From Bacteroidales bacterium (GTDB lineage: Bacteria > Bacteroidota > Bacteroidia > Bacteroidales > UBA932): 64,000 bases of DNA. Shown here piece by piece: positions 1 to 64,000 of the stretch; within the stretch, counting starts at the first letter, position 1; every line of letters begins with the position of its first letter. The stretch is from the NCBI GenBank assembly GCA_017527415.1, contig JAFXQA010000008.1:62001-126000 (forward strand), written 5' to 3'. The notes beneath the pieces are model-generated. The model was not told the DNA's origin. It saw only the letters and a list, made by a program, of their open reading frames with translations, and searched no databases. The position numbers and the translations under genes are program-made.

Positions 1-2
1 TC

Positions 3-3000
3 TGGATTGGCACCAACGCAGGGCTTGACCTGTATGACGGTTGCAACATCGCCCAAGTCGCGTTTCCCGGCGCAGATTACGCAACGCCGCCAGTGGTCTT
101 CATCCTCGTCGAGGACCGGTCCGGGATAATCTGGGCCGGCACGTCAGAAGGTTTGTACCGGATGGATGGGGAGCGCCTGGAAATGCGCCGTTTTGACTGC
201 CCGGAACTGGGCACGGCTCCCATCAGGCAGATGTGTTACAGTAAAACAGGCTTCCTTTGGGTAGATGTCAAAGGTCGCAACCTTGTGAGGCTCAACACTT
301 CTTCCGGCCTGGCAGAAACGACACAGGTAGTCGCTGAGACTGTCTGCTGTACTCCGGAAGGTGCTGTTTATGCAATTACCAAAGACGGTAAACTGTACAT
401 CTCTTCGGACGGAATGTCAGAGCCGGAGTGCCTGACGCCGGAAGGCGGAAACTCAATCCCCGGTGCCGATGTTTACCGCACCGTGGCAGTCGGGCGCCAT
501 CTCCTGATCTCAATAGAGAACGAGTCCGCCTGCACACTAGACCTCCAAAGCATGAAGTTTGAGCCCTTGCCTATGGTGAGCAGGATGAGGGACGCCATAC
601 AGCATTCCTCCGGGGAACTCTGGGTTGCCGCTCGAGATGGAATACATGTGCTGGACAGCACATTGGCGCTCGTCCGCGTTATACGCCCCTTCCATGACAA
701 TTCCTTCCGCTGTCTCACGGAAGACGGTAACGGAAAGGTTTGGGCGGGAACCCTGTTTGAAGGCCTGGCCCAGATCACACAGGACAGAATACATTTCAGG
801 CATTATTCCAATGCATTTGCCGGCGGCAGGTTCAAGGCAAGGGACTTTGCAGAAACACCAGACGGCCGAATCTGGATAGGCAGTGACACCAGGGGCCTGC
901 TCTGCCTGGATCCGCAAGCAGGAAATGAGCGCAGCGCCGGGCAGTTCCTCCCGGAAAGGAACATCACGGGCCTGATGTCCGAAGGAGCCGGGCTCTGGGT
1001 GGGGACCATAGACGAAGACATACCGGTGACTCTGATTGACACCGAAACCGGACGCATGACAGTTTATCCGGATGCCGGCAAGTCCGCTTATGCGTTCTGC
1101 AGAGATGCTTCCGGCCGGCTCTGGATAGGAGGCAAAAACGGTTTCATTGCAGGTCTGGACCGACCCGACGGCAGGTTCACAAGGGAAATTTTCATGCCCG
1201 CCTCGCAGGTCTGCAGCATCATCTGCACCACGGACGGCAGCGTCTGGGTAGCCAGTATAGGCGGCACAGTTTACCGCTATTCTGGAAACGTACTTTCCAC
1301 ATACACCATTCCCATCTCCAACATCCTTACCGACATTATAGAAGATGCCGGAGGAAGGGTATTCGTCACATCCGAGGGCAACGGGCTGTGGGAGTACGAG
1401 CCCGGCCTGAACATCTTCCAGCCGCGCAACAATCTGGAGACGCGCCCCCTTAAGATTTCGAAAGAAACGGACGTCAGCCTGCTCTGGGTGACAGGAGCGC
1501 ACGGTATCCACGTCCTGAATCCGAACGACTCAAGACAATTGCCGCTTATCCCAAGGAAAGCGCTTGAAGTCGACAGTTTCAACTATTCATCAAATTTCAT
1601 ATCTTCCGACGGCACGCTCTACGCAGGTACTTCCGACGGCTTCATCTGCTTCTCCGCCAAAGCCCTGAGGGAACAGTCTTCGGGTCCGGCAGCACCGGTG
1701 GTATCTTCACTGTACACGTTGTCTTCCTCTGAGGATGCAGACGACAACCATTATATATGTCCTGCATCCTTGAATATCGGCCGTACGGTACACTCTTTTG
1801 CCGTGAATGTGTCAACGCTGGATTATGAGCGTTTTCCAAGCCGGGAAATTTACTGGAAGATTGAAGGTTTCAACGACTGGAAACCGGTGCAGGGCGGGAC
1901 ATTCACGGTCTACGATGTCCCCGCCGGGAAGTGGGACCTCAAGCTGAAGGCTCTTTCACTGTCCGGAGAAGAGAGTTCCGAGACCACTATGGGACTCAGG
2001 GTGCAGCCTCCCCTGCTGCTGAGCCCCGTGGCCCTGTTTTTATACCTACTCCTGTTCGTATCAATAGCCGTTACCCTTACATATTTTTCAGCTCGCAGAG
2101 CAAAAGTCAAGGCCGCGCGGGAACAGGAACGCAAACTGCTGGACTCAAAGCTGGAATTCCTTTCCAGCATTGCCCACGAAATAAGAACGCCTCTGTCCCT
2201 TGTGCAGATTCCGATTGATGCCCTTATCCACAAGTTCTCGGGCTCCTCGGACAACTCCGTGCAGGAGAACCTGGATATTATGCGGCGCAATTCCCTTAAG
2301 CTCACGGTTCTTATCAATGAACTTCTGGACTTCCGGAAGCTTACCGATTCCACTTTCCAGATTCACCCGGAATTCCTGGACGTGCGCAGCGTCCTAAAAG
2401 ACGCACACCGCCGTTTCCATCCCATGTTCCTCCAGGAGGGTAAGAGTCTTGCGCTCACTTTGCCGGAAACGCCGGTGTACTGCGAAACGGATGTCCGTTC
2501 ACTGGGGCGTATTTTCGACAATCTTCTCTCCAACTCGCTCAAGTATTCCCAGAGCCGATCCTCAATTGTGCTGTCGGTTGATGGAAGCGATGCTCACATT
2601 ATAGTGGAGAACGACGGCGCCATCCTTCCGGAAGAGGAGAGGGAAAAGATATTCCAGCCGTTCTACCGCTACGAAGACAGTTCGTCGGCCAATGTGGAGG
2701 GAACCGGCCTGGGCCTTTCCACCAGCCGTCAGTTTGCAACGCTTCTTGGCGGCTCGCTCTCCATGGACGACGACCTGAAGGTGAACCGCTTTATCTTCAG
2801 CATACCTCTTTGCGTGGAAGAATCCTCTCCTGAGTCCGCCTTGCCTGTGGTTGAAATCAAAGACAAGTCGATTATGGTTGTGGAAGACGATAAGGATATG
2901 GCCCGCGTCATAGGCGAAATTCTTGGCGAGAGCTACAATATCATCATTGCCTCGAACGGCCGTCAGGCCCTCCAAAAGATAGAATCCGGCGCATCGCCCA

Positions 3001-3638
3001 CCCTTGTGGTATCTGACGTAATAATGCCGGAGATGGATGGAATCGCCCTTACAAAGGCATTGAAGGGCAATCTGGCCACAAGTCACATCCCGGTTATTCT
3101 GCTGTCGGCCGAAGTCCCGGACGTATTCATGCAGGAAAGTCTGGAGGGCGGAGCCGATGCCTACCTGGAGAAACCGTTCTCTCCGAAGAAACTGCGCAGT
3201 ACGGTGGATAACCTCATCGAAAACCGCAAAAGGGTGTACGAGTTCTACATCTCGTCGCTCCCTTCTGGCGGGGAACTTCCCACCGGGAGGGTATCGGCTA
3301 TGGAACGGAAGTTCCTCCGGAGCATCCAGGAATATGTATCAACCAATCTGCACAAGAACATCACCATAAACGATATAGCCGAAAGGGTTTGTATGTCGCC
3401 CTCCTCCTTATACAATAAGATGAAGGAGTATGCCGATATCTCCCCTATGGAGTACGTGATGAAGATGCGTCTTCACAAGGCAGTGGAACTGCTCAAGGAC
3501 GATTCCATATCGGTACAGGAAGTGGCGTTGGCAGTGGGCTTCAACACCCATTCCTTCTTCTCCGAGTGCTTCAAGCGCGAATTCGGCATGACTCCGCGCC
3601 AGTGGAGGGTCCGCAACGTGTCAAAACAGATGAAATAA
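3..3638 (+). CDS. Hybrid two-component system sensor/regulator (HTCS), 5' partial
   Basis: One-piece sensor and transcription factor that detects a glycan fragment in the periplasm and switches on the adjacent PUL. The frame is open to the left edge, so the N-terminus lies outside the window; the GTG at 93 is only an internal codon. Visible order: propeller blades with repeated W[IAV]GT signatures (nt 3, 132, 741 and onward), a Y_Y_Y-type sandwich (about nt 1740-1990), one membrane segment (about nt 2010-2085), HisKA with phospho-acceptor His in AHEIRTP (nt 2175-2177), HATPase with the DNLLSNSLKYS N-box and GTGLGLS, a receiver with phospho-acceptor Asp (nt 3015-3017) and EKPFSP lysine, and an AraC-type helix-turn-helix (about nt 3330-3625). 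The family assignment is secure. It ends one base before the next ATG, so it is probably co-transcribed with the EEP-GH27 gene. The ligand is not readable from sequence. Confidence 0.97.
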   Translation, partial: WIGTNAGLDLYDGCNIAQVAFPGADYATPPVVFILVEDRSGIIWAGTSEGLYRMDGERLEMRRFDCPELGTAPIRQMCYSKTGFLWVDVKGRNLVRLNTSSGLAETTQVVAETVCCTPEGAVYAITKDGKLYISSDGMSEPECLTPEGGNSIPGADVYRTVAVGRHLLISIENESACTLDLQSMKFEPLPMVSRMRDAIQHSSGELWVAARDGIHVLDSTLALVRVIRPFHDNSFRCLTEDGNGKVWAGTLFEGLAQITQDRIHFRHYSNAFAGGRFKARDFAETPDGRIWIGSDTRGLLCLDPQAGNERSAGQFLPERNITGLMSEGAGLWVGTIDEDIPVTLIDTETGRMTVYPDAGKSAYAFCRDASGRLWIGGKNGFIAGLDRPDGRFTREIFMPASQVCSIICTTDGSVWVASIGGTVYRYSGNVLSTYTIPISNILTDIIEDAGGRVFVTSEGNGLWEYEPGLNIFQPRNNLETRPLKISKETDVSLLWVTGAHGIHVLNPNDSRQLPLIPRKALEVDSFNYSSNFISSDGTLYAGTSDGFICFSAKALREQSSGPAAPVVSSLYTLSSSEDADDNHYICPASLNIGRTVHSFAVNVSTLDYERFPSREIYWKIEGFNDWKPVQGGTFTVYDVPAGKWDLKLKALSLSGEESSETTMGLRVQPPLLLSPVALFLYLLLFVSIAVTLTYFSARRAKVKAAREQERKLLDSKLEFLSSIAHEIRTPLSLVQIPIDALIHKFSGSSDNSVQENLDIMRRNSLKLTVLINELLDFRKLTDSTFQIHPEFLDVRSVLKDAHRRFHPMFLQEGKSLALTLPETPVYCETDVRSLGRIFDNLLSNSLKYSQSRSSIVLSVDGSDAHIIVENDGAILPEEEREKIFQPFYRYEDSSSANVEGTGLGLSTSRQFATLLGGSLSMDDDLKVNRFIFSIPLCVEESSPESALPVVEIKDKSIMVVEDDKDMARVIGEILGESYNIIIASNGRQALQKIESGASPTLVVSDVIMPEMDGIALTKALKGNLATSHIPVILLSAEVPDVFMQESLEGGADAYLEKPFSPKKLRSTVDNLIENRKRVYEFYISSLPSGGELPTGRVSAMERKFLRSIQEYVSTNLHKNITINDIAERVCMSPSSLYNKMKEYADISPMEYVMKMRLHKAVELLKDDSISVQEVALAVGFNTHSFFSECFKREFGMTPRQWRVRNVSKQMK

Positions 3639-3639
3639 T

Positions 3640-5976
3640 ATGTACAAGGTATTCAGCGTCTTTTTTACATTGGTATTGATGCCGTGGCTTTGCTTCGGCC
3701 AGTATGGCGGTGACGGGATTACGGTGGGAACGTTCAATGTGAGATTTCTGGATGACAACCGGCCGGAATATGATTATAAATTCGGAGGACAGCCCTGGCC
3801 GGTACGCCGTCCTGCCGTCAAGGCTTTTTTTGAGCAGGAATCCATGGATATAGTGGGCCTTCAGGAGGTCCGGAGAGCCCAGGCGGCTGATTTGGAAGAA
3901 GATTTGGGAAGGGATTGGTTTATCTATTGCCCCGGGCGTCTCAGCGGGGGCAGGATGGTGCGCACCTCTGACGAGTCTGTCGGCGTGATGTACCGCAAGG
4001 CCCGTTTCAATTTGCTGGACCACGGATGCTTCTGGCTGAGCGAATCTCCCTCAGATACTGCTTCTACGCGCCTAGGACAGTCAAACCCCATTATCACTTC
4101 CTGGCTCCGTCTTGAGGAAAAATCACATCCGGGAAAGGACATCTGGTTCTTCTCAGCGCATATAAGCTGGTCTGTGGATGCCAATCCGAGGCTTCCGGAC
4201 CAGGAGGTCGAGACGCTGCTCGCACAGATTGAGAAATTGACCGGGATAAAACGGGAAGAGTTCAAATCTGCCCCCATATTCCTTGTCGGCGACCTTAACA
4301 ATGCCCCTGAAAAATCCGCAATCCAGACTCTGGCGGGCTGGTTCAACGATGCACGCTTGAGCTGCCCCGAAAACGAATCGACTTCCCGCAAAACATTCAA
4401 TTCCTGGGGAAAGGAGAACTCAGCCGGAATAATAGACTATATCTTCTATGGCGAAGGAAAGCCCGAAGAGTACATAGTGGACAATGCCGCCTATGCCCCG
4501 GACGTGAGCTTTATTTCCGACCATTATCCGGTGCTGATGCGTTTGACCATTCCTCCGGCAAAATACTGTCTTACGCCCCAGGCCCCGCCTCAGCCGCGTT
4601 ACAACGGCCCTGCGGTCCTTGGCGCAAGGCCGGGACATCCGATTTATTTCCGTCTCCCTTTCTCCGGGGACAGGCCTATGAAATTCAGCGCCCGCGGCCT
4701 TCCGAAGGGCCTCAAACTCGACAAGGAGAGCGGAGTCGTAAGCGGAACGGCAGTAAAGGAGGGAAACTATGAGATAAAATGGACCGCCCGCAACAAGGCC
4801 GGAAAAGGAGAGGGAAGCCTGACTCTTAAAGTCGGCGACTCGATAGCCCTCACCCCGCCTATGGGATGGAACAGCTGGAATTGCTGGGGGCTCGAGGTCT
4901 CGCAGGAGAAGGTCACGGCATCCGCCAAAGCCTTGATAGAGAGCGGCCTTGCCGACTACGGCTACAGTTATGTCAACATAGACGACGCTTGGCAGGCCCA
5001 GTCCCGAAGCGAGGACGGAACGCTTCTTCCGAACGAGCGCTTCCCTGACATAGCCGCTCTTGGAGACTGGCTGCACGGAAACGGACTTAAACTTGGAATC
5101 TATTCGTCCCCGGGCGACCGCACCTGCGGTGGTTATCTTGGCTCCCTCGGTCACGAAGAGCAGGATGCCGCCACCTGGAATGCATGGGGCGTGGATTACC
5201 TCAAATACGACCTCTGCGGCTACAGGGCAATCCTGAAAGAAATGGAGTCGGTCGGTCAGGCCGAGCATAAGAAACCGTATCTTGTAATGAAGGAGGCCCT
5301 TCGTAAACAGCCCAGGGATATAGTCTATTCAATCTGCCAGTACGGACTGGAGAATGTCTGGACCTGGGGGCAGGAAGCGGGCGGCAATCTCTGGAGGACG
5401 CACGGTGACCTGACGGACAAATGGGATCGTGTCGTACGCATCGGATTTGTGAAACAACGGAATCTTGCTCCTTTCTCCGGCCCAGGGCACTGGAACGACC
5501 CGGATATGTTGGTAATCGGAAAAGTCGGCTGGGGAGAAGGTCTGCGCGACACGCACCTTACTCCCGATGAACAGTATTCACACGTATCTCTCTGGGCCCT
5601 TCTGGCCGCTCCGCTGATTATCGGCGGAGATTTGTCCTCCATTGATAATTTTACGCTTAACCTTCTCTGCAACAACGAGGTGATAGCCGTGGACCAGGAC
5701 CCTCTCGGGAAGCAGGCTTCCGTGTTATGGGAAAAGGATTCCCTGCAGGTGTGGGGGCGTCCTTTGGGTGACGGGTCGTCCGCAGCCGGAATCTTCAACC
5801 TCGGCGATGAAGCTGCAACCGTTCATGTAAATGTAATCCTTGAGGCGGCAGGTTACACCGGAGTGAGCCGCATTCGGGACCTGTGGCGACAGAAAGCCTG
5901 CCCTGAGGAAACAGTTATTCCCTCACACGGAGTGGTCCTTTTGAAATTCAAAGCGGCCGGCAGCCGTCAAAAATAA
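3640..5976 (+). CDS. Secreted fusion: EEP phosphodiesterase-fold domain + Ig-like linker + GH27 alpha-galactosidase
   Basis: 778 residues with a signal peptide (about 1-20, ending CFGQ). Residues about 26-300 are an endonuclease/exonuclease/phosphatase domain with all metal and catalytic positions: N33 (FNVRF), E76 (LQEV), H174, D218 and N220 (GDLNN), D294-H295 (SDHYPV). Residues about 320-398 look like a putative-Ig (He_PIG) linker. From about 402 (TPPMGWNSWN) to about 690 is a GH27 barrel with probable nucleophile D524 (YLKYDLCG) and acid/base D620 (WNDPDM), then a C-terminal beta-sandwich. GH27 removes alpha-galactose, in some members beta-L-arabinopyranose. The EEP fold cleaves phosphodiester or phosphomonoester bonds in DNA, sphingomyelin or inositol phosphates; its substrate here is unknown. 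The protein would act in the periplasm. It starts one base after the regulator gene, unlike the other enzymes, which follow susCD. Confidence 0.93.
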   Translation: MYKVFSVFFTLVLMPWLCFGQYGGDGITVGTFNVRFLDDNRPEYDYKFGGQPWPVRRPAVKAFFEQESMDIVGLQEVRRAQAADLEEDLGRDWFIYCPGRLSGGRMVRTSDESVGVMYRKARFNLLDHGCFWLSESPSDTASTRLGQSNPIITSWLRLEEKSHPGKDIWFFSAHISWSVDANPRLPDQEVETLLAQIEKLTGIKREEFKSAPIFLVGDLNNAPEKSAIQTLAGWFNDARLSCPENESTSRKTFNSWGKENSAGIIDYIFYGEGKPEEYIVDNAAYAPDVSFISDHYPVLMRLTIPPAKYCLTPQAPPQPRYNGPAVLGARPGHPIYFRLPFSGDRPMKFSARGLPKGLKLDKESGVVSGTAVKEGNYEIKWTARNKAGKGEGSLTLKVGDSIALTPPMGWNSWNCWGLEVSQEKVTASAKALIESGLADYGYSYVNIDDAWQAQSRSEDGTLLPNERFPDIAALGDWLHGNGLKLGIYSSPGDRTCGGYLGSLGHEEQDAATWNAWGVDYLKYDLCGYRAILKEMESVGQAEHKKPYLVMKEALRKQPRDIVYSICQYGLENVWTWGQEAGGNLWRTHGDLTDKWDRVVRIGFVKQRNLAPFSGPGHWNDPDMLVIGKVGWGEGLRDTHLTPDEQYSHVSLWALLAAPLIIGGDLSSIDNFTLNLLCNNEVIAVDQDPLGKQASVLWEKDSLQVWGRPLGDGSSAAGIFNLGDEAATVHVNVILEAAGYTGVSRIRDLWRQKACPEETVIPSHGVVLLKFKAAGSRQK

Positions 5977-6030
5977 ATAATCGTTGCAATTGTATAAATA
6001 ATTACTGTAGCAACTTGCGGCTGTCCGGGT

Positions 6031-6038
6031 TATTTTTG
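6031..6038 (+). promoter_or_regulatory. Candidate -7 element (TATTTTTG) for susC
   Basis: Exact match to the Bacteroidota -7 consensus TAnnTTTG, 26 bases before the susC ATG in the only sizeable gap of the PUL. No good -33 TTTG at the usual spacing of 19-21 was found, as is common for activator-dependent PUL promoters. It would let susC onward be transcribed apart from the regulator gene. Confidence 0.5.
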
Positions 6039-6064
6039 CATCAAATAGTTATTCGGATAACCAT

Positions 6065-9000
6065 ATGCAACGTTTTGTTTCATCATTACTGCTGGCTTTC
6101 TTTGCCGTAACCGGCTTCGCACAGTCACTGACGGTCACCGGCGTCGTCCTGGATGCCGCCACCGGTGAGACTGTTATCGGAGCCGGGGTATTCGTCAAGG
6201 GAACATCCAGCGGAACAGTCACGTCCATTGACGGACAGTTTTCGATTTCAGCCTCCAACGGGCAGGAAATTGTCGTCTCATCACTGGGATACAAAGACTA
6301 CACTTTCACAGTCTCCGGCCCTGGTCCCGTAGAAGTCAGGATGGCCTCTTCTGCCGAGTTCCTGGATGAGGTGGTTGTCGTAGGTTACGGCACCGCGAAA
6401 AGGGCGAACCTTACCGGTGCAGTAGACCAGGTTTCCTCGGAAGTGTTCTCGGGGCGTCCGTCATCGAACGCCACCCAGATGCTTGTGGGGGCAATCCCCA
6501 ACCTGAATATCACGCTTTCTGACGGCAAGCCAAGCCGCAGCGCCGATTACAACATCCGAGGCACCACCTCGGTGGGCGGCGGCGGCAATGCATTGGTGCT
6601 CATAGACGGTGTTGAAGGCGATCCGGCCCTGCTTAACCCGGACGACATCGAGAGCGTCTCCGTGCTGAAGGATGCGGCCTCGGCTTCCATCTACGGCTCC
6701 AGGGCAACGTTCGGCGTAGTTCTTATAACAACCAAGAGCGCATCGAACGAAGCGGGTAAATTCAATTTCAGCTATAACGAGAACCTCTCCTTCCTGACGC
6801 CGAGCAATCTTCCGAACATTGTCGATGACGGATATGTATATGCGAAGCTGTTCAGGGATGCATATTACAACTATTGGGGCGTGGAGCCCTCCGGAATGAA
6901 CACAAGTCAGGAGTTTTCGCAGGCATGGCTGGATGAATTTCTTCGTCGCAAGCAAAAGGGAATCACCGATGAAGTGGATGTGGACGAGAGCGGAAGATAT
7001 GTTTACTACGGTAATACCAATTACTACAAAATTATATACAAGCCCTATACGATGGCCCGCACGCACAACCTTTCCGCAAGCGGTACGTCCGGGAAAATCG
7101 ACTACTACGTATCGGGCCGCATTTACAAGTACGACGGCATCCTGAATTTCAACCCGGACGAATATTTTACGACAGCTCTGCGTTCCAAAATCACGGCCCG
7201 CCCGTTCCCCTGGCTGAAAATTTGGGAAAACATCTCCTTCAACTACGAAAAGAATCATATCCCTGCCAGCCATAACCAGAACAACAACGGTCTGTTCCTT
7301 CGCAGCATGCAGGACGAGGGCCACGTGAGTGCTCCAGTTTTCAATCCCGACGGAACCTTCACCAAGAGCGGCGCAATGGCAATCGGCGGTCTGGTTACCG
7401 GGAAGAATTATACCGATAAATTCCGGAACAACCTGACCACTACGACAGGGGCACGTGCAGAATTTTTCGACCATACCCTCAGGCTCAACGCAGACTTCTC
7501 CTTCAAGGCGAACTGGGAGAACAACCTCAAAAAGAACACTATGGTCGCCTACAGTGAGGCTCCGGGAGAAATTACCTGGAGGGGGACACCCGGCGTGAAC
7601 GACTTTATTCAGGAGTATTGGCTCCGCAGCAGCTATATTTCGACCAATACCTATGCAGAGTATGCAAAAGTTTGGAACAACAAGCACGATTTCAAGGTCC
7701 TGGCCGGCTTCAACTGGGAACAATACGCATCGAAGTCGTTCCAGATGTTGCGTTACGGGCTCATATCCGAGGATGTGGGATCCATCAATATGGCTATGGG
7801 AGACAACTTTACTGAGTATTCATACGAGGGCCGGTGGAAGAGCGCAGGATTGTTCGCCAGGCTCAATTATTCTTACGATGAACGCTATCTGCTTGAACTC
7901 AACGGACGTTACGATGGGTCTTCCAAGTTCCCGACCAATCAGCAGTGGGGCTTCTTCCCGTCCGCCTCGGCAGCCTGGAGAGTCTCCAAGGAGCACTGGT
8001 GGCACGTGAACCCGTCCATCGTATCCAACCTCAAACTGCGGGCCTCATGGGGCCAGCTCGGTAACGGAAACGTATCGGAGTATTCATTTGTGGAGAGGTT
8101 CGGTTTCTCCAACCTCAGCAACATCATAGATGGTGAAGGCAAGAGGCGCATAACCTCGATACCGAGCCAGATTCCGGACAACCTGACTTGGGAAACGTCC
8201 AGGACCATAGACGGAGGTATCGACATCGGTTTCTATAACGGAAAGATCAACTTTACCGGCGACTATTACGTGCGCAATACACTGAATATGTACACTGTGG
8301 GCCCGTCACTGCCGGACACCTACGGCGCCAGTGCACCCAAGGGCAATTATGCCGACCTGGTCACCCGCGGCTTCGAACTCTCACTGAGTTACGACGATGC
8401 ATTCCCACTTGGCGGCCACGACCTCAATTTCGGGATCAAGGCCACACTTGCCGACAACCGTTCCTTCATCACCCGCTACAACAACCCGTCAAAGTCTCTG
8501 AATGACTATTACGAAGGGCAGGAAATCGGTGAAATCTGGGGATTCAAATTCGTGGGGTTCTTCGATGACGAAAACCAGATCAACAATTACTACGGCCCCG
8601 GGGACCCTTATGTGAACAAGCTCATCCAGATTAACGAGGGATACATATCAAGGCCGGGCGACGTAATCCTGGAAGACAAAAACGGCAACCACCAGATTGA
8701 CAAGGGCGCCCAGACCGCGCTCGATCCGGGCGATATGGAAATCGTGGGAAACAAGCACCCGCGATATCACTACTCCCTCTCGCTGAATCTGGAGTGGAAC
8801 GGATTTTACGCGTCCGCCATGTTCCAGGGAATAGGCAAACAGGACTGGTATCCGAGCGGCGAATCCATTATCTGGGGCCAGTACCACAGGCCATACGGAA
8901 ATGCACTGGCCTGGACGGTCAACAATGCCTGGACTCCGGAACACCGCGATTCCTTCCTCCCCAAATACAGCGGATATTATCGCATATTCTTCTCGGGGCA

Positions 9001-9301
9001 GCACAAAGTGGACCGCTATGTTCTGAACGCCGCATACTGCCGGCTCCAAAACCTGCAGGTCGGTTGGAACATACCTTCAAAGTGGGTAAAAAAGATAGGT
9101 GTTAGCGCTGCCAGCATTTATTTCTCGGGAGAAAACCTGTACACCTGGTCTCCTTTGTACAAACTGACTACGGATGTTGATGTCGTCACCGCCACACACG
9201 GATCCGATGTAGACCTGGGCAACGGCACCGACAACTTTGGCGACGGCAACAGCCTTACATCCCTGCGGACGTTCTCGCTTGGTATAACCATTAAAATCTG
9301 A
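6065..9301 (+). CDS. SusC/RagA-family TonB-linked outer membrane transporter
   Basis: 1078 residues, usual size for the family. Signal peptide about 1-19 (ending GFAQ), then a carboxypeptidase-regulatory-like domain (about 23-95: TGVVLDAATGETVIGAGVFVKG), the conserved VVVGYG segment, a plug domain (about 118-225, with NIRGT, LVLIDGV and DIESVSVLKDAASASIYGSRA) and a long beta-barrel to the C-terminal ITIKI. It would import oligosaccharides across the outer membrane with energy from TonB, with SusD as lid. A 5-base gap leads to susD. Sugar specificity is not readable from sequence. Confidence 0.97.
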   Translation: MQRFVSSLLLAFFAVTGFAQSLTVTGVVLDAATGETVIGAGVFVKGTSSGTVTSIDGQFSISASNGQEIVVSSLGYKDYTFTVSGPGPVEVRMASSAEFLDEVVVVGYGTAKRANLTGAVDQVSSEVFSGRPSSNATQMLVGAIPNLNITLSDGKPSRSADYNIRGTTSVGGGGNALVLIDGVEGDPALLNPDDIESVSVLKDAASASIYGSRATFGVVLITTKSASNEAGKFNFSYNENLSFLTPSNLPNIVDDGYVYAKLFRDAYYNYWGVEPSGMNTSQEFSQAWLDEFLRRKQKGITDEVDVDESGRYVYYGNTNYYKIIYKPYTMARTHNLSASGTSGKIDYYVSGRIYKYDGILNFNPDEYFTTALRSKITARPFPWLKIWENISFNYEKNHIPASHNQNNNGLFLRSMQDEGHVSAPVFNPDGTFTKSGAMAIGGLVTGKNYTDKFRNNLTTTTGARAEFFDHTLRLNADFSFKANWENNLKKNTMVAYSEAPGEITWRGTPGVNDFIQEYWLRSSYISTNTYAEYAKVWNNKHDFKVLAGFNWEQYASKSFQMLRYGLISEDVGSINMAMGDNFTEYSYEGRWKSAGLFARLNYSYDERYLLELNGRYDGSSKFPTNQQWGFFPSASAAWRVSKEHWWHVNPSIVSNLKLRASWGQLGNGNVSEYSFVERFGFSNLSNIIDGEGKRRITSIPSQIPDNLTWETSRTIDGGIDIGFYNGKINFTGDYYVRNTLNMYTVGPSLPDTYGASAPKGNYADLVTRGFELSLSYDDAFPLGGHDLNFGIKATLADNRSFITRYNNPSKSLNDYYEGQEIGEIWGFKFVGFFDDENQINNYYGPGDPYVNKLIQINEGYISRPGDVILEDKNGNHQIDKGAQTALDPGDMEIVGNKHPRYHYSLSLNLEWNGFYASAMFQGIGKQDWYPSGESIIWGQYHRPYGNALAWTVNNAWTPEHRDSFLPKYSGYYRIFFSGQHKVDRYVLNAAYCRLQNLQVGWNIPSKWVKKIGVSAASIYFSGENLYTWSPLYKLTTDVDVVTATHGSDVDLGNGTDNFGDGNSLTSLRTFSLGITIKI

Positions 9302-9306
9302 CGGTT

Positions 9307-11154
9307 ATGAAAAACTATATGATATTGATCGCCACCTTGGGTGCATTAAGCCTATCTTCCTGTTCCCTCGAAGAACTGCCCGTGACTTCCGGGGATAAGG
9401 CTCTGGTATTCGGCTCCGCACAGGGTCTGGAGGCATATTCTCTCTCTTTCTACAAACAGCTTCCGTCGCTGAGCGAACTGACCAGCGCAGAAGGAACTTC
9501 GGATTATGGAGTTGCAAAAAGCGTAAGCACCTTCTACACCAGCGCATACACGGCTGAAACCTCCACATCCTGGGGCTGGGGCAACCTCCGTACGGTCAAT
9601 TATTTTATCGACGGCATCCACAGCGACATCTGCACCGTTTCGCAGGCAGACAAAGACCATTATGAAGGCCTCGCCCGCTGGTTCAGGGCATACTTCTACT
9701 ACAACAAACTCTTCAAATACGGCGGCGTACCTTGGTTCGACCACTGCCTTAAGAATAACGAGTTTGACGAAATGTACAAGAACAGGGATTCCCGTGACGT
9801 AATCATCGGACATATCATCGAAGACCTTGACTTTGCGGCGGAGCATATCAGGACGACTTCGTCCAAGGGCAGTACGCGCATTTCGAAGAATGCAGCCTAT
9901 GCACTCAAGAGCAGGGCCTGCCTGTATGAAGCGTCCTGGCGCAAGTACCATAATGAAGAGACTTCGGAATGGACGGCCGCTAAACTGTACCGCCTGGCTG
10001 CAGATGCCGCGAAAGTGCTCATCGACAACCCTCTGGTGAAGCTGAACACCAAGGTATGTGCAGATGCTTACTTGACCGACAATCCGTCACTGGGTGCATA
10101 CAGGAGCCTTTTCTACTCCAAGGACATACTCACCGACGAGGTGATCCTCGGCGTACAGGCATCCCTCATCGACCTGGTGACCGGCGACGCCAACTGGTAC
10201 TGGACTTCCCCCACCTATGGCGGATGTCCCTGTCTTTCCAGAGCGTTTATATTCACCTACCTGTGCACGGACGGTACCCGTTTCACGGATAAGCCCGCGT
10301 ACAAGGCCATAAACTTCATCAATGAATTCACCGGCCGTGACGCCCGCCTGGCCCAAACCGTCAAGGGGCCCAGGTATGAGATAAAGGGCGGAAATTGGCG
10401 GGACCGTCGTCCCAACATAGTGGACGGGGTTGCAGTCACCGGCTACCAGCCCATCAAGTTTATTGAGGATTCGACGGAAAAGAACGGGACCTCCAAGAAC
10501 GAGAACAGCCAGCCCGTTTTCCGTTATGCCGAGGTCCTGCTCAACTATGCCGAGGCAAAGGCAGAACTTGGAGAACTCACCGATGACGATTGGGCCGTCA
10601 CAATCGGCGCCCTGCGTCTTCGTGCCGGTTTCCAGGACAAGCCGGGTGTCACTTCCTCCAGACCCACATCGGTCGATACTTATCTGAAGGAAACCTTCTA
10701 CCCCGACATCAACGACCCCGTAATCCTCGAAATCCGCCGCGAAAGGGCGATAGAACTTGTTTATGAGGGCTTCCGTGCCGACGACCTAAAACGCTGGAAG
10801 GAAGGCAAGAACTTCGAGCGGGTGCCCTGGACGGGTATTCACGTGCCTGCCCTGGATGCCCAGTTCTCGGTAAATGACGACGACACCAAGGACTTCTACG
10901 TAACATACGATGAATACGGCGATGTGCCAAGCTACGCCCAGAACAAATACGTTCGCGTGTATCCGGAGAGCTCCACTGAGCAGGGACTCCGCCTGGACGA
11001 GAATCCCGACGGTGGCTACGACCTCCGCTATGAGGTTATCATCAAACGCAAATGGTACGATGACGACCGCCAGTATCTTAATCCCATTCCCGCCGAAGTA
11101 ATACGGGACTATGAAAACCACGGATACAAACTTGACCAGAACCCTGGATGGTAA
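9307..11154 (+). CDS. SusD/RagB-family glycan-binding lipoprotein
   Basis: 615 residues with a lipoprotein signal and lipobox LSSCS (Cys about residue 19), so a surface-exposed lipoprotein. The body shows SusD features: an early AYTAETSTSWGWGNLRTVN region, a helix-rich N-terminal half with ARWFRAYFYYNKLFKYGGVPW, the RYAEVLLNYAEAKAEL motif near the middle, and the C-terminal IRRERAIELVYEGFRADDLKRWK signature followed by YLNPIPAEVI. It pairs with the SusC gene just upstream to capture oligosaccharides. It has an average-to-long length for the family. The next gene starts almost immediately downstream. Confidence 0.97.
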   Translation: MKNYMILIATLGALSLSSCSLEELPVTSGDKALVFGSAQGLEAYSLSFYKQLPSLSELTSAEGTSDYGVAKSVSTFYTSAYTAETSTSWGWGNLRTVNYFIDGIHSDICTVSQADKDHYEGLARWFRAYFYYNKLFKYGGVPWFDHCLKNNEFDEMYKNRDSRDVIIGHIIEDLDFAAEHIRTTSSKGSTRISKNAAYALKSRACLYEASWRKYHNEETSEWTAAKLYRLAADAAKVLIDNPLVKLNTKVCADAYLTDNPSLGAYRSLFYSKDILTDEVILGVQASLIDLVTGDANWYWTSPTYGGCPCLSRAFIFTYLCTDGTRFTDKPAYKAINFINEFTGRDARLAQTVKGPRYEIKGGNWRDRRPNIVDGVAVTGYQPIKFIEDSTEKNGTSKNENSQPVFRYAEVLLNYAEAKAELGELTDDDWAVTIGALRLRAGFQDKPGVTSSRPTSVDTYLKETFYPDINDPVILEIRRERAIELVYEGFRADDLKRWKEGKNFERVPWTGIHVPALDAQFSVNDDDTKDFYVTYDEYGDVPSYAQNKYVRVYPESSTEQGLRLDENPDGGYDLRYEVIIKRKWYDDDRQYLNPIPAEVIRDYENHGYKLDQNPGW

Positions 11155-11171
11155 ATAAAAAGAATAAAGCA

Positions 11172-13724
11172 ATGAATGCACTGAAACTTATAGCAACCGG
11201 CCTGTCCCTTGCCCTGCTGTTGCCTTCCTGCTACAAGCCGCAACAGCTTGATTATAGTAACTGGTACACCGTCGAGAAAGATGATGGAGACCCGCTTCCC
11301 AGCGAAGATGTCAAGGGTCTTATGATAATGTCCTCGAACGTTCGTTATTACTCCGCCCGAAACAAGGCGGATGACCCCGATGTCGGAGACCGCGACTGGG
11401 AGGTTCGCAAGAAAGGCTACTTCCAGATGGTGAATACCATGCAGCCTATGGTAATCGGACTCCAGGAGGCCGAGATGAATCAGGTCACGGACATTGTCGC
11501 CAACTGCAAAGGGTACTCTTTTGTTGGCGTCGGCCGCAATGACGGAGCTCAGAAGGGCGAATCGACATCGATCCTGTACAAGAATGGTGATATTCAGTTA
11601 GAGGACTGGGGTACGGTATGGCTGTCTCCCACGCCTGATGTTGTGGCGAGTTATTTCCCTGAAATGACCGACGGGCAATACGGGCAGAGCCGCACCGCGA
11701 CCTGGGCCATTCTTACAGCCAAGGAAAGCGGGCGCCGGTTCTTCTACATCAACACACACTTCAGCCTGTACTCGGCATCCCAGCCCAGGGAAGTCCAGGT
11801 TATATTGAACACTGTGAGTGAAAAATGCCCTGCCGGGCTTCCGGTCGTGCTGTCGGCAGACTGGAACCTTGAAGAGACGGATCCGATACTGGCCCCAATA
11901 CTGGAAAGTTACACCAGTGCCAGGCAGACCGCACCTCTCACAGACAACATCGAAACGTTCCATTGGTGGGGCAGTCAAAGCACGATTTCCAAGCACCAGC
12001 ATCTGGACCACATCTTCTGGTCCGGATTTGAAAAGTGCCTCCGATTCCGCACCCTCAACATGAAGTGGGAAAAACTGTGGATATCCGACCATCATCCGGT
12101 ATATGCAATCTTCCAGTTCAAGACAGGCTCCACCGAAAAACAAAAGCCTGTTGCCGACTTCGAGATTCCCGCAAACCCCAAGATGGACGAAACCATCAGG
12201 TTTACCGACAAATCCACATCGGAGGACGGCATCGAGGTGTGGGAATGGAATATCGGCGGTATCGTTTCCTCCGCACAGAACCCGGAGGTAATGTTCAACA
12301 CCTATGGCGATAACATCCCTGTAAGCCTCACTGTTACAGACCATTATGGCCAGAAGGCAACCGCTTCCAAAACCTTCTCCGTCGCGCTCTCGGAAGGGCA
12401 CGACCTCACCATAGAGTGGAGCAAGCTCTATGACGATACTACCGACGGAAAGGGGACAGCCGTCGCGGACTGGACGGCTCCTGCCGTAACTCCTGCAGGC
12501 GACAAAATCTATGTCGCATCTTCCGGTTATCATATAGTCGGATTTAATCCTGACGGCAGCCTTTTCGGTTCCTACGATATCGGTAAACGCGAACCGTGCA
12601 TTACCGACCGCGACATCCAGACGCCGACTCCGTCCATCGATGCCCAGGGCAATGTTTACATTCCCGTTCAATATGGTTATAGCGAAAGCGGTCACGGAGG
12701 CCTGTACTCCATCAAGCCTGACCTTTCCGACGAGAACTGGTACCACGACACCGGAAACACCTCGCAGTACCGTAATACGATTCCGGCCATTATAGGAGAC
12801 TACGTCGCAGTGGTCCTTACGAACAACGGGAATGATCTTACTACAAATGCAGCGATATTCAGGCGCTCCAATGGCTCGCTGGTCCAATGCCTTACCTGCG
12901 ACAAGGGCTCCTGGGGCGGTATGGCCGTGGGGTATAAGGGCGAGCTTGTTTATGCCACCAATCGCGGCGGGACCAAACAGGGACGCGAACCAGGCACCGA
13001 ATCCGGAGGAGGATACCACGTATCTCCGGTTGACGGCGCCATCGGCAGCTGGAAATCTTCTCCCAACAGCGACGACGGACGCAAGACAAACCTTCTTGGA
13101 ATGCGCCATTCCGACGGCAACGGCTACCTCACAAAGGCCGGCCAGCCTGCTGTGGGAACCGACCATTGCGTCTATATCTGCTCCACCAGCAACAACGAGA
13201 ACATGATTTGCGCCAAATACAACCTTGACAATTACGTATTCGGATCCGCACCGACTCCCATCTGGAAGGTTGAACTGGAAACCCACTCCAACAGCGGTGT
13301 CCTCGGTCTCGGTTGCGTGCTTGACGCTCAAGGGAACGCCTACTTCCGCGCTGCGGAGAAGGTATTCCGGCTGGACGCCAGGACCGGCGCCATGGGTTGG
13401 GTTTACAATACTGAAGGCAATTACAACACCGGAGTCCCGGCCATTGACGCATTGGGTTATGTATATGTGGTCGATTATGGCGGGAACAAACTGCTCAAGC
13501 TCTCTTCTGCGGACGGCAAACTCATTTCCTCCGTAGAGCTCGAAAATCCGAGGACCAGCCCTACAATCGGTCCGGACGGAACCATTTATGTGACTGGCAG
13601 CTCTTCGCAAGGTGCCATACTCTACAAGATCAAATGCCAGAAGACAACAGCCCCCGGGCCCAACTGGTCGCAGCTCGGAGGAAATCCCCAGAAGACCGGG
13701 ACGCCTCAAGGTGCCAACTTCTAA
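11172..13724 (+). CDS. Lipoprotein with EEP domain, PKD domain and PQQ-like beta-propeller
   Basis: About 850 residues from ATG 11172. An ATG at 11148 overlaps the susD stop, but the 11172 start gives a clean lipoprotein signal with lipobox LLPSC. Residues about 48-320 form an EEP domain with N56, E99 (LQEAE), H196 (NTHF), D230 and N232 (ADWN) and D306-H307 (SDHHPV), so catalysis looks intact. Residues about 330-415 match a PKD domain (VADFEIPANPKMDETIRFTD). The rest is a PQQ-like propeller with repeated blade strands such as DKIYVASSGY and NVYIPVQYG. PQQ-like propellers often bind partners or ligands, so the propeller may dock the EEP domain to substrate. It is paralogous to the gene at 13879. 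The position right after susD suggests a surface role in the PUL. Confidence 0.88.
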   Translation: MNALKLIATGLSLALLLPSCYKPQQLDYSNWYTVEKDDGDPLPSEDVKGLMIMSSNVRYYSARNKADDPDVGDRDWEVRKKGYFQMVNTMQPMVIGLQEAEMNQVTDIVANCKGYSFVGVGRNDGAQKGESTSILYKNGDIQLEDWGTVWLSPTPDVVASYFPEMTDGQYGQSRTATWAILTAKESGRRFFYINTHFSLYSASQPREVQVILNTVSEKCPAGLPVVLSADWNLEETDPILAPILESYTSARQTAPLTDNIETFHWWGSQSTISKHQHLDHIFWSGFEKCLRFRTLNMKWEKLWISDHHPVYAIFQFKTGSTEKQKPVADFEIPANPKMDETIRFTDKSTSEDGIEVWEWNIGGIVSSAQNPEVMFNTYGDNIPVSLTVTDHYGQKATASKTFSVALSEGHDLTIEWSKLYDDTTDGKGTAVADWTAPAVTPAGDKIYVASSGYHIVGFNPDGSLFGSYDIGKREPCITDRDIQTPTPSIDAQGNVYIPVQYGYSESGHGGLYSIKPDLSDENWYHDTGNTSQYRNTIPAIIGDYVAVVLTNNGNDLTTNAAIFRRSNGSLVQCLTCDKGSWGGMAVGYKGELVYATNRGGTKQGREPGTESGGGYHVSPVDGAIGSWKSSPNSDDGRKTNLLGMRHSDGNGYLTKAGQPAVGTDHCVYICSTSNNENMICAKYNLDNYVFGSAPTPIWKVELETHSNSGVLGLGCVLDAQGNAYFRAAEKVFRLDARTGAMGWVYNTEGNYNTGVPAIDALGYVYVVDYGGNKLLKLSSADGKLISSVELENPRTSPTIGPDGTIYVTGSSSQGAILYKIKCQKTTAPGPNWSQLGGNPQKTGTPQGANF

Positions 13725-13729
13725 TACCT

Positions 13730-13870
13730 ATGAAGAAAGAATATATATCCCCCTCCACACAACTGATTCCGATAGTTGAAACCAGCAGGCCCATTTGCGC
13801 CAGCGTCAATAACCTGATGCAACTTGAAGAAAAAAATGATCTCGAGGGTTTTGGTTGGAACTATAATTAG
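13730..13870 (+). CDS. Small 46-residue peptide of a Bacteroidales KKxYxxP type
   Basis: A short reading frame of 46 codons (starts MKKEYISPSTQLIPI, ends GFGWNYN) fills the gap between two paralogous EEP genes, 5 bases after one stop and 8 bases before the next ATG, so it must be co-transcribed. It has an N-terminal KKxYxxP stretch, a hydrophobic middle with a single Cys (PICAS) and an acidic, aromatic C-terminus. Peptides of this general look are widespread in Bacteroidales near secreted proteins, usually annotated as hypothetical; this is from general knowledge, not a search. No function is assigned. Its fit between neighbours and the intact frame argue that it is real. Confidence 0.6.
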   Translation: MKKEYISPSTQLIPIVETSRPICASVNNLMQLEEKNDLEGFGWNYN

Positions 13871-13878
13871 CGGACGGT

Positions 13879-16800
13879 ATGAAAAAGTTCTGTTTATTCG
13901 CTTTTGCGCTCCTCGTGGCATGCACTCAGGAGCCGCTTGTTGAGCCGGCCGCCCCTGAAACCTCCAGTTTTGAGGCCAATATTTCACAACCTTCGGAAAA
14001 TGCCACCAAAACCGTCCTGGGAGCAAAGAACGGTACTTACTATCCCAATTACTGGGCAGCTGGTGACGCCATTTCCGTGAACGGCGTCACCTCCACGGCC
14101 CTGGAGGCCGGTTCCGAATATGTCGGGACCAGCAAGGCGGTATTTACGATTACAGGCGACATCAACGCCCCGTACAATTTTGCATACCCCGCTGCCTTCG
14201 TCTCGAATTACAGTTCCGGAAGCGCAAGAATCACCCTTCCCGCAACTCAGAATATGTCTTCGGACACTTACGATGCGTCAGCGTTCGTCATGGTCGGCAG
14301 CGGCAGTTCCGGTTCCCTGACCTTCAATCCCATGATGGCAGCCATCAAGCTTACCGTCCCCGGCACTTACGACGCAAAGATATCATCCATGATGTTCGAA
14401 AGCCTCGGGAGCGAGAAGGTCAGCGGACCTTTCACCACCGACTTCAACAGCATCACGGCGGCATCCGGAGCCACTTCCAGGGTCGTCGTATATGCGCCGG
14501 GAGACGGTCTGGCCTTCGGCAACAGTATGTATGTGCTCATTCCTGCGCAAAACTATGCCAGCGGAATGCGTTTCACCGTACGGGCCACCGACGGCACGCA
14601 GATGACATTCTCAACTAACTCTTCGTTCAATGCCCTGGCCGCAAAAGTGTACACCCTCACATCCCAGGCCTATACTCCGGCACCGGACACCATTCCCGAG
14701 GGCATGATGATTATGTCGTCCAACGTCCGTTTCGCATCTGCCCGCGACAAGACCAACAACCCCGACACCGGCGACCGCGACTGGACAAACCGCAAGAGCG
14801 CATATTACGCCATGGTCAATTACTACCGTCCGGCGGTAATCGGCCTGCAGGAAGCGGAGAAAGAGCAAGTGAGGGATATAAAAAACAATTGCAGCGGCTA
14901 TGGCTACTATGGCCTTGGCCGCAAGAACGGCAAGGATATTCTCGCAGACGACAGTTACTGGGGCCTTATCCCCGGCTCGCAGGACGGCGAGGAATCCAGC
15001 ACCATCCTCTACCGGACAGACCTTATCACCCTCAACAGTTCCGGTACTATCTGGCATTCCAACTCGCCGACGACAGCTAACTCTAAATTCAGTGAAATGG
15101 AAGACGGTGTACCGCAGACATCGACTTGGGCAATTATGACCTATAAGCCGACGAATACGCAGTTCTTCCTTCTGAATACCCATCCAAGCATCTACAGCGC
15201 GGCGCACTCCAAGGAAATCAGCCTGATTCGCAGTACCATCTCCAGCAAGAATACGGGAAATCTTCCTGTCATCCTTACCGGAGACTGGAACATGGAAGAA
15301 GACGATTCTGCGATGACTCCGATTGACAACAATTATTACAGCGCCCGCTGGCACGCACAGAAGACGGATTACTACGAAACCTTCCACTGGTGGGGTACCC
15401 GTTCCGAGCAGATCGACCATATATACTATAACGGGATCAGTACCTGCTACATGTTCCGCACCGACAAACGCAAGTGGAACGACAAGTATGTCTCCGACCA
15501 TTATCCGGTATTCGCCGTGTTCGATATGAGCGGCGGTGCACCGGCCGTGCCCGTTGCCAATTTCGACCTGCCTGCCGATGCCAGGATAGATGAAACACTC
15601 ACCTTCACCGACCGTTCCACCTCCTCCGCCGGAATCGCATACTGGGAGTGGGATATCGACGGGATCCGTTCCAACGAGCAGAATCCCCAGATCGTCATCA
15701 AGGGCATCAAGGAAAATGTACCCGTCAGGCTGACCATCACGGACAACAACGGAGAGACAGCCACTGCCACCAAACTCCTTTCTGTGGAAAGCTCGGCGGA
15801 TCACCAGCTTACGGCATCGTGGCGCAAGGTGTACGACAGCACTCTGGAAGCAACCGCCTACTGGACTTCCCCTGCGGTATCCCAGGGAGGAGACCGGATT
15901 TACGTTTCATCCTCCGGTTATCACCTGGTAGGTTTCAATTCGTCCGGCACCCAGGTCGGCAGTTTCGACATCGGGCAGTACGGCGCCGCTATCAGCGGAA
16001 GCAAGAACTGTCAGACCTGTACTCCGTCAATTGACGTTGAGGGCAATGTCTATATTCCTGTGCAGTATTCCACAGGTGCAGGCGGTAACGGCGGCTTGTT
16101 CTGCATCCGCCCGAATATGACCGAGAAATGGTATGTGACAACGGGTGAGAATTCAACCTATCGGGCAACCATTCCTGCTGTCTTCGGCGCTTACGTGAGC
16201 GTAATGACGCGTAATATTGACGAAGGTCTCTTTGCCACCAACATGATTATCCTCAACCGCAGTGACGGTAGTCTCAGGCAGACGCTTTCCTGCGACAAGG
16301 GCTCATACGGCGGCATGGCCGTGAGCGCAGACGGGAAACTGGTGTTCGGTTCTGCCCGTGGCGGCGCTTCCTCCGGTACAGCAACCGGAACAGAGACAAG
16401 CGGTGGCTACAAGGTCGCAGTGATCGACGGTGGATTCGGAAGTTGGAAGACCTCATCCAACAGCGATTCCGGCCGTGCTACTAACTTCCTGGGCATGACT
16501 CATACTGACGGCAACGGCTACCTGACAAAGGGCTTCCAGCCGGCGATTTCCACCATTGACGGTAGCGTATATGTATGCGCCACGACCACCAATGATAATA
16601 TGATTGTCGCCCGGTACAACTTGAACGCTTATATTTACGGCTCTGCACCCTCGCCTATTTGGAAAGTGGAAGTGGAAGCGGCCGCCAATAACTTCGGCCT
16701 TGGCTGTGTGCTTGATGACGACGGCAACGCCTATGTCCGTGCTGCCGACAAGATTTTCAAGCTCAACGCCGCCGACGGCTCTCTGGCTTGGTCACGTGAC

Positions 16801-17178
16801 ACCGGAACAGGCAACTGCGGTGTTCCCGCCATCGACAATCTGGGGTATGTCTATGTTAACGACAGCGGCAAGAGACGCCTGCTGAAGCTCTCGCCTCAGG
16901 ACGGTTCACTTGTCTCACAGTTTTTATTCAACAATGCCCAGCCAAGGACAAGCCCTACAATCGACTATAACGGCAATATATACGTGACTTGTACTTCCAT
17001 CGATGACGAGGGCGCCGTCCTCTACAAAATAACCTGCCCGAGGACAACGGGCCCCGGCGCCAACTGGTCGCAACTCGGCGGCAACCCGATGAAGAATTGC
17101 ATGGTTCCCGGCGCCACAGAACCTTACAACAGCACAGGATCTTCGCGTGAAGACTATACCCCCGTAAACATCTACTGA
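13879..17178 (+). CDS. Lipoprotein with fimbrillin-like N-terminus, EEP domain, PKD domain and PQQ-like propeller
   Basis: 1099 residues. Lipoprotein signal with lipobox LVACT (Cys about residue 15). Residues about 30-265 resemble a fimbrillin/Mfa-like beta-sandwich (ATKTVLGAKNGTYYPNYWAAGDAISVNG, split here by description only), absent from the paralogue at 11172. Residues about 273-555 are an EEP domain with N282, E325, H435 (NTHP), D469 and N471 (GDWN) and D540-H541 (SDHYPV). PKD follows at about 560-650 and a PQQ-like propeller fills the rest, with clear blade-by-blade similarity to the 11172 protein (for example the shared SGYH, TPSIDxxGNVYIPVQY and RTSPTI segments). It is probably surface anchored, with the extra N-terminal domain acting as spacer or adhesin. 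Its stop codon overlaps the next start (TGATG). Confidence 0.87.
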   Translation: MKKFCLFAFALLVACTQEPLVEPAAPETSSFEANISQPSENATKTVLGAKNGTYYPNYWAAGDAISVNGVTSTALEAGSEYVGTSKAVFTITGDINAPYNFAYPAAFVSNYSSGSARITLPATQNMSSDTYDASAFVMVGSGSSGSLTFNPMMAAIKLTVPGTYDAKISSMMFESLGSEKVSGPFTTDFNSITAASGATSRVVVYAPGDGLAFGNSMYVLIPAQNYASGMRFTVRATDGTQMTFSTNSSFNALAAKVYTLTSQAYTPAPDTIPEGMMIMSSNVRFASARDKTNNPDTGDRDWTNRKSAYYAMVNYYRPAVIGLQEAEKEQVRDIKNNCSGYGYYGLGRKNGKDILADDSYWGLIPGSQDGEESSTILYRTDLITLNSSGTIWHSNSPTTANSKFSEMEDGVPQTSTWAIMTYKPTNTQFFLLNTHPSIYSAAHSKEISLIRSTISSKNTGNLPVILTGDWNMEEDDSAMTPIDNNYYSARWHAQKTDYYETFHWWGTRSEQIDHIYYNGISTCYMFRTDKRKWNDKYVSDHYPVFAVFDMSGGAPAVPVANFDLPADARIDETLTFTDRSTSSAGIAYWEWDIDGIRSNEQNPQIVIKGIKENVPVRLTITDNNGETATATKLLSVESSADHQLTASWRKVYDSTLEATAYWTSPAVSQGGDRIYVSSSGYHLVGFNSSGTQVGSFDIGQYGAAISGSKNCQTCTPSIDVEGNVYIPVQYSTGAGGNGGLFCIRPNMTEKWYVTTGENSTYRATIPAVFGAYVSVMTRNIDEGLFATNMIILNRSDGSLRQTLSCDKGSYGGMAVSADGKLVFGSARGGASSGTATGTETSGGYKVAVIDGGFGSWKTSSNSDSGRATNFLGMTHTDGNGYLTKGFQPAISTIDGSVYVCATTTNDNMIVARYNLNAYIYGSAPSPIWKVEVEAAANNFGLGCVLDDDGNAYVRAADKIFKLNAADGSLAWSRDTGTGNCGVPAIDNLGYVYVNDSGKRRLLKLSPQDGSLVSQFLFNNAQPRTSPTIDYNGNIYVTCTSIDDEGAVLYKITCPRTTGPGANWSQLGGNPMKNCMVPGATEPYNSTGSSREDYTPVNIY

Positions 17179-18440
17179 TGAGAAAAACATTACTTGTTCT
17201 GGTCGGCACCCTGGCCCTGACTGCGTGCGGCAGGCAACTGCCTCCCTTCCCGGAGGTTGGAGAGCCGTACGCTATCACCCAAGGACCGGAAGACCATTTC
17301 CTCGCCAACTATTTCGGTATAAACGCTTGGAGCCCTGACGGCCGCTATGTTTGCGTGTTGGGTACGGATTTCACCGGACGGCTGGCTGAAGAGACGGATA
17401 CGGCGACGGTTGCACTGGTTGACCTGGCCGACAGCTGTCGCTATATCCCAATCAGCCGTACCACCTGCTGGAATTTTCAGGAAGCGGCGATGTTCCACTG
17501 GATTCCCTGGGAAGACGGCCTTTGTGCCTTCAACGACTTCCGTGACGGCCATTTCGTGACCGTGCTCCTCAATTGGAAGACCGGTGGCGAGCGGATTGTA
17601 TCCAGGCCGGTGAGCGCCGTTGATCCTACCGGCGAATGGGCCGTCAGTCTGAATTACGCCCGCCTGAGGGTATGTCGCCCCGACTATGGCTATGCCGGGT
17701 ACGGACAGGACCCTCTGCTCGATGAGGTCTGGCCGGAGGACGACGGACTATGGCTGATCAACCTCAAGACTAGGGAAGAGAAGCTTCTGTTGTCGGTCGC
17801 CGATGCCCGGAGTCTGATGCCGGAAATCACTTCTGACGATGGTCTGGCTTATTTCTGCCATACCATCATCAGCCCGGACGCAAGCAAGATATTCTTCCTT
17901 GCTCGCACGGTGGAAGGGTTTAAGGCGCAATTGGCCGAACGAGGTTACATCTATAACTGGGATACGGTATCCTTAACCATCAACACTGATGGAACAAATC
18001 TCCGGCGCTGTTTCCACGACGGATGGAAGGGCTCCCATTTTAATTGGAAAGACAGCGAAACACTGGCTGTAACAGCCCGATGGGACGGCGAAGGTTGCTG
18101 GGCGCACACAGTCTTCAAGGTGGGAGAAGAGGAAAACGTGCGCCATCTTGCTCCCGGCATCATGGACTGGGACGGACACTGCGTTTTCTCTCCGGACGGA
18201 CAGTTCCTGAGCAGCGAGGGCTACTGGAACAAGGACGGCTACCGCAGCTGGGTGCTCTTGCGTCTGGAAGATGAAGCAATCATCTCCCTCGGTCGATTCT
18301 TAGTGCCTGATAATTATAAGGAGCAATACTCCCGGTGCGACCTTCACGCCCGCTGGCGGCCCGACGGCAGTCAGTTGGCATTTAACTCCGTACACGAGGG
18401 CAGCCGGCAGGTATATATCAGAAACGTAAAATGGAAATAG
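17178..18440 (+). CDS. Beta-propeller lipoprotein, TolB/oligogalacturonate-lyase-like
   Basis: 420 residues with a lipoprotein signal and lipobox LTACG (Cys about 17). Blade-like repeats with SPDG motifs occur throughout (NAWSPDGRYV near 45, IISPDASKIFF near 232, CVFSPDGQFLSSEG near 335, ARWRPDGSQLAFNSVHEG near 398). The arrangement, with conserved His-bearing loops near the C-terminus (DWDGHCVFS, CDLHARWRP), recalls the seven-bladed PL22 oligogalacturonate lyases, which cleave short oligouronides. That is a fold-level resemblance, not proof of activity. A uronide lyase role would fit the neighbouring beta-glucuronidase. It begins inside the TGATG overlap with the previous gene, so translation is coupled. 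A non-catalytic binding propeller is the alternative. Confidence 0.6.
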   Translation: MRKTLLVLVGTLALTACGRQLPPFPEVGEPYAITQGPEDHFLANYFGINAWSPDGRYVCVLGTDFTGRLAEETDTATVALVDLADSCRYIPISRTTCWNFQEAAMFHWIPWEDGLCAFNDFRDGHFVTVLLNWKTGGERIVSRPVSAVDPTGEWAVSLNYARLRVCRPDYGYAGYGQDPLLDEVWPEDDGLWLINLKTREEKLLLSVADARSLMPEITSDDGLAYFCHTIISPDASKIFFLARTVEGFKAQLAERGYIYNWDTVSLTINTDGTNLRRCFHDGWKGSHFNWKDSETLAVTARWDGEGCWAHTVFKVGEEENVRHLAPGIMDWDGHCVFSPDGQFLSSEGYWNKDGYRSWVLLRLEDEAIISLGRFLVPDNYKEQYSRCDLHARWRPDGSQLAFNSVHEGSRQVYIRNVKWK

Positions 18441-18445
18441 TTACT

Positions 18446-19873
18446 ATGAAAAGGTTTCTCATAGCGGCGTTGTATCTTAGCGGAGGGATTATGTTGTATG
18501 CCCAGGAAGTCCAGCCGGACATCACCTCCGTGAAGGTCAGCGTAACGGTTGACCCGACGGTAGTCATCGGTCCTGTCAAGCCTATGAACGCGGTCAACAA
18601 CGGCCCATCTTATGACAGCGACTTGCAGCAGCAGGATTTCAGGATACTGCAGATTCCTTACAGCCGCACGCACGATGCCAGTTTGGGAGAGTGCTATGGA
18701 GAGCACCTGGTCGATGTCTCCGATATATTCCCGGACTTCGACAAAGACCCCGACAGCCCTTCGGCATACGATTTCCGGGAGACAGATCTGTATATCAAGA
18801 CATTAATCGATTCGGGCAGCGAACCGTTCTACAGGCTGGGTCAGTCCATAGAAAACCAGACAGCTGCGAAATACAATGTGTATCCTCCTAAGGATTATAA
18901 GAAATGGGCGCGCATCTGCGAGCACATCATACGTCATTATAACGAAGGCTGGGCAGATGGTTTCCATTACGGGATAAAGTACTGGGAAATCTGGAACGAG
19001 GCCGACCTGGACCAGTCCTCCGGCCGCTGGCAGACCGTGCCGCGCACCTGGGGTGGTACTATCGAGGAATTCCATAAGTTCTACGCGGTTGCAGCAAAGC
19101 ATCTTAAGAAATGCTTCCCTCAGCTGAAGATAGGCGGGCCATCTTACTGCCGCATCCAGGGCGTCAAGACTTATTTCCCGGAGTTCTTCGAATACATGCG
19201 GAGCAACAAGGTCCCCATCGATTTCATCTCATGGCACAAATACGGCGCTGAACCTTCGGTTTACCTGATGGAGGCCGACTTGATACGGGGATGGATGAAG
19301 CATTACGGCTATGAGAATGCCGAACTGATTCTCAACGAGTGGAACTACCGGAGGCTCAAAGGCGGCGACGGATTTACCAACGAACGATACAACTATGAGA
19401 ACCGACGTTCCATTAAGGGCGCCGCGTTTGCCATGGCGACCATGTCTGCCCTGCAGCATGCTCCGGTCGATATGATGATGTACTACGATTACCGGCCGTC
19501 TACAAATTATTGCGGTTTCTATGACACTCAGCTTTATAAGCATATGCCGCTCTATTATGCATTTTACGCATGGAGCAAACTTGGAGACAAGGAGTGTGAA
19601 TGCAAGGTTGAAGGCGGAGCCGGGGACATATATGCGGTAGCGTCAGTAAGGGACGGCAGGCCGGTTGTCCTGCTTACCCGTTACGACGGCGACAACAACA
19701 CCTGCAACCTGGCCGAAATCACGGTTTCCGTTGCAGGAAGCCACCCCGGCAGAGTTTTTTGTCACCTTACCGACGACGAGCACATATACACTGAGATTCC
19801 TCTCTTTCCTGCGGATGACGGAACTCTGCGACTGGAGTTGAATAACAATGCCATAGCCCTGCTGGAACTGTAA
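18446..19873 (+). CDS. GH39-like glycoside hydrolase
   Basis: 475 residues from ATG 18446, which follows the previous stop by 5 bases and starts a clean signal peptide (MKRFLIAALYLSGGIMLYAQ is 20 residues). A further upstream ATG at 18431 overlaps the previous gene. The barrel shows GH39/clan A features: YWEIWNEADL with probable acid/base E185 and LILNEWNYR with probable nucleophile E298, plus IDFISWHKYG between them. GH39 includes beta-xylosidases, alpha-L-iduronidases and some newer arabinose- or galactose-active enzymes, so the sugar cannot be named. It is secreted, probably periplasmic. Its stop overlaps the GH2 start (TAATG), tying the two enzymes together. Confidence 0.85.
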   Translation: MKRFLIAALYLSGGIMLYAQEVQPDITSVKVSVTVDPTVVIGPVKPMNAVNNGPSYDSDLQQQDFRILQIPYSRTHDASLGECYGEHLVDVSDIFPDFDKDPDSPSAYDFRETDLYIKTLIDSGSEPFYRLGQSIENQTAAKYNVYPPKDYKKWARICEHIIRHYNEGWADGFHYGIKYWEIWNEADLDQSSGRWQTVPRTWGGTIEEFHKFYAVAAKHLKKCFPQLKIGGPSYCRIQGVKTYFPEFFEYMRSNKVPIDFISWHKYGAEPSVYLMEADLIRGWMKHYGYENAELILNEWNYRRLKGGDGFTNERYNYENRRSIKGAAFAMATMSALQHAPVDMMMYYDYRPSTNYCGFYDTQLYKHMPLYYAFYAWSKLGDKECECKVEGGAGDIYAVASVRDGRPVVLLTRYDGDNNTCNLAEITVSVAGSHPGRVFCHLTDDEHIYTEIPLFPADDGTLRLELNNNAIALLEL

Positions 19874-21642
19874 TGCGAAGACTGTTATCCGTTATTGGGG
19901 TATTCCTGCTCACCGTCCTTCCCCTCATGTCATCAACCCTTGCCGGAGGGCGCGACTGCCGTCCCCTTAACGGCCGGTGGAACTATATAGTAGATCCGAT
20001 GGACACGGGAATCTACAAGTACCACATGACCCTTCAGAAGCCCCACAAGCGTTTCTTTGCCGACAGGCACTTCTACCAGGACAAGACAAAGCTGGTGGAA
20101 TACGACTTCGACAGAGCACCGGAGTTATCCGTTCCAGGAGACTGGAACACGCAGTCCGAGCGGCTGTATTTGTATGAAGGAACCGTCTGGTACAGAACGG
20201 TCGTTGATTTCCAAAAAGTGGCAGGACGGCGGTGGTTCCTTCATTTTGGGGCGGTCAATTACCAATGCATGGTCGGCCTGAACAACGTCATTCTCGGAAC
20301 ACACAAAGGAGGATTCACGCCTTTTGAATTTGAAGTGACCGATGTACTTCAGGAGGGGCCGAACAGTCTTGTGGTCTGGGTGAACAACACCCGAGGCATA
20401 TCCGAGGTTCCGACCCGGAACTTCGACTGGTGGAACTATGGTGGAATCACCCGGGACGTCACGCTCATAAGCGTACCGGAAGTGTTTATCAAAGATTGGA
20501 GGATGCGCTTCGACGGCAGGGAAGCCTCATTCGATGTATCCCTCGACGGAGGCACCGGTTCCGTGACGGTTGAGATACCTGAACTTGGCATCAAGAAGAA
20601 AGCCTGCGCAGGACGCGACGGCGTGGCCCATTTCAAGCTGAAGGTTTCTCCGGAACTTTGGTCGCCGGATAACCCCAGGCTGTATGACATTATCCTGTCA
20701 AGCGGCGTCGACCGCATCGAAGACCGCATCGGGTTCAGGACCGTCCTGGTTGAAGGAGAAGATATACTCCTCAACGGAAAGCCTGTATTCCTTAAAGGAG
20801 TAGCCCTGCACGATGAGACCATAGGCACCAACCCTGGAAGGTGTAAAAACAAGGAAGATGTAAAAGCACTTCTGGAAGCAGCCAAGGACCTGGGGTGTAA
20901 TTTCTTGCGCCTTGCGCATTACCCCCACAGCGAACAAATGGTGCGGCTTGCCGAAGAAATGGGCTTCCTGCTGTGGGAGGAAATTCCATGCTACTGGAAT
21001 ATCGACTGGTCCTCCGAGGAAACCTACGCAAATGCCGAAAACCAGCTTCTGGAGATGATAGGGAGGGACTACAACCGAGCCGCAGTAATCATATGGTCCG
21101 TAGCCAATGAAACCCCGCACACGAGGGAAAGACTGTCCTTCCTGGGACGTCTTATAGCCAGAACCCGGGAGGAGGATCCTTCGCGTCTTGTCAGTGCCGC
21201 AATGGAGAAGAAACTCACAAACCCGCAACATGCCGTTGTAGAAGACGAACTTATCAGCCTGACCGATATAATTAGTATCAACCAGTACATAGGCTGGTAC
21301 AACGGAACGCCTGCGGACTGCGACTCGCTCGTCTGGTCAATCCCATCCGGCAAGCCATTGGTGATCAGTGAATTCGGCGGAGGCGCCTTGTATGGCAACC
21401 ATGGAAGCGATAAAGAACTCTTTACGGAAGAATATCTGGCGTTGCTATACCGCAAAAACTTGGAGATGCTCGGCAAACTTCCGAGTCTCCGTGGCCTCTG
21501 TCCCTGGTGCTTGAAGGATTTCCGCTCACCCAAACGGCCCCTCACCGGCATACAGGACGACTTCAACCGCAAAGGTCTCATCGACGAACAAGGCCGCCGG
21601 AAACTGGCCTTCTTCGTAGTCAGGGATTATTACTCAAAATAA
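19873..21642 (+). CDS. GH2 glycosidase with beta-glucuronidase NxK signature
   Basis: 589 residues with a signal peptide (about 1-24). GH2 layout: jelly-roll sugar-binding domain (about 30-195), Ig-like domain (about 200-290) and catalytic barrel from FLKGVALHDE (about 306). Catalytic acid/base E413 (VANETPH) and nucleophile E500 (ISEFGGG) sit almost where E. coli GUS has E413 and E504. N565-R566-K567 followed by G matches the N-x-K motif that reads the uronic acid carboxylate in beta-glucuronidases (N566/K568 in E. coli). The protein should therefore remove terminal beta-glucuronate, possibly beta-galacturonate, from the target glycan in the periplasm. It is the last gene of the PUL. Confidence 0.9.
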   Translation: MRRLLSVIGVFLLTVLPLMSSTLAGGRDCRPLNGRWNYIVDPMDTGIYKYHMTLQKPHKRFFADRHFYQDKTKLVEYDFDRAPELSVPGDWNTQSERLYLYEGTVWYRTVVDFQKVAGRRWFLHFGAVNYQCMVGLNNVILGTHKGGFTPFEFEVTDVLQEGPNSLVVWVNNTRGISEVPTRNFDWWNYGGITRDVTLISVPEVFIKDWRMRFDGREASFDVSLDGGTGSVTVEIPELGIKKKACAGRDGVAHFKLKVSPELWSPDNPRLYDIILSSGVDRIEDRIGFRTVLVEGEDILLNGKPVFLKGVALHDETIGTNPGRCKNKEDVKALLEAAKDLGCNFLRLAHYPHSEQMVRLAEEMGFLLWEEIPCYWNIDWSSEETYANAENQLLEMIGRDYNRAAVIIWSVANETPHTRERLSFLGRLIARTREEDPSRLVSAAMEKKLTNPQHAVVEDELISLTDIISINQYIGWYNGTPADCDSLVWSIPSGKPLVISEFGGGALYGNHGSDKELFTEEYLALLYRKNLEMLGKLPSLRGLCPWCLKDFRSPKRPLTGIQDDFNRKGLIDEQGRRKLAFFVVRDYYSK

Positions 21643-22073
21643 GCCTCAAACCCTCAGTCAAGGGTAGATTGCAACTGTGCGCTTTGGGGGTGGGGGACCG
21701 TTTTGCCTAAGAGGGAATCATACAGTTGTAGGCCTTTATCATGGCGGAGGAAATGACCGGGCTGTATTTCGAGCCGGTGTGGAACAAGTCCAACCGCGAG
21801 CATCATATCGTGGGAATGGAGCCGGGAGCGCTGCTATGACCGTCAAAACTGATATTCTTTTATTGTCAAATCTAAGCCTTTTTCAAGTAACCGACCAGGC
21901 CCTGATAGCTCTGCTTCTATGAGAATGAGCAGTCCTTCAAAGAATCTTTCTATGAAGGCTCCTCTATCGCCGTCTACACAGCACAGATACAGCTCTTCTC
22001 CAATTTTGCCTCTTACGGCGTAAAGGTGGAGATATAGACCTCCCGAAGCATACGACCCGTAAAGCTTTTACGC
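21643..22073 (+). pseudogene. Intergenic stretch with possible decayed coding fragments
   Basis: No intact gene. Two short stop-bounded + strand frames have protein-like composition: 21741-21839 (32 codons, starts MAEEMTGLYFEPVWNK) and 21918-22037 (about 39 codons, without a start, ending ASYGVKVEI). The opposite strand also has an open stretch around 22070-21845. None was recognised. The region sits at the PUL boundary and may be the remnant of a lost PUL gene, or plain non-coding sequence. Confidence 0.3.
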
Positions 22074-22078
22074 CAAAA

Positions 22079-22193
22079 CCTCTACAGGTAGGCCAAAAAA
22101 TGCCCGACCCGTCGAGGTTTTGCCGGGTTTTCTATACGGGTAGGGGGTGAAAAGGGGGTACCTGTAGAGATAATGCCGTTTTTCTCTACAGGT
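22079..22193. repeat. Short stem-loop member of the CTCTACAGGT/ACCCGTAGAG repeat family
   Basis: Contains ACCTGTAGAG (22160-22169) and its exact complement CTCTACAGGT (22184-22193) around a 14-base loop, plus imperfect half-sites CCTCTACAGGT (22079-22089), ACCCGTCGAGG (22107-22117) and CTATACGGGT (22131-22140). The same arms recur in the repeat blocks at 32.7 kb and 55.5 kb, but the longer conserved tail of those copies is missing here. Confidence 0.7.
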
Positions 22194-22219
22194 CCGTGAA
22201 GGTTGTTTTAAGCGTTCCC

Positions 22220-22252
22220 TAAAAAACAAAAGAAAGCCTGCGAAGCAGGCCT
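22220..22252 (-). terminator. Rho-independent terminator of tRNA-Leu
   Basis: On the minus strand, GCCTGC-TTC-GCAGGC hairpin (22250-22236) followed by a T-rich tract (22235-22221). It lies 5 bases or so beyond the 3' end of tRNA-Leu. Confidence 0.85.
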
Positions 22253-22256
22253 TTCG

Positions 22257-22337
22257 TGCGGGTGGAGAGACTCGAACTCTCACGCCTCTCGGCACCAGAT
22301 CCTAAGTCTGGCTTGTCTACCATTTCAACACACCCGC
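22257..22337 (-). tRNA. tRNA-Leu (anticodon UAG)
   Basis: 81 bases on the minus strand. Acceptor arms GCGGGTG/CACCCGC with discriminator A, anticodon stem CCAGA/TCTGG enclosing loop CTTAGGA (anticodon TAG), a short variable arm typical of class II tRNAs, and the T-loop GTTCGAGTC. The CCA end is not encoded. A TATATTTG -7 element on the minus strand at 22374-22381 is a candidate promoter. Confidence 0.93.
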
Positions 22338-22385
22338 AAGGAGCCGAAATGCCGGCAGCTGCATAACGGACCGCAAATATAACAC

Positions 22386-25300
22386 TTATTCTTTGTATTC
22401 TTCCAACAAATCTTTCACGGCGGAAGTGGCGGCGGCTTCTGCAGCAGCACGTTCCCGTTCTGCAGCAGCGCGAGCCTTCTCGGCCTTGCGCCGTTCGCGT
22501 TCAGAACGCCTCTGCTCTGCGCGGGTCTCGGCGGCGCCAGCCCAGGGATGTTCATTCAGCCACGCGCTCTGCTGGGCGGTCAAAGCCTCCAGGGCCTCGT
22601 CGGCCGCAGTTTCCACATCCTGCTCTATATCCTGGTTCTCTTCATCCATCTGCATGGCGAACAGCAGCGAATCCACCTGCTGGAACTCTTCCTTGCTCAA
22701 AAACTCCTCCGAAGGCGCACCGGTATAGCTGTTCAGCATCTTGGCCTTCTCCAGGCGCTTGTTTTCCAACGCCATCTGGTCCATGGCACTCTGCACACCG
22801 CGGTCGTAAACGTTCCGGATCACGTCCAACAGGTTCACCTGCATGGTGTCCAAATCTGCCGTGAACGAAGGCACGCGCCCGCCGCGGTACTTGTTGCGAC
22901 CCAGCGAGAAACGCCACTTGTCCAGATTGCCGAAGATATTGATTCCAAACCTGAACGGAAGGAAACTCTCCAGAATGGAGATATTGTACTTCATGCTTCC
23001 GTTAAAGCCCTGAGTGCCCGCAAGCGCCACTTTATATTTGTCCACGCCCAGCACGAAAGGATAAACCTCCACCTTGTTGTCCCCTATTACCGCATCCACG
23101 TACAGGTCCTCTATGTGCCCGATGTTCTTGTCTTCGAACATCAACAGGCGCGTCACCTTCCTCAGAGACCCGGCATTCTTGATAAACAGATCCTCGCCGG
23201 CAATGCGCACCAGCCCGTTCATCGTGGGCGTCAGCACGTTCATGTTGGTATCCAGTTGCGTGGTCACCGACACGTCGCAGGCCAGGTTCCCCTGGAACGA
23301 CTTCAGCGCGGGCATCATCGCATCCACCGTCGGCAGCATATGGATAATATCGTATGCCGGCATGTTCATCAACTGCACATCCAGGCCGGCGGAGATATCC
23401 GCCTTGCTCTTGGAGGCGTAGAAGGCATTCAGCAGGATTCGCCCGACGTTGCTCTGCACATCTACATCCTTCACCTGCAGCACCCGGTCCCGTACGTTCA
23501 CCAGCGCGGAGGCCGGGCGTATCTCCAGAGAAGAGTAGTCCACTCTGTCCGCAAGCAGATTGATGTATCCGCGCAGATTCTTGGGAACCACGATGGCTTT
23601 CATCTCCCCTGCCGAAGGGTCATACACGGCGTTGCTCAGGGAGTCGGCCACGAAATCTGCGGTCTCGACATCGACATCCTTGTTGGATGACCCCTGCTGC
23701 ATGGCAACCAGTATCTCATTGGCATTCAGGCGCTTGGAGCGGACGTTAAAGTTAAACTTCAGCGGTCCCCTGTTCATTATGAACCGCCTGAACCCACCGA
23801 CAGAACCGGTCAGGTCTATATCGGAAGTGCCGCAGTCCACATTGAAAGAAGCTATCTGCGCGTCATCGTCGTCCAGCGCGATGTCCATGGAGTTCAGCGT
23901 GGTCTTCAGAGGCAGTGAAGGCGACACCAGCGAAGCGTTTTCCAGAGATACAAGTCCGCCCGGATGCCAACGATTCAGCAACGCTACCACCGAGGAATCC
24001 AGCGACACCTTCAGGTCTTTGGCCGCGAAGTCGTCCACCGGGCGAGAGGCGCGGAACTTGGCGAACAGCGAATCGCGCGGCACACCGGGATATACCCTCT
24101 GGAGTGAATCCAGGAAGCGCTTCATGCGCGGACGCGGCCTGCGGACGCGCTGCATCGCCTCCAGCGACACCAGCGCATTCTCGGCCTCTATCTTGTTCTC
24201 TCCGGCATACAGCCTGAGATAGTCATCGGTAGTGGAAAAACTCAGGTACGGCACCATCTTGCCGGCATTCTCCACCTTCTTCACGTCCACACGATTCACC
24301 ATGCCGCGCACCCCGGCGCGGAAAGAATCCGAAAGCCCGAACGCGAGGCTGTCCATGTCGGCGGTCAGTTTCAGGGAGCTTGCGGCGGATGAAAGCGAAA
24401 TGTCCGGCCTGCGGAGCATGGCGGTCAGATTCTGTGAAGGCATCTGAACGGAAAGCCGGTCACTCGTGAGCCTGCAGGCTATCCGCGTCTTCTCGAAAAT
24501 ATAGTCTTCCAGCTCGTTCAGATGGGCGTTCACGTCCGCATCCAGATCCAGCTTGCCGGACCCCCTGAGATCCAGATCTTTAGGCAGATAGCGGGCGATG
24601 GAATCCAACACCACGAAGCCTCCCAGCTTAGCGGCCACGGCCGGATCGCGGCCTATCAGGTCCCGTCCGTCCCCGTCAAGATCCAGCTTTATACCATTGC
24701 TGCGCAGATGGCAGCGTTCCACATCGGCCGTCAGGTTCTTCGATTTCGAAAGATGTGCCTTCGCGCCCAAATCTACCAGAGCGCGTATCTGCCTGGGAAT
24801 CCAGGAGATGTGCCCGGAAGGGATATCCACCGCCACATCCAACTCCGGCATTTCATCAGACGATATATTGCCGTCGGCTCCCACGTCCAGATTCAGCAGC
24901 GCATCGGAACGGATATCCTTCGCGGCCGGCACCAGTTTGCGGGCATAATTGTCCAGTACGTCCGCCACGCGGCAGGAATCGATGCCGGCAGTAGCTTTCA
25001 CATAGGAATGATCGTCGTATTTACTGAAGATACCCTCCGCACGCAGGGGCACATATGCCACACGTCCGAGCAGATGGTCCAGCTTGAGGTCGAAATGCGA
25101 GCGGTGGTTCTTGAACCCCACCCGGGTTTCCAGTTCGGCCGGCACATGCAGGCTCCCGAGCGATGGCGAGAAGTACAGCGCTTCGCCGTCCAGGCCCAGA
25201 TCCAGCAGGTTCGTGCGGGGATTTTCCAGCGTGAGGGCATCCACCGCCAACGCGAGAGTATCCGCCGGAAGGCGCCCGGAAAGCTTGAGGGAATCCAGAC

Positions 25301-25961
25301 GCAGGGAGGCCTTGCAGAGCTTGGATGCGAGGATGTTCTTCTTGAGGCGGAAGTCCCCCTTCAGGGCCAGCTCGTCGAAGCCTAGGCCCATGTGCACAGT
25401 GTCCGCCTGGGAAGTGTAAACTATTCTGGGACTGCGGTTTATGCGCACGTCACCGATAGAAACCCAAGGCAGCGACAGGCCCTTGGAAGAAGTGTCTGCC
25501 GGTTCTTCGGACTTCTTGAAGACATCCAGGTTCGAATGGCCTTCGGAGTAGGCATGATAGTAGATTTGAGGATGCTCCAGCGCCAGCTGCCTCACCCGGA
25601 TACGCCCGCAGAAGAGCTTCCAGGGATTCACCGAAAGTGCCAGCCTGTCTGCAGCGAGGAGGGTATCCTCCACTGCACCGCGGCCCTCGGCAAGCAGAGG
25701 CCCGCGAACCCCGAGCCTGTCGTACTGCGAGAACAGGGCGTGGGGATAGGTAATCGAAAGCGAATCCGCCTCCGCACCAATGTACGGGAAGGTTCTGAAG
25801 CGCAGGCTTGAATAGCGCAGCTGGCCGTCCACGATGGCATTCGCCGCAATCTTTTCGATCTTCGAGCGCATCCAGGCGCTGTTCAGCACGAGCTGCAGCG
25901 CGAGGATAATCACCGCGAACACCGCGATGATGATGCCGAGTATCTTGGCCAGCCGCTTCAT
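22386..25961 (-). CDS. AsmA-family envelope protein
   Basis: 1191 residues. One N-terminal membrane helix (about 7-29) after MKRLAKILG, followed by the AsmA-type start (NSAWMRSKIEKIAANAI) and long beta-rich periplasmic sequence with repeated LDLDAD-like strands, ending with an AsmA C-terminal-like portion (about 860-1040) and a highly charged Arg/Glu/Ala tail predicted as coiled coil (about 1145-1185). AsmA/TamB relatives form bridge-like grooves implicated in phospholipid movement and outer membrane biogenesis. The stop lies only 49 bases before the upstream end of tRNA-Leu on the same strand. It follows the fumarase gene by 3 bases, so the two are probably one transcript. Confidence 0.85.
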   Translation of the reverse strand: MKRLAKILGIIIAVFAVIILALQLVLNSAWMRSKIEKIAANAIVDGQLRYSSLRFRTFPYIGAEADSLSITYPHALFSQYDRLGVRGPLLAEGRGAVEDTLLAADRLALSVNPWKLFCGRIRVRQLALEHPQIYYHAYSEGHSNLDVFKKSEEPADTSSKGLSLPWVSIGDVRINRSPRIVYTSQADTVHMGLGFDELALKGDFRLKKNILASKLCKASLRLDSLKLSGRLPADTLALAVDALTLENPRTNLLDLGLDGEALYFSPSLGSLHVPAELETRVGFKNHRSHFDLKLDHLLGRVAYVPLRAEGIFSKYDDHSYVKATAGIDSCRVADVLDNYARKLVPAAKDIRSDALLNLDVGADGNISSDEMPELDVAVDIPSGHISWIPRQIRALVDLGAKAHLSKSKNLTADVERCHLRSNGIKLDLDGDGRDLIGRDPAVAAKLGGFVVLDSIARYLPKDLDLRGSGKLDLDADVNAHLNELEDYIFEKTRIACRLTSDRLSVQMPSQNLTAMLRRPDISLSSAASSLKLTADMDSLAFGLSDSFRAGVRGMVNRVDVKKVENAGKMVPYLSFSTTDDYLRLYAGENKIEAENALVSLEAMQRVRRPRPRMKRFLDSLQRVYPGVPRDSLFAKFRASRPVDDFAAKDLKVSLDSSVVALLNRWHPGGLVSLENASLVSPSLPLKTTLNSMDIALDDDDAQIASFNVDCGTSDIDLTGSVGGFRRFIMNRGPLKFNFNVRSKRLNANEILVAMQQGSSNKDVDVETADFVADSLSNAVYDPSAGEMKAIVVPKNLRGYINLLADRVDYSSLEIRPASALVNVRDRVLQVKDVDVQSNVGRILLNAFYASKSKADISAGLDVQLMNMPAYDIIHMLPTVDAMMPALKSFQGNLACDVSVTTQLDTNMNVLTPTMNGLVRIAGEDLFIKNAGSLRKVTRLLMFEDKNIGHIEDLYVDAVIGDNKVEVYPFVLGVDKYKVALAGTQGFNGSMKYNISILESFLPFRFGINIFGNLDKWRFSLGRNKYRGGRVPSFTADLDTMQVNLLDVIRNVYDRGVQSAMDQMALENKRLEKAKMLNSYTGAPSEEFLSKEEFQQVDSLLFAMQMDEENQDIEQDVETAADEALEALTAQQSAWLNEHPWAGAAETRAEQRRSERERRKAEKARAAAERERAAAEAAATSAVKDLLEEYKE

Positions 25962-25964
25962 AAG

Positions 25965-27605
25965 CTAGAACTTCTTGAAGAAATCGTTGCCCTTGTCGTC
26001 CACCAGGATGAATGCCGGGAAATCCTCGACGGTAATCTTCCAGATGGCCTCCATGCCGAGTTCGGGGTACTCCACACACTCGATGCTGCGTATGCTGCTC
26101 TGCGAGAGCACTGCCGCCACGCCGCCGATGGTGCCGAGATAGAAGCCGCCGTGCTTCTTGCACGCGTCGGTCACCACCTGGGTGCGGTTGCCCTTGGCTA
26201 TCATCACGAGGGACGCGCCATTTGCCTGGAATTCATCCACATACGGGTCCATACGGTTGGCCGTGGTGGGGCCCATCGAGCCGCAAGGATACCCTTTCGG
26301 AGTCTTTGCGGGGCCGGCATAGAGAATGGGGTGGTCCTTGAAGTAGGCAGGCATCCCCTCTCCTGCATCCAGGCGGGCCTTGAGCTTGGCGTGGGCAATG
26401 TCGCGGGCCACGATGATGGTGCCCTTGAGGTTAACGCGAGTGCCCACGGTATATTTGCTGAGCTCGGCGCGCACGAAGTCTATGCCCTTGTCGAGGTCGA
26501 TCTCAATACCCTTAGCTCCCTCGCCCGGCTTGCGGTACTTCTCGGGGATGAGTTCGGAAGGATTGGTATCCATCTTCTCGATCCACACACCGTCGGCGTT
26601 AATCTTGCTCTTGATATTGCGGTCCGCGGAGCAGCTCACGCCCATGCCGATGGGGCAGCTGGCGCCGTGCCTGGGAAGGCGGATCACACGGATGTCGTGG
26701 GCGAGATACTTGCCTCCGAACTGGGCGCCGAGGCCTATCTTCTGGGCTTCCTTCAGGAGCTTCTGCTCCAGGTCGATGTCGCGGAAAGCGCGGCCGGTCT
26801 CATCTCCCGTAGTGGGAAGATTGTCGTAGTATTTGATGCTGGCGAGCTTCACGGTGAGGAGGTTCTTCTCTGCGGAGGTGCCGCCGATCACGAAGGCGAT
26901 GTGATAGGGAGGGCAGGCAGCCGTGCCGAGGCTCTTCATCTTCTCCACCAGGAAGGGCAGCAGGGTGCCTTCGTTCTGGATGGTGGCCTTGGTCATCGGA
27001 TAGAAATAGGTCTTGTTGGCACTGCCGCCGCCCTTAGCGACCATCACAAAGCGGTATTCGCTCCCGCGGGTGGCCTCGATGTCGATCTGTGCGGGGAGGT
27101 TGCATTTGGTGTTGACCTCGTCGTACATGTTCAGCGGGGCATTCTGGCTGTAGCGCAGGTTCTCCTGGGTGTAGGTATTGAACACGCCGCGGCTGAGGGC
27201 CTCTTCATCCTCGAAATCGGTCCAGACTTGCTGACCCTTCTCGCCATGGATGATGGCGGTGCCGGTGTCCTGGCAGAAGGGCAGCACGCCCTTCACGGCG
27301 CACTCTGCATTGCGCAGGAACTGCAGGGCAACATATCTGTCGTTCTCGCTGGCCTCCGGATCGTCCAGGATGGCAGCCACCTGCTCGTTATGGGCACGGC
27401 GCAACATGAACTGGCAGTCGTGGAAGCTCTGCTGGGCAACCAGCGTGAGGGCCTCGGGAGAGACCTCCAGTATGGTTTTACCTCCGCATCCGCAGTGGCC
27501 TCCGAGTTTGGTGGTCTTTACGAGTTTCTCGGACCCGGGAATCTTGTAGTACTCAGTCTTGTCTTCGCCGAGCTGGAACATCGGCGCATATTTGAAATCA
27601 GGCAT
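25965..27605 (-). CDS. fumA: Fumarate hydratase, class I (iron-sulfur)
   Basis: 546 residues, full length for the E. coli FumA/FumB type. It interconverts fumarate and malate, in Bacteroidales as part of the reductive branch leading to succinate. Cluster-binding cysteines are visible in [12 protein letters not shown] (about 110), [10 protein letters not shown] (about 228) and [16 protein letters not shown] (about 322), and the C-terminal beta-domain has [15 protein letters not shown] and [22 protein letters not shown]20-TATTTTTG promoter lies just upstream (27632-27663 on the minus strand). It is followed after 3 bases by the AsmA-family gene. Confidence 0.97.
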
Positions 27606-27631
27606 TTTGATACAGTTTATTATCTATCATA

Positions 27632-27663
27632 CAAAAATAACCAATCCCTGCGACCTTCGCAAA
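27632..27663 (-). promoter_or_regulatory. Promoter of the fumarase gene
   Basis: Minus-strand -33 TTTG (27663-27660) and -7 TATTTTTG (27639-27632) with a 20-base spacer; matches the Bacteroidota consensus at both boxes. The leader to the ATG at 27605 is about 20 bases. Confidence 0.75.
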
Positions 27664-27683
27664 TCTATATTAAGAGAAAAAAG

Positions 27684-28793
27684 TCAATCTGTGAGGATAG
27701 CCATAAGATCCGTGTTGAACCAAATGAATTCCTTGCCTATCTTTTCTTTGGACAGCATCCCCAAAGATTCCATCTGGGTCAGATACTTTTTGGCCGTATT
27801 TATGCTTTTTACTTTTTCTGACTTCAGATTCTTTGGACGGATATATGGCTGCTCAAAAAGCTTTGGAATGTCCATTTTTCCGACCGGCAGTTTATTATCA
27901 AGCATGACCGTCCTCGTCTTTTCCATCAGAGCCCTGATCCGCATAATCTTATCGATTGTGTACTCCACCGTTTGCGAAACGGCCTCCAGCATATAAAGGA
28001 TCCAGGATTTCCACAAAAGCGTCCCGGTAATTCCACTAAGTTTCTGATAATATTCGTCCTTATTCTGAAGGATGTATGAACTCAGGTACAGAATGGGCAA
28101 ATCCAGCAGCCGCTTTTGAATCAAGAATAAGATACAGAGTATTCTTCCGGTCCTTCCGTTACCGTCACGAAACGGATGGATAGCCTCGAACTGATAGTGG
28201 GCCATAGCCATCTTCAGGAGCGGGTCGACAGGATACTTGTTATCATCATTCATGAATTCCAGCAACTCTGCCATTTTCTTTTCCACAACTCCTTTACCTC
28301 GTGGTGGAGTGTAAACAGTTTCTGCAACCAGGGAGCCCCATCCCCGCTTTTTGATTACTACTTCTGCCTGATATGGCCGGATACCATCGCGAGTCTGTTT
28401 AACCTCCCTGTACACATCGACAATTGCATCAAGGGTCAATGATTTATCTGCGGTGATATGGTTAAAACCCTTCCAGAGCGCTTCACGATAATGGAGAATC
28501 TCTTTCGCCGGGCCCTCCACATAATCGTCTTCCTGATAAGAGAGGGACCTGTATAGTTCATCGTCGGTAGTGAAAATGTTTTCGATGGCGCTACTTGCCT
28601 TTGCCTCACGCAAGGCGATGGTGTTCACAAAAATGGACTGGTTAGGTAGCGTTGATGCCAGCCCTTTCAGTTCCGCAAGACGCCTGCTGGCGAGCATCAG
28701 TTTATTAAGTACATCTTCATCACGGTACAATTCCGTTGCAGGTGGCAGAGGCGGCAAGTTATTGAATGGAATATTGCGATCGTAGACTTCCAT
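27684..28793 (-). CDS. Fic-domain protein (AMP-transferase family) with internal inhibitory motif
   Basis: 369 residues from ATG 28793; longer upstream starts run through the promoter and are unlikely. The Fic core HPFRDGNGRTGR starts at H206. S67-x3-E71-N72 (SSAIENI) in the N-terminal Fic_N region fits the inhibitory (S/T)xxxE(G/N) helix of class II Fic proteins, whose glutamate blocks ATP positioning. The C-terminus (about 320-369) looks like a winged helix, so it may also bind DNA. Fic enzymes transfer AMP to hydroxyl groups of target proteins; the target is unknown. The gene is visibly richer in A/T than its neighbours and lies alone downstream of prfB, which suggests lateral acquisition. 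Confidence 0.92.
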   Translation of the reverse strand: MEVYDRNIPFNNLPPLPPATELYRDEDVLNKLMLASRRLAELKGLASTLPNQSIFVNTIALREAKASSAIENIFTTDDELYRSLSYQEDDYVEGPAKEILHYREALWKGFNHITADKSLTLDAIVDVYREVKQTRDGIRPYQAEVVIKKRGWGSLVAETVYTPPRGKGVVEKKMAELLEFMNDDNKYPVDPLLKMAMAHYQFEAIHPFRDGNGRTGRILCILFLIQKRLLDLPILYLSSYILQNKDEYYQKLSGITGTLLWKSWILYMLEAVSQTVEYTIDKIMRIRALMEKTRTVMLDNKLPVGKMDIPKLFEQPYIRPKNLKSEKVKSINTAKKYLTQMESLGMLSKEKIGKEFIWFNTDLMAILTD

Positions 28794-28795
28794 AG

Positions 28796-28865
28796 TTTTG
28801 ACAGCTTTTCTTTCAAGTGTCAAAAATAATAAAAATTTGACAGAAACAAAAGAATCTGTCAAAAA
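28796..28865. promoter_or_regulatory. fic promoter embedded in four TGTCAAA motifs
   Basis: Minus-strand TTTG (28850-28847), 18-base spacer, TATTTTTG (28828-28821). The same 70 bases carry four TGTCAAA/TTTGACA motifs: TTTTGACA near 28797, TGTCAAA (28819-28825), TTTGACA (28836-28842) and TGTCAAA near 28857. The middle two form an inverted repeat that straddles the -7 box. This is the arrangement expected of an operator, perhaps for autoregulation through the Fic protein winged helix (inference). Confidence 0.55.
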
Positions 28866-28880
28866 TCAAGCTGTATCAAA

Positions 28881-29951
28881 CTATTTCTGCATTAAAAAAA
28901 CTTTCATGAATTCGTTCAGGTCGCCATCGAGCACGCCCTGCGTGTCGGCGGTCTCATAACCCGTGCGGAGGTCTTTGACCATGCGGTAGGGATGCAGCAC
29001 GTAGGAGCGTATCTGCGAGCCCCACTCGATCTTCTTTTTCTGCCCTTCGAGCTCCGCCTGCTTCTCCTGACGCTTCTTGAGCTCGATGTCGTAAAGGCGG
29101 CTCTTGAGGATGCGGAGGGCGTTCTGGCGGTTATCCTGCTGGGAGCGGGTTTCGGTGTTCTCTACCATTATGCCCGTGGGGATGTGCCTTACGCGCACGC
29201 CGGTCTCCACCTTGTTGACGTTCTGCCCGCCGTGGCCCCCGGAGCGGAAGGTATCCCACTCGATATCGGCGGGATTGATTTCTATGTTGATGGTGTCATC
29301 CACCAGAGGGTAGACGAATACGCTGCTGAAAGTGGTTTGGCGCTTGCCCTGGGCATTAAACGGGGAGATGCGCACGAGCCTGTGCACTCCGCTCTCGGCC
29401 TTGAGATAGCCATAGGCATAATCCCCCTCGAACTGGATGGTGGCGCTCTTGATGCCGGCTTCATCTCCCTCTACGAGCTCAGTGACGGTCATCTTGTAGC
29501 CGTTGCGCTCGCCCCAGCGCATGTACATACGCATCAGCATGGAACTCCAGTCGTTGGATTCCGTGCCGCCGGCACCGGAATTGATGGTGAGCACCGCTCC
29601 GAGGTTGTCGCCCTCCTCGCCTAGCATGTTCTTGAACTCCAGGTCTTCCAGCTTCTTAAGGGCGTCGGCAAAGGCGACATCGGTGTCGGGGCCCTCCGGA
29701 TCGAGTTCCATCAGCACCTCAACGTCATCGGCTGCAGTTTTCACAGCATCGAAAGCGGTCAGCCACGCCTTCACGGAGCTCACTCCTTTCAGGAAGGCCT
29801 CAGCAGCCTTGGGATCATCCCAGAAACCGGGAGCCTGGCTCTGGGCGTCCTTTTCGGCCACTTCCTGCCTCTTGTCCGATATGCTCAAGGACCTCTCCAG
29901 CACGGAGATGCGCTGGCGAAGGTCTTTCATCTGTTCCTGTGTAATCATCAT
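28881..29951 (-). CDS. prfB: Peptide chain release factor 2
   Basis: 356 residues; two tandem ATGs (29951 and 29948) begin the frame. It recognises UGA and UAA stop codons and triggers peptide release. The RF2 stop-reading motif SPF is in VRISPFNAQGK (about 197), and the catalytic GGQ is in SGGHGGQNVNK (about 242). The frame is continuous: the region equivalent to the programmed frameshift site of E. coli prfB reads LERSLSISDK with no in-frame UGA. A TAAATTTG -7 element on the minus strand (29960-29953) ends directly before the ATG, so the transcript may begin at or near the start codon. Confidence 0.97.
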   Translation of the reverse strand: MMITQEQMKDLRQRISVLERSLSISDKRQEVAEKDAQSQAPGFWDDPKAAEAFLKGVSSVKAWLTAFDAVKTAADDVEVLMELDPEGPDTDVAFADALKKLEDLEFKNMLGEEGDNLGAVLTINSGAGGTESNDWSSMLMRMYMRWGERNGYKMTVTELVEGDEAGIKSATIQFEGDYAYGYLKAESGVHRLVRISPFNAQGKRQTTFSSVFVYPLVDDTINIEINPADIEWDTFRSGGHGGQNVNKVETGVRVRHIPTGIMVENTETRSQQDNRQNALRILKSRLYDIELKKRQEKQAELEGQKKKIEWGSQIRSYVLHPYRMVKDLRTGYETADTQGVLDGDLNEFMKVFLMQK

Positions 29952-29999
29952 ACAAATTTAATGAATATTCCCGTTTTTTTCCGATATTTACCCCACGAA

Positions 30000-30962
30000 A
30001 TGAAACTTTCCGTCATCATACCGGCATTTAATGCGGAGCGGACGCTCGCCGCGTGCGTAGAAAGTGTCTTTTCGGCGCTGGATGGATGCTCTTTCGAGTT
30101 GATTCTGGTGGATGATGGCTCCACCGACGGCACCCTCGCGCTGGCGGAGTCCCTGGCGGGGGCTGGGGCGCGTGGTGGGCGGGGCGAGGCTGGGGCGGCC
30201 GTACGCGTGCTGCATCAGGAAAACGGCGGGGTGTCATCCGCCCGCAACCTCGGCCTGGACCATGCGGCCGGCGACTGGGTGGCCTTCGTGGATGCCGACG
30301 ACACCCTCGATCCCGCCTGCGGCCCTTCACTTTGCAGCATCCTGGCAGATGCCGCGCCCTCCTGCGACATCCTGATACTCCGCAGTTTCACCGGCGGAAA
30401 AGAGCGCTACCCCTGGGCCGGATTGTTCGCCGACGGCGCCCTGGCCAGCAGGGAGGGCCTGATGCGAAAGGGGTATCTCCGCGGCAGCGTGTGCGGATGC
30501 ATCTTCCGCCGTAACTTCCTGTCTGCCAACGGGCTGCACTTCCCGGAAGGGGTCCGGCTTTCGGAAGATTCCGTCTTCTTCGCAGCCTGCCTCGGCGAAG
30601 CACAACGCATCCGCTTCTGCGACATCCCCTTCTACCGCATCGGCGTTTTCGAAGGCAGCGCTTCGCACAGTTTCCGGGAGGATGACCCCGAGCAGCTCGC
30701 CCGAGCGATGTACGCTCTCGAGGCCGGGGTGGCAGATGCCCCGGTGCGGAACTACGCCCTTTTCAAACTGATGATCGTGCTCGCCTCCAGATCGGCCGCA
30801 GCCGGCATCCCCGCAGGAGAAATCTACCGCAGATGCGGTCTGGCCCGGCGCCTCCCTCTGGCCCTGGACGGCATATACGCAGAGAGGCCCAAGATACGCA
30901 TCCTGAACCTCTCCTTCGGTCTTTTCCGTTTTCTGATAAAGCTGCGGGATTCCCTCTGCTAG
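30000..30962 (+). CDS. Glycosyltransferase family 2 (A-type)
   Basis: 320 residues from ATG 30000, where the GT-A fold begins (MKLSVIIPAFNAERTL); an earlier in-frame ATG at 29961 would add 13 residues. Nucleotide-binding VDDGSTDGT (about 39), QENGGVSSARNLGLD (about 80) and the metal-binding DADD (about 104) are typical GT2 features. No membrane segments except a weak C-terminal hydrophobic patch. It would add a sugar to a lipid-linked or surface glycan; donor and acceptor are unknown. The extra GAGARGGRGEAGAA loop after the first strand is low complexity. It is divergent from prfB. Its TAG stop lies in a CTAG shared with the opposing gene. Confidence 0.88.
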   Translation: MKLSVIIPAFNAERTLAACVESVFSALDGCSFELILVDDGSTDGTLALAESLAGAGARGGRGEAGAAVRVLHQENGGVSSARNLGLDHAAGDWVAFVDADDTLDPACGPSLCSILADAAPSCDILILRSFTGGKERYPWAGLFADGALASREGLMRKGYLRGSVCGCIFRRNFLSANGLHFPEGVRLSEDSVFFAACLGEAQRIRFCDIPFYRIGVFEGSASHSFREDDPEQLARAMYALEAGVADAPVRNYALFKLMIVLASRSAAAGIPAGEIYRRCGLARRLPLALDGIYAERPKIRILNLSFGLFRFLIKLRDSLC

Positions 30963-31813
30963 CGGCCGAGCAGCCCCTTCAGCCACAGAGTGAAGCGCCC
31001 CAGGACTATCTTCCAGCCAGGCGTTTTTTCGTATTTGCTGTAGTAGTAGGATTCGCTATCGAACTTCATGCGGCGGATGCGCCGGCGGTCGTAGTGGCGG
31101 CGCGTGGTCGCCCCATGCTCATGTAGCACAGCCACTTCCGGGTAGTAGTAGACGCTCTTGCCGGCCGCCTGCATGCGGGCCGACAGGATCATCTCCTCCC
31201 CATAGAGGAAGGTCTCCGGGTCGAACATCCCCACCCCGGCGAAAGGCTCCGCCTTCACCATGAAGCAGCAGCCGGAAACCATGAAGCAGGGGCCCTCAGA
31301 GGCCGTTTCGGCGTAGTCTGCCTGCATTTTGCGACGCAGGGTTTCCTTGGCGTAGATGAGTTTTCCCCAGTATGGCAGCAGATGCCTTTGGCCGAAAGTG
31401 GCCTTGGGAGACGGGCTCTGCAGGCGTCCGTCCAGCCCCACCACCTTGGGGCCGATGACCGCGGCGTCCGGCAGGATCTGCAGTTTTGCGGCCATGCGGT
31501 CCACCACATCCGGGTCGGTGAAGACGATGTCGTTGTTTACGAAGAGAAGCAGGTCCGCGCCCTGCCCGATGGCGTACTCTGCGCCCAAGTTATTGGCCTT
31601 TGCGAAGCCGAGGTTTTTGTTTGCGGGGAGGATGGCGGCGGGGGCCGTTTCATCCTGCGACAGCGCGTCCTGTAGCTTCCCCAGCGCCTCGGGGCCGGAG
31701 CCATTATCCACTATCACCACCCGGTGCGGCGCTCCGATCTTGGCACACTCCTCCCTCACGAACCTTATGGTCCGCTCAGGATCCCCGAAGTTGATGATGA
31801 TGACTCCTATCAT
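30959..31813 (-). CDS. Glycosyltransferase family 2, rhamnosyltransferase-like
   Basis: 284 residues from ATG 31813; a GTG at 31831 overlapping the murI stop would add 6 residues. GT-A start IGVIIINFGDPERT, donor-site VIVDNGSG, NKNLGFAKANNLG (about 72), the NNDIVF metal site (about 99) and GEEMILSARMQAAG (about 215) match the WbbL/rhamnosyltransferase type of GT2. It is the second gene after murI on the same strand, so it is probably co-transcribed with cell-envelope synthesis. The sugar is not certain, although rmlC and rmlD for dTDP-rhamnose occur later in the window. Confidence 0.87.
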   Translation of the reverse strand: MIGVIIINFGDPERTIRFVREECAKIGAPHRVVIVDNGSGPEALGKLQDALSQDETAPAAILPANKNLGFAKANNLGAEYAIGQGADLLLFVNNDIVFTDPDVVDRMAAKLQILPDAAVIGPKVVGLDGRLQSPSPKATFGQRHLLPYWGKLIYAKETLRRKMQADYAETASEGPCFMVSGCCFMVKAEPFAGVGMFDPETFLYGEEMILSARMQAAGKSVYYYPEVAVLHEHGATTRRHYDRRRIRRMKFDSESYYYSKYEKTPGWKIVLGRFTLWLKGLLGR

Positions 31814-31827
31814 ATAGCGATGCCCCG

Positions 31828-32628
31828 TCACAGGGACGCATAGAATTCTTTCAGTTTCCCATACTCCCCGGACGCAAACAACTCCACTTCTCCCTGCTCG
31901 GGCCCAGACGCTGCCGAACCTCCCTGCCCGACGCCACCTGCCGGCAAATCGTCTGCCGCCCCTTCCGAGAGCACCTGCACCAGCCTTTTTGCCACCGCGG
32001 GCGCCGGATCAATAAACTCCACATCGCCATGCCCGAGCTCCGCGGCCACCTTCTGAAGGGTTTCCAGCAAGAAGGGATAATGCGTGCAGCCGAGCACGAT
32101 GCGGTCGGCACCCTCCGCGAGAAGGGGCTCCAGCGCAGCCTTCACGACGCCTTCCGCCTCGGGGCCGGTCAGTTTGCCCGCTTCCACCAGCTCCACGAAA
32201 CCCTGCCCTACGCGTTCCACTATCTTCACATGGTCTTCGAATCGGCCTTTTGTGTTGAGATACTTGCTGCCCTTGAGGGTGCCGGCGGTGGCCAGAACGC
32301 CAATCACACCGGTTTTGGTGCCAAGCGCCGCCGGCTTCACTGCGGGCTCCATCCCCACGAAAGGGATATCATAACCGCTGCGAAGATCCTCTATTGCTGC
32401 GGCTGTGGCGGTATTGCAGGCCAGCACAACGGCATCGGCGCCCCGGGCGAGGAAGAAGTCGGTTATCGCGCGGAGGCGCTCCCGGATGTATTGAGGAGTC
32501 TTTTCGCCGTAGGGGCAATGGGCATTGTCGGCAAAATAGATATAGTGTTCATCCGGCAGCAGTTTGCGTATCTCCCGGAAGACCGAGAGGCCGCCTACGC
32601 CTGAATCCATTATGCCGATTACTGCCAT
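31828..32628 (-). CDS. murI: Glutamate racemase
   Basis: 266 residues, normal for the family. It makes D-glutamate for peptidoglycan. Both catalytic cysteines are present, in VVLACNTATAAAIE (about 70) and IVLGCTHYPFLLE (about 181), along with the N-terminal GIMDSGVGGLSV and the YFADNAHCPYGEK loop. The C-terminal 40 residues contain a Gly/Ala-rich insertion (DDLPAGGVGQGGSAASGPEQ) that looks lineage specific. A TAGATTTG -7 element on the minus strand (32640-32633) ends 4 bases before the ATG. The GT2 gene follows on the same strand. Confidence 0.97.
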   Translation of the reverse strand: MAVIGIMDSGVGGLSVFREIRKLLPDEHYIYFADNAHCPYGEKTPQYIRERLRAITDFFLARGADAVVLACNTATAAAIEDLRSGYDIPFVGMEPAVKPAALGTKTGVIGVLATAGTLKGSKYLNTKGRFEDHVKIVERVGQGFVELVEAGKLTGPEAEGVVKAALEPLLAEGADRIVLGCTHYPFLLETLQKVAAELGHGDVEFIDPAPAVAKRLVQVLSEGAADDLPAGGVGQGGSAASGPEQGEVELFASGEYGKLKEFYASL

Positions 32629-32702
32629 ATTGCAAATCTACAAAAAATCCGGTAAAATCTTCAGGCCTCAACCCTCTCCTGGTGCGGATTCCCTCCTATT
32701 TA

Positions 32703-32947
32703 CCCCAGGTGGCAGGGGTTGGAGGGGGACCTGGGGCATACCTGTAGAGAAAAAGGCAGAAAAACTCTACAGGTCGGGCGTTTTTCGGCTTACCCGTAGA
32801 GGAAAAGGCGGGAAACCTCTACGGGTCATGGGGGCGGCGAGGGGCTAGCCGCCGCGTCGCACACAACTCCGCGGCTATGGTGCCCGCCGGCTGCGGGGAG
32901 TTCGCCGGAAGGGCTCTCCTCGCCGGCGACCATGCCAGCGGGGGCCA
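32703..32947. repeat. Intergenic repeat block, copy 1 (stem-loops plus conserved 104-bp tail)
   Basis: Three stem-loops in a row: CCCCAGGT (32703-32710)/ACCTGGGG (32729-32736), ACCTGTAGAG (32740-32749)/CTCTACAGGT (32765-32774) and ACCCGTAGAG (32792-32801)/CTCTACGGGT (32817-32826). A highly conserved tail (32844-32947) follows. From about 32731 to 32947 the block aligns without gaps to 55502-55718. The tail has only about six differences in 104 bases. No supported protein is encoded; the small frames here are shared only because the DNA is repeated. Confidence 0.85.
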
Positions 32948-33030
32948 CGGGAGGCGGAGAGGGGGCAGGTTGGTAGTGCAAGCGTGGTGGAGCGAGGGCG
33001 GCGCAGCGGGGAGAGGGGGCCTAAAACGGC

Positions 33031-33065
33031 AACCTGGTGCGAAACGCGGGGTTTCGCACCAGGTT
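33031..33065. terminator. Perfect 15-bp hairpin, possible bidirectional terminator
   Basis: AACCTGGTGCGAAAC, loop GCGGG, then the exact complement GTTTCGCACCAGGTT. It lies 65 bases past the stop of the Ser/Arg-rich gene on the minus strand. There is no strong T-run on either side, so termination is a guess. Two direct copies of TGAACCGGTAAAC (33079-33091 and 33107-33119) sit between it and the gene. Confidence 0.5.
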
Positions 33066-33078
33066 GAAATAGCTTCAA

Positions 33079-33119
33079 TGAACCGGTAAACAAGATATGG
33101 GAGACGTGAACCGGTAAAC
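33079..33119. repeat. Two direct copies of TGAACCGGTAAAC
   Basis: Exact 13-base repeats at 33079-33091 and 33107-33119, 28 bases apart start to start, just downstream of a minus-strand gene stop. Purpose unknown. Confidence 0.7.
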
Positions 33120-33129
33120 GCCCGAGGGA

Positions 33130-34566
33130 TTAAGACTTCTGGATCTGTCCGAGGACCTCGAAGTAAGGAACTCCGTCAGAAACCGTCATCCTGTAGATGG
33201 TGTCATCCACCTGGTAGTACTCCTTGCCGTCGGCGAGGGTAACCACATCGTAGTCTTCAGGCAGGGCCTTGATGAGGGCGCCTGCAGGAGGCACGATCAC
33301 CTTGTACTGGCCCTTGGGATCCGCGGTGAAGAACACACCGTCGTCGTAGTAGTAGTCCGTTCCGTTGGCAGCGAAGCTCTGCACGAGGCCGAGCTGGGTG
33401 GCCAGCTGGTAGGAAGCGTACGACCTGAGGGTATTCACATCCATCGTAGCTGCGGGTGCACCGGCAACGGGAGCGCCTGCTGCAGCAGCCTGCTGCTGGG
33501 CGGCGATGGTTGCGTTGTTCTGCGCGATAGCCGCATTCTGGGCAGCTATGGTGGCATTGTTCTGCGCGATGATCTGGTTCTGCTCGTTGATGGTCGAGTA
33601 GTTGTTGTTCACCACGTTGTAGGTCCTATACACATTATTGTAGTATGAGAACCTCAGCACATCGAGCTCGAGCTCATAGAGGGCGCGGTCGAAGAAGATG
33701 CCGTAAGGAGGACGGCAGACGTGGTAGACATGGTCCCAGTAGCGGTAGTAGATGCCGTTATAGTAGTAGTAGGTGCGTCCCCAGTAGCGATACCTGTTGT
33801 AGTGGGGCAGATGATGCACCCTGTATCCATAATAGTGAGGATGATGCCCATAGAAATAGCCGGGACGGTCGAAGGGGATGGGATCGCGGCGTATAGGAGC
33901 TATCCTCTTGCCATGAGGATCGAAGCGGACCTCGTTGGGTGCTCCTGCGGTCTGACGGTCGTAGCTGTTGGTAGGATTCACGTTCCTGTTGGTGTTGGCA
34001 TTGCCCACACCGCCCACGCTGCTGCGGCTTCCGCCACGGGCAGTGGTGGTAGTAGAAGAGGCAGGCTGCCCTGTCGCTACGGCACTCCGGCTGCTGGTAC
34101 TGCTACCTGAACGGGATGTGCTTGCACTGGAGCGGCTGGCAGTGCTGGTTCCTGTGCTGCTGGAACGGGAAGTACTTACGCCGGAACGGCTGCTGCTTGA
34201 GCTGCTGCTTGAGCGGGAGGTACTTGCGCTGGAACGGGAAGCACTCGAACTTGAGCGCGAAGTGCTCGAAATGGAGCGGCTGGCAGAGCTGCCGGAAGAA
34301 CGGCTGCTGCTTGAACTGCTGCTTGAGCGGCTGATGGTGCCGCCCTGTGCCCTGGAGCTGCTAAACGAGGAACTCATCGAACTGCGTGAAGAGCTGGAGG
34401 AAGATGAACCCCTGGACGCGCTGGAACCGGAAGAAGAACGGCTGCTGCTGGCGCTCGAAGTCGAGCGGCTGCTGCTGGATCCGCCTCGGGATTGGGCATT
34501 AACAGGAGCTATTGCGAGCGCCATAGCTGCTATGGCTGCGAGCGCTATTTTAAATGTAGTTTTCAT
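33130..34566 (-). CDS. Secreted Ser/Arg-rich protein with Tyr-rich DUF6515-like C-terminal region
   Basis: 478 residues from ATG 34566; a TTG at 34575 is less likely. Signal peptide about 1-25 (ending PVNAQ). Residues about 26-180 are almost only Ser and Arg with some Ala, Thr and Gly in short SSSRS-type repeats, predicted disordered. Then comes a Tyr/His-rich stretch (about 215-290, HHPHYYGYRVHHLPHYNR), a small Asn/Ala/Gln repeat (AQNNATIAAQNAAI near 330), and a compact C-terminal part (about 375-478: YYYDDGVFF, DVVTLADGKEYYQVDDTIYR). The C-terminal pattern is that of Bacteroidota DUF6515-type proteins (recognised by look, moderate certainty). Function unknown; probably periplasmic or outer surface. 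Confidence 0.8.
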   Translation of the reverse strand: MKTTFKIALAAIAAMALAIAPVNAQSRGGSSSSRSTSSASSSRSSSGSSASRGSSSSSSSRSSMSSSFSSSRAQGGTISRSSSSSSSSRSSGSSASRSISSTSRSSSSASRSSASTSRSSSSSSSSRSGVSTSRSSSTGTSTASRSSASTSRSGSSTSSRSAVATGQPASSTTTTARGGSRSSVGGVGNANTNRNVNPTNSYDRQTAGAPNEVRFDPHGKRIAPIRRDPIPFDRPGYFYGHHPHYYGYRVHHLPHYNRYRYWGRTYYYYNGIYYRYWDHVYHVCRPPYGIFFDRALYELELDVLRFSYYNNVYRTYNVVNNNYSTINEQNQIIAQNNATIAAQNAAIAQNNATIAAQQQAAAAGAPVAGAPAATMDVNTLRSYASYQLATQLGLVQSFAANGTDYYYDDGVFFTADPKGQYKVIVPPAGALIKALPEDYDVVTLADGKEYYQVDDTIYRMTVSDGVPYFEVLGQIQKS

Positions 34567-34632
34567 AATGCTCAATTTTAGTGTCCGTAAATTTAACTAT
34601 TCATTTTGATATTTGCATAATTCGTACCACAA

Positions 34633-35913
34633 TTACTTCCGGCCGAATGAAGGGTCGATCCGCGAGGGCAGAAGGGCGGTTACCGCGACGGTCGAGAGGC
34701 AACATATCATCACCAGCACAAAGAAGCCAGAATAGCCCAGGGATTCCTGGATCATTCCGGCAAAAAATCCCGGAATCATCATACTCAGGGCCATGAATGC
34801 GGTGCATACGGCATAGTGTGAAGTGCTGTATTCTCCCTGCGAGAAATAAATCATATAGAGCATGTATGCCGTGAATCCGAAGCCGTAGCCGAACTGGTCC
34901 AGCGCCACGCAAAAATAAATCGTAATTATGTCCGAAGGCTGCACCAGCGCCATGTAAAGATACACCGAGCAAGGCAGCGCGAGGGCCAGGGCCATCGGCC
35001 AGAGGGCCTTCCTCAGACCCACGCGGGCGCTCCATACTCCCCCGAGGATTCCACCGACCGTGAGAGCTATCACACCCACGGTGCCGTACACGAGCCCGGA
35101 CTGGGCAGTGCTGAGACCCAGGCCGCCGTCTCCGACAGCATCGAGCATGAAGGGCGTGAGCATCTTCACGGAAAGAGCCTCCGGAAGCCTGTAGAGCAGC
35201 ATGAACACTATCGCGAGCCATACACCGGGTTTGCGGAAAAACGTCGCGAACGCCGACCAGATAGAACGTGCGGGCCCATTGCCCGTCGCCGACGGCCCGG
35301 AAGGCTTTTCAGCCGGCAGGATGAACTGATGCCACAGCGTCACCAGGAGGAAAATCCCCGCACTCATCAGTAACGTCACCCTCCATGCACGCGGGATATC
35401 CCCATAGCGCGTTTCCAGAAGCCCCGCCACCACCACTATCACCCCCTGCCCGAACACGGACGCAATGCGGTAGAAGGTGCTGCGTATGCCCACGAAGAGG
35501 CTCTGCTGATGCTCATCCAGCGCCAGCATGTAATATCCGTCAGCCGCGATGTCGTGCGTAGCAGAAAGCATCGCTGAGATATAAAAGATGATCAGGCAGA
35601 TGGCAAACGCGCCCACGGGTTCACCGGTTCGGGACGGCAGGCTCAGCGCCAGCCCCGCAAAACACGCGGTCAGCAACACCTGCATCGCCAGAATCCACCA
35701 GCGTTTGGAGCGCACAACGTCCACCAGAGGGCTCCAGAGGGGCTTTATCACCCACGGTAGATACAAAAGACTGGTATACATGGCCAGGTCGGCGTTCCCC
35801 ATGCCCATACGCTTGAACATCGTGACGGATACCACGTTCACAATAAAATAAGGTATGCCTTCCGCAAAGTACAGGGTAGGCACCCAGAGCCATGGAGTTT
35901 TGCCTTTACTCAT
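34633..35913 (-). CDS. AmpG-like major facilitator permease
   Basis: 426 residues with about 12 hydrophobic segments. The start WLWVPTLYFAEGIPYFIVNVVSVTMFKRMG and the segment SATHDIAADGYYMLAL are typical of the AmpG/PAT subfamily, which imports anhydro-muropeptides from the periplasm for cell-wall recycling. It is shorter than E. coli AmpG (which has two extra segments), as usual in Bacteroidota. The start overlaps the stop of the DUF4922-SpoIID gene by 8 bases, so it is the last gene of a four-gene operon. Substrate assignment follows the family only. Confidence 0.82.
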   Translation of the reverse strand: MSKGKTPWLWVPTLYFAEGIPYFIVNVVSVTMFKRMGMGNADLAMYTSLLYLPWVIKPLWSPLVDVVRSKRWWILAMQVLLTACFAGLALSLPSRTGEPVGAFAICLIIFYISAMLSATHDIAADGYYMLALDEHQQSLFVGIRSTFYRIASVFGQGVIVVVAGLLETRYGDIPRAWRVTLLMSAGIFLLVTLWHQFILPAEKPSGPSATGNGPARSIWSAFATFFRKPGVWLAIVFMLLYRLPEALSVKMLTPFMLDAVGDGGLGLSTAQSGLVYGTVGVIALTVGGILGGVWSARVGLRKALWPMALALALPCSVYLYMALVQPSDIITIYFCVALDQFGYGFGFTAYMLYMIYFSQGEYSTSHYAVCTAFMALSMMIPGFFAGMIQESLGYSGFFVLVMICCLSTVAVTALLPSRIDPSFGRK

Positions 35914-37948
35914 CTTTCATTGGGGTTATTTCCGTGCCAGGATAATAATGGGAGAGGATCTGTGCGCAGTCGTATCCTTTCGAAGCCATCACCGCTGCGC
36001 CTATCTGGCAAAGGCCTACCCCATGGCCCCATCCGCGCCCGTGGAGTATGCACTCGCCGTCCTTCCATTCTATTTCGAAGGCGGAGCTCTTGAGGCAGCT
36101 GGCGCTCAGGGCCTTGCGGATGGCAAGTTCCTTACCGATGACCCTGCGGCCCTTTTCATCCTCTATCTCCAGCTCGTATATCCTGCCGGACGGCCCGCGC
36201 TTGAGGGGCTTCAGATATTTGATCCCGCTGCCAAGGCGTTCGGTCCAGCGGAAAAAGTCGCGTGTCTGCAAATCGTAATCATTCAGCACCTTGCGGAGTA
36301 CCTCCTCGTCGTCGGTGTCGCAGAAAGGCCTCTCGCCCGGGGCGGGAGCATCCTCTACGGCCTGCAGGTAGGGGTAGTCCCTGTCTTCCCAGCAGGTGCT
36401 GTAGAGTTCGGTGGTGCCGCCGCAGCACTTGGAGTATCGGGCGTCGCAAAGCTTGCCCTTGTACGTCAGGACGCTCCCCCACGTACGATCCACCGCGTCG
36501 CGCACGTTTTGCCCCACGGCACCGTCCAGGCCCTGGTAGCGCTGGCAGTGGTCATCTGCGCAGACGTCGAAACGATCATGGCTGCGCAGGTTGCTCAGCA
36601 CCCAGGAACGGGAAATGATGGCGTGTGCCTTCAGGAACTCCAGCGGGGCATCCGCATGCATCTCGGAAGATATCACGCTGAGCAGGTAGTCCTCCAGCCC
36701 TATGCGGTTTATGGCGCGGATCCTTTCACCCTCAACTATGAATCTGAGCCGTCCGGCGAAGCGGCGGGTAATCTTCTGTTCCCAGTGGAACCCTATGCCT
36801 ATTGGCATGTCGTGGAGGATGAAACTGGGTTCGCTGAAAAGCGTGGAGCGGGTGCGGGCGTCGAAGGTGAGCTCGTCGTAGAGGGCACCGTTGAAATTGA
36901 TTTTGCCGTTGCACCAACTGACACGCTGGGGGCCGGCACCATCGGAGATTATCTCGAAGGTAATCTCGGGCGCTGCCATTATCCCCACATCTATCTTAGG
37001 TTGGGTGCGCGTGAGGCGCCAGACCACGAGGGCATCATCCTCCTCGCTCACGGATACCTCCTCCACCATCCTGCAGAGCTGCTCCTGGGTGATTTTCCGG
37101 AAATCTTCTGGTCTGGGAACGATAAAAAAACCGGCCATGTCGGCCGCCCCGGGGCTCATGGTAAGGTGATCCTCTCCTTCTGCAAAGTAATGATGTGAAC
37201 GCAGGTTCGACCTAAGCACCACCGCCGCTCGGAACTCTCCGTTCTTGTACCAGGAATAGAGATTGAAGCGCGGCTCGTTCTCCCCTTCCCTTCGCGGAGA
37301 ACACTCCAGAAGGCGGTAGAAGAGTTTGGCCATGGATTTCTGGGTAGTCGCCTTGAGGATGTAGACCCCACGGGTGAAGCCGTCGAATTTGAAAAGGCGG
37401 GCATCCTGCACGCGTTCAAGTTCGCCTGTAGCGCTGTCCAGGGCCTTGTCTGCGGCAAGCTCCAGCGGAAGGATCCCTCTCGGGCAAGCCTGGAAATGCA
37501 GATGGTCGGGGGCGGAGGCTCCGCTCACCGGGCCATTATAGAAGACCGTGAAATCCTGATACATCTTCGTGAAGAGCAGCATATCAGGGAAGTGATGCCA
37601 GATGGTCTGGGGGATATGCTGGTCGCGCACCACCACGAGGTGGTTCCTGAAAATGGGATAGGGATTTACCTGAACATTGTAGTTCCGGTGCTTTTTACCT
37701 TCGTATTTAATGTGGAACTGCTCCTTGGGACGATTTTTCGGGCAGAGGAAGCAGGGCCTCGCGGCGATGGATTTTTCGTCCACCTCGGCGGTGGAGGAAA
37801 TGATGCGGCAGGGGTTGCTCTGAAGCGTGACCTTCAGGCCTCCCACCTCCATGAACCGGTATTCTGCATTCTTCAGCGAGCGGAAGTTGGCTGCAGCCAT
37901 CGGCCAGACCGAGAGTTGGTCCTTTATGAATTTCTGGATATCCGCCAT
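35906..37948 (-). CDS. Fusion of DUF4922 (HIT-like) and SpoIID/LytB domains
   Basis: 680 residues from the ATG at 37948 (MADIQKFIKDQ), directly after the NUDIX stop; upstream start codons lie inside that gene. Residues about 1-330 are DUF4922, a HIT/ATP-adenylyltransferase-like fold with the nucleotide-binding His motif in APDHLHFQA. Residues about 340-680 are a SpoIID domain: LEDYLLSVISSEMHADAPLEFLKAHAIISRSW with E429 at the position of the SpoIID catalytic glutamate, the YQG segment and C-terminal GRGWGHGVGLCQIGA. SpoIID cleaves glycan strands of peptidoglycan as a lytic transglycosylase. No signal peptide or membrane helix is visible, so the protein looks cytosolic. The next gene is AmpG-like, which fits processing of imported muropeptides (inference). 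Confidence 0.88.
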   Translation of the reverse strand: MADIQKFIKDQLSVWPMAAANFRSLKNAEYRFMEVGGLKVTLQSNPCRIISSTAEVDEKSIAARPCFLCPKNRPKEQFHIKYEGKKHRNYNVQVNPYPIFRNHLVVVRDQHIPQTIWHHFPDMLLFTKMYQDFTVFYNGPVSGASAPDHLHFQACPRGILPLELAADKALDSATGELERVQDARLFKFDGFTRGVYILKATTQKSMAKLFYRLLECSPRREGENEPRFNLYSWYKNGEFRAAVVLRSNLRSHHYFAEGEDHLTMSPGAADMAGFFIVPRPEDFRKITQEQLCRMVEEVSVSEEDDALVVWRLTRTQPKIDVGIMAAPEITFEIISDGAGPQRVSWCNGKINFNGALYDELTFDARTRSTLFSEPSFILHDMPIGIGFHWEQKITRRFAGRLRFIVEGERIRAINRIGLEDYLLSVISSEMHADAPLEFLKAHAIISRSWVLSNLRSHDRFDVCADDHCQRYQGLDGAVGQNVRDAVDRTWGSVLTYKGKLCDARYSKCCGGTTELYSTCWEDRDYPYLQAVEDAPAPGERPFCDTDDEEVLRKVLNDYDLQTRDFFRWTERLGSGIKYLKPLKRGPSGRIYELEIEDEKGRRVIGKELAIRKALSASCLKSSAFEIEWKDGECILHGRGWGHGVGLCQIGAAVMASKGYDCAQILSHYYPGTEITPMKDE

Positions 37949-37949
37949 A

Positions 37950-38519
37950 CTATAACAAGGCAAAGAGTCTGTCCTGGATACGGCTGTATTCCTGCTCGAA
38001 CTGGGGCGTGAGTATGCCCTTGCCGATCGCCTCCGCAATCTCGCGCCTGGTCCACCAGCGGCCTTCATCCACTTCGTCGTTGTCGGGATTTATTTCCCTG
38101 TCGGTTACTGTCGCGAACACGTTTACCATCTCCGATTCATCCGGACTGTTCCAGATGTAGCTCTCGATGAGAGTAGGATTGAAATCGAAGAATGCAAGCT
38201 CTTCCCCGGCTTCGCGGATGAGAGATTCGATGAGGGACTCGCCGTATGTCACATGCCCGCCGACAGCGGTGTCCCAGCGGCCAGGAAAGAGATCCTTCGT
38301 AGCAGAGCGCTTCTGCAGGAAGATGTTGTCGTAGGGATCTATTATATGAAGGTGTACCACCGGGTGAAGCAACTCGGGGCGGCCGTGGCAGGCTTTGCGG
38401 GTGCTGCGGCCTATAACAAGCCCGCTCGGTTCGACTATTGGGAGGATTTCCGTGTTTCCCCGTGCAGACTTCACGGCAAGCAGCGGGGCAGGTTCGAGTG
38501 GATACAGGAGTTCGGACAT
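37950..38519 (-). CDS. NUDIX hydrolase
   Basis: 189 residues. NUDIX box GHVTYGE-x7-REAGEEL (about 87-107) fits G-x5-E-x7-REUxEE, with Ala in place of the last Gly. The N-terminal lead-in (LVIGRSTRKACHGRPELLHPVVHLHI) resembles IPP-isomerase-type NUDIX proteins, which act on varied diphosphates; the substrate cannot be named. It sits between the HU-CCDC81 protein (4-base gap) and the DUF4922-SpoIID fusion (start 1 base past this stop), so the genes are one operon. Confidence 0.93.
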   Translation of the reverse strand: MSELLYPLEPAPLLAVKSARGNTEILPIVEPSGLVIGRSTRKACHGRPELLHPVVHLHIIDPYDNIFLQKRSATKDLFPGRWDTAVGGHVTYGESLIESLIREAGEELAFFDFNPTLIESYIWNSPDESEMVNVFATVTDREINPDNDEVDEGRWWTRREIAEAIGKGILTPQFEQEYSRIQDRLFALL

Positions 38520-38523
38520 CGGG

Positions 38524-39366
38524 CTACTGGTAATTGATTATCCTGAGTTCCTCTGGAGTGTAGAGAATGGAGTCGATGAAGTCCGGTGCGGCCTGTGCCA
38601 GAATTACGAACGTTGCCAATGCTACCGCCGCAAGGGCCACCAGGATCAGGATGACTATCAGGGTGGTTTTGAGCCAGCGAGGGAACGGCTTGCGGGGTTT
38701 GGATTCCGCCGCCAAAGGTGCGGGTTCTGGAGCATTTTCCCGGAACGGGTCGCTTTGCGACGCGGAAGAACCCGCACCTTCGGCGGCGGGTTCAGCAAGT
38801 TCCAGGAGGGGGGATTCTTCCGGCGCGGGTTCTTCAGCAGGAACCGGCGCCTCGGCGGGAATCGCCGCAGCCACTTCGGCCACCGGGGCTTCGACCAGCG
38901 TCACCAGCTCCTCCACCTTTTCCTGAACTTCTTCCTTTGTTTCGACGTGGTTCTTCAGGCTGACCGGAGGCAACCCGAAACCATCCGGGAAAATGTCCAG
39001 ATCCTCATCGGTAATGAAGAAGAAATTATTCTGCCGGGTGGAGCGGAGACGGCCCAGGCCGGGGAAAACCACCATCTTCTTCTCAAGGAGATCCTTCTTT
39101 GTCTCCTCCAGAAAATGCTGGATGATGGCCTTGGCCTGATCGTAGTCGATTCCGTTGCTCTGACTGTAGAGAGTAACGAGGGAATCGTCTTCGGACCGGC
39201 TCGGAATGAAAGTTACGCGCCTGTAGGGAGGATTTATGGTATATCCCTTGTCCGAGAAACTCGCAGGAACCATCTCGGCCAGGAAGGCTCCGAGCCCCGG
39301 AAGGCCCACCTCCTCGTGGTCGAGCAGCAGCTCGCCGATCATCTTCGAGAGTAACGAAATATCCAT
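38524..39366 (-). CDS. HU-CCDC81-type domain protein with one membrane helix
   Basis: 280 residues. N-terminus (about 1-125: ISLLSKMIGELLLDHEEVGLPGLGAFLAE, then KMVVFPGLGRLRST) has two HU-like halves of the Bacteroidota HU-CCDC81 family. A Pro/Glu/Ala-rich linker follows (about 150-225), then a basic patch (SKPRKPFPRWLK) and a single membrane helix (about 230-255), leaving a short C-terminal tail. Many relatives carry a C-terminal SPOR domain that binds denuded peptidoglycan; none is seen here. The basic-before-helix order suggests the HU part stays in the cytosol. First gene of the operon; a TATATTTG -7 element lies at 39389-39382 on the minus strand. Confidence 0.82.
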   Translation of the reverse strand: MDISLLSKMIGELLLDHEEVGLPGLGAFLAEMVPASFSDKGYTINPPYRRVTFIPSRSEDDSLVTLYSQSNGIDYDQAKAIIQHFLEETKKDLLEKKMVVFPGLGRLRSTRQNNFFFITDEDLDIFPDGFGLPPVSLKNHVETKEEVQEKVEELVTLVEAPVAEVAAAIPAEAPVPAEEPAPEESPLLELAEPAAEGAGSSASQSDPFRENAPEPAPLAAESKPRKPFPRWLKTTLIVILILVALAAVALATFVILAQAAPDFIDSILYTPEELRIINYQ

Positions 39367-39425
39367 AAAACTACCGAATTACAAATATAGGCAAAAAATC
39401 CCTGCGAAAAAAGTTCAAAAAAGAT

Positions 39426-39456
39426 TTTGCACTCTAAACTTTTTGTACTACCTTTG
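39426..39456 (+). promoter_or_regulatory. Promoter of tRNA-Asn
   Basis: TTTG (39426-39429), 19-base spacer, TACCTTTG (39449-39456); a full match to the Bacteroidota consensus, 12 bases before the tRNA. Confidence 0.85.
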
Positions 39457-39468
39457 CAGTCCACAAAT

Positions 39469-39542
39469 TCCTCCTTAGCTCAGTTGGTTAGAGCACCTGA
39501 CTGTTAATCAGGGGGTCCTGGGTTCAAGTCCCCGAGGGGGAG
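39469..39542 (+). tRNA. tRNA-Asn (anticodon GUU)
   Basis: 74 bases. Acceptor TCCTCCT/AGGGGGA with discriminator G, D-arm AGCTCAGTTGGTTAGAGC, anticodon stem CCTGA/TCAGG with loop CTGTTAA, T-loop GGTTCAAGTCC. CCA is not encoded. It has its own promoter and terminator. Confidence 0.96.
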
Positions 39543-39543
39543 C

Positions 39544-39579
39544 AAGTCCGGCAGCCGCAAGGTTGCCGGGCTTATTTTA
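39544..39579 (+). terminator. Terminator of tRNA-Asn
   Basis: AAGTCCGGCAGCC-GCAA-GGTTGCCGGGCTT hairpin (two G-U pairs) followed by ATTTTAT. Confidence 0.8.
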
Positions 39580-39626
39580 TAGCCATGGCGGGCAAGTAGC
39601 TGATAATCAACGAGATGCCCACAGTG

Positions 39627-39650
39627 CTCCCCCTCGTTTAGAAGGGGGAG
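39627..39650. repeat. Intergenic hairpin CTCCCCCT/AGGGGGAG
   Basis: 8-bp perfect arms around CGTTTAGA in the 225-base gap between tRNA-Asn and the next gene. The gap otherwise holds only the tRNA terminator and a promoter. Its G-run echoes the tRNA acceptor end; function unknown. Confidence 0.5.
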
Positions 39651-39739
39651 GCTTGTGCTTAAAACATTACAACACAGCTAGTTAGCCGCCATCTTATCGA
39701 TTACTCTTCTTTTTTAAGCTCGATATCCAAAATACTTGC

Positions 39740-39747
39740 TATCTTTG
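39740..39747 (+). promoter_or_regulatory. -7 element TATCTTTG for the 39768 lipoprotein
   Basis: Exact TAnnTTTG match. It is only 2 bases before the ATG at 39750, which makes the second ATG (39768) the more likely start. Confidence 0.55.
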
Positions 39748-39767
39748 TAATGCCTTACGGCGCACGC

Positions 39768-40208
39768 ATGTTTAAAACTATTTTCCAGAGGAAGGCCATC
39801 CTTCCATTCCTCCTTACCCCTCTATTCTTTCTGGGAGCGTGCAGTGATTTCAACAAGGAGGAAGAACCCGAATACAGTATCGTCGGCACATGGGGTATGG
39901 TGTCCGGCCTCTACAAGAATGCCAACGGCACGTCCGTCCTCTACGACAAACTCCACGAGGGCATGTACTACTCCAAATATGAATTCAAGGAGAATGGCAT
40001 CCTCATCCAGACCCAGTATCTGGGCATAAAGCTGTTCGGAAGGTACGAATTCGACAAGACGGACCTGACTCTCAGCTTCGGATGGGAGCCGTTCAAAGAG
40101 ATGTACGACGGGGTGGTGTCCTTTGCCTCAGCAGACGAAATGACCATCACCACCGAAGGCCCCCTGGGAGTCCTGACTCAGGATTTCATCCGCATCGTGG
40201 ATCAATAA
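39768..40208 (+). CDS. Small lipoprotein, lipocalin-like beta-barrel (hypothetical)
   Basis: 146 residues from ATG 39768, chosen because the -7 element ends 2 bases before the alternative ATG at 39750. Lipoprotein signal with lipobox LGACS (Cys about 25). The mature part starts after an acidic tether (FNKEEEPEYS) with IVGTWGMVSGLY, the usual opening strand of lipocalin-like DUFs, followed by alternating beta-strands (YSKYEFKENGILIQTQYLG, GRYEFDKTDLTLSFG). Function unknown. The stop overlaps the end of the convergent sialidase-like gene by 7 bases. Confidence 0.72.
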   Translation: MFKTIFQRKAILPFLLTPLFFLGACSDFNKEEEPEYSIVGTWGMVSGLYKNANGTSVLYDKLHEGMYYSKYEFKENGILIQTQYLGIKLFGRYEFDKTDLTLSFGWEPFKEMYDGVVSFASADEMTITTEGPLGVLTQDFIRIVDQ

Positions 40209-41470
40209 ACCAGCCTCCTGAAATCCTTTACGCGGTGGAAGGTGACGATATTGCCATCATGGGCGGTGCGGGCGGCAAGGTCGCCGGAGCGGCTTACGAT
40301 GCAGAGGTCGTCGCCGTCGATGATCATCGTGGCATAGTGGCGGGCGGAGTGGTCGGAAGGGCCGACGGCAACCAGGCCGGCGAAGGTCCAGCGCAGCAGG
40401 TCGGGAGAATAAGACAGAGCCAGGCGGCGGCGTTCCTGCATCAGCCCATCGCTCTGTGAATGCAGCAGCCAGAACAGCCCGGACACGGAATCATACACTA
40501 TATGGAACTTCAAATGTCCTCCCGGGATATGCGCAAACAGCACTTCTCCGCTCTTGCGGGGCCAGCGGTCAATCTGCAGGGTGCCGTCGGGCATCTCCCT
40601 GCCGCGAAGGATCACGCCGATATCGGGCATGCCGGCATTTGCCCTGGACAGCAGCACCACGGAACGGCCGGTAGAGTCGTAAAACGGCCGCACCGCGCCA
40701 CCAGCTACACCAACGCCAGGAGCACCACCAGCACCACCAGGCTGCACCACCCTCACCACATTCGTTTCCAGCAGGCCGGAGTGTCCGTCCCCCTCCAATG
40801 CCATACCTGCAGGACGCGCCTCCTCCATAGCGGGATCGGGGTCATACAGGGGCGAGAACTTCCAACTCGAGGCCTGGGTCAGATCGGCAGATACCGGTGC
40901 CTGCATAAGCACGGGGCCGACCCCTGGCCAGGGGTGGCCGTCGGAAATCCATCTCTCGTAGGCCAGCGTCACCTTGCCGTCATGCACGTCCACGGAGGTG
41001 CAGCTCTGATGCCATCGGCCCTCGGCGCAAAGCACGGATGGCTCAGTCCAGGTCTCCCCGTTATCATCGCTGCGGCAGATGAGCAGGCGCCGTGAATGCC
41101 CTATCATATAAAGCGACTCCCCAGCCTTGAACAGAATCTCGTGCATCATTGGGATGCGGGCGGATGTCTCCCGCCAATGGGCACCGCGGTCGTCGGAGAG
41201 GAGGACGCGGATCTGATTTCCGGCCTTATAGTCCCCGAAATCCGACTTAGGCCCGTCCAGGGCGGATGTGCCCGGCCCGCCATAATCCACCGCCACCACA
41301 TAGCGCCCGTCAAAACCCTCCACGATCGCCGGGGTATAGAGATAGATACTGTCCGGGCAGGGCGAAGTGACGATCACCGACTCGTCGGCCACCAGATGCG
41401 ACTGTCTGCCGCAGCAGGCCTGCAAGGCAAGCACCGCGGCGGCAGACATCAGTATCACAAGCCTTCTCAT
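40202..41470 (-). CDS. Sialidase-like (BNR-repeat) lipoprotein
   Basis: 422 residues from ATG 41470 (lipobox LQACC); that ATG overlaps the previous stop (ATGA). Asp-box motifs SDDRGAHW (about 90) and SDDNGETW (about 128), with further blade-like segments, indicate a six-bladed propeller as in exo-alpha-sialidases and related GH families. A low-complexity Gly/Ala/Val insert (QPGGAGGAPGVGVAGGAV, about 245) interrupts one blade. The sialidase Arg triad could not be confirmed by eye, so it may act on another sugar or only bind. The neighbours (DUF4886 lipoprotein, mutarotase) make a small secreted carbohydrate cluster. Confidence 0.75.
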   Translation of the reverse strand: MRRLVILMSAAAVLALQACCGRQSHLVADESVIVTSPCPDSIYLYTPAIVEGFDGRYVVAVDYGGPGTSALDGPKSDFGDYKAGNQIRVLLSDDRGAHWRETSARIPMMHEILFKAGESLYMIGHSRRLLICRSDDNGETWTEPSVLCAEGRWHQSCTSVDVHDGKVTLAYERWISDGHPWPGVGPVLMQAPVSADLTQASSWKFSPLYDPDPAMEEARPAGMALEGDGHSGLLETNVVRVVQPGGAGGAPGVGVAGGAVRPFYDSTGRSVVLLSRANAGMPDIGVILRGREMPDGTLQIDRWPRKSGEVLFAHIPGGHLKFHIVYDSVSGLFWLLHSQSDGLMQERRRLALSYSPDLLRWTFAGLVAVGPSDHSARHYATMIIDGDDLCIVSRSGDLAARTAHDGNIVTFHRVKDFRRLVY

Positions 41471-43581
41471 TGCTTGGGCTTGAAGATGGCAAAGCAACTC
41501 CTCAGAGTCTCCTGTTCGGCATCGGAAAGATTCGGATTTTTAGCCTTGGCCAGGTTGAAGGCACGGTAGTTCCAATTGCCCCACCAGGAATCATCCACCA
41601 CAACGATACCTGCAGTGGTGTTACCTGGACGATCGGTACCGCTATTATTCGTCCTAAGGCTGGTCCACCCTTCCGGCCGATACTGGAAGCCTTCCTTCAA
41701 AACTATCACCGAGCCTGCAGGGATGTCTGTTTTATTGAAAATCTGCGTAGCTGTAAATTGCGCAGTATTGTCAGCCTTGCTGCCGGCTATGGCGCTTGTC
41801 TTTACTGAGGATGAAGTCGAATTATAGTATGCCCTGTTGGTCAGCACCAGAGGAACTGCCTCATACTGGGAAAGATCGTATCCTGCATTGACAAAAGTCT
41901 CCTTCAGTTCATCGGAAGGCAGGACCGTGGTCAAAGGATTGGAAGATATGCTGACCTCAAAGGGCTTTTCGTACGCCTTTTCCACGGCTTCTTTAATCAC
42001 AGCGATCTGGTCGTCGGTATATGAATAGGATGACGGCTTGAAGCTGACGCCAGCGATGCTCTTTCCGGTAATCTTCCTAGCCCACATCAGAGCTGTGAGA
42101 TAACGTCCGATATTGTATGACATGTGATATCCGTCACGGGTGATGTTATCGCCAAGAAAACTGCTGCGCAGGTTCTGGACGGCGGTGCCGGAAGGAATAA
42201 TAAAATCGAAATCGCCACGGGACAGCACCTTGGTATTCACCGCATTTAGAATTGCCTCATACATGGTCTTCTGATCATCGTTGTACTTGGTAAAATCTTT
42301 ATGGTTGGAATCCCCCTGATATGCCCAGGTCATGTGCCACATACGCTTGGCGCCCGGGCAGGAGCTTATGACAGCATTTACAACGGTGGAGAGATATGGT
42401 TCATAACTGTCCGCCACACCGGAATAACCGCTGGCCTGCTGCATGCTCACATAATCCCAGTCACGTTCCTTCAGCGCGGAAGAAGCAGTGTGGCTTGCCG
42501 CGGTAGACCATTTACCGGCACTGTTGGTGCGGTAATCATAGGCGCCGAGATTATTCGTAAGATTGCCGGCATGGGTCTGGAGCGTGCATCCGCCGATATA
42601 CAGATTACCAAGGAAAATGTCTTTGTAGCCGAGATCCTGGAGAATCTGGTAAAGGTATTCCATAGCATCGTCGGAGAAACTGTTTCCTATTGCAAGAATG
42701 TAAAGCGACTTGGTGGATTTCTGCTTTACGCTGAAAGCCGCTCTCTTATTGAATTCCGTGTTGGTGATAGCAACCGTGCCGCTGCGTAGATTGTCGGTCG
42801 AATTCTCTGAAACCGTAAAATCGAAACCCTGCCCGGTCCTGGTCGCAGTGATCCAGGAAGGAGTGTCTACAGCGACCTCCAGATTGGTTGTAAGCGATAC
42901 AGAGAAGGATTTGCCCTCAGCCGGGCACTTGACCTCGGGTACGGCAGGCACGTCGAAGACAGGCGGCTGGCCGGACTGGGTCACGGTGATTTCAGCCGAC
43001 AGTGCAGCAGAGGTGAAAACCAGCTTTGCATCCCTGCCATGGACATCATCGTTCCTGGAGACCGTGATTATCAGCGTTCTGTCGCCCCTGGAGTCTGCCT
43101 GACCAAGATTCGTCTTGATCCAGGACGACGCCTCGGAGGGCACCAGCTGCATTGTGATATCGGCATTGGAACTCACGACAGAGGGATACACCCCACCGTC
43201 ATTACCAACACTGAACACGGAAGGATCGACCGTGATGTATTTTTTAGCCAGCTGCGTGACACGCACCGTATCCTGTGCCGTTCCGGATTTGATGACCACG
43301 AACCCCTTCCGGACCGAGCGGTCGGGATTCGAATCCACGGAAATCACCGGGGCAGCTCCACCCTTCGCTCCTGAAGAAGGGGTCAAAGTGAGCCACGAGA
43401 AAGAATTGGACGACGTCCAGTTGGTGGAGGCAGTGAAAGAAAGGTCGATGGTCCCCGCTTCACCATCCACTGTGAAGACCTTCTGGGATTCAAACGTGAT
43501 GGAATCCTTCGGCTCGGGTTTCTTCTCTTTCTCGCAGGCGACAGCCAAAATGGTCAGAGCTATGAGTAAAAGCTTTTTCAT
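41467..43581 (-). CDS. Lipoprotein with three BACON-like domains and a DUF4886 SGNH-hydrolase-like domain
   Basis: 704 residues, lipobox LAVACE (Cys about 16). Three BACON-type beta-sandwiches follow (about 25-108, 112-202 and 208-288), each with the xxWI/xxWL strand and closing VTQ or VKQ. From about 292 comes DUF4886: SGNH block I in LYILAIGNSFSDDAMEYL and block V in DGYHMSYNIGRYL, giving candidate Ser and Asp-His catalytic residues, so it could be a carbohydrate esterase. BACON domains bind carbohydrate or mucin in some proteins. The last ~150 residues contain a beta-rich extension. ATGA overlap couples it to the sialidase-like gene. Confidence 0.88.
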   Translation of the reverse strand: MKKLLLIALTILAVACEKEKKPEPKDSITFESQKVFTVDGEAGTIDLSFTASTNWTSSNSFSWLTLTPSSGAKGGAAPVISVDSNPDRSVRKGFVVIKSGTAQDTVRVTQLAKKYITVDPSVFSVGNDGGVYPSVVSSNADITMQLVPSEASSWIKTNLGQADSRGDRTLIITVSRNDDVHGRDAKLVFTSAALSAEITVTQSGQPPVFDVPAVPEVKCPAEGKSFSVSLTTNLEVAVDTPSWITATRTGQGFDFTVSENSTDNLRSGTVAITNTEFNKRAAFSVKQKSTKSLYILAIGNSFSDDAMEYLYQILQDLGYKDIFLGNLYIGGCTLQTHAGNLTNNLGAYDYRTNSAGKWSTAASHTASSALKERDWDYVSMQQASGYSGVADSYEPYLSTVVNAVISSCPGAKRMWHMTWAYQGDSNHKDFTKYNDDQKTMYEAILNAVNTKVLSRGDFDFIIPSGTAVQNLRSSFLGDNITRDGYHMSYNIGRYLTALMWARKITGKSIAGVSFKPSSYSYTDDQIAVIKEAVEKAYEKPFEVSISSNPLTTVLPSDELKETFVNAGYDLSQYEAVPLVLTNRAYYNSTSSSVKTSAIAGSKADNTAQFTATQIFNKTDIPAGSVIVLKEGFQYRPEGWTSLRTNNSGTDRPGNTTAGIVVVDDSWWGNWNYRAFNLAKAKNPNLSDAEQETLRSCFAIFKPKQ

Positions 43582-43592
43582 ATAGTCATGGA

Positions 43593-44663
43593 TTATTTCG
43601 TTACAAACTCAAAAACGCAGTGGCTGGTATAAGTTTCGCCAGGCCTGAGCATGGCGGAAGGCCATTGGGGCTTGTTGGGAGTGTCGGGGAACTTCTGAGT
43701 CTCCAGGCAGACTGCGGTACGGTGCCCATACACAACACCGCCTTTGCCGGTCACGGTTCCGTCCAGGAAGTTGCCGGAATAAACCTGAATGCCGGGCTCA
43801 TCGGTGTAGACCCGCAGTTCTATGCCACTGAAAGGGCTGTAAAGGGAAGCGGCCACGGCAGTGTCGTCTCCGGCAGTGTCCAGCACCCAGTTATGGTCGT
43901 ATCCATGGCCGTTGCGAAGCTGCTCATAATCGGCATCAATATCCTGCCCGACAGGCTTGGGAGTACGGAAATCCATCGGGGTCCCTTCTACGGGCCAAAT
44001 CTCTCCGGTGGTCATGAAGGTATCGTCCACAGGAGTGAAGGCCGAAGCATTGATGTAGAGTTCATCTTCCAGCACCGAATGCCCGGCCGGATCGCCGGAA
44101 AGGTTGAAATAGGCGTGATTGGTCATGTTGATCACGGTGGGCGCATCCGTGGTGGCCTCGTAACGGATATCCAGTTTATTGTCTTCCTGAACGGTGAAGG
44201 TCACACAGGCTTTCACGTTGCCCGGGAAGTTCTGGTCGCCGTCCGGCGAGATGCGCTCGAGTTTCAGGCTGTTTTCCGATACCTTTACGGCATTGTAGAA
44301 CTGATACTGCCAGCCCCTGGTACCACCGTGCAGGCAGTGGCCGTAATTATTCCGGGGCAGCTGATACTCCTTGCCGTCAATGGTGATGCGGCCGTCCTTT
44401 ATGCGGTTGGCGTAACGCCCGATACTGGCACCGAAGTCGGTCTCATTGTTCTCGGGATAATAATCCGTGAGAGTGTCGAAACCCAACACCACATCCCTCA
44501 GTTCACCGTTCCGGTCAGGAACCATCAGCGATACTATACGCCCGCCGTAGTTGGTGATGCTTACTTCCATCCCGGAAGAATTCTTGATGGTGTAGAGCTG
44601 TGGTGCCTGCTTGCAGCACGCAGACATCAAGAGAACCATGGCAGCAAAAAAGATCTTTTTCAT
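43593..44663 (-). CDS. galM: Secreted aldose 1-epimerase (mutarotase) lipoprotein
   Basis: 356 residues, lipobox MSACC (Cys about 16). It interconverts alpha and beta anomers of galactose or related sugars, here in the periplasm. GalM family motifs: SITNYGGRIVSLMVPDRNG, GASIGRYANRIKDG (about 78), HGGTRGWQ (about 112), NMTNHAYFNLSG with catalytic-type His (about 180), DHNWVLD and the C-terminal LETQKFPDTPN with the probable catalytic Glu (about 322). It lies 11 bases after the BACON-DUF4886 start on the upstream side and 2 bases after the M23-LysM stop, so it belongs to the same operon. Confidence 0.95.
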   Translation of the reverse strand: MKKIFFAAMVLLMSACCKQAPQLYTIKNSSGMEVSITNYGGRIVSLMVPDRNGELRDVVLGFDTLTDYYPENNETDFGASIGRYANRIKDGRITIDGKEYQLPRNNYGHCLHGGTRGWQYQFYNAVKVSENSLKLERISPDGDQNFPGNVKACVTFTVQEDNKLDIRYEATTDAPTVINMTNHAYFNLSGDPAGHSVLEDELYINASAFTPVDDTFMTTGEIWPVEGTPMDFRTPKPVGQDIDADYEQLRNGHGYDHNWVLDTAGDDTAVAASLYSPFSGIELRVYTDEPGIQVYSGNFLDGTVTGKGGVVYGHRTAVCLETQKFPDTPNKPQWPSAMLRPGETYTSHCVFEFVTK

Positions 44664-44665
44664 AA

Positions 44666-45700
44666 CTATTTGACTCTTAGTTTTTTACCTATTTTCAACG
44701 GAGCGGATGCACTGATGCCGTTAAGTTTGCAGATGGCGCCGACCGTGGTGTGATATTTGGACGCAAGGCCATAAAGCGTATCCCCCGACTTGACGGTATG
44801 ATACTGCGCGGCAGCCATCTCCCTGGCAATACGCTCGGCTTCAGCCCTGTCCTGTTCCTCCGCCTTGTATATCTCATCTTCCTCATCCTCGGACTCGGGA
44901 TAATACCTGGAGGTATTGGAAAGATACTTGCGTTTGAGCACGAAGTAGCCGTGGCGCAGGGTGCCGGTCTCGAAATCTATCAGCCACTGAGGATCGAAGG
45001 CATAGCCCTCGTAACGGGTTTCGAAGTGGAGATGAGGGCCGGTAGAGCGCCCCGTGGATCCCCCGAGTCCTATCACATCTCCCGCCGAAACATAGTCCCC
45101 GGCCTGCACATTCCTCTCTTTTAGGTGGGCGTACGTCGTCTCCAGGCCGGATGCATGGCGCACGACAACCACGTTTCCATATCCTCTGTTGTACATGGAA
45201 ACCCGCACGCGTCCGTCAAACGCAGCATATACCGGTGTTCCGGTCGGCAGCGGCAGATCCACCCCGGTATGGTTACGGCGCCTGCGCCATCCGAAAGGAG
45301 AAAACACCTTTACCTTGTTCGGACAACAGAAACGGCTCGCCGAATCAGCCAGGCACAAGGTTATGCGGTAGGGCAGGTCTTCGAGCTTAGTGCGGTAGGG
45401 ATTGAGTTCGCCCGCGTTCCATGCCTTGCGGAATACGGCGCTGTCGGCAAAGGAGCGGGGATCCCGGGCATATCTCCAGGTGCCATCGTTGTAGAGGATT
45501 ATCTTCACGGCAGCGTCGGATGTGTCCAGAGTATCGTGCACGGGAGGTTTTTCGCCCGGAATCATGGATTTCACCGGTTTCCGAATCTCTCTGGGAACCA
45601 GTTTCTCTGCCTCCTTTACAGTCAGGCGCCGGTCCTGAGCCCCTGCCATCAGCGGCAGCAGCACAAGAATCAACGATAGTTTAAGCCCTCTTTCCACCAA
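44666..45700 (-). CDS. M23 family peptidoglycan endopeptidase with C-terminal LysM
   Basis: 344 residues with a signal peptide (about 1-21, ending AGAQ). The M23 domain (about 130-230) has complete zinc ligands: HTGVDL (H and D) and GPHLHFE (HxH). Residues about 300-344 are a LysM domain (YHTVKSGDTLYGLASKYHTTVGAICKLNG). It should cut peptide cross-links of peptidoglycan while bound through LysM. A charged linker (SEDEEDEIYKAEEQDRAEAERIAREM) joins the two parts. It starts 20 bases inside the end of the phosphohexomutase gene, so it is in the same transcript. Confidence 0.93.
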   Translation of the reverse strand: MVERGLKLSLILVLLPLMAGAQDRRLTVKEAEKLVPREIRKPVKSMIPGEKPPVHDTLDTSDAAVKIILYNDGTWRYARDPRSFADSAVFRKAWNAGELNPYRTKLEDLPYRITLCLADSASRFCCPNKVKVFSPFGWRRRRNHTGVDLPLPTGTPVYAAFDGRVRVSMYNRGYGNVVVVRHASGLETTYAHLKERNVQAGDYVSAGDVIGLGGSTGRSTGPHLHFETRYEGYAFDPQWLIDFETGTLRHGYFVLKRKYLSNTSRYYPESEDEEDEIYKAEEQDRAEAERIAREMAAAQYHTVKSGDTLYGLASKYHTTVGAICKLNGISASAPLKIGKKLRVK

Positions 45701-47048
45701 ATTGCCCCTCTATTATTGCAGCCGCCTCGGCTATCTTTTTCTCCAGAAGTTCATCTGTAGTGGCTTCGCAGATAAAGCGCAGATACGGCTCAGTGTTCGA
45801 AGGACGGATGTTGAACCACCACTTCGGGAATTCCAGGCGGTAGCCGTCGAAATCCATCACAGCCTCGGGTTTCTCCGAGGTCTCGAAAAACTTCTTCACC
45901 GCCTCCATGGCGCCGGCCTTGTCCTCCACCCGGAAGTTGACCTCGCCGGAATTCTTGTATTTGGTAAGTTCGTCTATCTGCTGGCTGAAGGTCTTGCCCT
46001 TACGCTTGAGGGCGGCCACGATGCGCAGCACTATGATGCTGGCGAGCATGCCGCTGTCGGAATAGAAGAAATCCTTGAAATAATAGTGCCCGGCAAGTTC
46101 TCCGCCCCATAGACCGTCGATTTCGCGGAGCTTGGGAGCGGCGAATGCACGGCCGACACGCCAGGTGTGGAGCTCGGCGCCATACTTCTGCAGATACTCC
46201 CCTACCGCCTTGGAAGAACGGATTTCCTGAAGCACGCGCGGATTCTTTTCTCCGCGCTCATCGCAGAAGTACTGGGCCATCATCGCGATGATGAGGTCGG
46301 GAGCCACGAAACGGGCCTTGTCGTCGACGAACATCACGCGGTCGGCATCGCCGTCGTAGATAACTCCCAGGTCGGCCCCGCACTTTGCCACCAGTTCGCG
46401 CAGGGGCTGCACATTCTTGGGAATAAGCGGGTTAGGCTCGTGATTGGGGAAGCGGCCGTCGATGGTGTCGAAAAGCCATTCGGCATCCTCATCCTTATAT
46501 ATCTCTTTCGCAAAAAGATTGGCCATGCCGTTGGAGAGGTCGAATGCAATCTTAAGGTTGGAGTAGTCGCCCTTGTACTTCTTGAGGAAGGCAATGTAGT
46601 CGGGTTTGATGTCGATTTCCGTCACCTTGCCGGGCTTTGCGGCCTTGGGAGTGGGACGGCCCTCTTCTATCCATGCCTTGATCTGGCCGAGACCGGTATC
46701 CAGGCCCACGGGAAGGGCCTTCTCGCGGGAGACCTTCATGCCATTGTACTCGGCGGGATTGTGCGACGCGGTTATCTGCACGGAGGCTTTGTAGCCATAG
46801 TTGGCCGTGCCGAAATATACCAGCGGGGTGCTGCTGAGGCCTATATCATCTACGTCAGCGCCGGCGTCGGTGATGCCTTTGATGAGATAATCGTGGATTT
46901 CCGGTGAGGATACGCGGCAGTCGCGGCCTACCAGAACCTTGTCCGCCTTCAGCAGTCCGGGCAGGAAATACCCTACCTTATATGCGGTTTCTTTATCAAA
47001 ATCAACATTGTAGATTCCTCTGATGTCATATGCGTGAAATGCTCCCAT
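45681..47048 (-). CDS. Phosphomannomutase/phosphoglucomutase
   Basis: 455 residues from ATG 47048; the longer frame from 47075 runs into the -7 promoter element. It moves phosphate between C1 and C6 of mannose or glucose phosphate for nucleotide-sugar synthesis. The family signature is complete: FHAYDIRGIYN, catalytic serine in TASHNPAEYNGMK (about 100), metal-binding DGDADR (about 237), sugar-binding GGELAGH (about 320) and phosphate-binding RPSNTEPYLR (about 425). Minus-strand TAAATTTG (47082-47075) is a likely -7 element. Confidence 0.95.
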   Translation of the reverse strand: MGAFHAYDIRGIYNVDFDKETAYKVGYFLPGLLKADKVLVGRDCRVSSPEIHDYLIKGITDAGADVDDIGLSSTPLVYFGTANYGYKASVQITASHNPAEYNGMKVSREKALPVGLDTGLGQIKAWIEEGRPTPKAAKPGKVTEIDIKPDYIAFLKKYKGDYSNLKIAFDLSNGMANLFAKEIYKDEDAEWLFDTIDGRFPNHEPNPLIPKNVQPLRELVAKCGADLGVIYDGDADRVMFVDDKARFVAPDLIIAMMAQYFCDERGEKNPRVLQEIRSSKAVGEYLQKYGAELHTWRVGRAFAAPKLREIDGLWGGELAGHYYFKDFFYSDSGMLASIIVLRIVAALKRKGKTFSQQIDELTKYKNSGEVNFRVEDKAGAMEAVKKFFETSEKPEAVMDFDGYRLEFPKWWFNIRPSNTEPYLRFICEATTDELLEKKIAEAAAIIEGQFGGKRA

Positions 47049-47074
47049 AGCTTTGGTTTTAATTATGTATCCCA

Positions 47075-47102
47075 CAAATTTAAGAAATTTTTAGTATTTT
47101 TG
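47075..47102. promoter_or_regulatory. Divergent -7 elements: TAAATTTG (-) and TATTTTTG (+)
   Basis: Minus-strand TAAATTTG at 47082-47075 for the phosphohexomutase and plus-strand TATTTTTG at 47095-47102 for the cytidylate-kinase-like gene. No clear -33 box was found for either. Confidence 0.5.
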
Positions 47103-47119
47103 CTTGTAAATCACAGGAT

Positions 47120-47770
47120 ATGAACACCAACGAACAATTCGTCATTACCATCAGCCGCGAGGTCGGTTCGGGTGGACGCACCATAGGCCGCAAGCTCGCA
47201 GAAAAACTCGGAGTCCGCTTCTGCGACAAGAACCTCATCACCGCACTGATGGAAAAATTCGATCTTTCTTCAAACGATATCGAAACGCTCAAGGGGCAGA
47301 AGAAAAACTGGCTGGCAGACATTCTGGAGAAGTTCACTCCCGTGCCTCATGCAGGAGCCATCGGATCCGCCGGGATGGAATTCGCCCCCTCGGTAACCAA
47401 CGAAGACCTGTTCAAGGCCGAATCCGGAATTCTGCGCGAGCTTGCCGCGGAATCCTCCTGCGTCATTGCAGGACGTTCAGGGTTCTTTATCCTCAAGGAC
47501 CATCCCAACAAACTGGACATTTTCATCCAGTCGTCGTTCGCAAACAGGGTGAGCCGCATAATGGAAAAGCAGGGCAAGACCGCCGAAGAAGCTGAGGCAA
47601 TCATCAAGAGAGTGGACGAGATGCGCGAGAACTACGTGCAGCGCTACACCTCCACCAGCCGCTACGATGCCCGCAACTACGACCTGGTGCTGAACATGGA
47701 CGGCCTCTCTTCCGACGAAGCCGTAGACATCATCCTGGACTATATCAAAGCCCGGTCGAAAACTAATTGA
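47120..47770 (+). CDS. Cytidylate kinase-like family protein
   Basis: 216 residues. P-loop-type start FVITISREVGSGGRTIGRKLAEKLG (the G-S-G-G-R-T core departs from canonical Cmk GPAGSGKST: R in place of the invariant Lys), as in the Cytidylate_kin2 family. Further pieces: FCDKNLITAL, CVIAGRSGFFIL (about 118), an Arg-rich lid (NRVSRIMEKQGKTAEEAEAIIKRVDEMRENYVQRY), and C-terminal YDLVLNMDGLSSDEAVDIIL. The true substrate is unknown. It is divergent from the phosphohexomutase gene, and its stop overlaps the opposing gene by 8 bases. Confidence 0.85.
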   Translation: MNTNEQFVITISREVGSGGRTIGRKLAEKLGVRFCDKNLITALMEKFDLSSNDIETLKGQKKNWLADILEKFTPVPHAGAIGSAGMEFAPSVTNEDLFKAESGILRELAAESSCVIAGRSGFFILKDHPNKLDIFIQSSFANRVSRIMEKQGKTAEEAEAIIKRVDEMRENYVQRYTSTSRYDARNYDLVLNMDGLSSDEAVDIILDYIKARSKTN

Positions 47771-49280
47771 ACTTGGACAGTTTTCGCTGGAAGTCAAGAT
47801 TGGTGCCGGGAGAACTTAAGACAATGTAATACTCATAAGTATGTAATCCATTGATCTTATATCCTCCGGAGCCTTGCGGGCTTGACGGATCATCTATTAT
47901 AGAGTTGATACTGTAATCCATCGCGATGGAATTGCCCGGATAAACCCCAAAATAATTTCCTTTTGGATTTCCGTTCTTGTATGTGGGGTCGACCGGAATC
48001 CATCCATATCCGGGGAGATAAAACTCGGCGATAGTATGGAAGTCAGATATCAATGGCTGAATCAACGACAGATGTCTGGAAGGAATACCTTTTGCCCTGA
48101 GGAGTGAGATATATACCGAACACATATCATCGCAATCTGCAATCTTTTTATCAAGGAGTGTACTTACTGGGGTAAGACCACCATAAGCATTGCCATAAGT
48201 AAAATACTGAGCGGTCCACTCGTAACATCTCCTGGCATAGTCTACCAAGCCATCGGATGCTTCCCAAAGTTCATTTGAGTAATCAATAATAAACGGATTT
48301 GAAGGAGTCACATATTCTTTTTCTTCATCCTTCAGATACTCTCTGCATAATTCCGATTCCTTGTTGAATTCAGGAATATCATCGATAAGAGAAAAGTCGA
48401 CACTAACACCGTAAACCTGCACATGGAATGTTTCCGAAATAGCATCGCCACCGGATGGAATATAAGAAGCATCGTTGACCAGATACTTGTTACCATTATT
48501 TTTGCAGCCATGCACTGTTCCGGTACCGGTGAAATCAGTAATATCCTGATAAAAACATGTCTGTGGCACTGGCATAACGGTGTACAACCTTGAAAAGCTT
48601 AGACCGGAATAAGTGACAGTGACAGCATTCGTAACCGTTCCGGAAGAGCCCTTATACTTGTAATAGACATTCGCTCTCTGTTTAATGTTGAAAGAATAGT
48701 CTTCCTGCCCGCACCTGACCGTAATGACACCAATACGGCTTGATCTCTCGCTATTTAAAGAGGATGTTACGGTGATCTTTGTCTTCCCGGCTCTTCCATG
48801 AGACGGGGTGACAGCCAGCCATGGATCATCTTCCGGCGATATTGAAATGCTCCAGTCCTTGTCTGTTTCAAAGACGATATCCTCAGATCCGCCAGTAGCG
48901 GTTATTACGCGATTATCCTTGCTGAAGAAAACGTCCAGGTCAGACACTGATGAGGCCCCTTTATACACAGTCACAGCACAAGTCTTCTCAAAACGCCCAA
49001 TTTTAGCATGGATTGTAGCGTGTCCTTCCGAGATTCCTGTAACCAGTCCGTCATCAACCTTGGCTATTGCCGGATTGGAACTGCTCCATAACACGCGTTT
49101 GGCAGATGAATTCGAAGGATTGACAGTTGCAACAATAGTGACAGTTTTTCCAATAGCCACCGTCAGTTCCTTTTGATCCAGACTTATTGACGAAACAGGC
49201 ACATACTCATCTTCTTTTTGACAAGAATAAAAAAAGAAAACGGCAAACAGGACTATAAGAAAACGATAAAGTTGTTTCAT
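47763..49280 (-). CDS. Lipoprotein with BIG2, BACON-like and transglutaminase-like domains
   Basis: 505 residues, lipobox FYSCQ (Cys about 20). BIG2 domain about 28-105 (SSISLDQKELTVAIGKTVTI, ISEGHATIHAKI), BACON-like domain about 110-205, a beta-rich middle, then a transglutaminase-like domain (about 335-460) with Cys in KKIADCDDMCSVYISLLRAKG, His in SDFHTIAEFYLPG and Asp in WIPVDPTY: a complete Cys-His-Asp triad. Such domains act as proteases or cross-linking enzymes; the substrate is unknown. The gene is visibly richer in A/T than its flanks, including def and the kinase, and may be a recent arrival. The 3' end overlaps the convergent kinase-like gene. Confidence 0.85.
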   Translation of the reverse strand: MKQLYRFLIVLFAVFFFYSCQKEDEYVPVSSISLDQKELTVAIGKTVTIVATVNPSNSSAKRVLWSSSNPAIAKVDDGLVTGISEGHATIHAKIGRFEKTCAVTVYKGASSVSDLDVFFSKDNRVITATGGSEDIVFETDKDWSISISPEDDPWLAVTPSHGRAGKTKITVTSSLNSERSSRIGVITVRCGQEDYSFNIKQRANVYYKYKGSSGTVTNAVTVTYSGLSFSRLYTVMPVPQTCFYQDITDFTGTGTVHGCKNNGNKYLVNDASYIPSGGDAISETFHVQVYGVSVDFSLIDDIPEFNKESELCREYLKDEEKEYVTPSNPFIIDYSNELWEASDGLVDYARRCYEWTAQYFTYGNAYGGLTPVSTLLDKKIADCDDMCSVYISLLRAKGIPSRHLSLIQPLISDFHTIAEFYLPGYGWIPVDPTYKNGNPKGNYFGVYPGNSIAMDYSINSIIDDPSSPQGSGGYKINGLHTYEYYIVLSSPGTNLDFQRKLSKFN

Positions 49281-49300
49281 AACTTAAACCGCTTTTTAGA

Positions 49301-49855
49301 TCATTTGATCCTGGTATTGTAGCGGGTGGGTACTTTGCCTGAGGAGATACGCTGTAACTTCTTCATTACCAGCTTCTTGCGAATAGGAGCCACAAGATCC
49401 GTGAACAGCACGCCCTCGAGATGGCTGAACTCGTGCTCTATCATGCGGGCGGCAAAATTGTCGAACTCCTCAACCTTCTTTTCGAGGTTTTCGTCATAAT
49501 ATTCCACCTTGATCTTCTTGGGGCGCACCACATCGCAGTAGATGCCAGGCACGCTGAGGCAGCCTTCGTTGTAGGTGGTCTTCTCCTCACTCTCTTCCAG
49601 CACCACGGGGTTGATGAAGGTGCGCTTGAATCCTTTCAGATAGTCGTACACATCGGCCATCACATCGCCATCCACCACCACCACGCGCTTGCTCACCCCT
49701 ATCTGCGGGGCCGCCAGGCCACATCCTTCGCTGGCCGCCAGGGTATCCCAGAGGTCGGTCACGAGCTGCTTCAGTTCTTCTTTCGCTCCAAGGTCTGCAG
49801 GCTCGGCTTTCTCGCGGAGCACGGCGGAGCCATATAAGTAAATAGGTTTTATCAT
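49301..49855 (-). CDS. def: Peptide deformylase
   Basis: 184 residues. It removes the formyl group from new proteins. The three motifs are present: GCGLAAPQIG (about 44), EGCLSVPG with the metal-ligand Cys (about 97), and the metal-binding helix EHEFSHLEG (about 139). The last motif has Ser where most deformylases have Asp (HExDH); the two His and the catalytic Glu are kept. The start overlaps the ruvX stop by 4 bases (ATGA), so the two are coupled. Confidence 0.96.
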   Translation of the reverse strand: MIKPIYLYGSAVLREKAEPADLGAKEELKQLVTDLWDTLAASEGCGLAAPQIGVSKRVVVVDGDVMADVYDYLKGFKRTFINPVVLEESEEKTTYNEGCLSVPGIYCDVVRPKKIKVEYYDENLEKKVEEFDNFAARMIEHEFSHLEGVLFTDLVAPIRKKLVMKKLQRISSGKVPTRYNTRIK

Positions 49856-50271
49856 TGTGCTTGGTTTCTATCGATGTAACTCTGCAGGATGATGGCCGCG
49901 CTGATTTTGTCTACCGACTCTTTCTTGCGGCGGTCGCTCTTCTTCATACCCCCGTCTATCATGGCCCTGTGGGCCAGCACAGAGGTGAAACGCTCGTCTT
50001 CCAGGCTCACCGGTACTGCCGGGAAATGCCTGGCAAGCCGTTTCAGAAAGGCGTCCACGTCGGCCGCGGCCTCTGCCGGACGGCCGTCGAGATTCATGGG
50101 ATAGCCCACCACAAAGCGAACTACCTTCTCGGAAGTAGTCAATTTTTGAAGATAATCTATTATCTTTGCAGATGCCACGGTTTCGAGCGGAGATGCAAAG
50201 ATTCCGAGCGGATCGCTCATGGCGACACCCACTCTCGCACGTCCGTAATCGATGCCTATCATCCTGTCCAT
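49852..50271 (-). CDS. ruvX: Holliday junction resolvase-like RuvX (YqgF)
   Basis: 139 residues, standard size. RNase H-like fold with the first catalytic Asp in MIGIDYGRARVGVAMSD, Glu in VSLEDERFTSVLA (about 92) and the last Asp in ESVDKISAAIILQSYID (about 121). It is implicated in pre-16S rRNA processing and Holliday junction cutting. A minus-strand TAAATTTG -7 element (50286-50279) lies 7 bases before the ATG. It is coupled to def. Confidence 0.94.
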   Translation of the reverse strand: MDRMIGIDYGRARVGVAMSDPLGIFASPLETVASAKIIDYLQKLTTSEKVVRFVVGYPMNLDGRPAEAAADVDAFLKRLARHFPAVPVSLEDERFTSVLAHRAMIDGGMKKSDRRKKESVDKISAAIILQSYIDRNQAQ

Positions 50272-50278
50272 CAGGGTG

Positions 50279-50286
50279 CAAATTTA
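50279..50286 (-). promoter_or_regulatory. -7 element TAAATTTG for ruvX-def
   Basis: Exact TAnnTTTG on the minus strand, 7 bases from the ruvX ATG. No obvious -33 box. Confidence 0.5.
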
Positions 50287-50295
50287 CGAATTATT

Positions 50296-51144
50296 ATGGG
50301 AAAAATAAATCGTACGGACTGGAATAAAGTCTATCGGCTCACGCTGATAGAAGACCGCACGCACCAGCATATCAAGTTCTGGAGATTCTCCGGCCTGGGC
50401 TTTCTGCTGGTAGGGATCACCACCCTTGTGGTCGTATCCCTGCTGTTCTGGTCCATCATCTCCTTCACTCCCCTCCGCACCACGATTCCAGGATATCCGG
50501 ATGCTCATTTCAAGCGCGGCGCAATAGCCAATGCCCTGAAGATAGACTCTCTCGAAAACGAGATGACGCGCTGGGCGCTCTATGCCGGCAACCTCAGCCG
50601 CATCCTTGCAGGGGAAGAAACCCTCGGTGCGGACAGCCTTCTCACCGGCAACACCAAGGAGTATCTGCGCAAGCTCAGCGATGCCGAGATCGCCCGCGGG
50701 GACTCGCTCCTGCGCATCAGCGTAAGCAACGCAGAACAGTTCGGGCTTTCGGACCGCAAACGGGAACTCCCCCTGGAGGGCCAGCATTTCTTCTCGCCAC
50801 TCAAGGGTACGGTTTCCCAACCATTCGATGCCGTGCTTCATCCCGGAGTCGATATCACAGCACCTGCGGGTGCGGTTGTGAGCGCGGTGCTCGACGGCAC
50901 CATCATTTTCGCCGACTGGGCGGATGCCACCGGCTATTCACTTGCCATCCAGCACGAAAGCGGCATCCTGTCCGTCTACAAGCATAACCAGAAACTGCTC
51001 CGCAAAGCCGGCGACAAGGTGAGCGCAGGCACTCCGATCGCTCTCGTGGGCAGCACCGGAGGCCTTAGCTCCGGCGACCACCTGCGCTTCGAACTGTGGC
51101 ACAACGGCGAACCCATTGATCCCGCGAAATACTGCAAATTCTGA
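50296..51144 (+). CDS. Membrane-anchored M23-like protein lacking one zinc ligand
   Basis: 282 residues from ATG 50296; the longer frame upstream is antisense to ruvX. One membrane helix (about 36-58) after a basic cytosolic start, a helical stretch (about 75-165), then an M23 (LytM) domain with H182 and D186 (HPGVDI) but HLRFE at 262-266: H262 is kept and R264 replaces the second His of the HxH motif, which is the third zinc ligand in LytM. The peptidase is therefore probably inactive and may act as an activator of cell-wall hydrolases, like EnvC. Its TGA overlaps the dxr ATG (TGATG), so it is coupled to dxr and rseP. Confidence 0.9.
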   Translation: MGKINRTDWNKVYRLTLIEDRTHQHIKFWRFSGLGFLLVGITTLVVVSLLFWSIISFTPLRTTIPGYPDAHFKRGAIANALKIDSLENEMTRWALYAGNLSRILAGEETLGADSLLTGNTKEYLRKLSDAEIARGDSLLRISVSNAEQFGLSDRKRELPLEGQHFFSPLKGTVSQPFDAVLHPGVDITAPAGAVVSAVLDGTIIFADWADATGYSLAIQHESGILSVYKHNQKLLRKAGDKVSAGTPIALVGSTGGLSSGDHLRFELWHNGEPIDPAKYCKF

Positions 51145-52295
51145 TGAAAAGAAGGCTTGCCATACTCGGCTCCACCGGCTCCATAGGCACTCAGACCCTG
51201 GATATAGTACGCCAGCACAGGGATATGTTCGAGGTGGAACTCATCTCCGCCAACAGCAGTTCCGCGATGCTGATAGAACAGGCCAGGGAATTCGATGTCA
51301 ACAACGTAGTAATCTGCGACGAAACCAAATACAAGGAAGTCTCCGACGGCCTCTCCGGCACCGATTCCAAAGTGTTCGCCGGCATCGACAGCCTGTGCTC
51401 CCTTGCGGCCGCCGCCGATGTCGACATCGTAGTAGGCGCGATGGTCGGATTCAGCGGCCTGCGCCCCACCCTTGCAGCCCTCGAGGCCGGCAAGGTCGTG
51501 GCCCTCGCGAACAAGGAGACCCTGGTCGCCGCCGGCAGCATCGTCACCCGCACCATGCGGGAGCACGAAGCAGTCATCCTCCCAGTGGATTCCGAGCACT
51601 CGGCTATCTTCCAGTGCCTGCTGGCAGCCCAGGGGAATGCTGTAGAAAAGATACATCTCACCGCCTCCGGAGGCCCTTTCCGCAGCTGGAGCAAGGAGCA
51701 GATCGCCACTGCCACAGCCGCCCAGGCCCTGAAGCACCCGAACTGGAGCATGGGGGCCAAGGTGACGATAGATTCCTCTACGATGATGAACAAGGGCTTC
51801 GAGGTGATAGAGGCCCGCTGGCTTTTCGACATTCCCGCCGAACGCATCAACGTGGTGGTTCATCCGGAGTCGGTCATCCACTCGATGGTGGAGTTCGAAG
51901 ACGGGGCCGTGATAGCGCAGATGGCAACGCCGGACATGCGCGAGCCCATAGGCTTCGCGCTGAGTTTTCCCGCACGCATCCCGGTGGGCAACCGCAAGCT
52001 GGATTTCGGTGAACTTGGCAAACTCACTTTCGCCGGTGCCGACCTGGACCGCTTCCCCTGCCTCGGCCTTGCGTATGAGGCGATAAAGCGCGGAGGAAAC
52101 GTGCCCTGCGCACTTAATTCCGCCAATGAAATCGCCGTTGCAGCCTTCCTGAAGGGCGAAATCGGCTTCTACGATATAGCGCGTCTGTGCGAGCGCGCAA
52201 TGGATGGCGTGAATTTTGTTGCAGATCCTTCGCCCGACGACATCTTCGCCACTCACGGCGAGATAGCAGAAAAGACACGGGCGGCCATCCGCTAA
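51144..52295 (+). CDS. dxr: 1-deoxy-D-xylulose 5-phosphate reductoisomerase
   Basis: 383 residues, full length. It converts DXP to MEP with NADPH, the committed step of the non-mevalonate isoprenoid pathway. NADPH-binding LAILGSTGSIGTQTLDI at the start, ALANKETLVAAG (about 122), the metal/substrate region PVDSEHSAIFQ (about 147) and SGGPFR (about 176), MNKGFEVIEARWLF (about 213) and NSANEIAVAAF (about 330). Start and stop overlap both neighbours (TGATG and TAATG). Confidence 0.97.
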   Translation: MKRRLAILGSTGSIGTQTLDIVRQHRDMFEVELISANSSSAMLIEQAREFDVNNVVICDETKYKEVSDGLSGTDSKVFAGIDSLCSLAAAADVDIVVGAMVGFSGLRPTLAALEAGKVVALANKETLVAAGSIVTRTMREHEAVILPVDSEHSAIFQCLLAAQGNAVEKIHLTASGGPFRSWSKEQIATATAAQALKHPNWSMGAKVTIDSSTMMNKGFEVIEARWLFDIPAERINVVVHPESVIHSMVEFEDGAVIAQMATPDMREPIGFALSFPARIPVGNRKLDFGELGKLTFAGADLDRFPCLGLAYEAIKRGGNVPCALNSANEIAVAAFLKGEIGFYDIARLCERAMDGVNFVADPSPDDIFATHGEIAEKTRAAIR

Positions 52296-53635
52296 TGGTT
52301 TTTTTGATGAAATTCCTGCAAGTAGTACTTGCACTTTCCATACTCATCGTGGTGCACGAATTCGGGCACTTCACGTTCGCGAAGCTTTTCCGCATCCGAG
52401 TGGAGAAGTTTTTCCTGTTCTTCGATGCCGGCGGCACCTTCCTGTTCAGCACCAAGCGAAGCAAATGGTTCACCCGCCTCTGCCCCCGGGCCCTCGACTG
52501 GGAAACCGAATACGGCATAGGCTGGCTGCCTCTGGGAGGCTATTGCAAGATTGCAGGCATGATAGACGAGAGCATGGACCTCTCGCAGATGAAGCGCGCG
52601 CCCCAGCCTTGGGAGTTCCGCACGCACAACCCCTGGCAGCGCCTCCTCGTGATGGCAGGAGGGGTTCTCTACAACTTCATCTTCGCCATCATCGCATTCA
52701 GCCTGATAATGGCCATATGGGGACAGAGCTACATTCCCAACAAAGGCACAAGGATCTATCCCAACGCCCTGGCTCAGGAGATGGGATTCCGTGCGGGAGA
52801 TGAAATACTGGCGTTCGACGACTATGTGCCGGAGAATTTCGGAATGCTTCAGGCAGACCTCGCCCGGCGGAAAGTGCGTCAGGTGCATATCCTCCGCGGG
52901 GCCGATACCGTCATCCTCTATACCGATGCTTCGATGCTGGGAGAGGTGCTGAATTCGCAATACATGTTCGACCTGGCCCTCCCCTTCTGCATCGACTCCG
53001 TGCTGGCGGGCGGGGTTAACTCCGGAGCGAACCTGCAGCGCGGGGATGTCATCGAGTCGATTGCCGGGCAGCCGGTGGCTTTCCTTCAGGACGGACGGAA
53101 GATTCTTTCCGCCATGCCGGGTCAGAGCGTGGAAGCGACGGTTTCCCGCGAGGGTTCGGTTTTCGCGGAAACCCTCCAGGTAGACAGTCTCGGCCGCATA
53201 GGTATCACGGTCAAGAATCCGCAGGTCTGCAACATGAAATACAAGGGGCTCCAGGCCATCCCGGCCGGGCTCAGGTTCACCGGAAGCACCATCCGCGGAT
53301 ACCTTCAGGACCTCCGCCTCCTCGCCACCCCGTCCTCCGGGGCTTATAAGAGTGTAGGGAGTTTCATCGCCATCGGGCAGGTGTTTCCATCCGCCTGGGA
53401 CTGGTATCAGTTCGTGTTCCTGTTAGGGCTTTTCAGCATCATGCTGGGGGTGATGAACCTTCTGCCCATCCCGGGGCTCGACGGCGGGCACATAGTGTTC
53501 ACCCTGTTCGAGATAGTTACCGGGCGCAAGCCCTCCGACCGCTTCATGATTGGGGCGCAGATGGTGGGGATGATTCTTTTGCTGGGGCTTATGATGCTGG
53601 CCTTCGGCAACGATATCGGAAGATTAATACAATGA
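52295..53635 (+). CDS. rseP: RIP metalloprotease, site-2 protease family
   Basis: 446 residues from ATG 52295, which overlaps the dxr stop (TAATG); a second ATG at 52307 is also possible. Zinc-binding HEFGH (about 21) in the first membrane helix, a long insertion with GWLPLGGYCKIAGM, two PDZ-like segments (about 155-225 and 230-310) and the third zinc ligand in NLLPIPGLDGGHI (about 390). It performs intramembrane cleavage of anti-sigma factors or signal peptide remnants. Its place after dxr, before the DUF4837 gene, is a common Bacteroidota layout. Confidence 0.95.
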   Translation: MVFLMKFLQVVLALSILIVVHEFGHFTFAKLFRIRVEKFFLFFDAGGTFLFSTKRSKWFTRLCPRALDWETEYGIGWLPLGGYCKIAGMIDESMDLSQMKRAPQPWEFRTHNPWQRLLVMAGGVLYNFIFAIIAFSLIMAIWGQSYIPNKGTRIYPNALAQEMGFRAGDEILAFDDYVPENFGMLQADLARRKVRQVHILRGADTVILYTDASMLGEVLNSQYMFDLALPFCIDSVLAGGVNSGANLQRGDVIESIAGQPVAFLQDGRKILSAMPGQSVEATVSREGSVFAETLQVDSLGRIGITVKNPQVCNMKYKGLQAIPAGLRFTGSTIRGYLQDLRLLATPSSGAYKSVGSFIAIGQVFPSAWDWYQFVFLLGLFSIMLGVMNLLPIPGLDGGHIVFTLFEIVTGRKPSDRFMIGAQMVGMILLLGLMMLAFGNDIGRLIQ

Positions 53636-53639
53636 TTAT

Positions 53640-54638
53640 ATGAAAAGGATTTTTAGTTTGGTTTTCGCCGTCCTGGCGCTTGTATCCTGCAAGAACAGCC
53701 ACAAGGCCCTGCTTCCCAACGTGAGCGGAAAGGCCGGCGAAATTATGGTGGTGATCGAGAAAAACGACTGGGAAGGTGCTGTCGGCAATGCCACCCGCGA
53801 GCTTCTCGCGTGCGACTGCCCCTGGTTCCTCATGCGGGAGCCGCTGTATTCCCTTTCGAACGTGACCCACGGCGGCTTTGCAGACATCTTCAAGGTGCAC
53901 CGCAACATCGTTTACTTTGACATCGATCCCCAGGTGGCATCTACCGGAGTCAAGTACCTCCAGAATGTCTGGGCCCAGCCCCAGGCGGTAGTGAACGTTG
54001 CCGCTCCGGATTCACAGACCGCCGTAGACCTGCTTGAAAAGGAGGGCGCCAAGATCGTTTCCTTCATCGAGCAGGCCGAGCGGGACCGAATAATCCGCAA
54101 CACCATGCGCTATGAGGAGAAGAACCTCGCCCCGATGGTGGCGGAGATATTCGGAGGATGCATGCACTTCCCTACCGGTTACCAGTTCAAGAAGAAGACT
54201 TCGGATTTCATCTGGATCGCGGACGAAAAACAATACACGATCCAGGGAGTGTTCGTGTATCGTTATCCGGCCCTTGGCCTGAAGTCGGACTTCAGCAGGG
54301 CGAACATTATTGCTCACCGGAATGAAGTTCTGCGAAACAACGTTCCCGGCATGTTCGACAACACCTACATGACCACCGGCACCCTTCCCGAGCCCACCGT
54401 GGAGTTCATCAAATACAAGGGTCGCGAGTTTGCGCAAACCCGTGGATATTGGGAGGTTGCGAACGATTACATGGGCGGTCCCTTCGTCTCGCATTCATTC
54501 TACAGCCCGGACGGACTGTATGTAGTCGTGTGCGATGCATTCGTGTATGCACCAAAGTACGACAAGCGCCAGTACCTGCGTCAGGTGGAATCCTTGCTGT
54601 ATTCTTGGGAGTGGAAAGAAGAAAAGGCGCAAAATTAG
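53640..54638 (+). CDS. DUF4837 family lipoprotein
   Basis: 332 residues, lipobox LVSCK (Cys about 17). Conserved family segments SGKAGEIMVVIEKNDWEGAVG (near 29-49), FDIDPQ, FGGCMHFPTGYQFKKKTSDFIWI and TRGYWEVANDYMGGPFVSH are visible. Known only in Bacteroidota as a protein of unknown function. It begins 4 bases after rseP, so it is the last gene of the M23-dxr-rseP operon. Both termini look complete. Confidence 0.88.
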   Translation: MKRIFSLVFAVLALVSCKNSHKALLPNVSGKAGEIMVVIEKNDWEGAVGNATRELLACDCPWFLMREPLYSLSNVTHGGFADIFKVHRNIVYFDIDPQVASTGVKYLQNVWAQPQAVVNVAAPDSQTAVDLLEKEGAKIVSFIEQAERDRIIRNTMRYEEKNLAPMVAEIFGGCMHFPTGYQFKKKTSDFIWIADEKQYTIQGVFVYRYPALGLKSDFSRANIIAHRNEVLRNNVPGMFDNTYMTTGTLPEPTVEFIKYKGREFAQTRGYWEVANDYMGGPFVSHSFYSPDGLYVVVCDAFVYAPKYDKRQYLRQVESLLYSWEWKEEKAQN

Positions 54639-54668
54639 TTGCTTAATAAAAAAATATTCGTACCTTTG
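54639..54668 (+). promoter_or_regulatory. Promoter of tRNA-Glu-rpsT
   Basis: TTG (54639-54641), 19-base spacer, TACCTTTG (54661-54668), 18 bases before the tRNA. The -7 box is identical to that of tRNA-Asn. Confidence 0.8.
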
Positions 54669-54686
54669 CACTCCTTTCGAAATGAT

Positions 54687-54758
54687 GGTGGGTTCGTATA
54701 ATGGTTAGTACTCAGGATTTTCATTCCTGCAATAGGAGTTCGATTCTCCTACCCACTA
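54687..54758 (+). tRNA. tRNA-Glu (anticodon UUC)
   Basis: 72 bases. Acceptor GGTGGGT/ACCCACT (first pair G-U) with discriminator A, D-arm GTATAATGGTTAGTAC, anticodon stem CAGGA/TCCTG with loop TTTTCAT, T-arm AGGAGTTCGATTCTCCT. CCA not encoded. rpsT follows after 26 bases with no terminator, so they share a transcript. Confidence 0.94.
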
Positions 54759-54784
54759 CGAAAAAATTATAAAAAAGTATAACA

Positions 54785-55039
54785 ATGGCAAACAACGCAT
54801 CAGCAGAGAAAGCCAATCGCCAAGGCGAAAGGCGGAGATTGCATAACAAGTATTATGCAAAGACAACCAGGAACGCTATCCGCGCAATCCGTACAACAAC
54901 CGATAAGAAGGCAGCCGAAGCAGAGGCACCCAAAGTTTACGCTATGATCGACAAACTTGCAAAGCAGGGTGTCATCCACAAGAACAAGGCTTCGAACCTC
55001 AAGAGCGGTATCGCGCTGTATATCGGCAAGCTTTCTTAA
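54785..55039 (+). CDS. rpsT: 30S ribosomal protein S20
   Basis: 84 residues. It binds 16S rRNA in the small subunit. Typical sequence: MANNASAEKANRQGERRR, then NKYYAKTTRNAIRAI and the C-terminal helix VIHKNKASNLKSGIALYIGKL. It is translated from the tRNA-Glu transcript and ends before a strong terminator. Confidence 0.97.
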   Translation: MANNASAEKANRQGERRRLHNKYYAKTTRNAIRAIRTTTDKKAAEAEAPKVYAMIDKLAKQGVIHKNKASNLKSGIALYIGKLS

Positions 55040-55049
55040 TTTGACTCTG

Positions 55050-55077
55050 AGCGCGGTGCAATTCCGCGCTTTTTTTT
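55050..55077 (+). terminator. Terminator after rpsT
   Basis: GCGCGG (55051-55056), loop TGCAATT, CCGCGC (55064-55069) and eight T (55070-55077). It ends directly at the first base of tRNA-Pro. Confidence 0.92.
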
Positions 55078-55150
55078 CGAGAAGTAGCGCAGTTGGTAGC
55101 GCACTACGTTCGGGACGTAGGGGTCGGGCGTTCGAGTCGCCTCTTCTCGA
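55078..55150 (+). tRNA. tRNA-Pro (anticodon CGG)
   Basis: 73 bases. Acceptor CGAGAAG/CTTCTCG with discriminator A, D-arm GCGCAGTTGGTAGCGC, anticodon stem CTACG/CGTAG with loop TTCGGGA, T-loop GTTCGAGTC. No promoter is visible between it and the rpsT terminator, so it may depend on read-through followed by processing. Confidence 0.94.
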
Positions 55151-55181
55151 CAAAAGGCACCGGGTTTTCCGGTGCCTTTTG
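55151..55181 (+). terminator. Terminator after tRNA-Pro
   Basis: Perfect 13-bp hairpin: CAAAAGGCACCGG, loop GTTTT, CCGGTGCCTTTTG, with A-run and T-run in the arms, so it could act in both directions. Confidence 0.9.
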
Positions 55182-55500
55182 TCTTCGAAGGGCGACAAGC
55201 GCCTTTTTTAGGGGCCTGCCCCTAAAGTACCACGATCACCCACGCACGCCTACGGCTTTAATGAGGGGCGATCCCCTCAAACTCCCCCGCAGCTCCCGGC
55301 CTTAGTCCTTCGGACCGGCCTCCGCCGTTCGCGCTGCTGCGCTCATCTCCTTTCGCTTCGAATCTGCGTATTTCGTAATCGCTTGATTATTAGCACTTTA
55401 CCAAAACAGGTCATTCAAATTAACCGACCTGATTTAGCAACCGGTTGAATATCAATGGTTTAACAATCACACACTCCAAAACCGCCAAACCTCAGTTTAT
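55182..55500. other. Gene-free stretch with several small hairpins
   Basis: No supported gene. Holds TTTAGGGGC-CT-GCCCCTAAA (55207-55226), TGAGGGG-CGAT-CCCCTCA (55262-55279), GTCC-TTC-GGAC near 55310-55320, and CAGGTC/GACCTG near 55408-55432. The last 100 bases turn A/T rich. These may be part of the repeat element that follows. Confidence 0.6.
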
Positions 55501-55501
55501 T

Positions 55502-55718
55502 TTTGGGCCCACCCGTCAAGAAAAACCTGCAAAACCTCTACGGGTCGACCGTTTTTTGCCCTACCCGTCAAGGAAAACCCGGGAAACCTCTACGGGTCGG
55601 GGGGTTCGCGAGTGGCTGGCCGCCGCGTCGCACACAACTCCGCGGCTATGGTACCCGCCAGCTGCGGGGAGCTCGCCGAAAGGGCTCTCCTCGCCGGCGA
55701 CCATGCCAGCGGGGACCA
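55502..55718. repeat. Intergenic repeat block, copy 2
   Basis: Ungapped match to 32731-32947 at a constant offset of 22,771. Stem-loops ACCCGTCAAG (55511-55520)/CTCTACGGGT (55536-55545) and ACCCGTCAAG (55563-55572)/CTCTACGGGT (55588-55597), each with two mismatched positions, then the conserved tail 55615-55718 (about six differences to copy 1 in 104 bases). No coding function is supported. Confidence 0.87.
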
Positions 55719-55910
55719 AAAAGTGGGTAGCGGGCCGTGGTGGGGAGGGGAAGGGAGGGGCGCAGTGTGGTGAGTCGGGGCGGGGGCCACAGTGGCGAGA
55801 GGTGAAGTGCCAGCGGGAGTGGCGGCGGGACCGGGCAGCGTGGCGGAGCGGGGGTGCGCTGGAGGCGGGCAGGGAGCGGGACCGAGCAGCGGTACGGGAC
55901 CGCGGCGGGA
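55719..55910 (+). other. G-rich tail after repeat copy 2, with a G-quadruplex-type motif
   Basis: About 190 bases strongly biased to G on the + strand. 55742-55760 has four G-runs (4, 4, 3, 4) separated by 1, 2 and 1 bases, fitting the G3+N1-7 quadruplex rule. The tail of copy 1 is also G rich but less regular. It lies downstream of the aromatic operon on the opposite strand, where transcripts would be C rich. Confidence 0.55.
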
Positions 55911-56990
55911 CTACTTATTCTGTTCGGCGACGGAGGCGTCGTGGATGGTGTTGAAGATGCGCTTAATGAAATCGATATCGATGCCGTAACCTTCGGCGGA
56001 GGCGGCGACTTTCTCCAGAACCGCATCCCAGCGGGTGGGCTGCAGGATCGCCACGCTGTTTTCCTTTTTCAGATCACCGATCTTGCGGCTGACCTTCATG
56101 CGGGAAGCCAGTGTGAACACCAGATTCTCGTCCAGTACGTCTATCTGGGCACGCAACTGCCCGAGCTCGTCGTTGAAATTCTCGTCGGCAGTGGCGGCAT
56201 CACGCACAACCAGTGACTCGAGCAATTCTATCAGGGCAGCTGGTGTAAGCTGCTGGGCGGCATCGCTCAGGGCGCAGGAAGGGTCGCGGTGGCTCTCGAT
56301 CATGAGGCCCTCGAAACCGAGGTCCATCGCCCTCTGCGAAAGCTCGTGCAGATACTCCCTCTTGCCTCCCATATGGCTGGGGTCAGCGAACAGGGGAATC
56401 TCCGGATAACGGGCACGAAGTTCCACTGCCATCTCCCACTGCGGGGCATTGCGGTACTTGATCCTGGAAGCGGTGGACACTCCCCTGTGGATTGCGCCCA
56501 ATTTGCGGATACCCTGGGCATAGAGCCTCTCGAAGGCCCCTATCCAAAGGTCCAGGTCCGGATTGACGGGATTCTTCACGAGCACGGGGATATCGGTGTC
56601 GCGCAGAGCCTCGGCTATCTCCTGTACCAAAAACGGATTTGCAGTAGTCCGGGCACCCAGCCAGACCATGTCCACTCCGTGCTTCAGGCATTCGAACACG
56701 TGCTTCTCGCTGGCGACCTCGGTGCATACCCTCATCCCCAGTTCGTCCTTCACCCTTCGAAGCCACTTGAGACCAAGCACACCAATACCCTCGAAGCATC
56801 CTGGATGCGTGCGGGGCTTCCATATGCCTGCACGGAATACGTTGATGCCAATCTCTTTCAGCCCTCGGGCGGTCTCCATCACCTGCTCCTCGCTTTCCGC
56901 GCTGCATGGGCCTGCAATCACGCAGGGCCGGGGCGGAAGATGGAAGAATCCCCAGTCGTTCAGGGGGATCAAATCGAACTTTGCTGCCAT
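55911..56990 (-). CDS. Bifunctional DAHP synthase / chorismate mutase
   Basis: 359 residues. Residues about 1-260 are a DAHP synthase of the KDO8P-like type (CVIAGPCSAESEEQVMETA, FRAGIWKPRTHPGCFEG, LVKNPVNPDLDLW, GVSTASRIKYRN, FADPSHMGGKREY, GLMIESHRDP), catalysing the first step of aromatic synthesis. Residues about 270-359 are an AroQ chorismate mutase (LGQLRAQIDVLDENLVFTLASRMKVSRKIGDLKKENSVAILQPTRWDAVL, described in pieces: IDVLDENLV, RMKVSRKIGDLKK and ILQPTRW). The fusion is known in Bacteroidota. Its start overlaps the tyrA stop (TAATG); last gene of a six-gene operon. Confidence 0.95.
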   Translation of the reverse strand: MAAKFDLIPLNDWGFFHLPPRPCVIAGPCSAESEEQVMETARGLKEIGINVFRAGIWKPRTHPGCFEGIGVLGLKWLRRVKDELGMRVCTEVASEKHVFECLKHGVDMVWLGARTTANPFLVQEIAEALRDTDIPVLVKNPVNPDLDLWIGAFERLYAQGIRKLGAIHRGVSTASRIKYRNAPQWEMAVELRARYPEIPLFADPSHMGGKREYLHELSQRAMDLGFEGLMIESHRDPSCALSDAAQQLTPAALIELLESLVVRDAATADENFNDELGQLRAQIDVLDENLVFTLASRMKVSRKIGDLKKENSVAILQPTRWDAVLEKVAASAEGYGIDIDFIKRIFNTIHDASVAEQNK

Positions 56991-57835
56991 TATCGGATAA
57001 TGCGTTTAATCTTGTTACCTTCTTCTATGAGCTCCCGGATACGGTCTGCGTCGTAAGCGTCGATCGCCGTGCGGAACTCCTTCATCTTATCTATATAGGT
57101 GTCTATCACGCGGAGCACATTGTCGTGGTTCTGAGCCAGGATGGGCACCCACATGTCCGCGCTGCTCTTGGCCAGGCGGACGGTGGAGGAAAAACCACCT
57201 GATGCGAGGTCGAAAATATGCTTCTCGTCCTTCTCCTTATCGAGCACTGTGAGCGCCAGGGCGAAGGATGTAATGTGCGAAATATGAGATACATACGCCA
57301 CGTGCATGTCGTGCGCGTCGCTGCGCATGCGTATCACGCGCATGTTCAGCACGTCATACAGTTTCTCTGCCAGTCGCACCGCCTTGGGAGAGGATTCTTC
57401 AATGTCGCAGAAGATGCATGCGCGGCCGTCGAAGAGCCCCGGCATCGCCGCCCAGGGGCCGGAATACTCGGTGCCGGCCATAGGATGGGTGGCCACATAT
57501 TGGGCACGGGCCTTGTGCCCGGCCGCCACCTGGCAGAGACTCTCCTTCACGGAGCAGACGTCCAGCACCACCTTATCGGTGCCGGCGGCCAGGTCCAGGA
57601 TACGTGGCAGCAACTTTACGGCACTGCCGACGGGAATCGCGATAACGATGACATCCGAACCTGCCACGCAGTCTTCCAGCGAAACGATCTCATCTGCCAG
57701 CCCTATCTTGAGGGCAGCCTCGGCATTCAGCTTTTCGTTCTCCACGCCCAGCACCTTCTCCGCAAAACCGCGTCTGCGAAGGTCGATGGCCATGGAGCCG
57801 CCGATAAGGCCGAGGCCAATAACACCTACTATCAT
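56990..57835 (-). CDS. tyrA: Prephenate dehydrogenase
   Basis: 281 residues. NAD(P)-binding start VGVIGLGLIGGSMAIDLRRRG, DVCSVKESL (about 93), catalytic-type His in VATHPMAGTEYSGP (about 115), and the helical C-terminal half with HDMHVAYVSHISHITSFAL (about 177) and FSSTVRLAKSSADMW. It turns prephenate into 4-hydroxyphenylpyruvate for tyrosine. No ACT domain is present. It is coupled to both neighbours by overlaps (ATGA at the start). Confidence 0.95.
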   Translation of the reverse strand: MIVGVIGLGLIGGSMAIDLRRRGFAEKVLGVENEKLNAEAALKIGLADEIVSLEDCVAGSDVIVIAIPVGSAVKLLPRILDLAAGTDKVVLDVCSVKESLCQVAAGHKARAQYVATHPMAGTEYSGPWAAMPGLFDGRACIFCDIEESSPKAVRLAEKLYDVLNMRVIRMRSDAHDMHVAYVSHISHITSFALALTVLDKEKDEKHIFDLASGGFSSTVRLAKSSADMWVPILAQNHDNVLRVIDTYIDKMKEFRTAIDAYDADRIRELIEEGNKIKRIIR

Positions 57836-58995
57836 ATTACAGCTTTTATCTTTTCCAGCGCCCGCTCGAACACCTCGACGGAGGCACAGAGCGAAACGCG
57901 CAGGTAGTTTTCTCCATTATGCCCGAAGATGAATCCGGGAGTGATGAACACTCCGGCCTCGTGCAGAAGTTTGTCCGAAAGATCCACCGGTGAAACGCCT
58001 TCGGGGACGCGACCCCAAAGGAAAAGCCCCTGGGAATCAGGGTTATAGCGCACTCCGAGGGCATCGAACAACTTCCCGGCAACCACCCGTCTGCGGGCGT
58101 ATTCGGCATTCAGCGCCGCGAACCACTCCGGCCCCTGCCTCAGCGCTTCCACGGCCGCCAGCTGCAGCGGCCGGAAAATCCCGGAATCCAGCTGGCTTTT
58201 CACCTTCAGTATCTCATAAATCACGTCGGCGGACGATGCCACCATCCCCATACGCCAGCCGGCCATGTTGTGGGCCTTGCTCAGGGAGTTCAGCTCCAGG
58301 CAGCAGTCCTTCGCACCGGGCACCGCCAGTAAAGAATGATGCTCGGAAGCCAGGATGAAACTATATGGATTGTCGTTGCAGACAAGTATCCCGTGCCTGC
58401 GTCCGAAATCCACAAGCCTCTCATACAGAGCCGGATCCGCCGGCGCTCCGGTAGGCATGTTGGGGTAGTTCGTCCACATCATCTTCACCCCGGTCAGGTC
58501 GCGGGCTTCCAGCGCATCCATATCCGGCTGCCAGCCCAGGGACTCCACCAGGTCGTAGGTCACGATCTCCGCCTCGCAAAGGCGTGCAGCGGAGCTGTAG
58601 GTAGGATATCCCGGATCCGGCACCAGCACTTTGTCGCCAGGGTTCAGGAAAGCCAGCGAGGTAATCAGGATACCCTCCTTAGAGCCTGTCAGCGGCTGTA
58701 TTTCGGAAGATGGATCAAGTGCTACTCCATACCAGCGGGAGTACCAGTCGGCATAGGCCCGGCGCAGTTCAGCAATACCCACATAAGGCTGATAGGCGTG
58801 CACACCGTCTTTTACCGCCACTTCGCAAAGGCGGTCGATTGCCGCCTGCGGAGGGCGTCCGTCCGGAGACCCTATCCCGAGGTTGATCACGGGCTCGGTG
58901 CGGCCGTCCGCGTTCATCGCGGCAATCTCACGGTTCTTCTTCGAGAAATAATACTCTTTCACACTCGAGGTGCGGTCTGCTGGCTGGATGATCAT
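57832..58995 (-). CDS. PLP-dependent class I/II aminotransferase, probably aromatic
   Basis: 387 residues. PLP-binding lysine in LELNSLSKAHNMAGWRMG (about 245), cofactor-binding NYPNMPTGAPAD (about 172) and NDNPYSFI (about 211), and the C-terminal Arg in NYLRVSLC (about 370). Usual reactions move an amino group between glutamate and a keto acid. Lying between pheA and tyrA, it most probably makes phenylalanine and tyrosine from their keto acids (inference from position). Joined by ATGA overlaps on both sides. Confidence 0.92.
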   Translation of the reverse strand: MIIQPADRTSSVKEYYFSKKNREIAAMNADGRTEPVINLGIGSPDGRPPQAAIDRLCEVAVKDGVHAYQPYVGIAELRRAYADWYSRWYGVALDPSSEIQPLTGSKEGILITSLAFLNPGDKVLVPDPGYPTYSSAARLCEAEIVTYDLVESLGWQPDMDALEARDLTGVKMMWTNYPNMPTGAPADPALYERLVDFGRRHGILVCNDNPYSFILASEHHSLLAVPGAKDCCLELNSLSKAHNMAGWRMGMVASSADVIYEILKVKSQLDSGIFRPLQLAAVEALRQGPEWFAALNAEYARRRVVAGKLFDALGVRYNPDSQGLFLWGRVPEGVSPVDLSDKLLHEAGVFITPGFIFGHNGENYLRVSLCASVEVFERALEKIKAVI

Positions 58996-59822
58996 AGGGC
59001 GGCGGTGTATTCTCCGAGAATCTGGAATTCTTCAATCAGGGGCCGAACGGCCGAGATGGCCTGCCGGTACCTGGCATAGGAGCCGAATTTGATATCGGCG
59101 TAAAAGAAGTACTGCCACTCCTTGCCGGGGATGGGCAGGGACTGGATTCGGGTGAGGTTCATCTCATAGAATGAGAGTATGGTGAGGATGTGGGCAAGGC
59201 TTCCGGGAGTATGCGGCAGGGTGAAGCAAAGGGAAGCCTTGTTGATATTATCTTCCCTAACCGACAGCGAGTCGTCCATGATGAGGAAGCGGGTGAAATT
59301 CTGCTTGTAGGTTTCTATGCCGGGGGCGAGGATCTCAAGCCCATAAAGCTCCGAAGCAAGCCGGGATGCAACCGCGCCAACCCCCATCAGGCCCTCACGG
59401 GCCACGTCTGCGGCCGATTTGGCAGTATCTTCCGACTCCACCAGGCGGATATGCGGCCAGTCCTTGAAAAACTCGCGGGTCTGATTGATGGCCATGTAGT
59501 GGGTGCGCACTTCGTGTATATCCTCCATCTTCTGCCCGGGAAGGGCCATGAGGTTCTGCTCAATGCGGAGGAAAACTTCTCCCTTGATCTTCTGGGGGTT
59601 CTTGCGGAGGAGGTCGAAGTTGGGGATGAGGCCGCCGGAAACGGTGTTCTCGATGGCCATCACCGCGGCATCAGCCTCTCCCCTGCCGATGGCCTCATAC
59701 AGGCCGTCGAAGGTATCGCACTCCACTATACGGAGCGCATCCTCCCCCACAGAGGAGTAGAATCTCCGCGCAGCTTCCTCGTGAAAACAGCCGGAATAAC
59801 CCTGGATAGCAACTTTCCTCAT
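58992..59822 (-). CDS. pheA: Prephenate dehydratase with ACT domain
   Basis: 276 residues from ATG 59822, which overlaps the rmlC stop (TGATG); a longer frame starts inside rmlC. Prephenate dehydratase body about 1-178 (VAIQGYSGCFHEEAA, VMAIENTVSGGL with the conserved Asn-Thr, and the TRF-type motif KQNFTRFLIM). ACT domain about 195-276 (FTLPHTPGSLAHILTILSFYEMNLTRIQSLPI, with ESRP-like IQSLPI), which usually gives feedback inhibition by phenylalanine. No fused chorismate mutase. Confidence 0.95.
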   Translation of the reverse strand: MRKVAIQGYSGCFHEEAARRFYSSVGEDALRIVECDTFDGLYEAIGRGEADAAVMAIENTVSGGLIPNFDLLRKNPQKIKGEVFLRIEQNLMALPGQKMEDIHEVRTHYMAINQTREFFKDWPHIRLVESEDTAKSAADVAREGLMGVGAVASRLASELYGLEILAPGIETYKQNFTRFLIMDDSLSVREDNINKASLCFTLPHTPGSLAHILTILSFYEMNLTRIQSLPIPGKEWQYFFYADIKFGSYARYRQAISAVRPLIEEFQILGEYTAAL

Positions 59823-60397
59823 CAATATAAACTGCTGCCGTAGATGAAGAGGTCCTCCGCCGGAACATCCTTCAGGCACGGGTGGTGACTGTCTTTCTCG
59901 CTGAGCAGCACCTCCTCCGCCGGAATTCCCCAGTCTATCCCTAGGTCAGGATCATCCCATGCGACCGCCCCTTCCGCGCCAGGATTGTAGAAGCTGTCGC
60001 ACTTGTACTGGAAAACCGCCTCGTCGCTGAGTACGCTGAACCCGTGGGCGAATCCGCGGGGGATGAACAGCTGGGAGGCATTCTCGCCGGAAAGTTCCGC
60101 CCCAACCCATTTGCCGAATGTGGGACTTCCCACCCGGATGTCGACTGCGATGTCGAGGACTCTTCCCCTTATTACACGTACTAACTTTGCCTGAGCGGCA
60201 TCCCCCTTCTGGTAGTGAAGACCACGCACCACTCCACGGCAGGATTTGCTTTCGTTATCCTGCACGAAGTGCACGGGGTACACCAGTTCCGCGAAGGCCT
60301 TTTCGTTGAAAGATTCGAAAAAATACCCCCGTACGTCCCGGAAAATGTCGGGATGAACTATGATTACCTCGGGTATGGATGTATGCTCAATTCTCAT
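59822..60397 (-). CDS. rmlC: dTDP-4-dehydrorhamnose 3,5-epimerase
   Basis: 191 residues. Third step of dTDP-L-rhamnose synthesis. Family features: PDIFRDVRGYFFESFNEKAF (start), NESKSCRGVVRGLHYQ with catalytic His (about 64), DIAVDIRVGSPTFGKW (about 85-102), LFIPRGFAHGFSVLSDEAVFQYKC (about 115-138). It overlaps the rmlD stop by 11 bases, and its stop overlaps the pheA ATG, so it is translated between rhamnose and aromatic genes. Confidence 0.96.
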   Translation of the reverse strand: MRIEHTSIPEVIIVHPDIFRDVRGYFFESFNEKAFAELVYPVHFVQDNESKSCRGVVRGLHYQKGDAAQAKLVRVIRGRVLDIAVDIRVGSPTFGKWVGAELSGENASQLFIPRGFAHGFSVLSDEAVFQYKCDSFYNPGAEGAVAWDDPDLGIDWGIPAEEVLLSEKDSHHPCLKDVPAEDLFIYGSSLY

Positions 60398-61286
60398 TCT
60401 TAAAAAACTCTATGCATTCCTTCAGGGGCTCGGTCCAGTGAGGGATGCTTATGCCGAAAGTGGCCTTTACGAGGCTCTTGTCCAGCACGGAATAATGCGG
60501 GCGCCTGGCTTTGGAAGGATAGTCGGACGTCTTGCAGGGGACCACCTTGCATTTGTGAGCGGCAAGCGAGCAGATCTCGCTTGCGAAATCGTACCAGCTG
60601 CACACACCCTCGTTGGTGAAGTTGTAGATGCCGGTCCTGTTAAGCATCCCGCTGTCGATAATGTTCACAATGAACCTGGCCAGGTCCGGGCCGTATGTAG
60701 GAGTGCCCGTCTGATCGTTCACCACCTTCACCTGCGGATGGTTGGCGGTGAGATTGAACATGGTCCTGGCGAAATTGCGGCCGTATTTGGAATACATCCA
60801 GGCGGTGCGTATGATGATGTATTTGCAGGCGGATGCCTTCACAGACCTCTCCCCGGCCAGTTTCGTGGCCCCGTACACGCCCAGGGGCGAAGGGTCGGCA
60901 TCTTCCGGTATGGGTGTGGAGGCATTTCCGCCGAAGATGTAGTCGGTGGAGATATGTATCAGCACGGCGCCGCGGCGCTTGGCGGTGGATGCCAGATTGG
61001 CGGCCGCCACGTGGTTCAGCTGATCGGCGAAATCGCTTTCGTCTTCTGCCTTGTCTACGTTGGTGTAGCCGGCGCAATTGATTATGACATCGATGTTTTC
61101 GGAGTCTGCCACAATGTCGACGGCAGCAGGATTGCAGATGTCCAGGCGGACCGTTTCCAGATCCGGAAGGTCGCAGATGTCGGAAAAGACATAGCGGTTG
61201 CAGCTGCCCTTGCTCGCATCCCGAAGGCAGCGGCCGAGCTGTCCGTTGCCTCCTGTTACGAGAATATTGAGCTTTTTATCTTTCAT
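60387..61286 (-). CDS. rmlD: dTDP-4-dehydrorhamnose reductase
   Basis: 299 residues from ATG 61286; the longer frame from 61337 runs through the promoter and into rnhA. Short-chain-dehydrogenase fold: LNILVTGGNGQLGRCLRD (cofactor), INCAGYTNVDKAEDE (about 75), STDYIFGG (about 118), YGATKLAGE with catalytic Tyr and Lys (about 141), and RTAWMYSKYGRNF. It makes dTDP-L-rhamnose. rmlA and rmlB are not in the window. First gene of the operon; the -7 element TATTTTTG on the minus strand (61301-61294) is 7 bases from the ATG. Confidence 0.95.
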   Translation of the reverse strand: MKDKKLNILVTGGNGQLGRCLRDASKGSCNRYVFSDICDLPDLETVRLDICNPAAVDIVADSENIDVIINCAGYTNVDKAEDESDFADQLNHVAAANLASTAKRRGAVLIHISTDYIFGGNASTPIPEDADPSPLGVYGATKLAGERSVKASACKYIIIRTAWMYSKYGRNFARTMFNLTANHPQVKVVNDQTGTPTYGPDLARFIVNIIDSGMLNRTGIYNFTNEGVCSWYDFASEICSLAAHKCKVVPCKTSDYPSKARRPHYSVLDKSLVKATFGISIPHWTEPLKECIEFFKNEN

Positions 61287-61293
61287 TATCTTA

Positions 61294-61311
61294 CAAAAAT
61301 AGTTATTTTTG
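61294..61311. promoter_or_regulatory. Back-to-back -7 elements for rmlD (-) and rnhA (+)
   Basis: CAAAAATAGTTATTTTTG: two exact TATTTTTG boxes in inverted order separated by GT. Each ends 7 bases from its ATG (61286 and 61318), so each -33 region would lie at or inside the start of the other gene. Confidence 0.65.
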
Positions 61312-61317
61312 TTGAAA

Positions 61318-61803
61318 ATGGAAGGAAAACCGACCATATACCTCTATACGGACGGGGCCGCGAGCGGCAATCCCGGCCCGGGCGGATGGGGCGCAGTGCT
61401 CATCTGCGGGAATCTCCGCAAGGAAATGTCCGGCGGATTCGCTCTCACCACCAACAACAGAATGGAATTGCTGGCGGTGATAATGGGGCTGGAGGCCATC
61501 AGGTGGGAAAACGCCACAGTGGAGGTCTGGAGCGATTCTTCCTATGTGGTGAAGGCAGTGGAAGAGAAGTGGCTGGACAAGTGGGTCGCAACAGGGTTCA
61601 AGAAAAAAAAGAATTCAGACCTGTGGCTGCGGTTTTTACCTTTGTACAAAAAGCATTCTGTTACATTCCACTGGCTGAAAGGCCATGCCGGGCATCCCGA
61701 GAACGAGCGCTGCGACCGCCTCGCGGTGGCAGCCTACGGCCAGCCAGGGCTCCCTCGCGACGAGGGCTATGTTAATGAAGAAGAAAACACTTTAGGATTA
61801 TGA
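61318..61803 (+). CDS. rnhA: Ribonuclease HI
   Basis: 161 residues from ATG 61318. It cuts the RNA strand of RNA-DNA hybrids. Acidic catalytic residues are all visible: Asp in YTDGAASGNPGPGGWG (about 10), Glu in NNRMELLAVIMGL (about 48), Asp in VWSDSSYVV (about 71) and Asp in ERCDRLA (about 134), plus the basic GFKKKK handle region. It overlaps pdxA by 4 bases (ATGA). Confidence 0.97.
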   Translation: MEGKPTIYLYTDGAASGNPGPGGWGAVLICGNLRKEMSGGFALTTNNRMELLAVIMGLEAIRWENATVEVWSDSSYVVKAVEEKWLDKWVATGFKKKKNSDLWLRFLPLYKKHSVTFHWLKGHAGHPENERCDRLAVAAYGQPGLPRDEGYVNEEENTLGL

Positions 61804-62888
61804 AAGACAATAAGCTTGTAGTAGGCATTACGCAGGGCGACAGCAACGGTATCGGTTACGAAGTGATCATCAAGGCTCTGAGCGACCCCCGAATACTCGA
61901 TATGCTCACTCCGGTTGTGTACGGTTCGAGCAAGATTTTCAGTTTCTATCGCAAATCCATCCCTGAGATAGAGCAGATGGACACCAATGCCATCTCTTCC
62001 GCCTCCGAGGCTCATCCAAAGAGGGTGAACATAGTGGGCTGTCTGCCGGACAACGTGTTCGCAGAGCCCGGTGGAGCAACAGCGGAATCTGCCAAGGCTG
62101 CCATCACCGCCCTTGACTGGGCCGTGCGGGACCTGAAGGCCGGCAAGATCGACGTGCTGGTGACGGGGCCCATCAACAAGAAGGCCATCGTGGCCGAAGG
62201 CTTCGGCTTCCCCGGCCACACCGAGTTCCTGCAGGAGGCCTTCGGCGTGAAAGATGTGACCATGCTGATGATCAGCGAGCGCCTGAAGGTAGGCGTTGTC
62301 ACCGGCCATATCCCCCTCAAGGACGTGCCTGCGGCCATCACTGAAGAGAAGATACTGAGCAAGCTTCGTCTGATGAAGGAGAGCCTGGAAAAGGATTTCG
62401 GCATCGGAAATCCCCGCATCGGCGTGCTGAGTTTGAATCCACACAGCGGAGACAGCGGCCTGCTCGGCACAGAGGAGCAGAACATCATCATCCCTGCCGT
62501 TCGCAAGGCCGTAGAAGAGGGCATCATGGCCTTCGGACCTTTCTCTCCGGACGGATACTTCGGGATGGGCCACTATGAGCAGTTTGACGCCACTCTGGCG
62601 ATGTATCACGACCAGGGTCTCGCCCCGTTCAAGGCGATTGCTTTCGAAGACGGCGTGAACTATTCCGCCGGCCTTCCCGTGGTGCGCACCTCGCCCGACC
62701 ACGGCACCGCATTCGAGCTCGCCGGCCGGGACGAAGCCGATCCCCGCTCGATGCGTGCCGCCATCTTCGCAGCTATAGATATCTGGAAACACCGTCAGGC
62801 CTGGAAGGCCCTGCAGGAGGGCAAGATGCCGGAGCAGAAGCCCATCGACGACGAAAAACCCCGTCCCGGCCGTCCTCAGATAGCGTAA
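61800..62888 (+). CDS. pdxA: 4-hydroxythreonine-4-phosphate dehydrogenase
   Basis: 362 residues. Pyridoxal phosphate pathway. Family motifs: VGITQGDSNGIGYEVIIKAL (start), VTGPINKKAI (about 117), GHTEFLQE with metal-binding His (about 135), LSLNPHSGD (about 219, second His) and FDATLAMYHDQGLAPFK (about 265, third His), then RTSPDHGTAF. Translationally coupled to rnhA. Confidence 0.96.
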   Translation: MKDNKLVVGITQGDSNGIGYEVIIKALSDPRILDMLTPVVYGSSKIFSFYRKSIPEIEQMDTNAISSASEAHPKRVNIVGCLPDNVFAEPGGATAESAKAAITALDWAVRDLKAGKIDVLVTGPINKKAIVAEGFGFPGHTEFLQEAFGVKDVTMLMISERLKVGVVTGHIPLKDVPAAITEEKILSKLRLMKESLEKDFGIGNPRIGVLSLNPHSGDSGLLGTEEQNIIIPAVRKAVEEGIMAFGPFSPDGYFGMGHYEQFDATLAMYHDQGLAPFKAIAFEDGVNYSAGLPVVRTSPDHGTAFELAGRDEADPRSMRAAIFAAIDIWKHRQAWKALQEGKMPEQKPIDDEKPRPGRPQIA

Positions 62889-63323
62889 TTATTCCGGTTT
62901 AGAAACCCTGACATCGTACCCGAACCAGTCGTTCAGGGTATCGTTCACCTTTTGCTCCACGGCGGGAGTCATGCATCCGGACACTTTTTTCCACAGCCAG
63001 CTTATGACTGCCGCGTCGTCCACCAGGCCCAGCAGACCGAGGGTTTTCTTGGGCAGGAGGTCGTGAGGAACCACGATGTAGATAATCCCCGCATACACAA
63101 GCGCCTTGTCTTTAGGCGAAAGGTCGCCGTCGGTCAGCGCATAATAAAAGCGCAGCACGATGCGCGTTGCCTCCCTCCCCGCACGCTTGGAATAGTCTGC
63201 GATCTTGTTCCACGCATTCTTGACAGGCCGTTTCCAGTCCGCGTCCTTGATCTTTGCGACCAGCGACGCCACCGGTTTCTTGAGCATTGAGTAAATGAGT
63301 ATGAGAAGACAGATGGTAAGCAT
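62889..63323 (-). CDS. DUF1232 (YkvA-type) membrane protein
   Basis: 144 residues. A hydrophobic start (MLTICLLILIYSML) is followed by a basic stretch and the DUF1232 core VYAGIIYIVVPHDLLPKKTLGLLGLVDDAAVISWLWKKV (described in pieces: PHDLLPKK near 86, LVDDAAV near 101). The core contains a hydrophobic hairpin and conserved Pro-Asp and Asp-Asp positions. Function unknown. It starts 5 bases after the stop of the small lipoprotein gene, so they are probably one transcript, and it ends head-on with pdxA with no gap. Confidence 0.82.
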   Translation of the reverse strand: MLTICLLILIYSMLKKPVASLVAKIKDADWKRPVKNAWNKIADYSKRAGREATRIVLRFYYALTDGDLSPKDKALVYAGIIYIVVPHDLLPKKTLGLLGLVDDAAVISWLWKKVSGCMTPAVEQKVNDTLNDWFGYDVRVSKPE

Positions 63324-63328
63324 GGTAT

Positions 63329-63754
63329 TTAATTGAATGTATACTGTTTGGTGGCGCCCATGGAGCCGTCGTCGTTGTAACGTTTGAAATCTATTATAAT
63401 CTTCCCGTCCTTAAGTCTGCCATCCATAAAATAGTACTTCTCATCTTTTCCACTGGCCGATTTATCGGCGGGAATCTCAAAAGTAAAACCAAACTTGAAT
63501 CTCAAATTAGAGAATGAACAACTATGTCTTAGCAAACAAGTGCCATTTGAGGTTTTGGCCGTGATACGACACATGGAATTGTTTATGAATGAAAGATCCC
63601 ATTTAATACCATTCTCTTTATCATGGCAACTATAGATCTTTGAAGCCGCACCTACGATGGGTTCCTCTTCCTCCACCGCACCTTGTTTTTCGCAAGCCAC
63701 CGCGCCCATAAGTACGGCCAACAGGCTTAAAGCTATTATGAGATATTTTTTCAT
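63329..63754 (-). CDS. Small lipoprotein, hypothetical
   Basis: 141 residues, lipobox GAVACE (Cys about 21), then an acidic tether (GAVEEEEP). The mature part is beta-rich with three further Cys (YSCHDK, NSMCRI, TCLLRHSC) and ends KQYTFN. No family recognised. The gene is visibly richer in A/T than its neighbours. A minus-strand TATCTTTG -7 element (63787-63780) lies 25 bases before the ATG. Confidence 0.72.
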   Translation of the reverse strand: MKKYLIIALSLLAVLMGAVACEKQGAVEEEEPIVGAASKIYSCHDKENGIKWDLSFINNSMCRITAKTSNGTCLLRHSCSFSNLRFKFGFTFEIPADKSASGKDEKYYFMDGRLKDGKIIIDFKRYNDDGSMGATKQYTFN

Positions 63755-63779
63755 GTCCGTAAAGAATCCTTTCTGAACG

Positions 63780-63810
63780 CAAAGATAATAATTCTTTTTG
63801 CTTAAATTTG
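63780..63810. promoter_or_regulatory. Divergent -7 elements TATCTTTG (-) and TAAATTTG (+)
   Basis: Minus-strand TATCTTTG (63787-63780) points to the small lipoprotein; plus-strand TAAATTTG (63803-63810) points to the dehydrogenase gene starting at 63835. No clear -33 boxes. Confidence 0.5.
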
Positions 63811-63834
63811 TCCAACATCTTAACCGAACACATC

Positions 63835-64000
63835 ATGGTAGCACTCATCACAGGGGCTTCCCGGGGTATTGGGGAGACCATCGCATTGGAACTTGGCAGG
63901 CTTGGATTCGACCTGGCGCTCGTGGGGCGGGACAGGGAGAGTCTGGAGGAAATCGCGGGGAAGGCTGAAGGCGCAGGACACCCGGCCGGCAAAGGTTCAG
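63835..64000 (+). CDS. Short-chain dehydrogenase/reductase, 3' partial
   Basis: Begins ATG 63835 and is cut by the right edge after 55 codons. MVALITGASRGIGETIALEL carries the TGxxxGIG cofactor loop of classical SDR enzymes, and LVGRDRESLEE matches the second strand with the Arg that favours NADPH. The reaction cannot be told from this fragment. Confidence 0.9.
   Translation, partial: MVALITGASRGIGETIALELGRLGFDLALVGRDRESLEEIAGKAEGAGHPAGKGS

Follow-up and report, generated by a model that had tools for sequence, protein, structure and literature searches.

In a Bacteroidales locus identified in a 64,000-nucleotide stretch (hereafter, the window), three EEP domains lie next to a SusCD pair and four glycosidase-family genes. 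We consider it fairly probable that these domains are glycan phosphoesterases, removing or cleaving the phosphate esters of a glycan that the same locus would import. The locus has the organization of a polysaccharide utilization locus (PUL), SusC adjoining SusD in the company of glycosidases and a local regulator. Pfam matches bore out the HTCS regulator, SusC, SusD, GH27, GH39 and GH2. The features, in window coordinates, are:

3..3638, + strand: HTCS hybrid two-component regulator (Reg_prop, HisKA, HATPase, Response_reg, HTH_18)
3640..5976, + strand: EEP - He_PIG - GH27 - Melibiase_C fusion, 778 aa
3703..4569, + strand: EEP domain of the GH27 fusion, residues 22-310
4852..5700, + strand: GH27 catalytic domain, residues 405-687, alpha-galactosidase-like
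6065..9301, + strand: SusC-type TonB-dependent transporter
9307..11154, + strand: predicted SusD-type surface glycan-binding lipoprotein
11148..13724, + strand: EEP - PKD-like (sub-threshold) - PQQ propeller protein with lipobox-like start, 858 aa
11304..12137, + strand: EEP domain of this first propeller protein
13879..17178, + strand: N-terminal region - EEP - PQQ propeller protein with lipobox-like start, 1099 aa
14689..15546, + strand: EEP domain of this second propeller protein
17178..18440, + strand: PD40/WD40-like propeller protein with lipobox-like start
18431..19873, + strand: GH39
19873..21642, + strand: GH2, beta-hexuronidase-like, with NxK motif (DFNRKG)

The 5' end of the HTCS gene is truncated by the window start, the full open reading frame being G000:C19:61853-65638. 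Directly upstream of the window come two more genes, one coding for a PF01663 phosphodiesterase with LamG and the other GH63-like; in one relative both fall within its locus. The PF01663 gene gave weak matches to solved structures (best 8e-5), phosphodiesterases and sulfatases mixed. The N-terminal region of the second propeller protein has a counterpart in relatives that matches PF13149. PQQ propellers are present on two EEP proteins and a separate PD40 propeller gene lies in the locus; the PD40 protein had no match among solved structures at 0.1. These propellers and the two upstream genes are additions to a preliminary description of this DNA.

The claim that one PUL encodes three EEP domains with intact catalytic residues was confirmed. 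PF03372, the EEP-fold profile (cut-off 24.5 bits), scored 48.3, 28.9 and 46.6 bits in the GH27 fusion and the first and second propeller proteins, respectively, all within one co-directional SusCD cluster. Together with these profile matches, the conserved N, E, H, D-x-N, D and D-H place the domains in the EEP superfamily: the residues are N33/E76/H174/D218/N220/D294-H295 in the GH27 fusion, N64/E107/H204/D238/N240/D314-H315 in the first propeller protein (whose start codon was set 8 residues upstream of the one previously used, moving N56 to N64) and N282/E325/H435/D469/N471/D540-H541 in the second. Across the window and the related loci and proteins, all eight catalytic positions are intact in 174 of 175 EEP domains, a set obtained from 194 domains by removing duplicates and one domain of less than about 200 residues. 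With 54% identity, the second and third EEP proteins are paralogous, so the three EEPs are not independent events. The source genome holds nine EEP matches in 1.14 Mb (67% complete). When the matches were placed at random on one line of 1.14 Mb, 3.4% of trials brought three EEPs within 14 kb and 0.016% yielded two such clusters, the number found in the source genome. Of 70 EEP genes, 27 lie no more than 10 kb from SusD where 12.4 were expected, but there is no clear enrichment within 5 kb (10 of 70 versus 6.6 expected, p 0.12).

To which EEPs are these domains related? Profile searches and structure comparison gave a consistent answer. For the models of the GH27-fusion EEP (pLDDT 91) and the first propeller protein EEP (pLDDT 94), the nearest structures were 3mpr, 3g6s, 4c1r and 3l1w; the same four entries topped all four profile and structure lists and stood clearly apart from whatever followed. 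The window-EEP profile matched the Bacteroides group containing BT3783 with E-values of 3e-64 to 5e-50, and this BT3783-like group comprises the nearest solved relatives both by profile and by structure. BT3783 of Bacteroides thetaiotaomicron (PDB 4c1r) was deposited as a mannosyl-6-phosphatase; its identity to the window EEPs is only about 25%, and its activity is therefore not transferable to them. The next relative by profile is nocturnin, an NADP(H) phosphatase. A THxDH motif follows the catalytic His in 8 of 23 aligned EEP domains and is missing from the window's three, suggesting that their pockets may differ.

BT3783 was reportedly placed by Cuskin et al. in 2015 in a yeast-mannan PUL, as an EEP beside SusCD and glycosidases, a precedent for an EEP in a PUL. 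The solved BT3783 chain consists of a single 290-residue EEP domain, whereas the window has three, fused to GH27 or to propellers. Yeast-mannan PULs are marked by the alpha-mannosidase families GH92, GH76, GH38 and GH125; the window locus lacks this signature, since neither its nine genes inside the window nor the two upstream genes gave a Pfam match to a mannosidase family.

Fusions to glycan-active enzymes provide the best support for a role on glycans. In the window, an EEP is fused to the N-terminus of GH27, and an EEP of a different clade is known from the C-terminus of GH27. The Bacteroides chains 4ogz and 4nzj, of the GH27 alpha-galactosidase type, align with the He_PIG and GH27 part over 414-415 residues; in the window protein the match starts at residue 318, leaving the EEP part unmatched. 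The hexuronidase-type GH2 chains 6d1n and 6d89, from Bacteroides uniformis, match the window GH2 over nearly its full length (E 2e-194 and 1e-188); unlike them, its orthologue in the related locus L053 bears an orthologous EEP at its C-terminus. Elsewhere, EEPs are fused to GH78 and GDPD proteins, and in L045 a SusCD pair stands beside an EEP fused to this other phosphodiesterase (GDPD). Since relatives fuse like domains to several predicted glycosidases, the EEPs likely remove phosphate links on glycans. The EEP of the GH27 protein is nevertheless dispensable, because GH27 is full-length without it in six loci (L055, L057, L064, L066, L068 and L069) and the EEP-GH27 gene is present only in fragments in the near-identical MAG L048. 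The EEP-GH27 fusion occurs in only 2 of 15 recurring loci, and PF01663-LamG in 3 of 15.

The related loci are mostly from rumen MAGs, and the source bacterium is likely from the rumen. The preliminary description had proposed a search for SusCD loci with at least two EEP genes, and such loci were found in the same genus (L009, L033, L034, L036 and L040). These loci and L045 have partners other than those in the window, namely NAGLU, GH28, GH92, alkaline phosphatase and GDPD, along with weak matches to heparinase II/III and GH88. Among the titles listed in a limited literature search with little coverage of subscription papers, none described a PUL with multiple EEPs or exchangeable EEP-GH fusions. 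The earlier view that this PUL type is unrecognised holds for the exact gene set within that search, but SusCD loci with at least two EEP genes recur and a Bacteroides EEP sugar phosphatase, BT3783, was already known.

Other activities could be imagined for these domains. Extracellular nucleases degrading glycan-adhering DNA or RNA would fit a fold common to DNase I, TDP2 and CNOT6L, and DNA had been put forward as the simpler target. Compared with the BT3783 group, however, the profile matched DNase gamma at only 1.4e-4, and DNase I at no better than 2.2e-4; the five DNase I-type entries spanned 1.4e-4 to 0.097. The EEPs thus lack a close profile relation to DNases. DNase I was also absent among the 50 matches listed from the structure comparisons, which does not amount to an exclusion. 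In NCBIfam, the EEP proteins P0002 and P0005 had no match at 1e-3 and that of P0006 lay far below cut-off. With the repeated glycosidase fusions, the profile scores make a nuclease role very unlikely. Alternatively, the EEPs might free the glycan head group of a glycolipid by attacking its lipid end, the substrate being for example plant glycosyl inositol phosphoceramide (GIPC) or a glycosylated phospholipid. Sphingomyelinase-type matches were again far weaker than those of the BT3783 group (3.9e-9, 3.6e-8 and 8.9e-6 for beta-hemolysin entries, and 8.6e-6 to 6e-3 for those named sphingomyelinase, the human neutral enzyme scoring 1.6e-3), arguing against a close relation to neutral sphingomyelinases. 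GIPC uronate is alpha-linked and GH2 hexuronidases cut beta links, so we regard a lipid target as unlikely.

Likewise unlikely, in our view, is phosphate scavenging, in which the EEPs and the PF01663 enzyme would free phosphate from accompanying small phosphosugars, inositol phosphates or nucleotides, independently of glycan breakdown. The deposition of BT3783 as a phosphatase and the NADP(H) phosphatase nocturnin as the next relative favour such a role, but the covalent fusion of EEPs to GH27, GH2 and GH78 domains and the HTCS regulator adjoining the locus speak against it.

How might glycan phosphoesterases work here? The two EEP-propeller proteins would be surface lipoproteins whose propellers may hold the polymer while the EEP opens it or strips phosphate before import by SusCD. 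EEP-GH27 would act on smaller pieces, its EEP taking off phosphate that blocks the alpha-galactosidase, and the GH2 beta-hexuronidase, GH39 and GH63-like enzymes could complete chain breakdown. The target would be an acidic, alpha-galactosylated, phosphate-bearing heteroglycan of the rumen, with a polymer of microbial envelopes as the most plausible candidate; no phosphoglycan with the predicted sugars was identified. Of the targets suggested earlier, a phosphate-bearing one gains support from the EEP-glycan enzyme fusions and the second-superfamily phosphodiesterase in the locus, and neither a GIPC lipid link nor a teichoic-acid-like polymer is singled out. More tentatively, EEPs might form an interchangeable glycan-degradation module of rumen Bacteroidales, docked on whichever glycosidase meets phosphate, in loci that eat phosphate-bridged acidic glycans, undescribed as rumen food. 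If so, phosphate esters would be a common lock on rumen glycans for which Bacteroidales evolved a dedicated, exchangeable key, and PUL annotation would have one more phosphoesterase class to look for. The fusions point to enzyme pairs worth assaying, a route to the substrate.

Regarding the glycosidases themselves, the GH27 domain aligns with the alpha-galactosidase 1uas and conserves the Asp of the KYD and GD motifs, the catalytic residues. The Glu of CEWG is replaced by Gln in the window protein, which leaves the preferred sugar uncertain. A beta-L-arabinopyranosidase is less likely: the best solved matches are named alpha-galactosidases, and arabinopyranosidase entries came at about 1e-30. 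The NxK motif, whose role in GH2 beta-hexuronidases is described in passages of PMC12243196 and PMC10162664, was detected in 11 of 17 loci scanned, the misses being L029 and L055 (cut), L057, L058, L064 and L069. GH39 has a glucosidase and beta-xylosidases as nearest solved entries, and the GH63-like gene weakly matches a GH63 glucosidase, trehalase and YgjK.

The first 21.6 kb of the window hold a co-directional cluster encoding an HTCS, an EEP-GH27 fusion, SusC, SusD, an EEP-PQQ protein, a longer EEP-PQQ paralogue (EEP-PQQ2), a PD40 propeller, GH39 and GH2. The catalytic EEP (PF03372) residues listed in the preliminary description were all found in the window proteins; the shorter EEP-PQQ protein also gave a PKD match, under the Pfam cut-off. 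Upstream of the window and ahead of the HTCS lie two more genes (L012, positions 58000-66000 of C19, the contig carrying the window), one for a PF01663 type I phosphodiesterase-LamG protein whose N-terminus is lipobox-like, the other for a GH63/MGH1-like enzyme. Because their homologues in genome G004 (L029, L030; 67% and 79% identity) sit between HTCS and SusC, we counted the PF01663-LamG and GH63-like genes as locus members, and the locus therefore comprises phosphoesterase-type proteins of two superfamilies. In the related locus L064, a calcineurin-like phosphoesterase adjoins GH2, and L069 has at that place a gene alike in size. The source genome (1.14 Mb, 67% complete), in which the window occupies G000:C19:62001-126000, yielded nine EEP matches; C19 accounts for six, three of which belong to another SusCD locus. 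This second locus (L009:1-19544, G000:C19:1-19544) encodes two single EEP proteins, a 1153-aa protein with a C-terminal EEP, an fn3 protein, a GH39 and a protein whose heparinase II/III match is sub-threshold.

A scan of a single genome for each species, using patterns built on aligned EEP-PQQ proteins, returned 30 loci in 23 assemblies, a set from which records near the source genome may be absent. Titles name rumen, reticulum or omasum for 11 loci and carry RUG/RUI labels, which we take to denote rumen origin, for 16, the source being unstated for three. The closest genomes with a name are MAGs. Once matches below 38% identity were set aside, 15 of the 30 loci combined SusC and an EEP-PQQ protein with three or more further members. 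These 15 contained HTCS (15), EEP-PQQ2 (15), SusD (14), the first EEP-PQQ protein (14), PD40 (14), GH39 (12), GH63-like (10), GH2 (10, plus one GH2-EEP), PF01663-LamG (3), EEP-GH27 (2) and GH27 without EEP (6, two of which, in L062 and L065, are locus-edge fragments whose complete genes may carry an EEP). Member counts are lower bounds, since many loci are cut and, in L059, L060, L065 and L071, antisense ORFs displaced genes during longest-ORF calling. EEP and PQQ lie on separate adjoining genes in L070, L072, L073 and L076. In L048, from a MAG whose HTCS DNA is ~98% identical to that of the window, the EEP-GH27 gene survives only in fragments (L048:4340-4920), through either decay or misassembly.

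The preliminary description had proposed a phosphodiester-bearing or lipid-linked target. A profile of 37 EEP domains (A3) best matched 3mpr, 4c1r, 3g6s and 3l1w (E 3e-64 to 5e-50), followed by nocturnin (1.2e-15), TDP2 (2.6e-12) and CNOT6L (4e-12); it matched beta-hemolysin at 3.9e-9, entries named sphingomyelinase at 8.6e-6 or weaker, ExoIII at 2.6e-5, DNase gamma at 1.4e-4 and DNase I at 2.2e-4 or weaker. AlphaFold2 models of the EEP domains of the first EEP-PQQ protein (P0005) and the EEP-GH27 protein (P0002), with pLDDT of 94 and 91, again placed the same four structures on top. The deposition title of 4c1r reads mannosyl-6-phosphatase Bt3783. BT3783 is a PUL-encoded protein. An Asp-His pair two residues past the catalytic His, present in 8 of 23 aligned EEP domains, including GH27-EEP, GH78-EEP and EEP-GDPD types, was absent from all three window EEPs in that alignment.

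Lipobox-like starts were seen by eye in the EEP-PQQ proteins, PD40, SusD and the PF01663 protein, and none was seen in the EEP-GH27, GH39 and GH2 sequences inspected. The lipoproteins would capture the glycan at the surface and make the first cuts, SusCD would import it, and EEP-GH27, GH2, GH39 and the GH63-like enzyme would finish its breakdown in the periplasm. The window GH27 is alpha-galactosidase-like and the GH2 has the NxK motif, a hexuronidase feature according to PMC12243196. A target carrying uronic acid, alpha-galactose and phosphate is therefore expected. Polymers of teichuronic or teichoic type would match this description, as would the phosphorylated capsules or exopolysaccharides that rumen bacteria make; other glycans could too.

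The domain order of EEP-GH27 recurred in 26 (73-95% identity) of the 120 homologues listed, out of 4238 in all. Three others (P0067, P0070, P0073) have a different N-terminus, jelly-roll-like by eye, then GH27 and a C-terminal EEP, and no EEP was found in the remaining 91 of those listed. In a midpoint-rooted FastTree of 175 distinct EEP domains, the N-terminal-EEP GH27 type formed a clade of 31 tips with support 1.0, and the C-terminal type clustered with EEP-GDPD and GH78-EEP (6 tips, 0.997), indicating at least two separate fusions of EEP with GH27. The EEP at the C-terminus of a GH2 in L053 (15277-17901), orthologous to that of the window GH27 fusion (72% identity), falls inside the 31-tip clade and is a partner change within one locus type. 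The fusion recurs in P0207 (873 aa, 94%), which represents a cluster of 29 member sequences, and this argues against a one-off assembly error; the L053 assembly additionally has a GH27 without EEP (L077). Other fusion partners are GDSL, a second EEP and DUF6259, which carries a C-terminal EEP in L034:5857-8796 and L036:7515-10544 and may be an undescribed glycosidase type. Catalytic residues were lost in one of the 175 domains, L035:6998-7993, which belongs to the EEP-like genes that follow a two-EEP protein in L035:5241-10701.

In six same-genus genomes, 27 of 70 EEP genes lay within 10 kb of SusD versus 12.4 expected (p 3e-5) and 10 within 5 kb versus 6.6 (p 0.12). These expectations were computed from genome sizes in round numbers, and a stretch that contigs C5 and C13 of G032 apparently have in common entered the count twice. 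Loci L045 (237-9231) and L046 have EEP and GH63-like genes in common; the domain scan, which covered L045, showed GH92, alkaline phosphatase, a ROK kinase and EEP-GDPD, a content suggestive of a phosphomannan or glycerophosphate-glycan locus. L041 encodes GH78-EEP, a calcineurin-like phosphoesterase, a GH27-like and a rhamnosidase-type protein, and L040 encodes NAGLU, GH28, a pectinesterase-GDSL protein and two EEP proteins.
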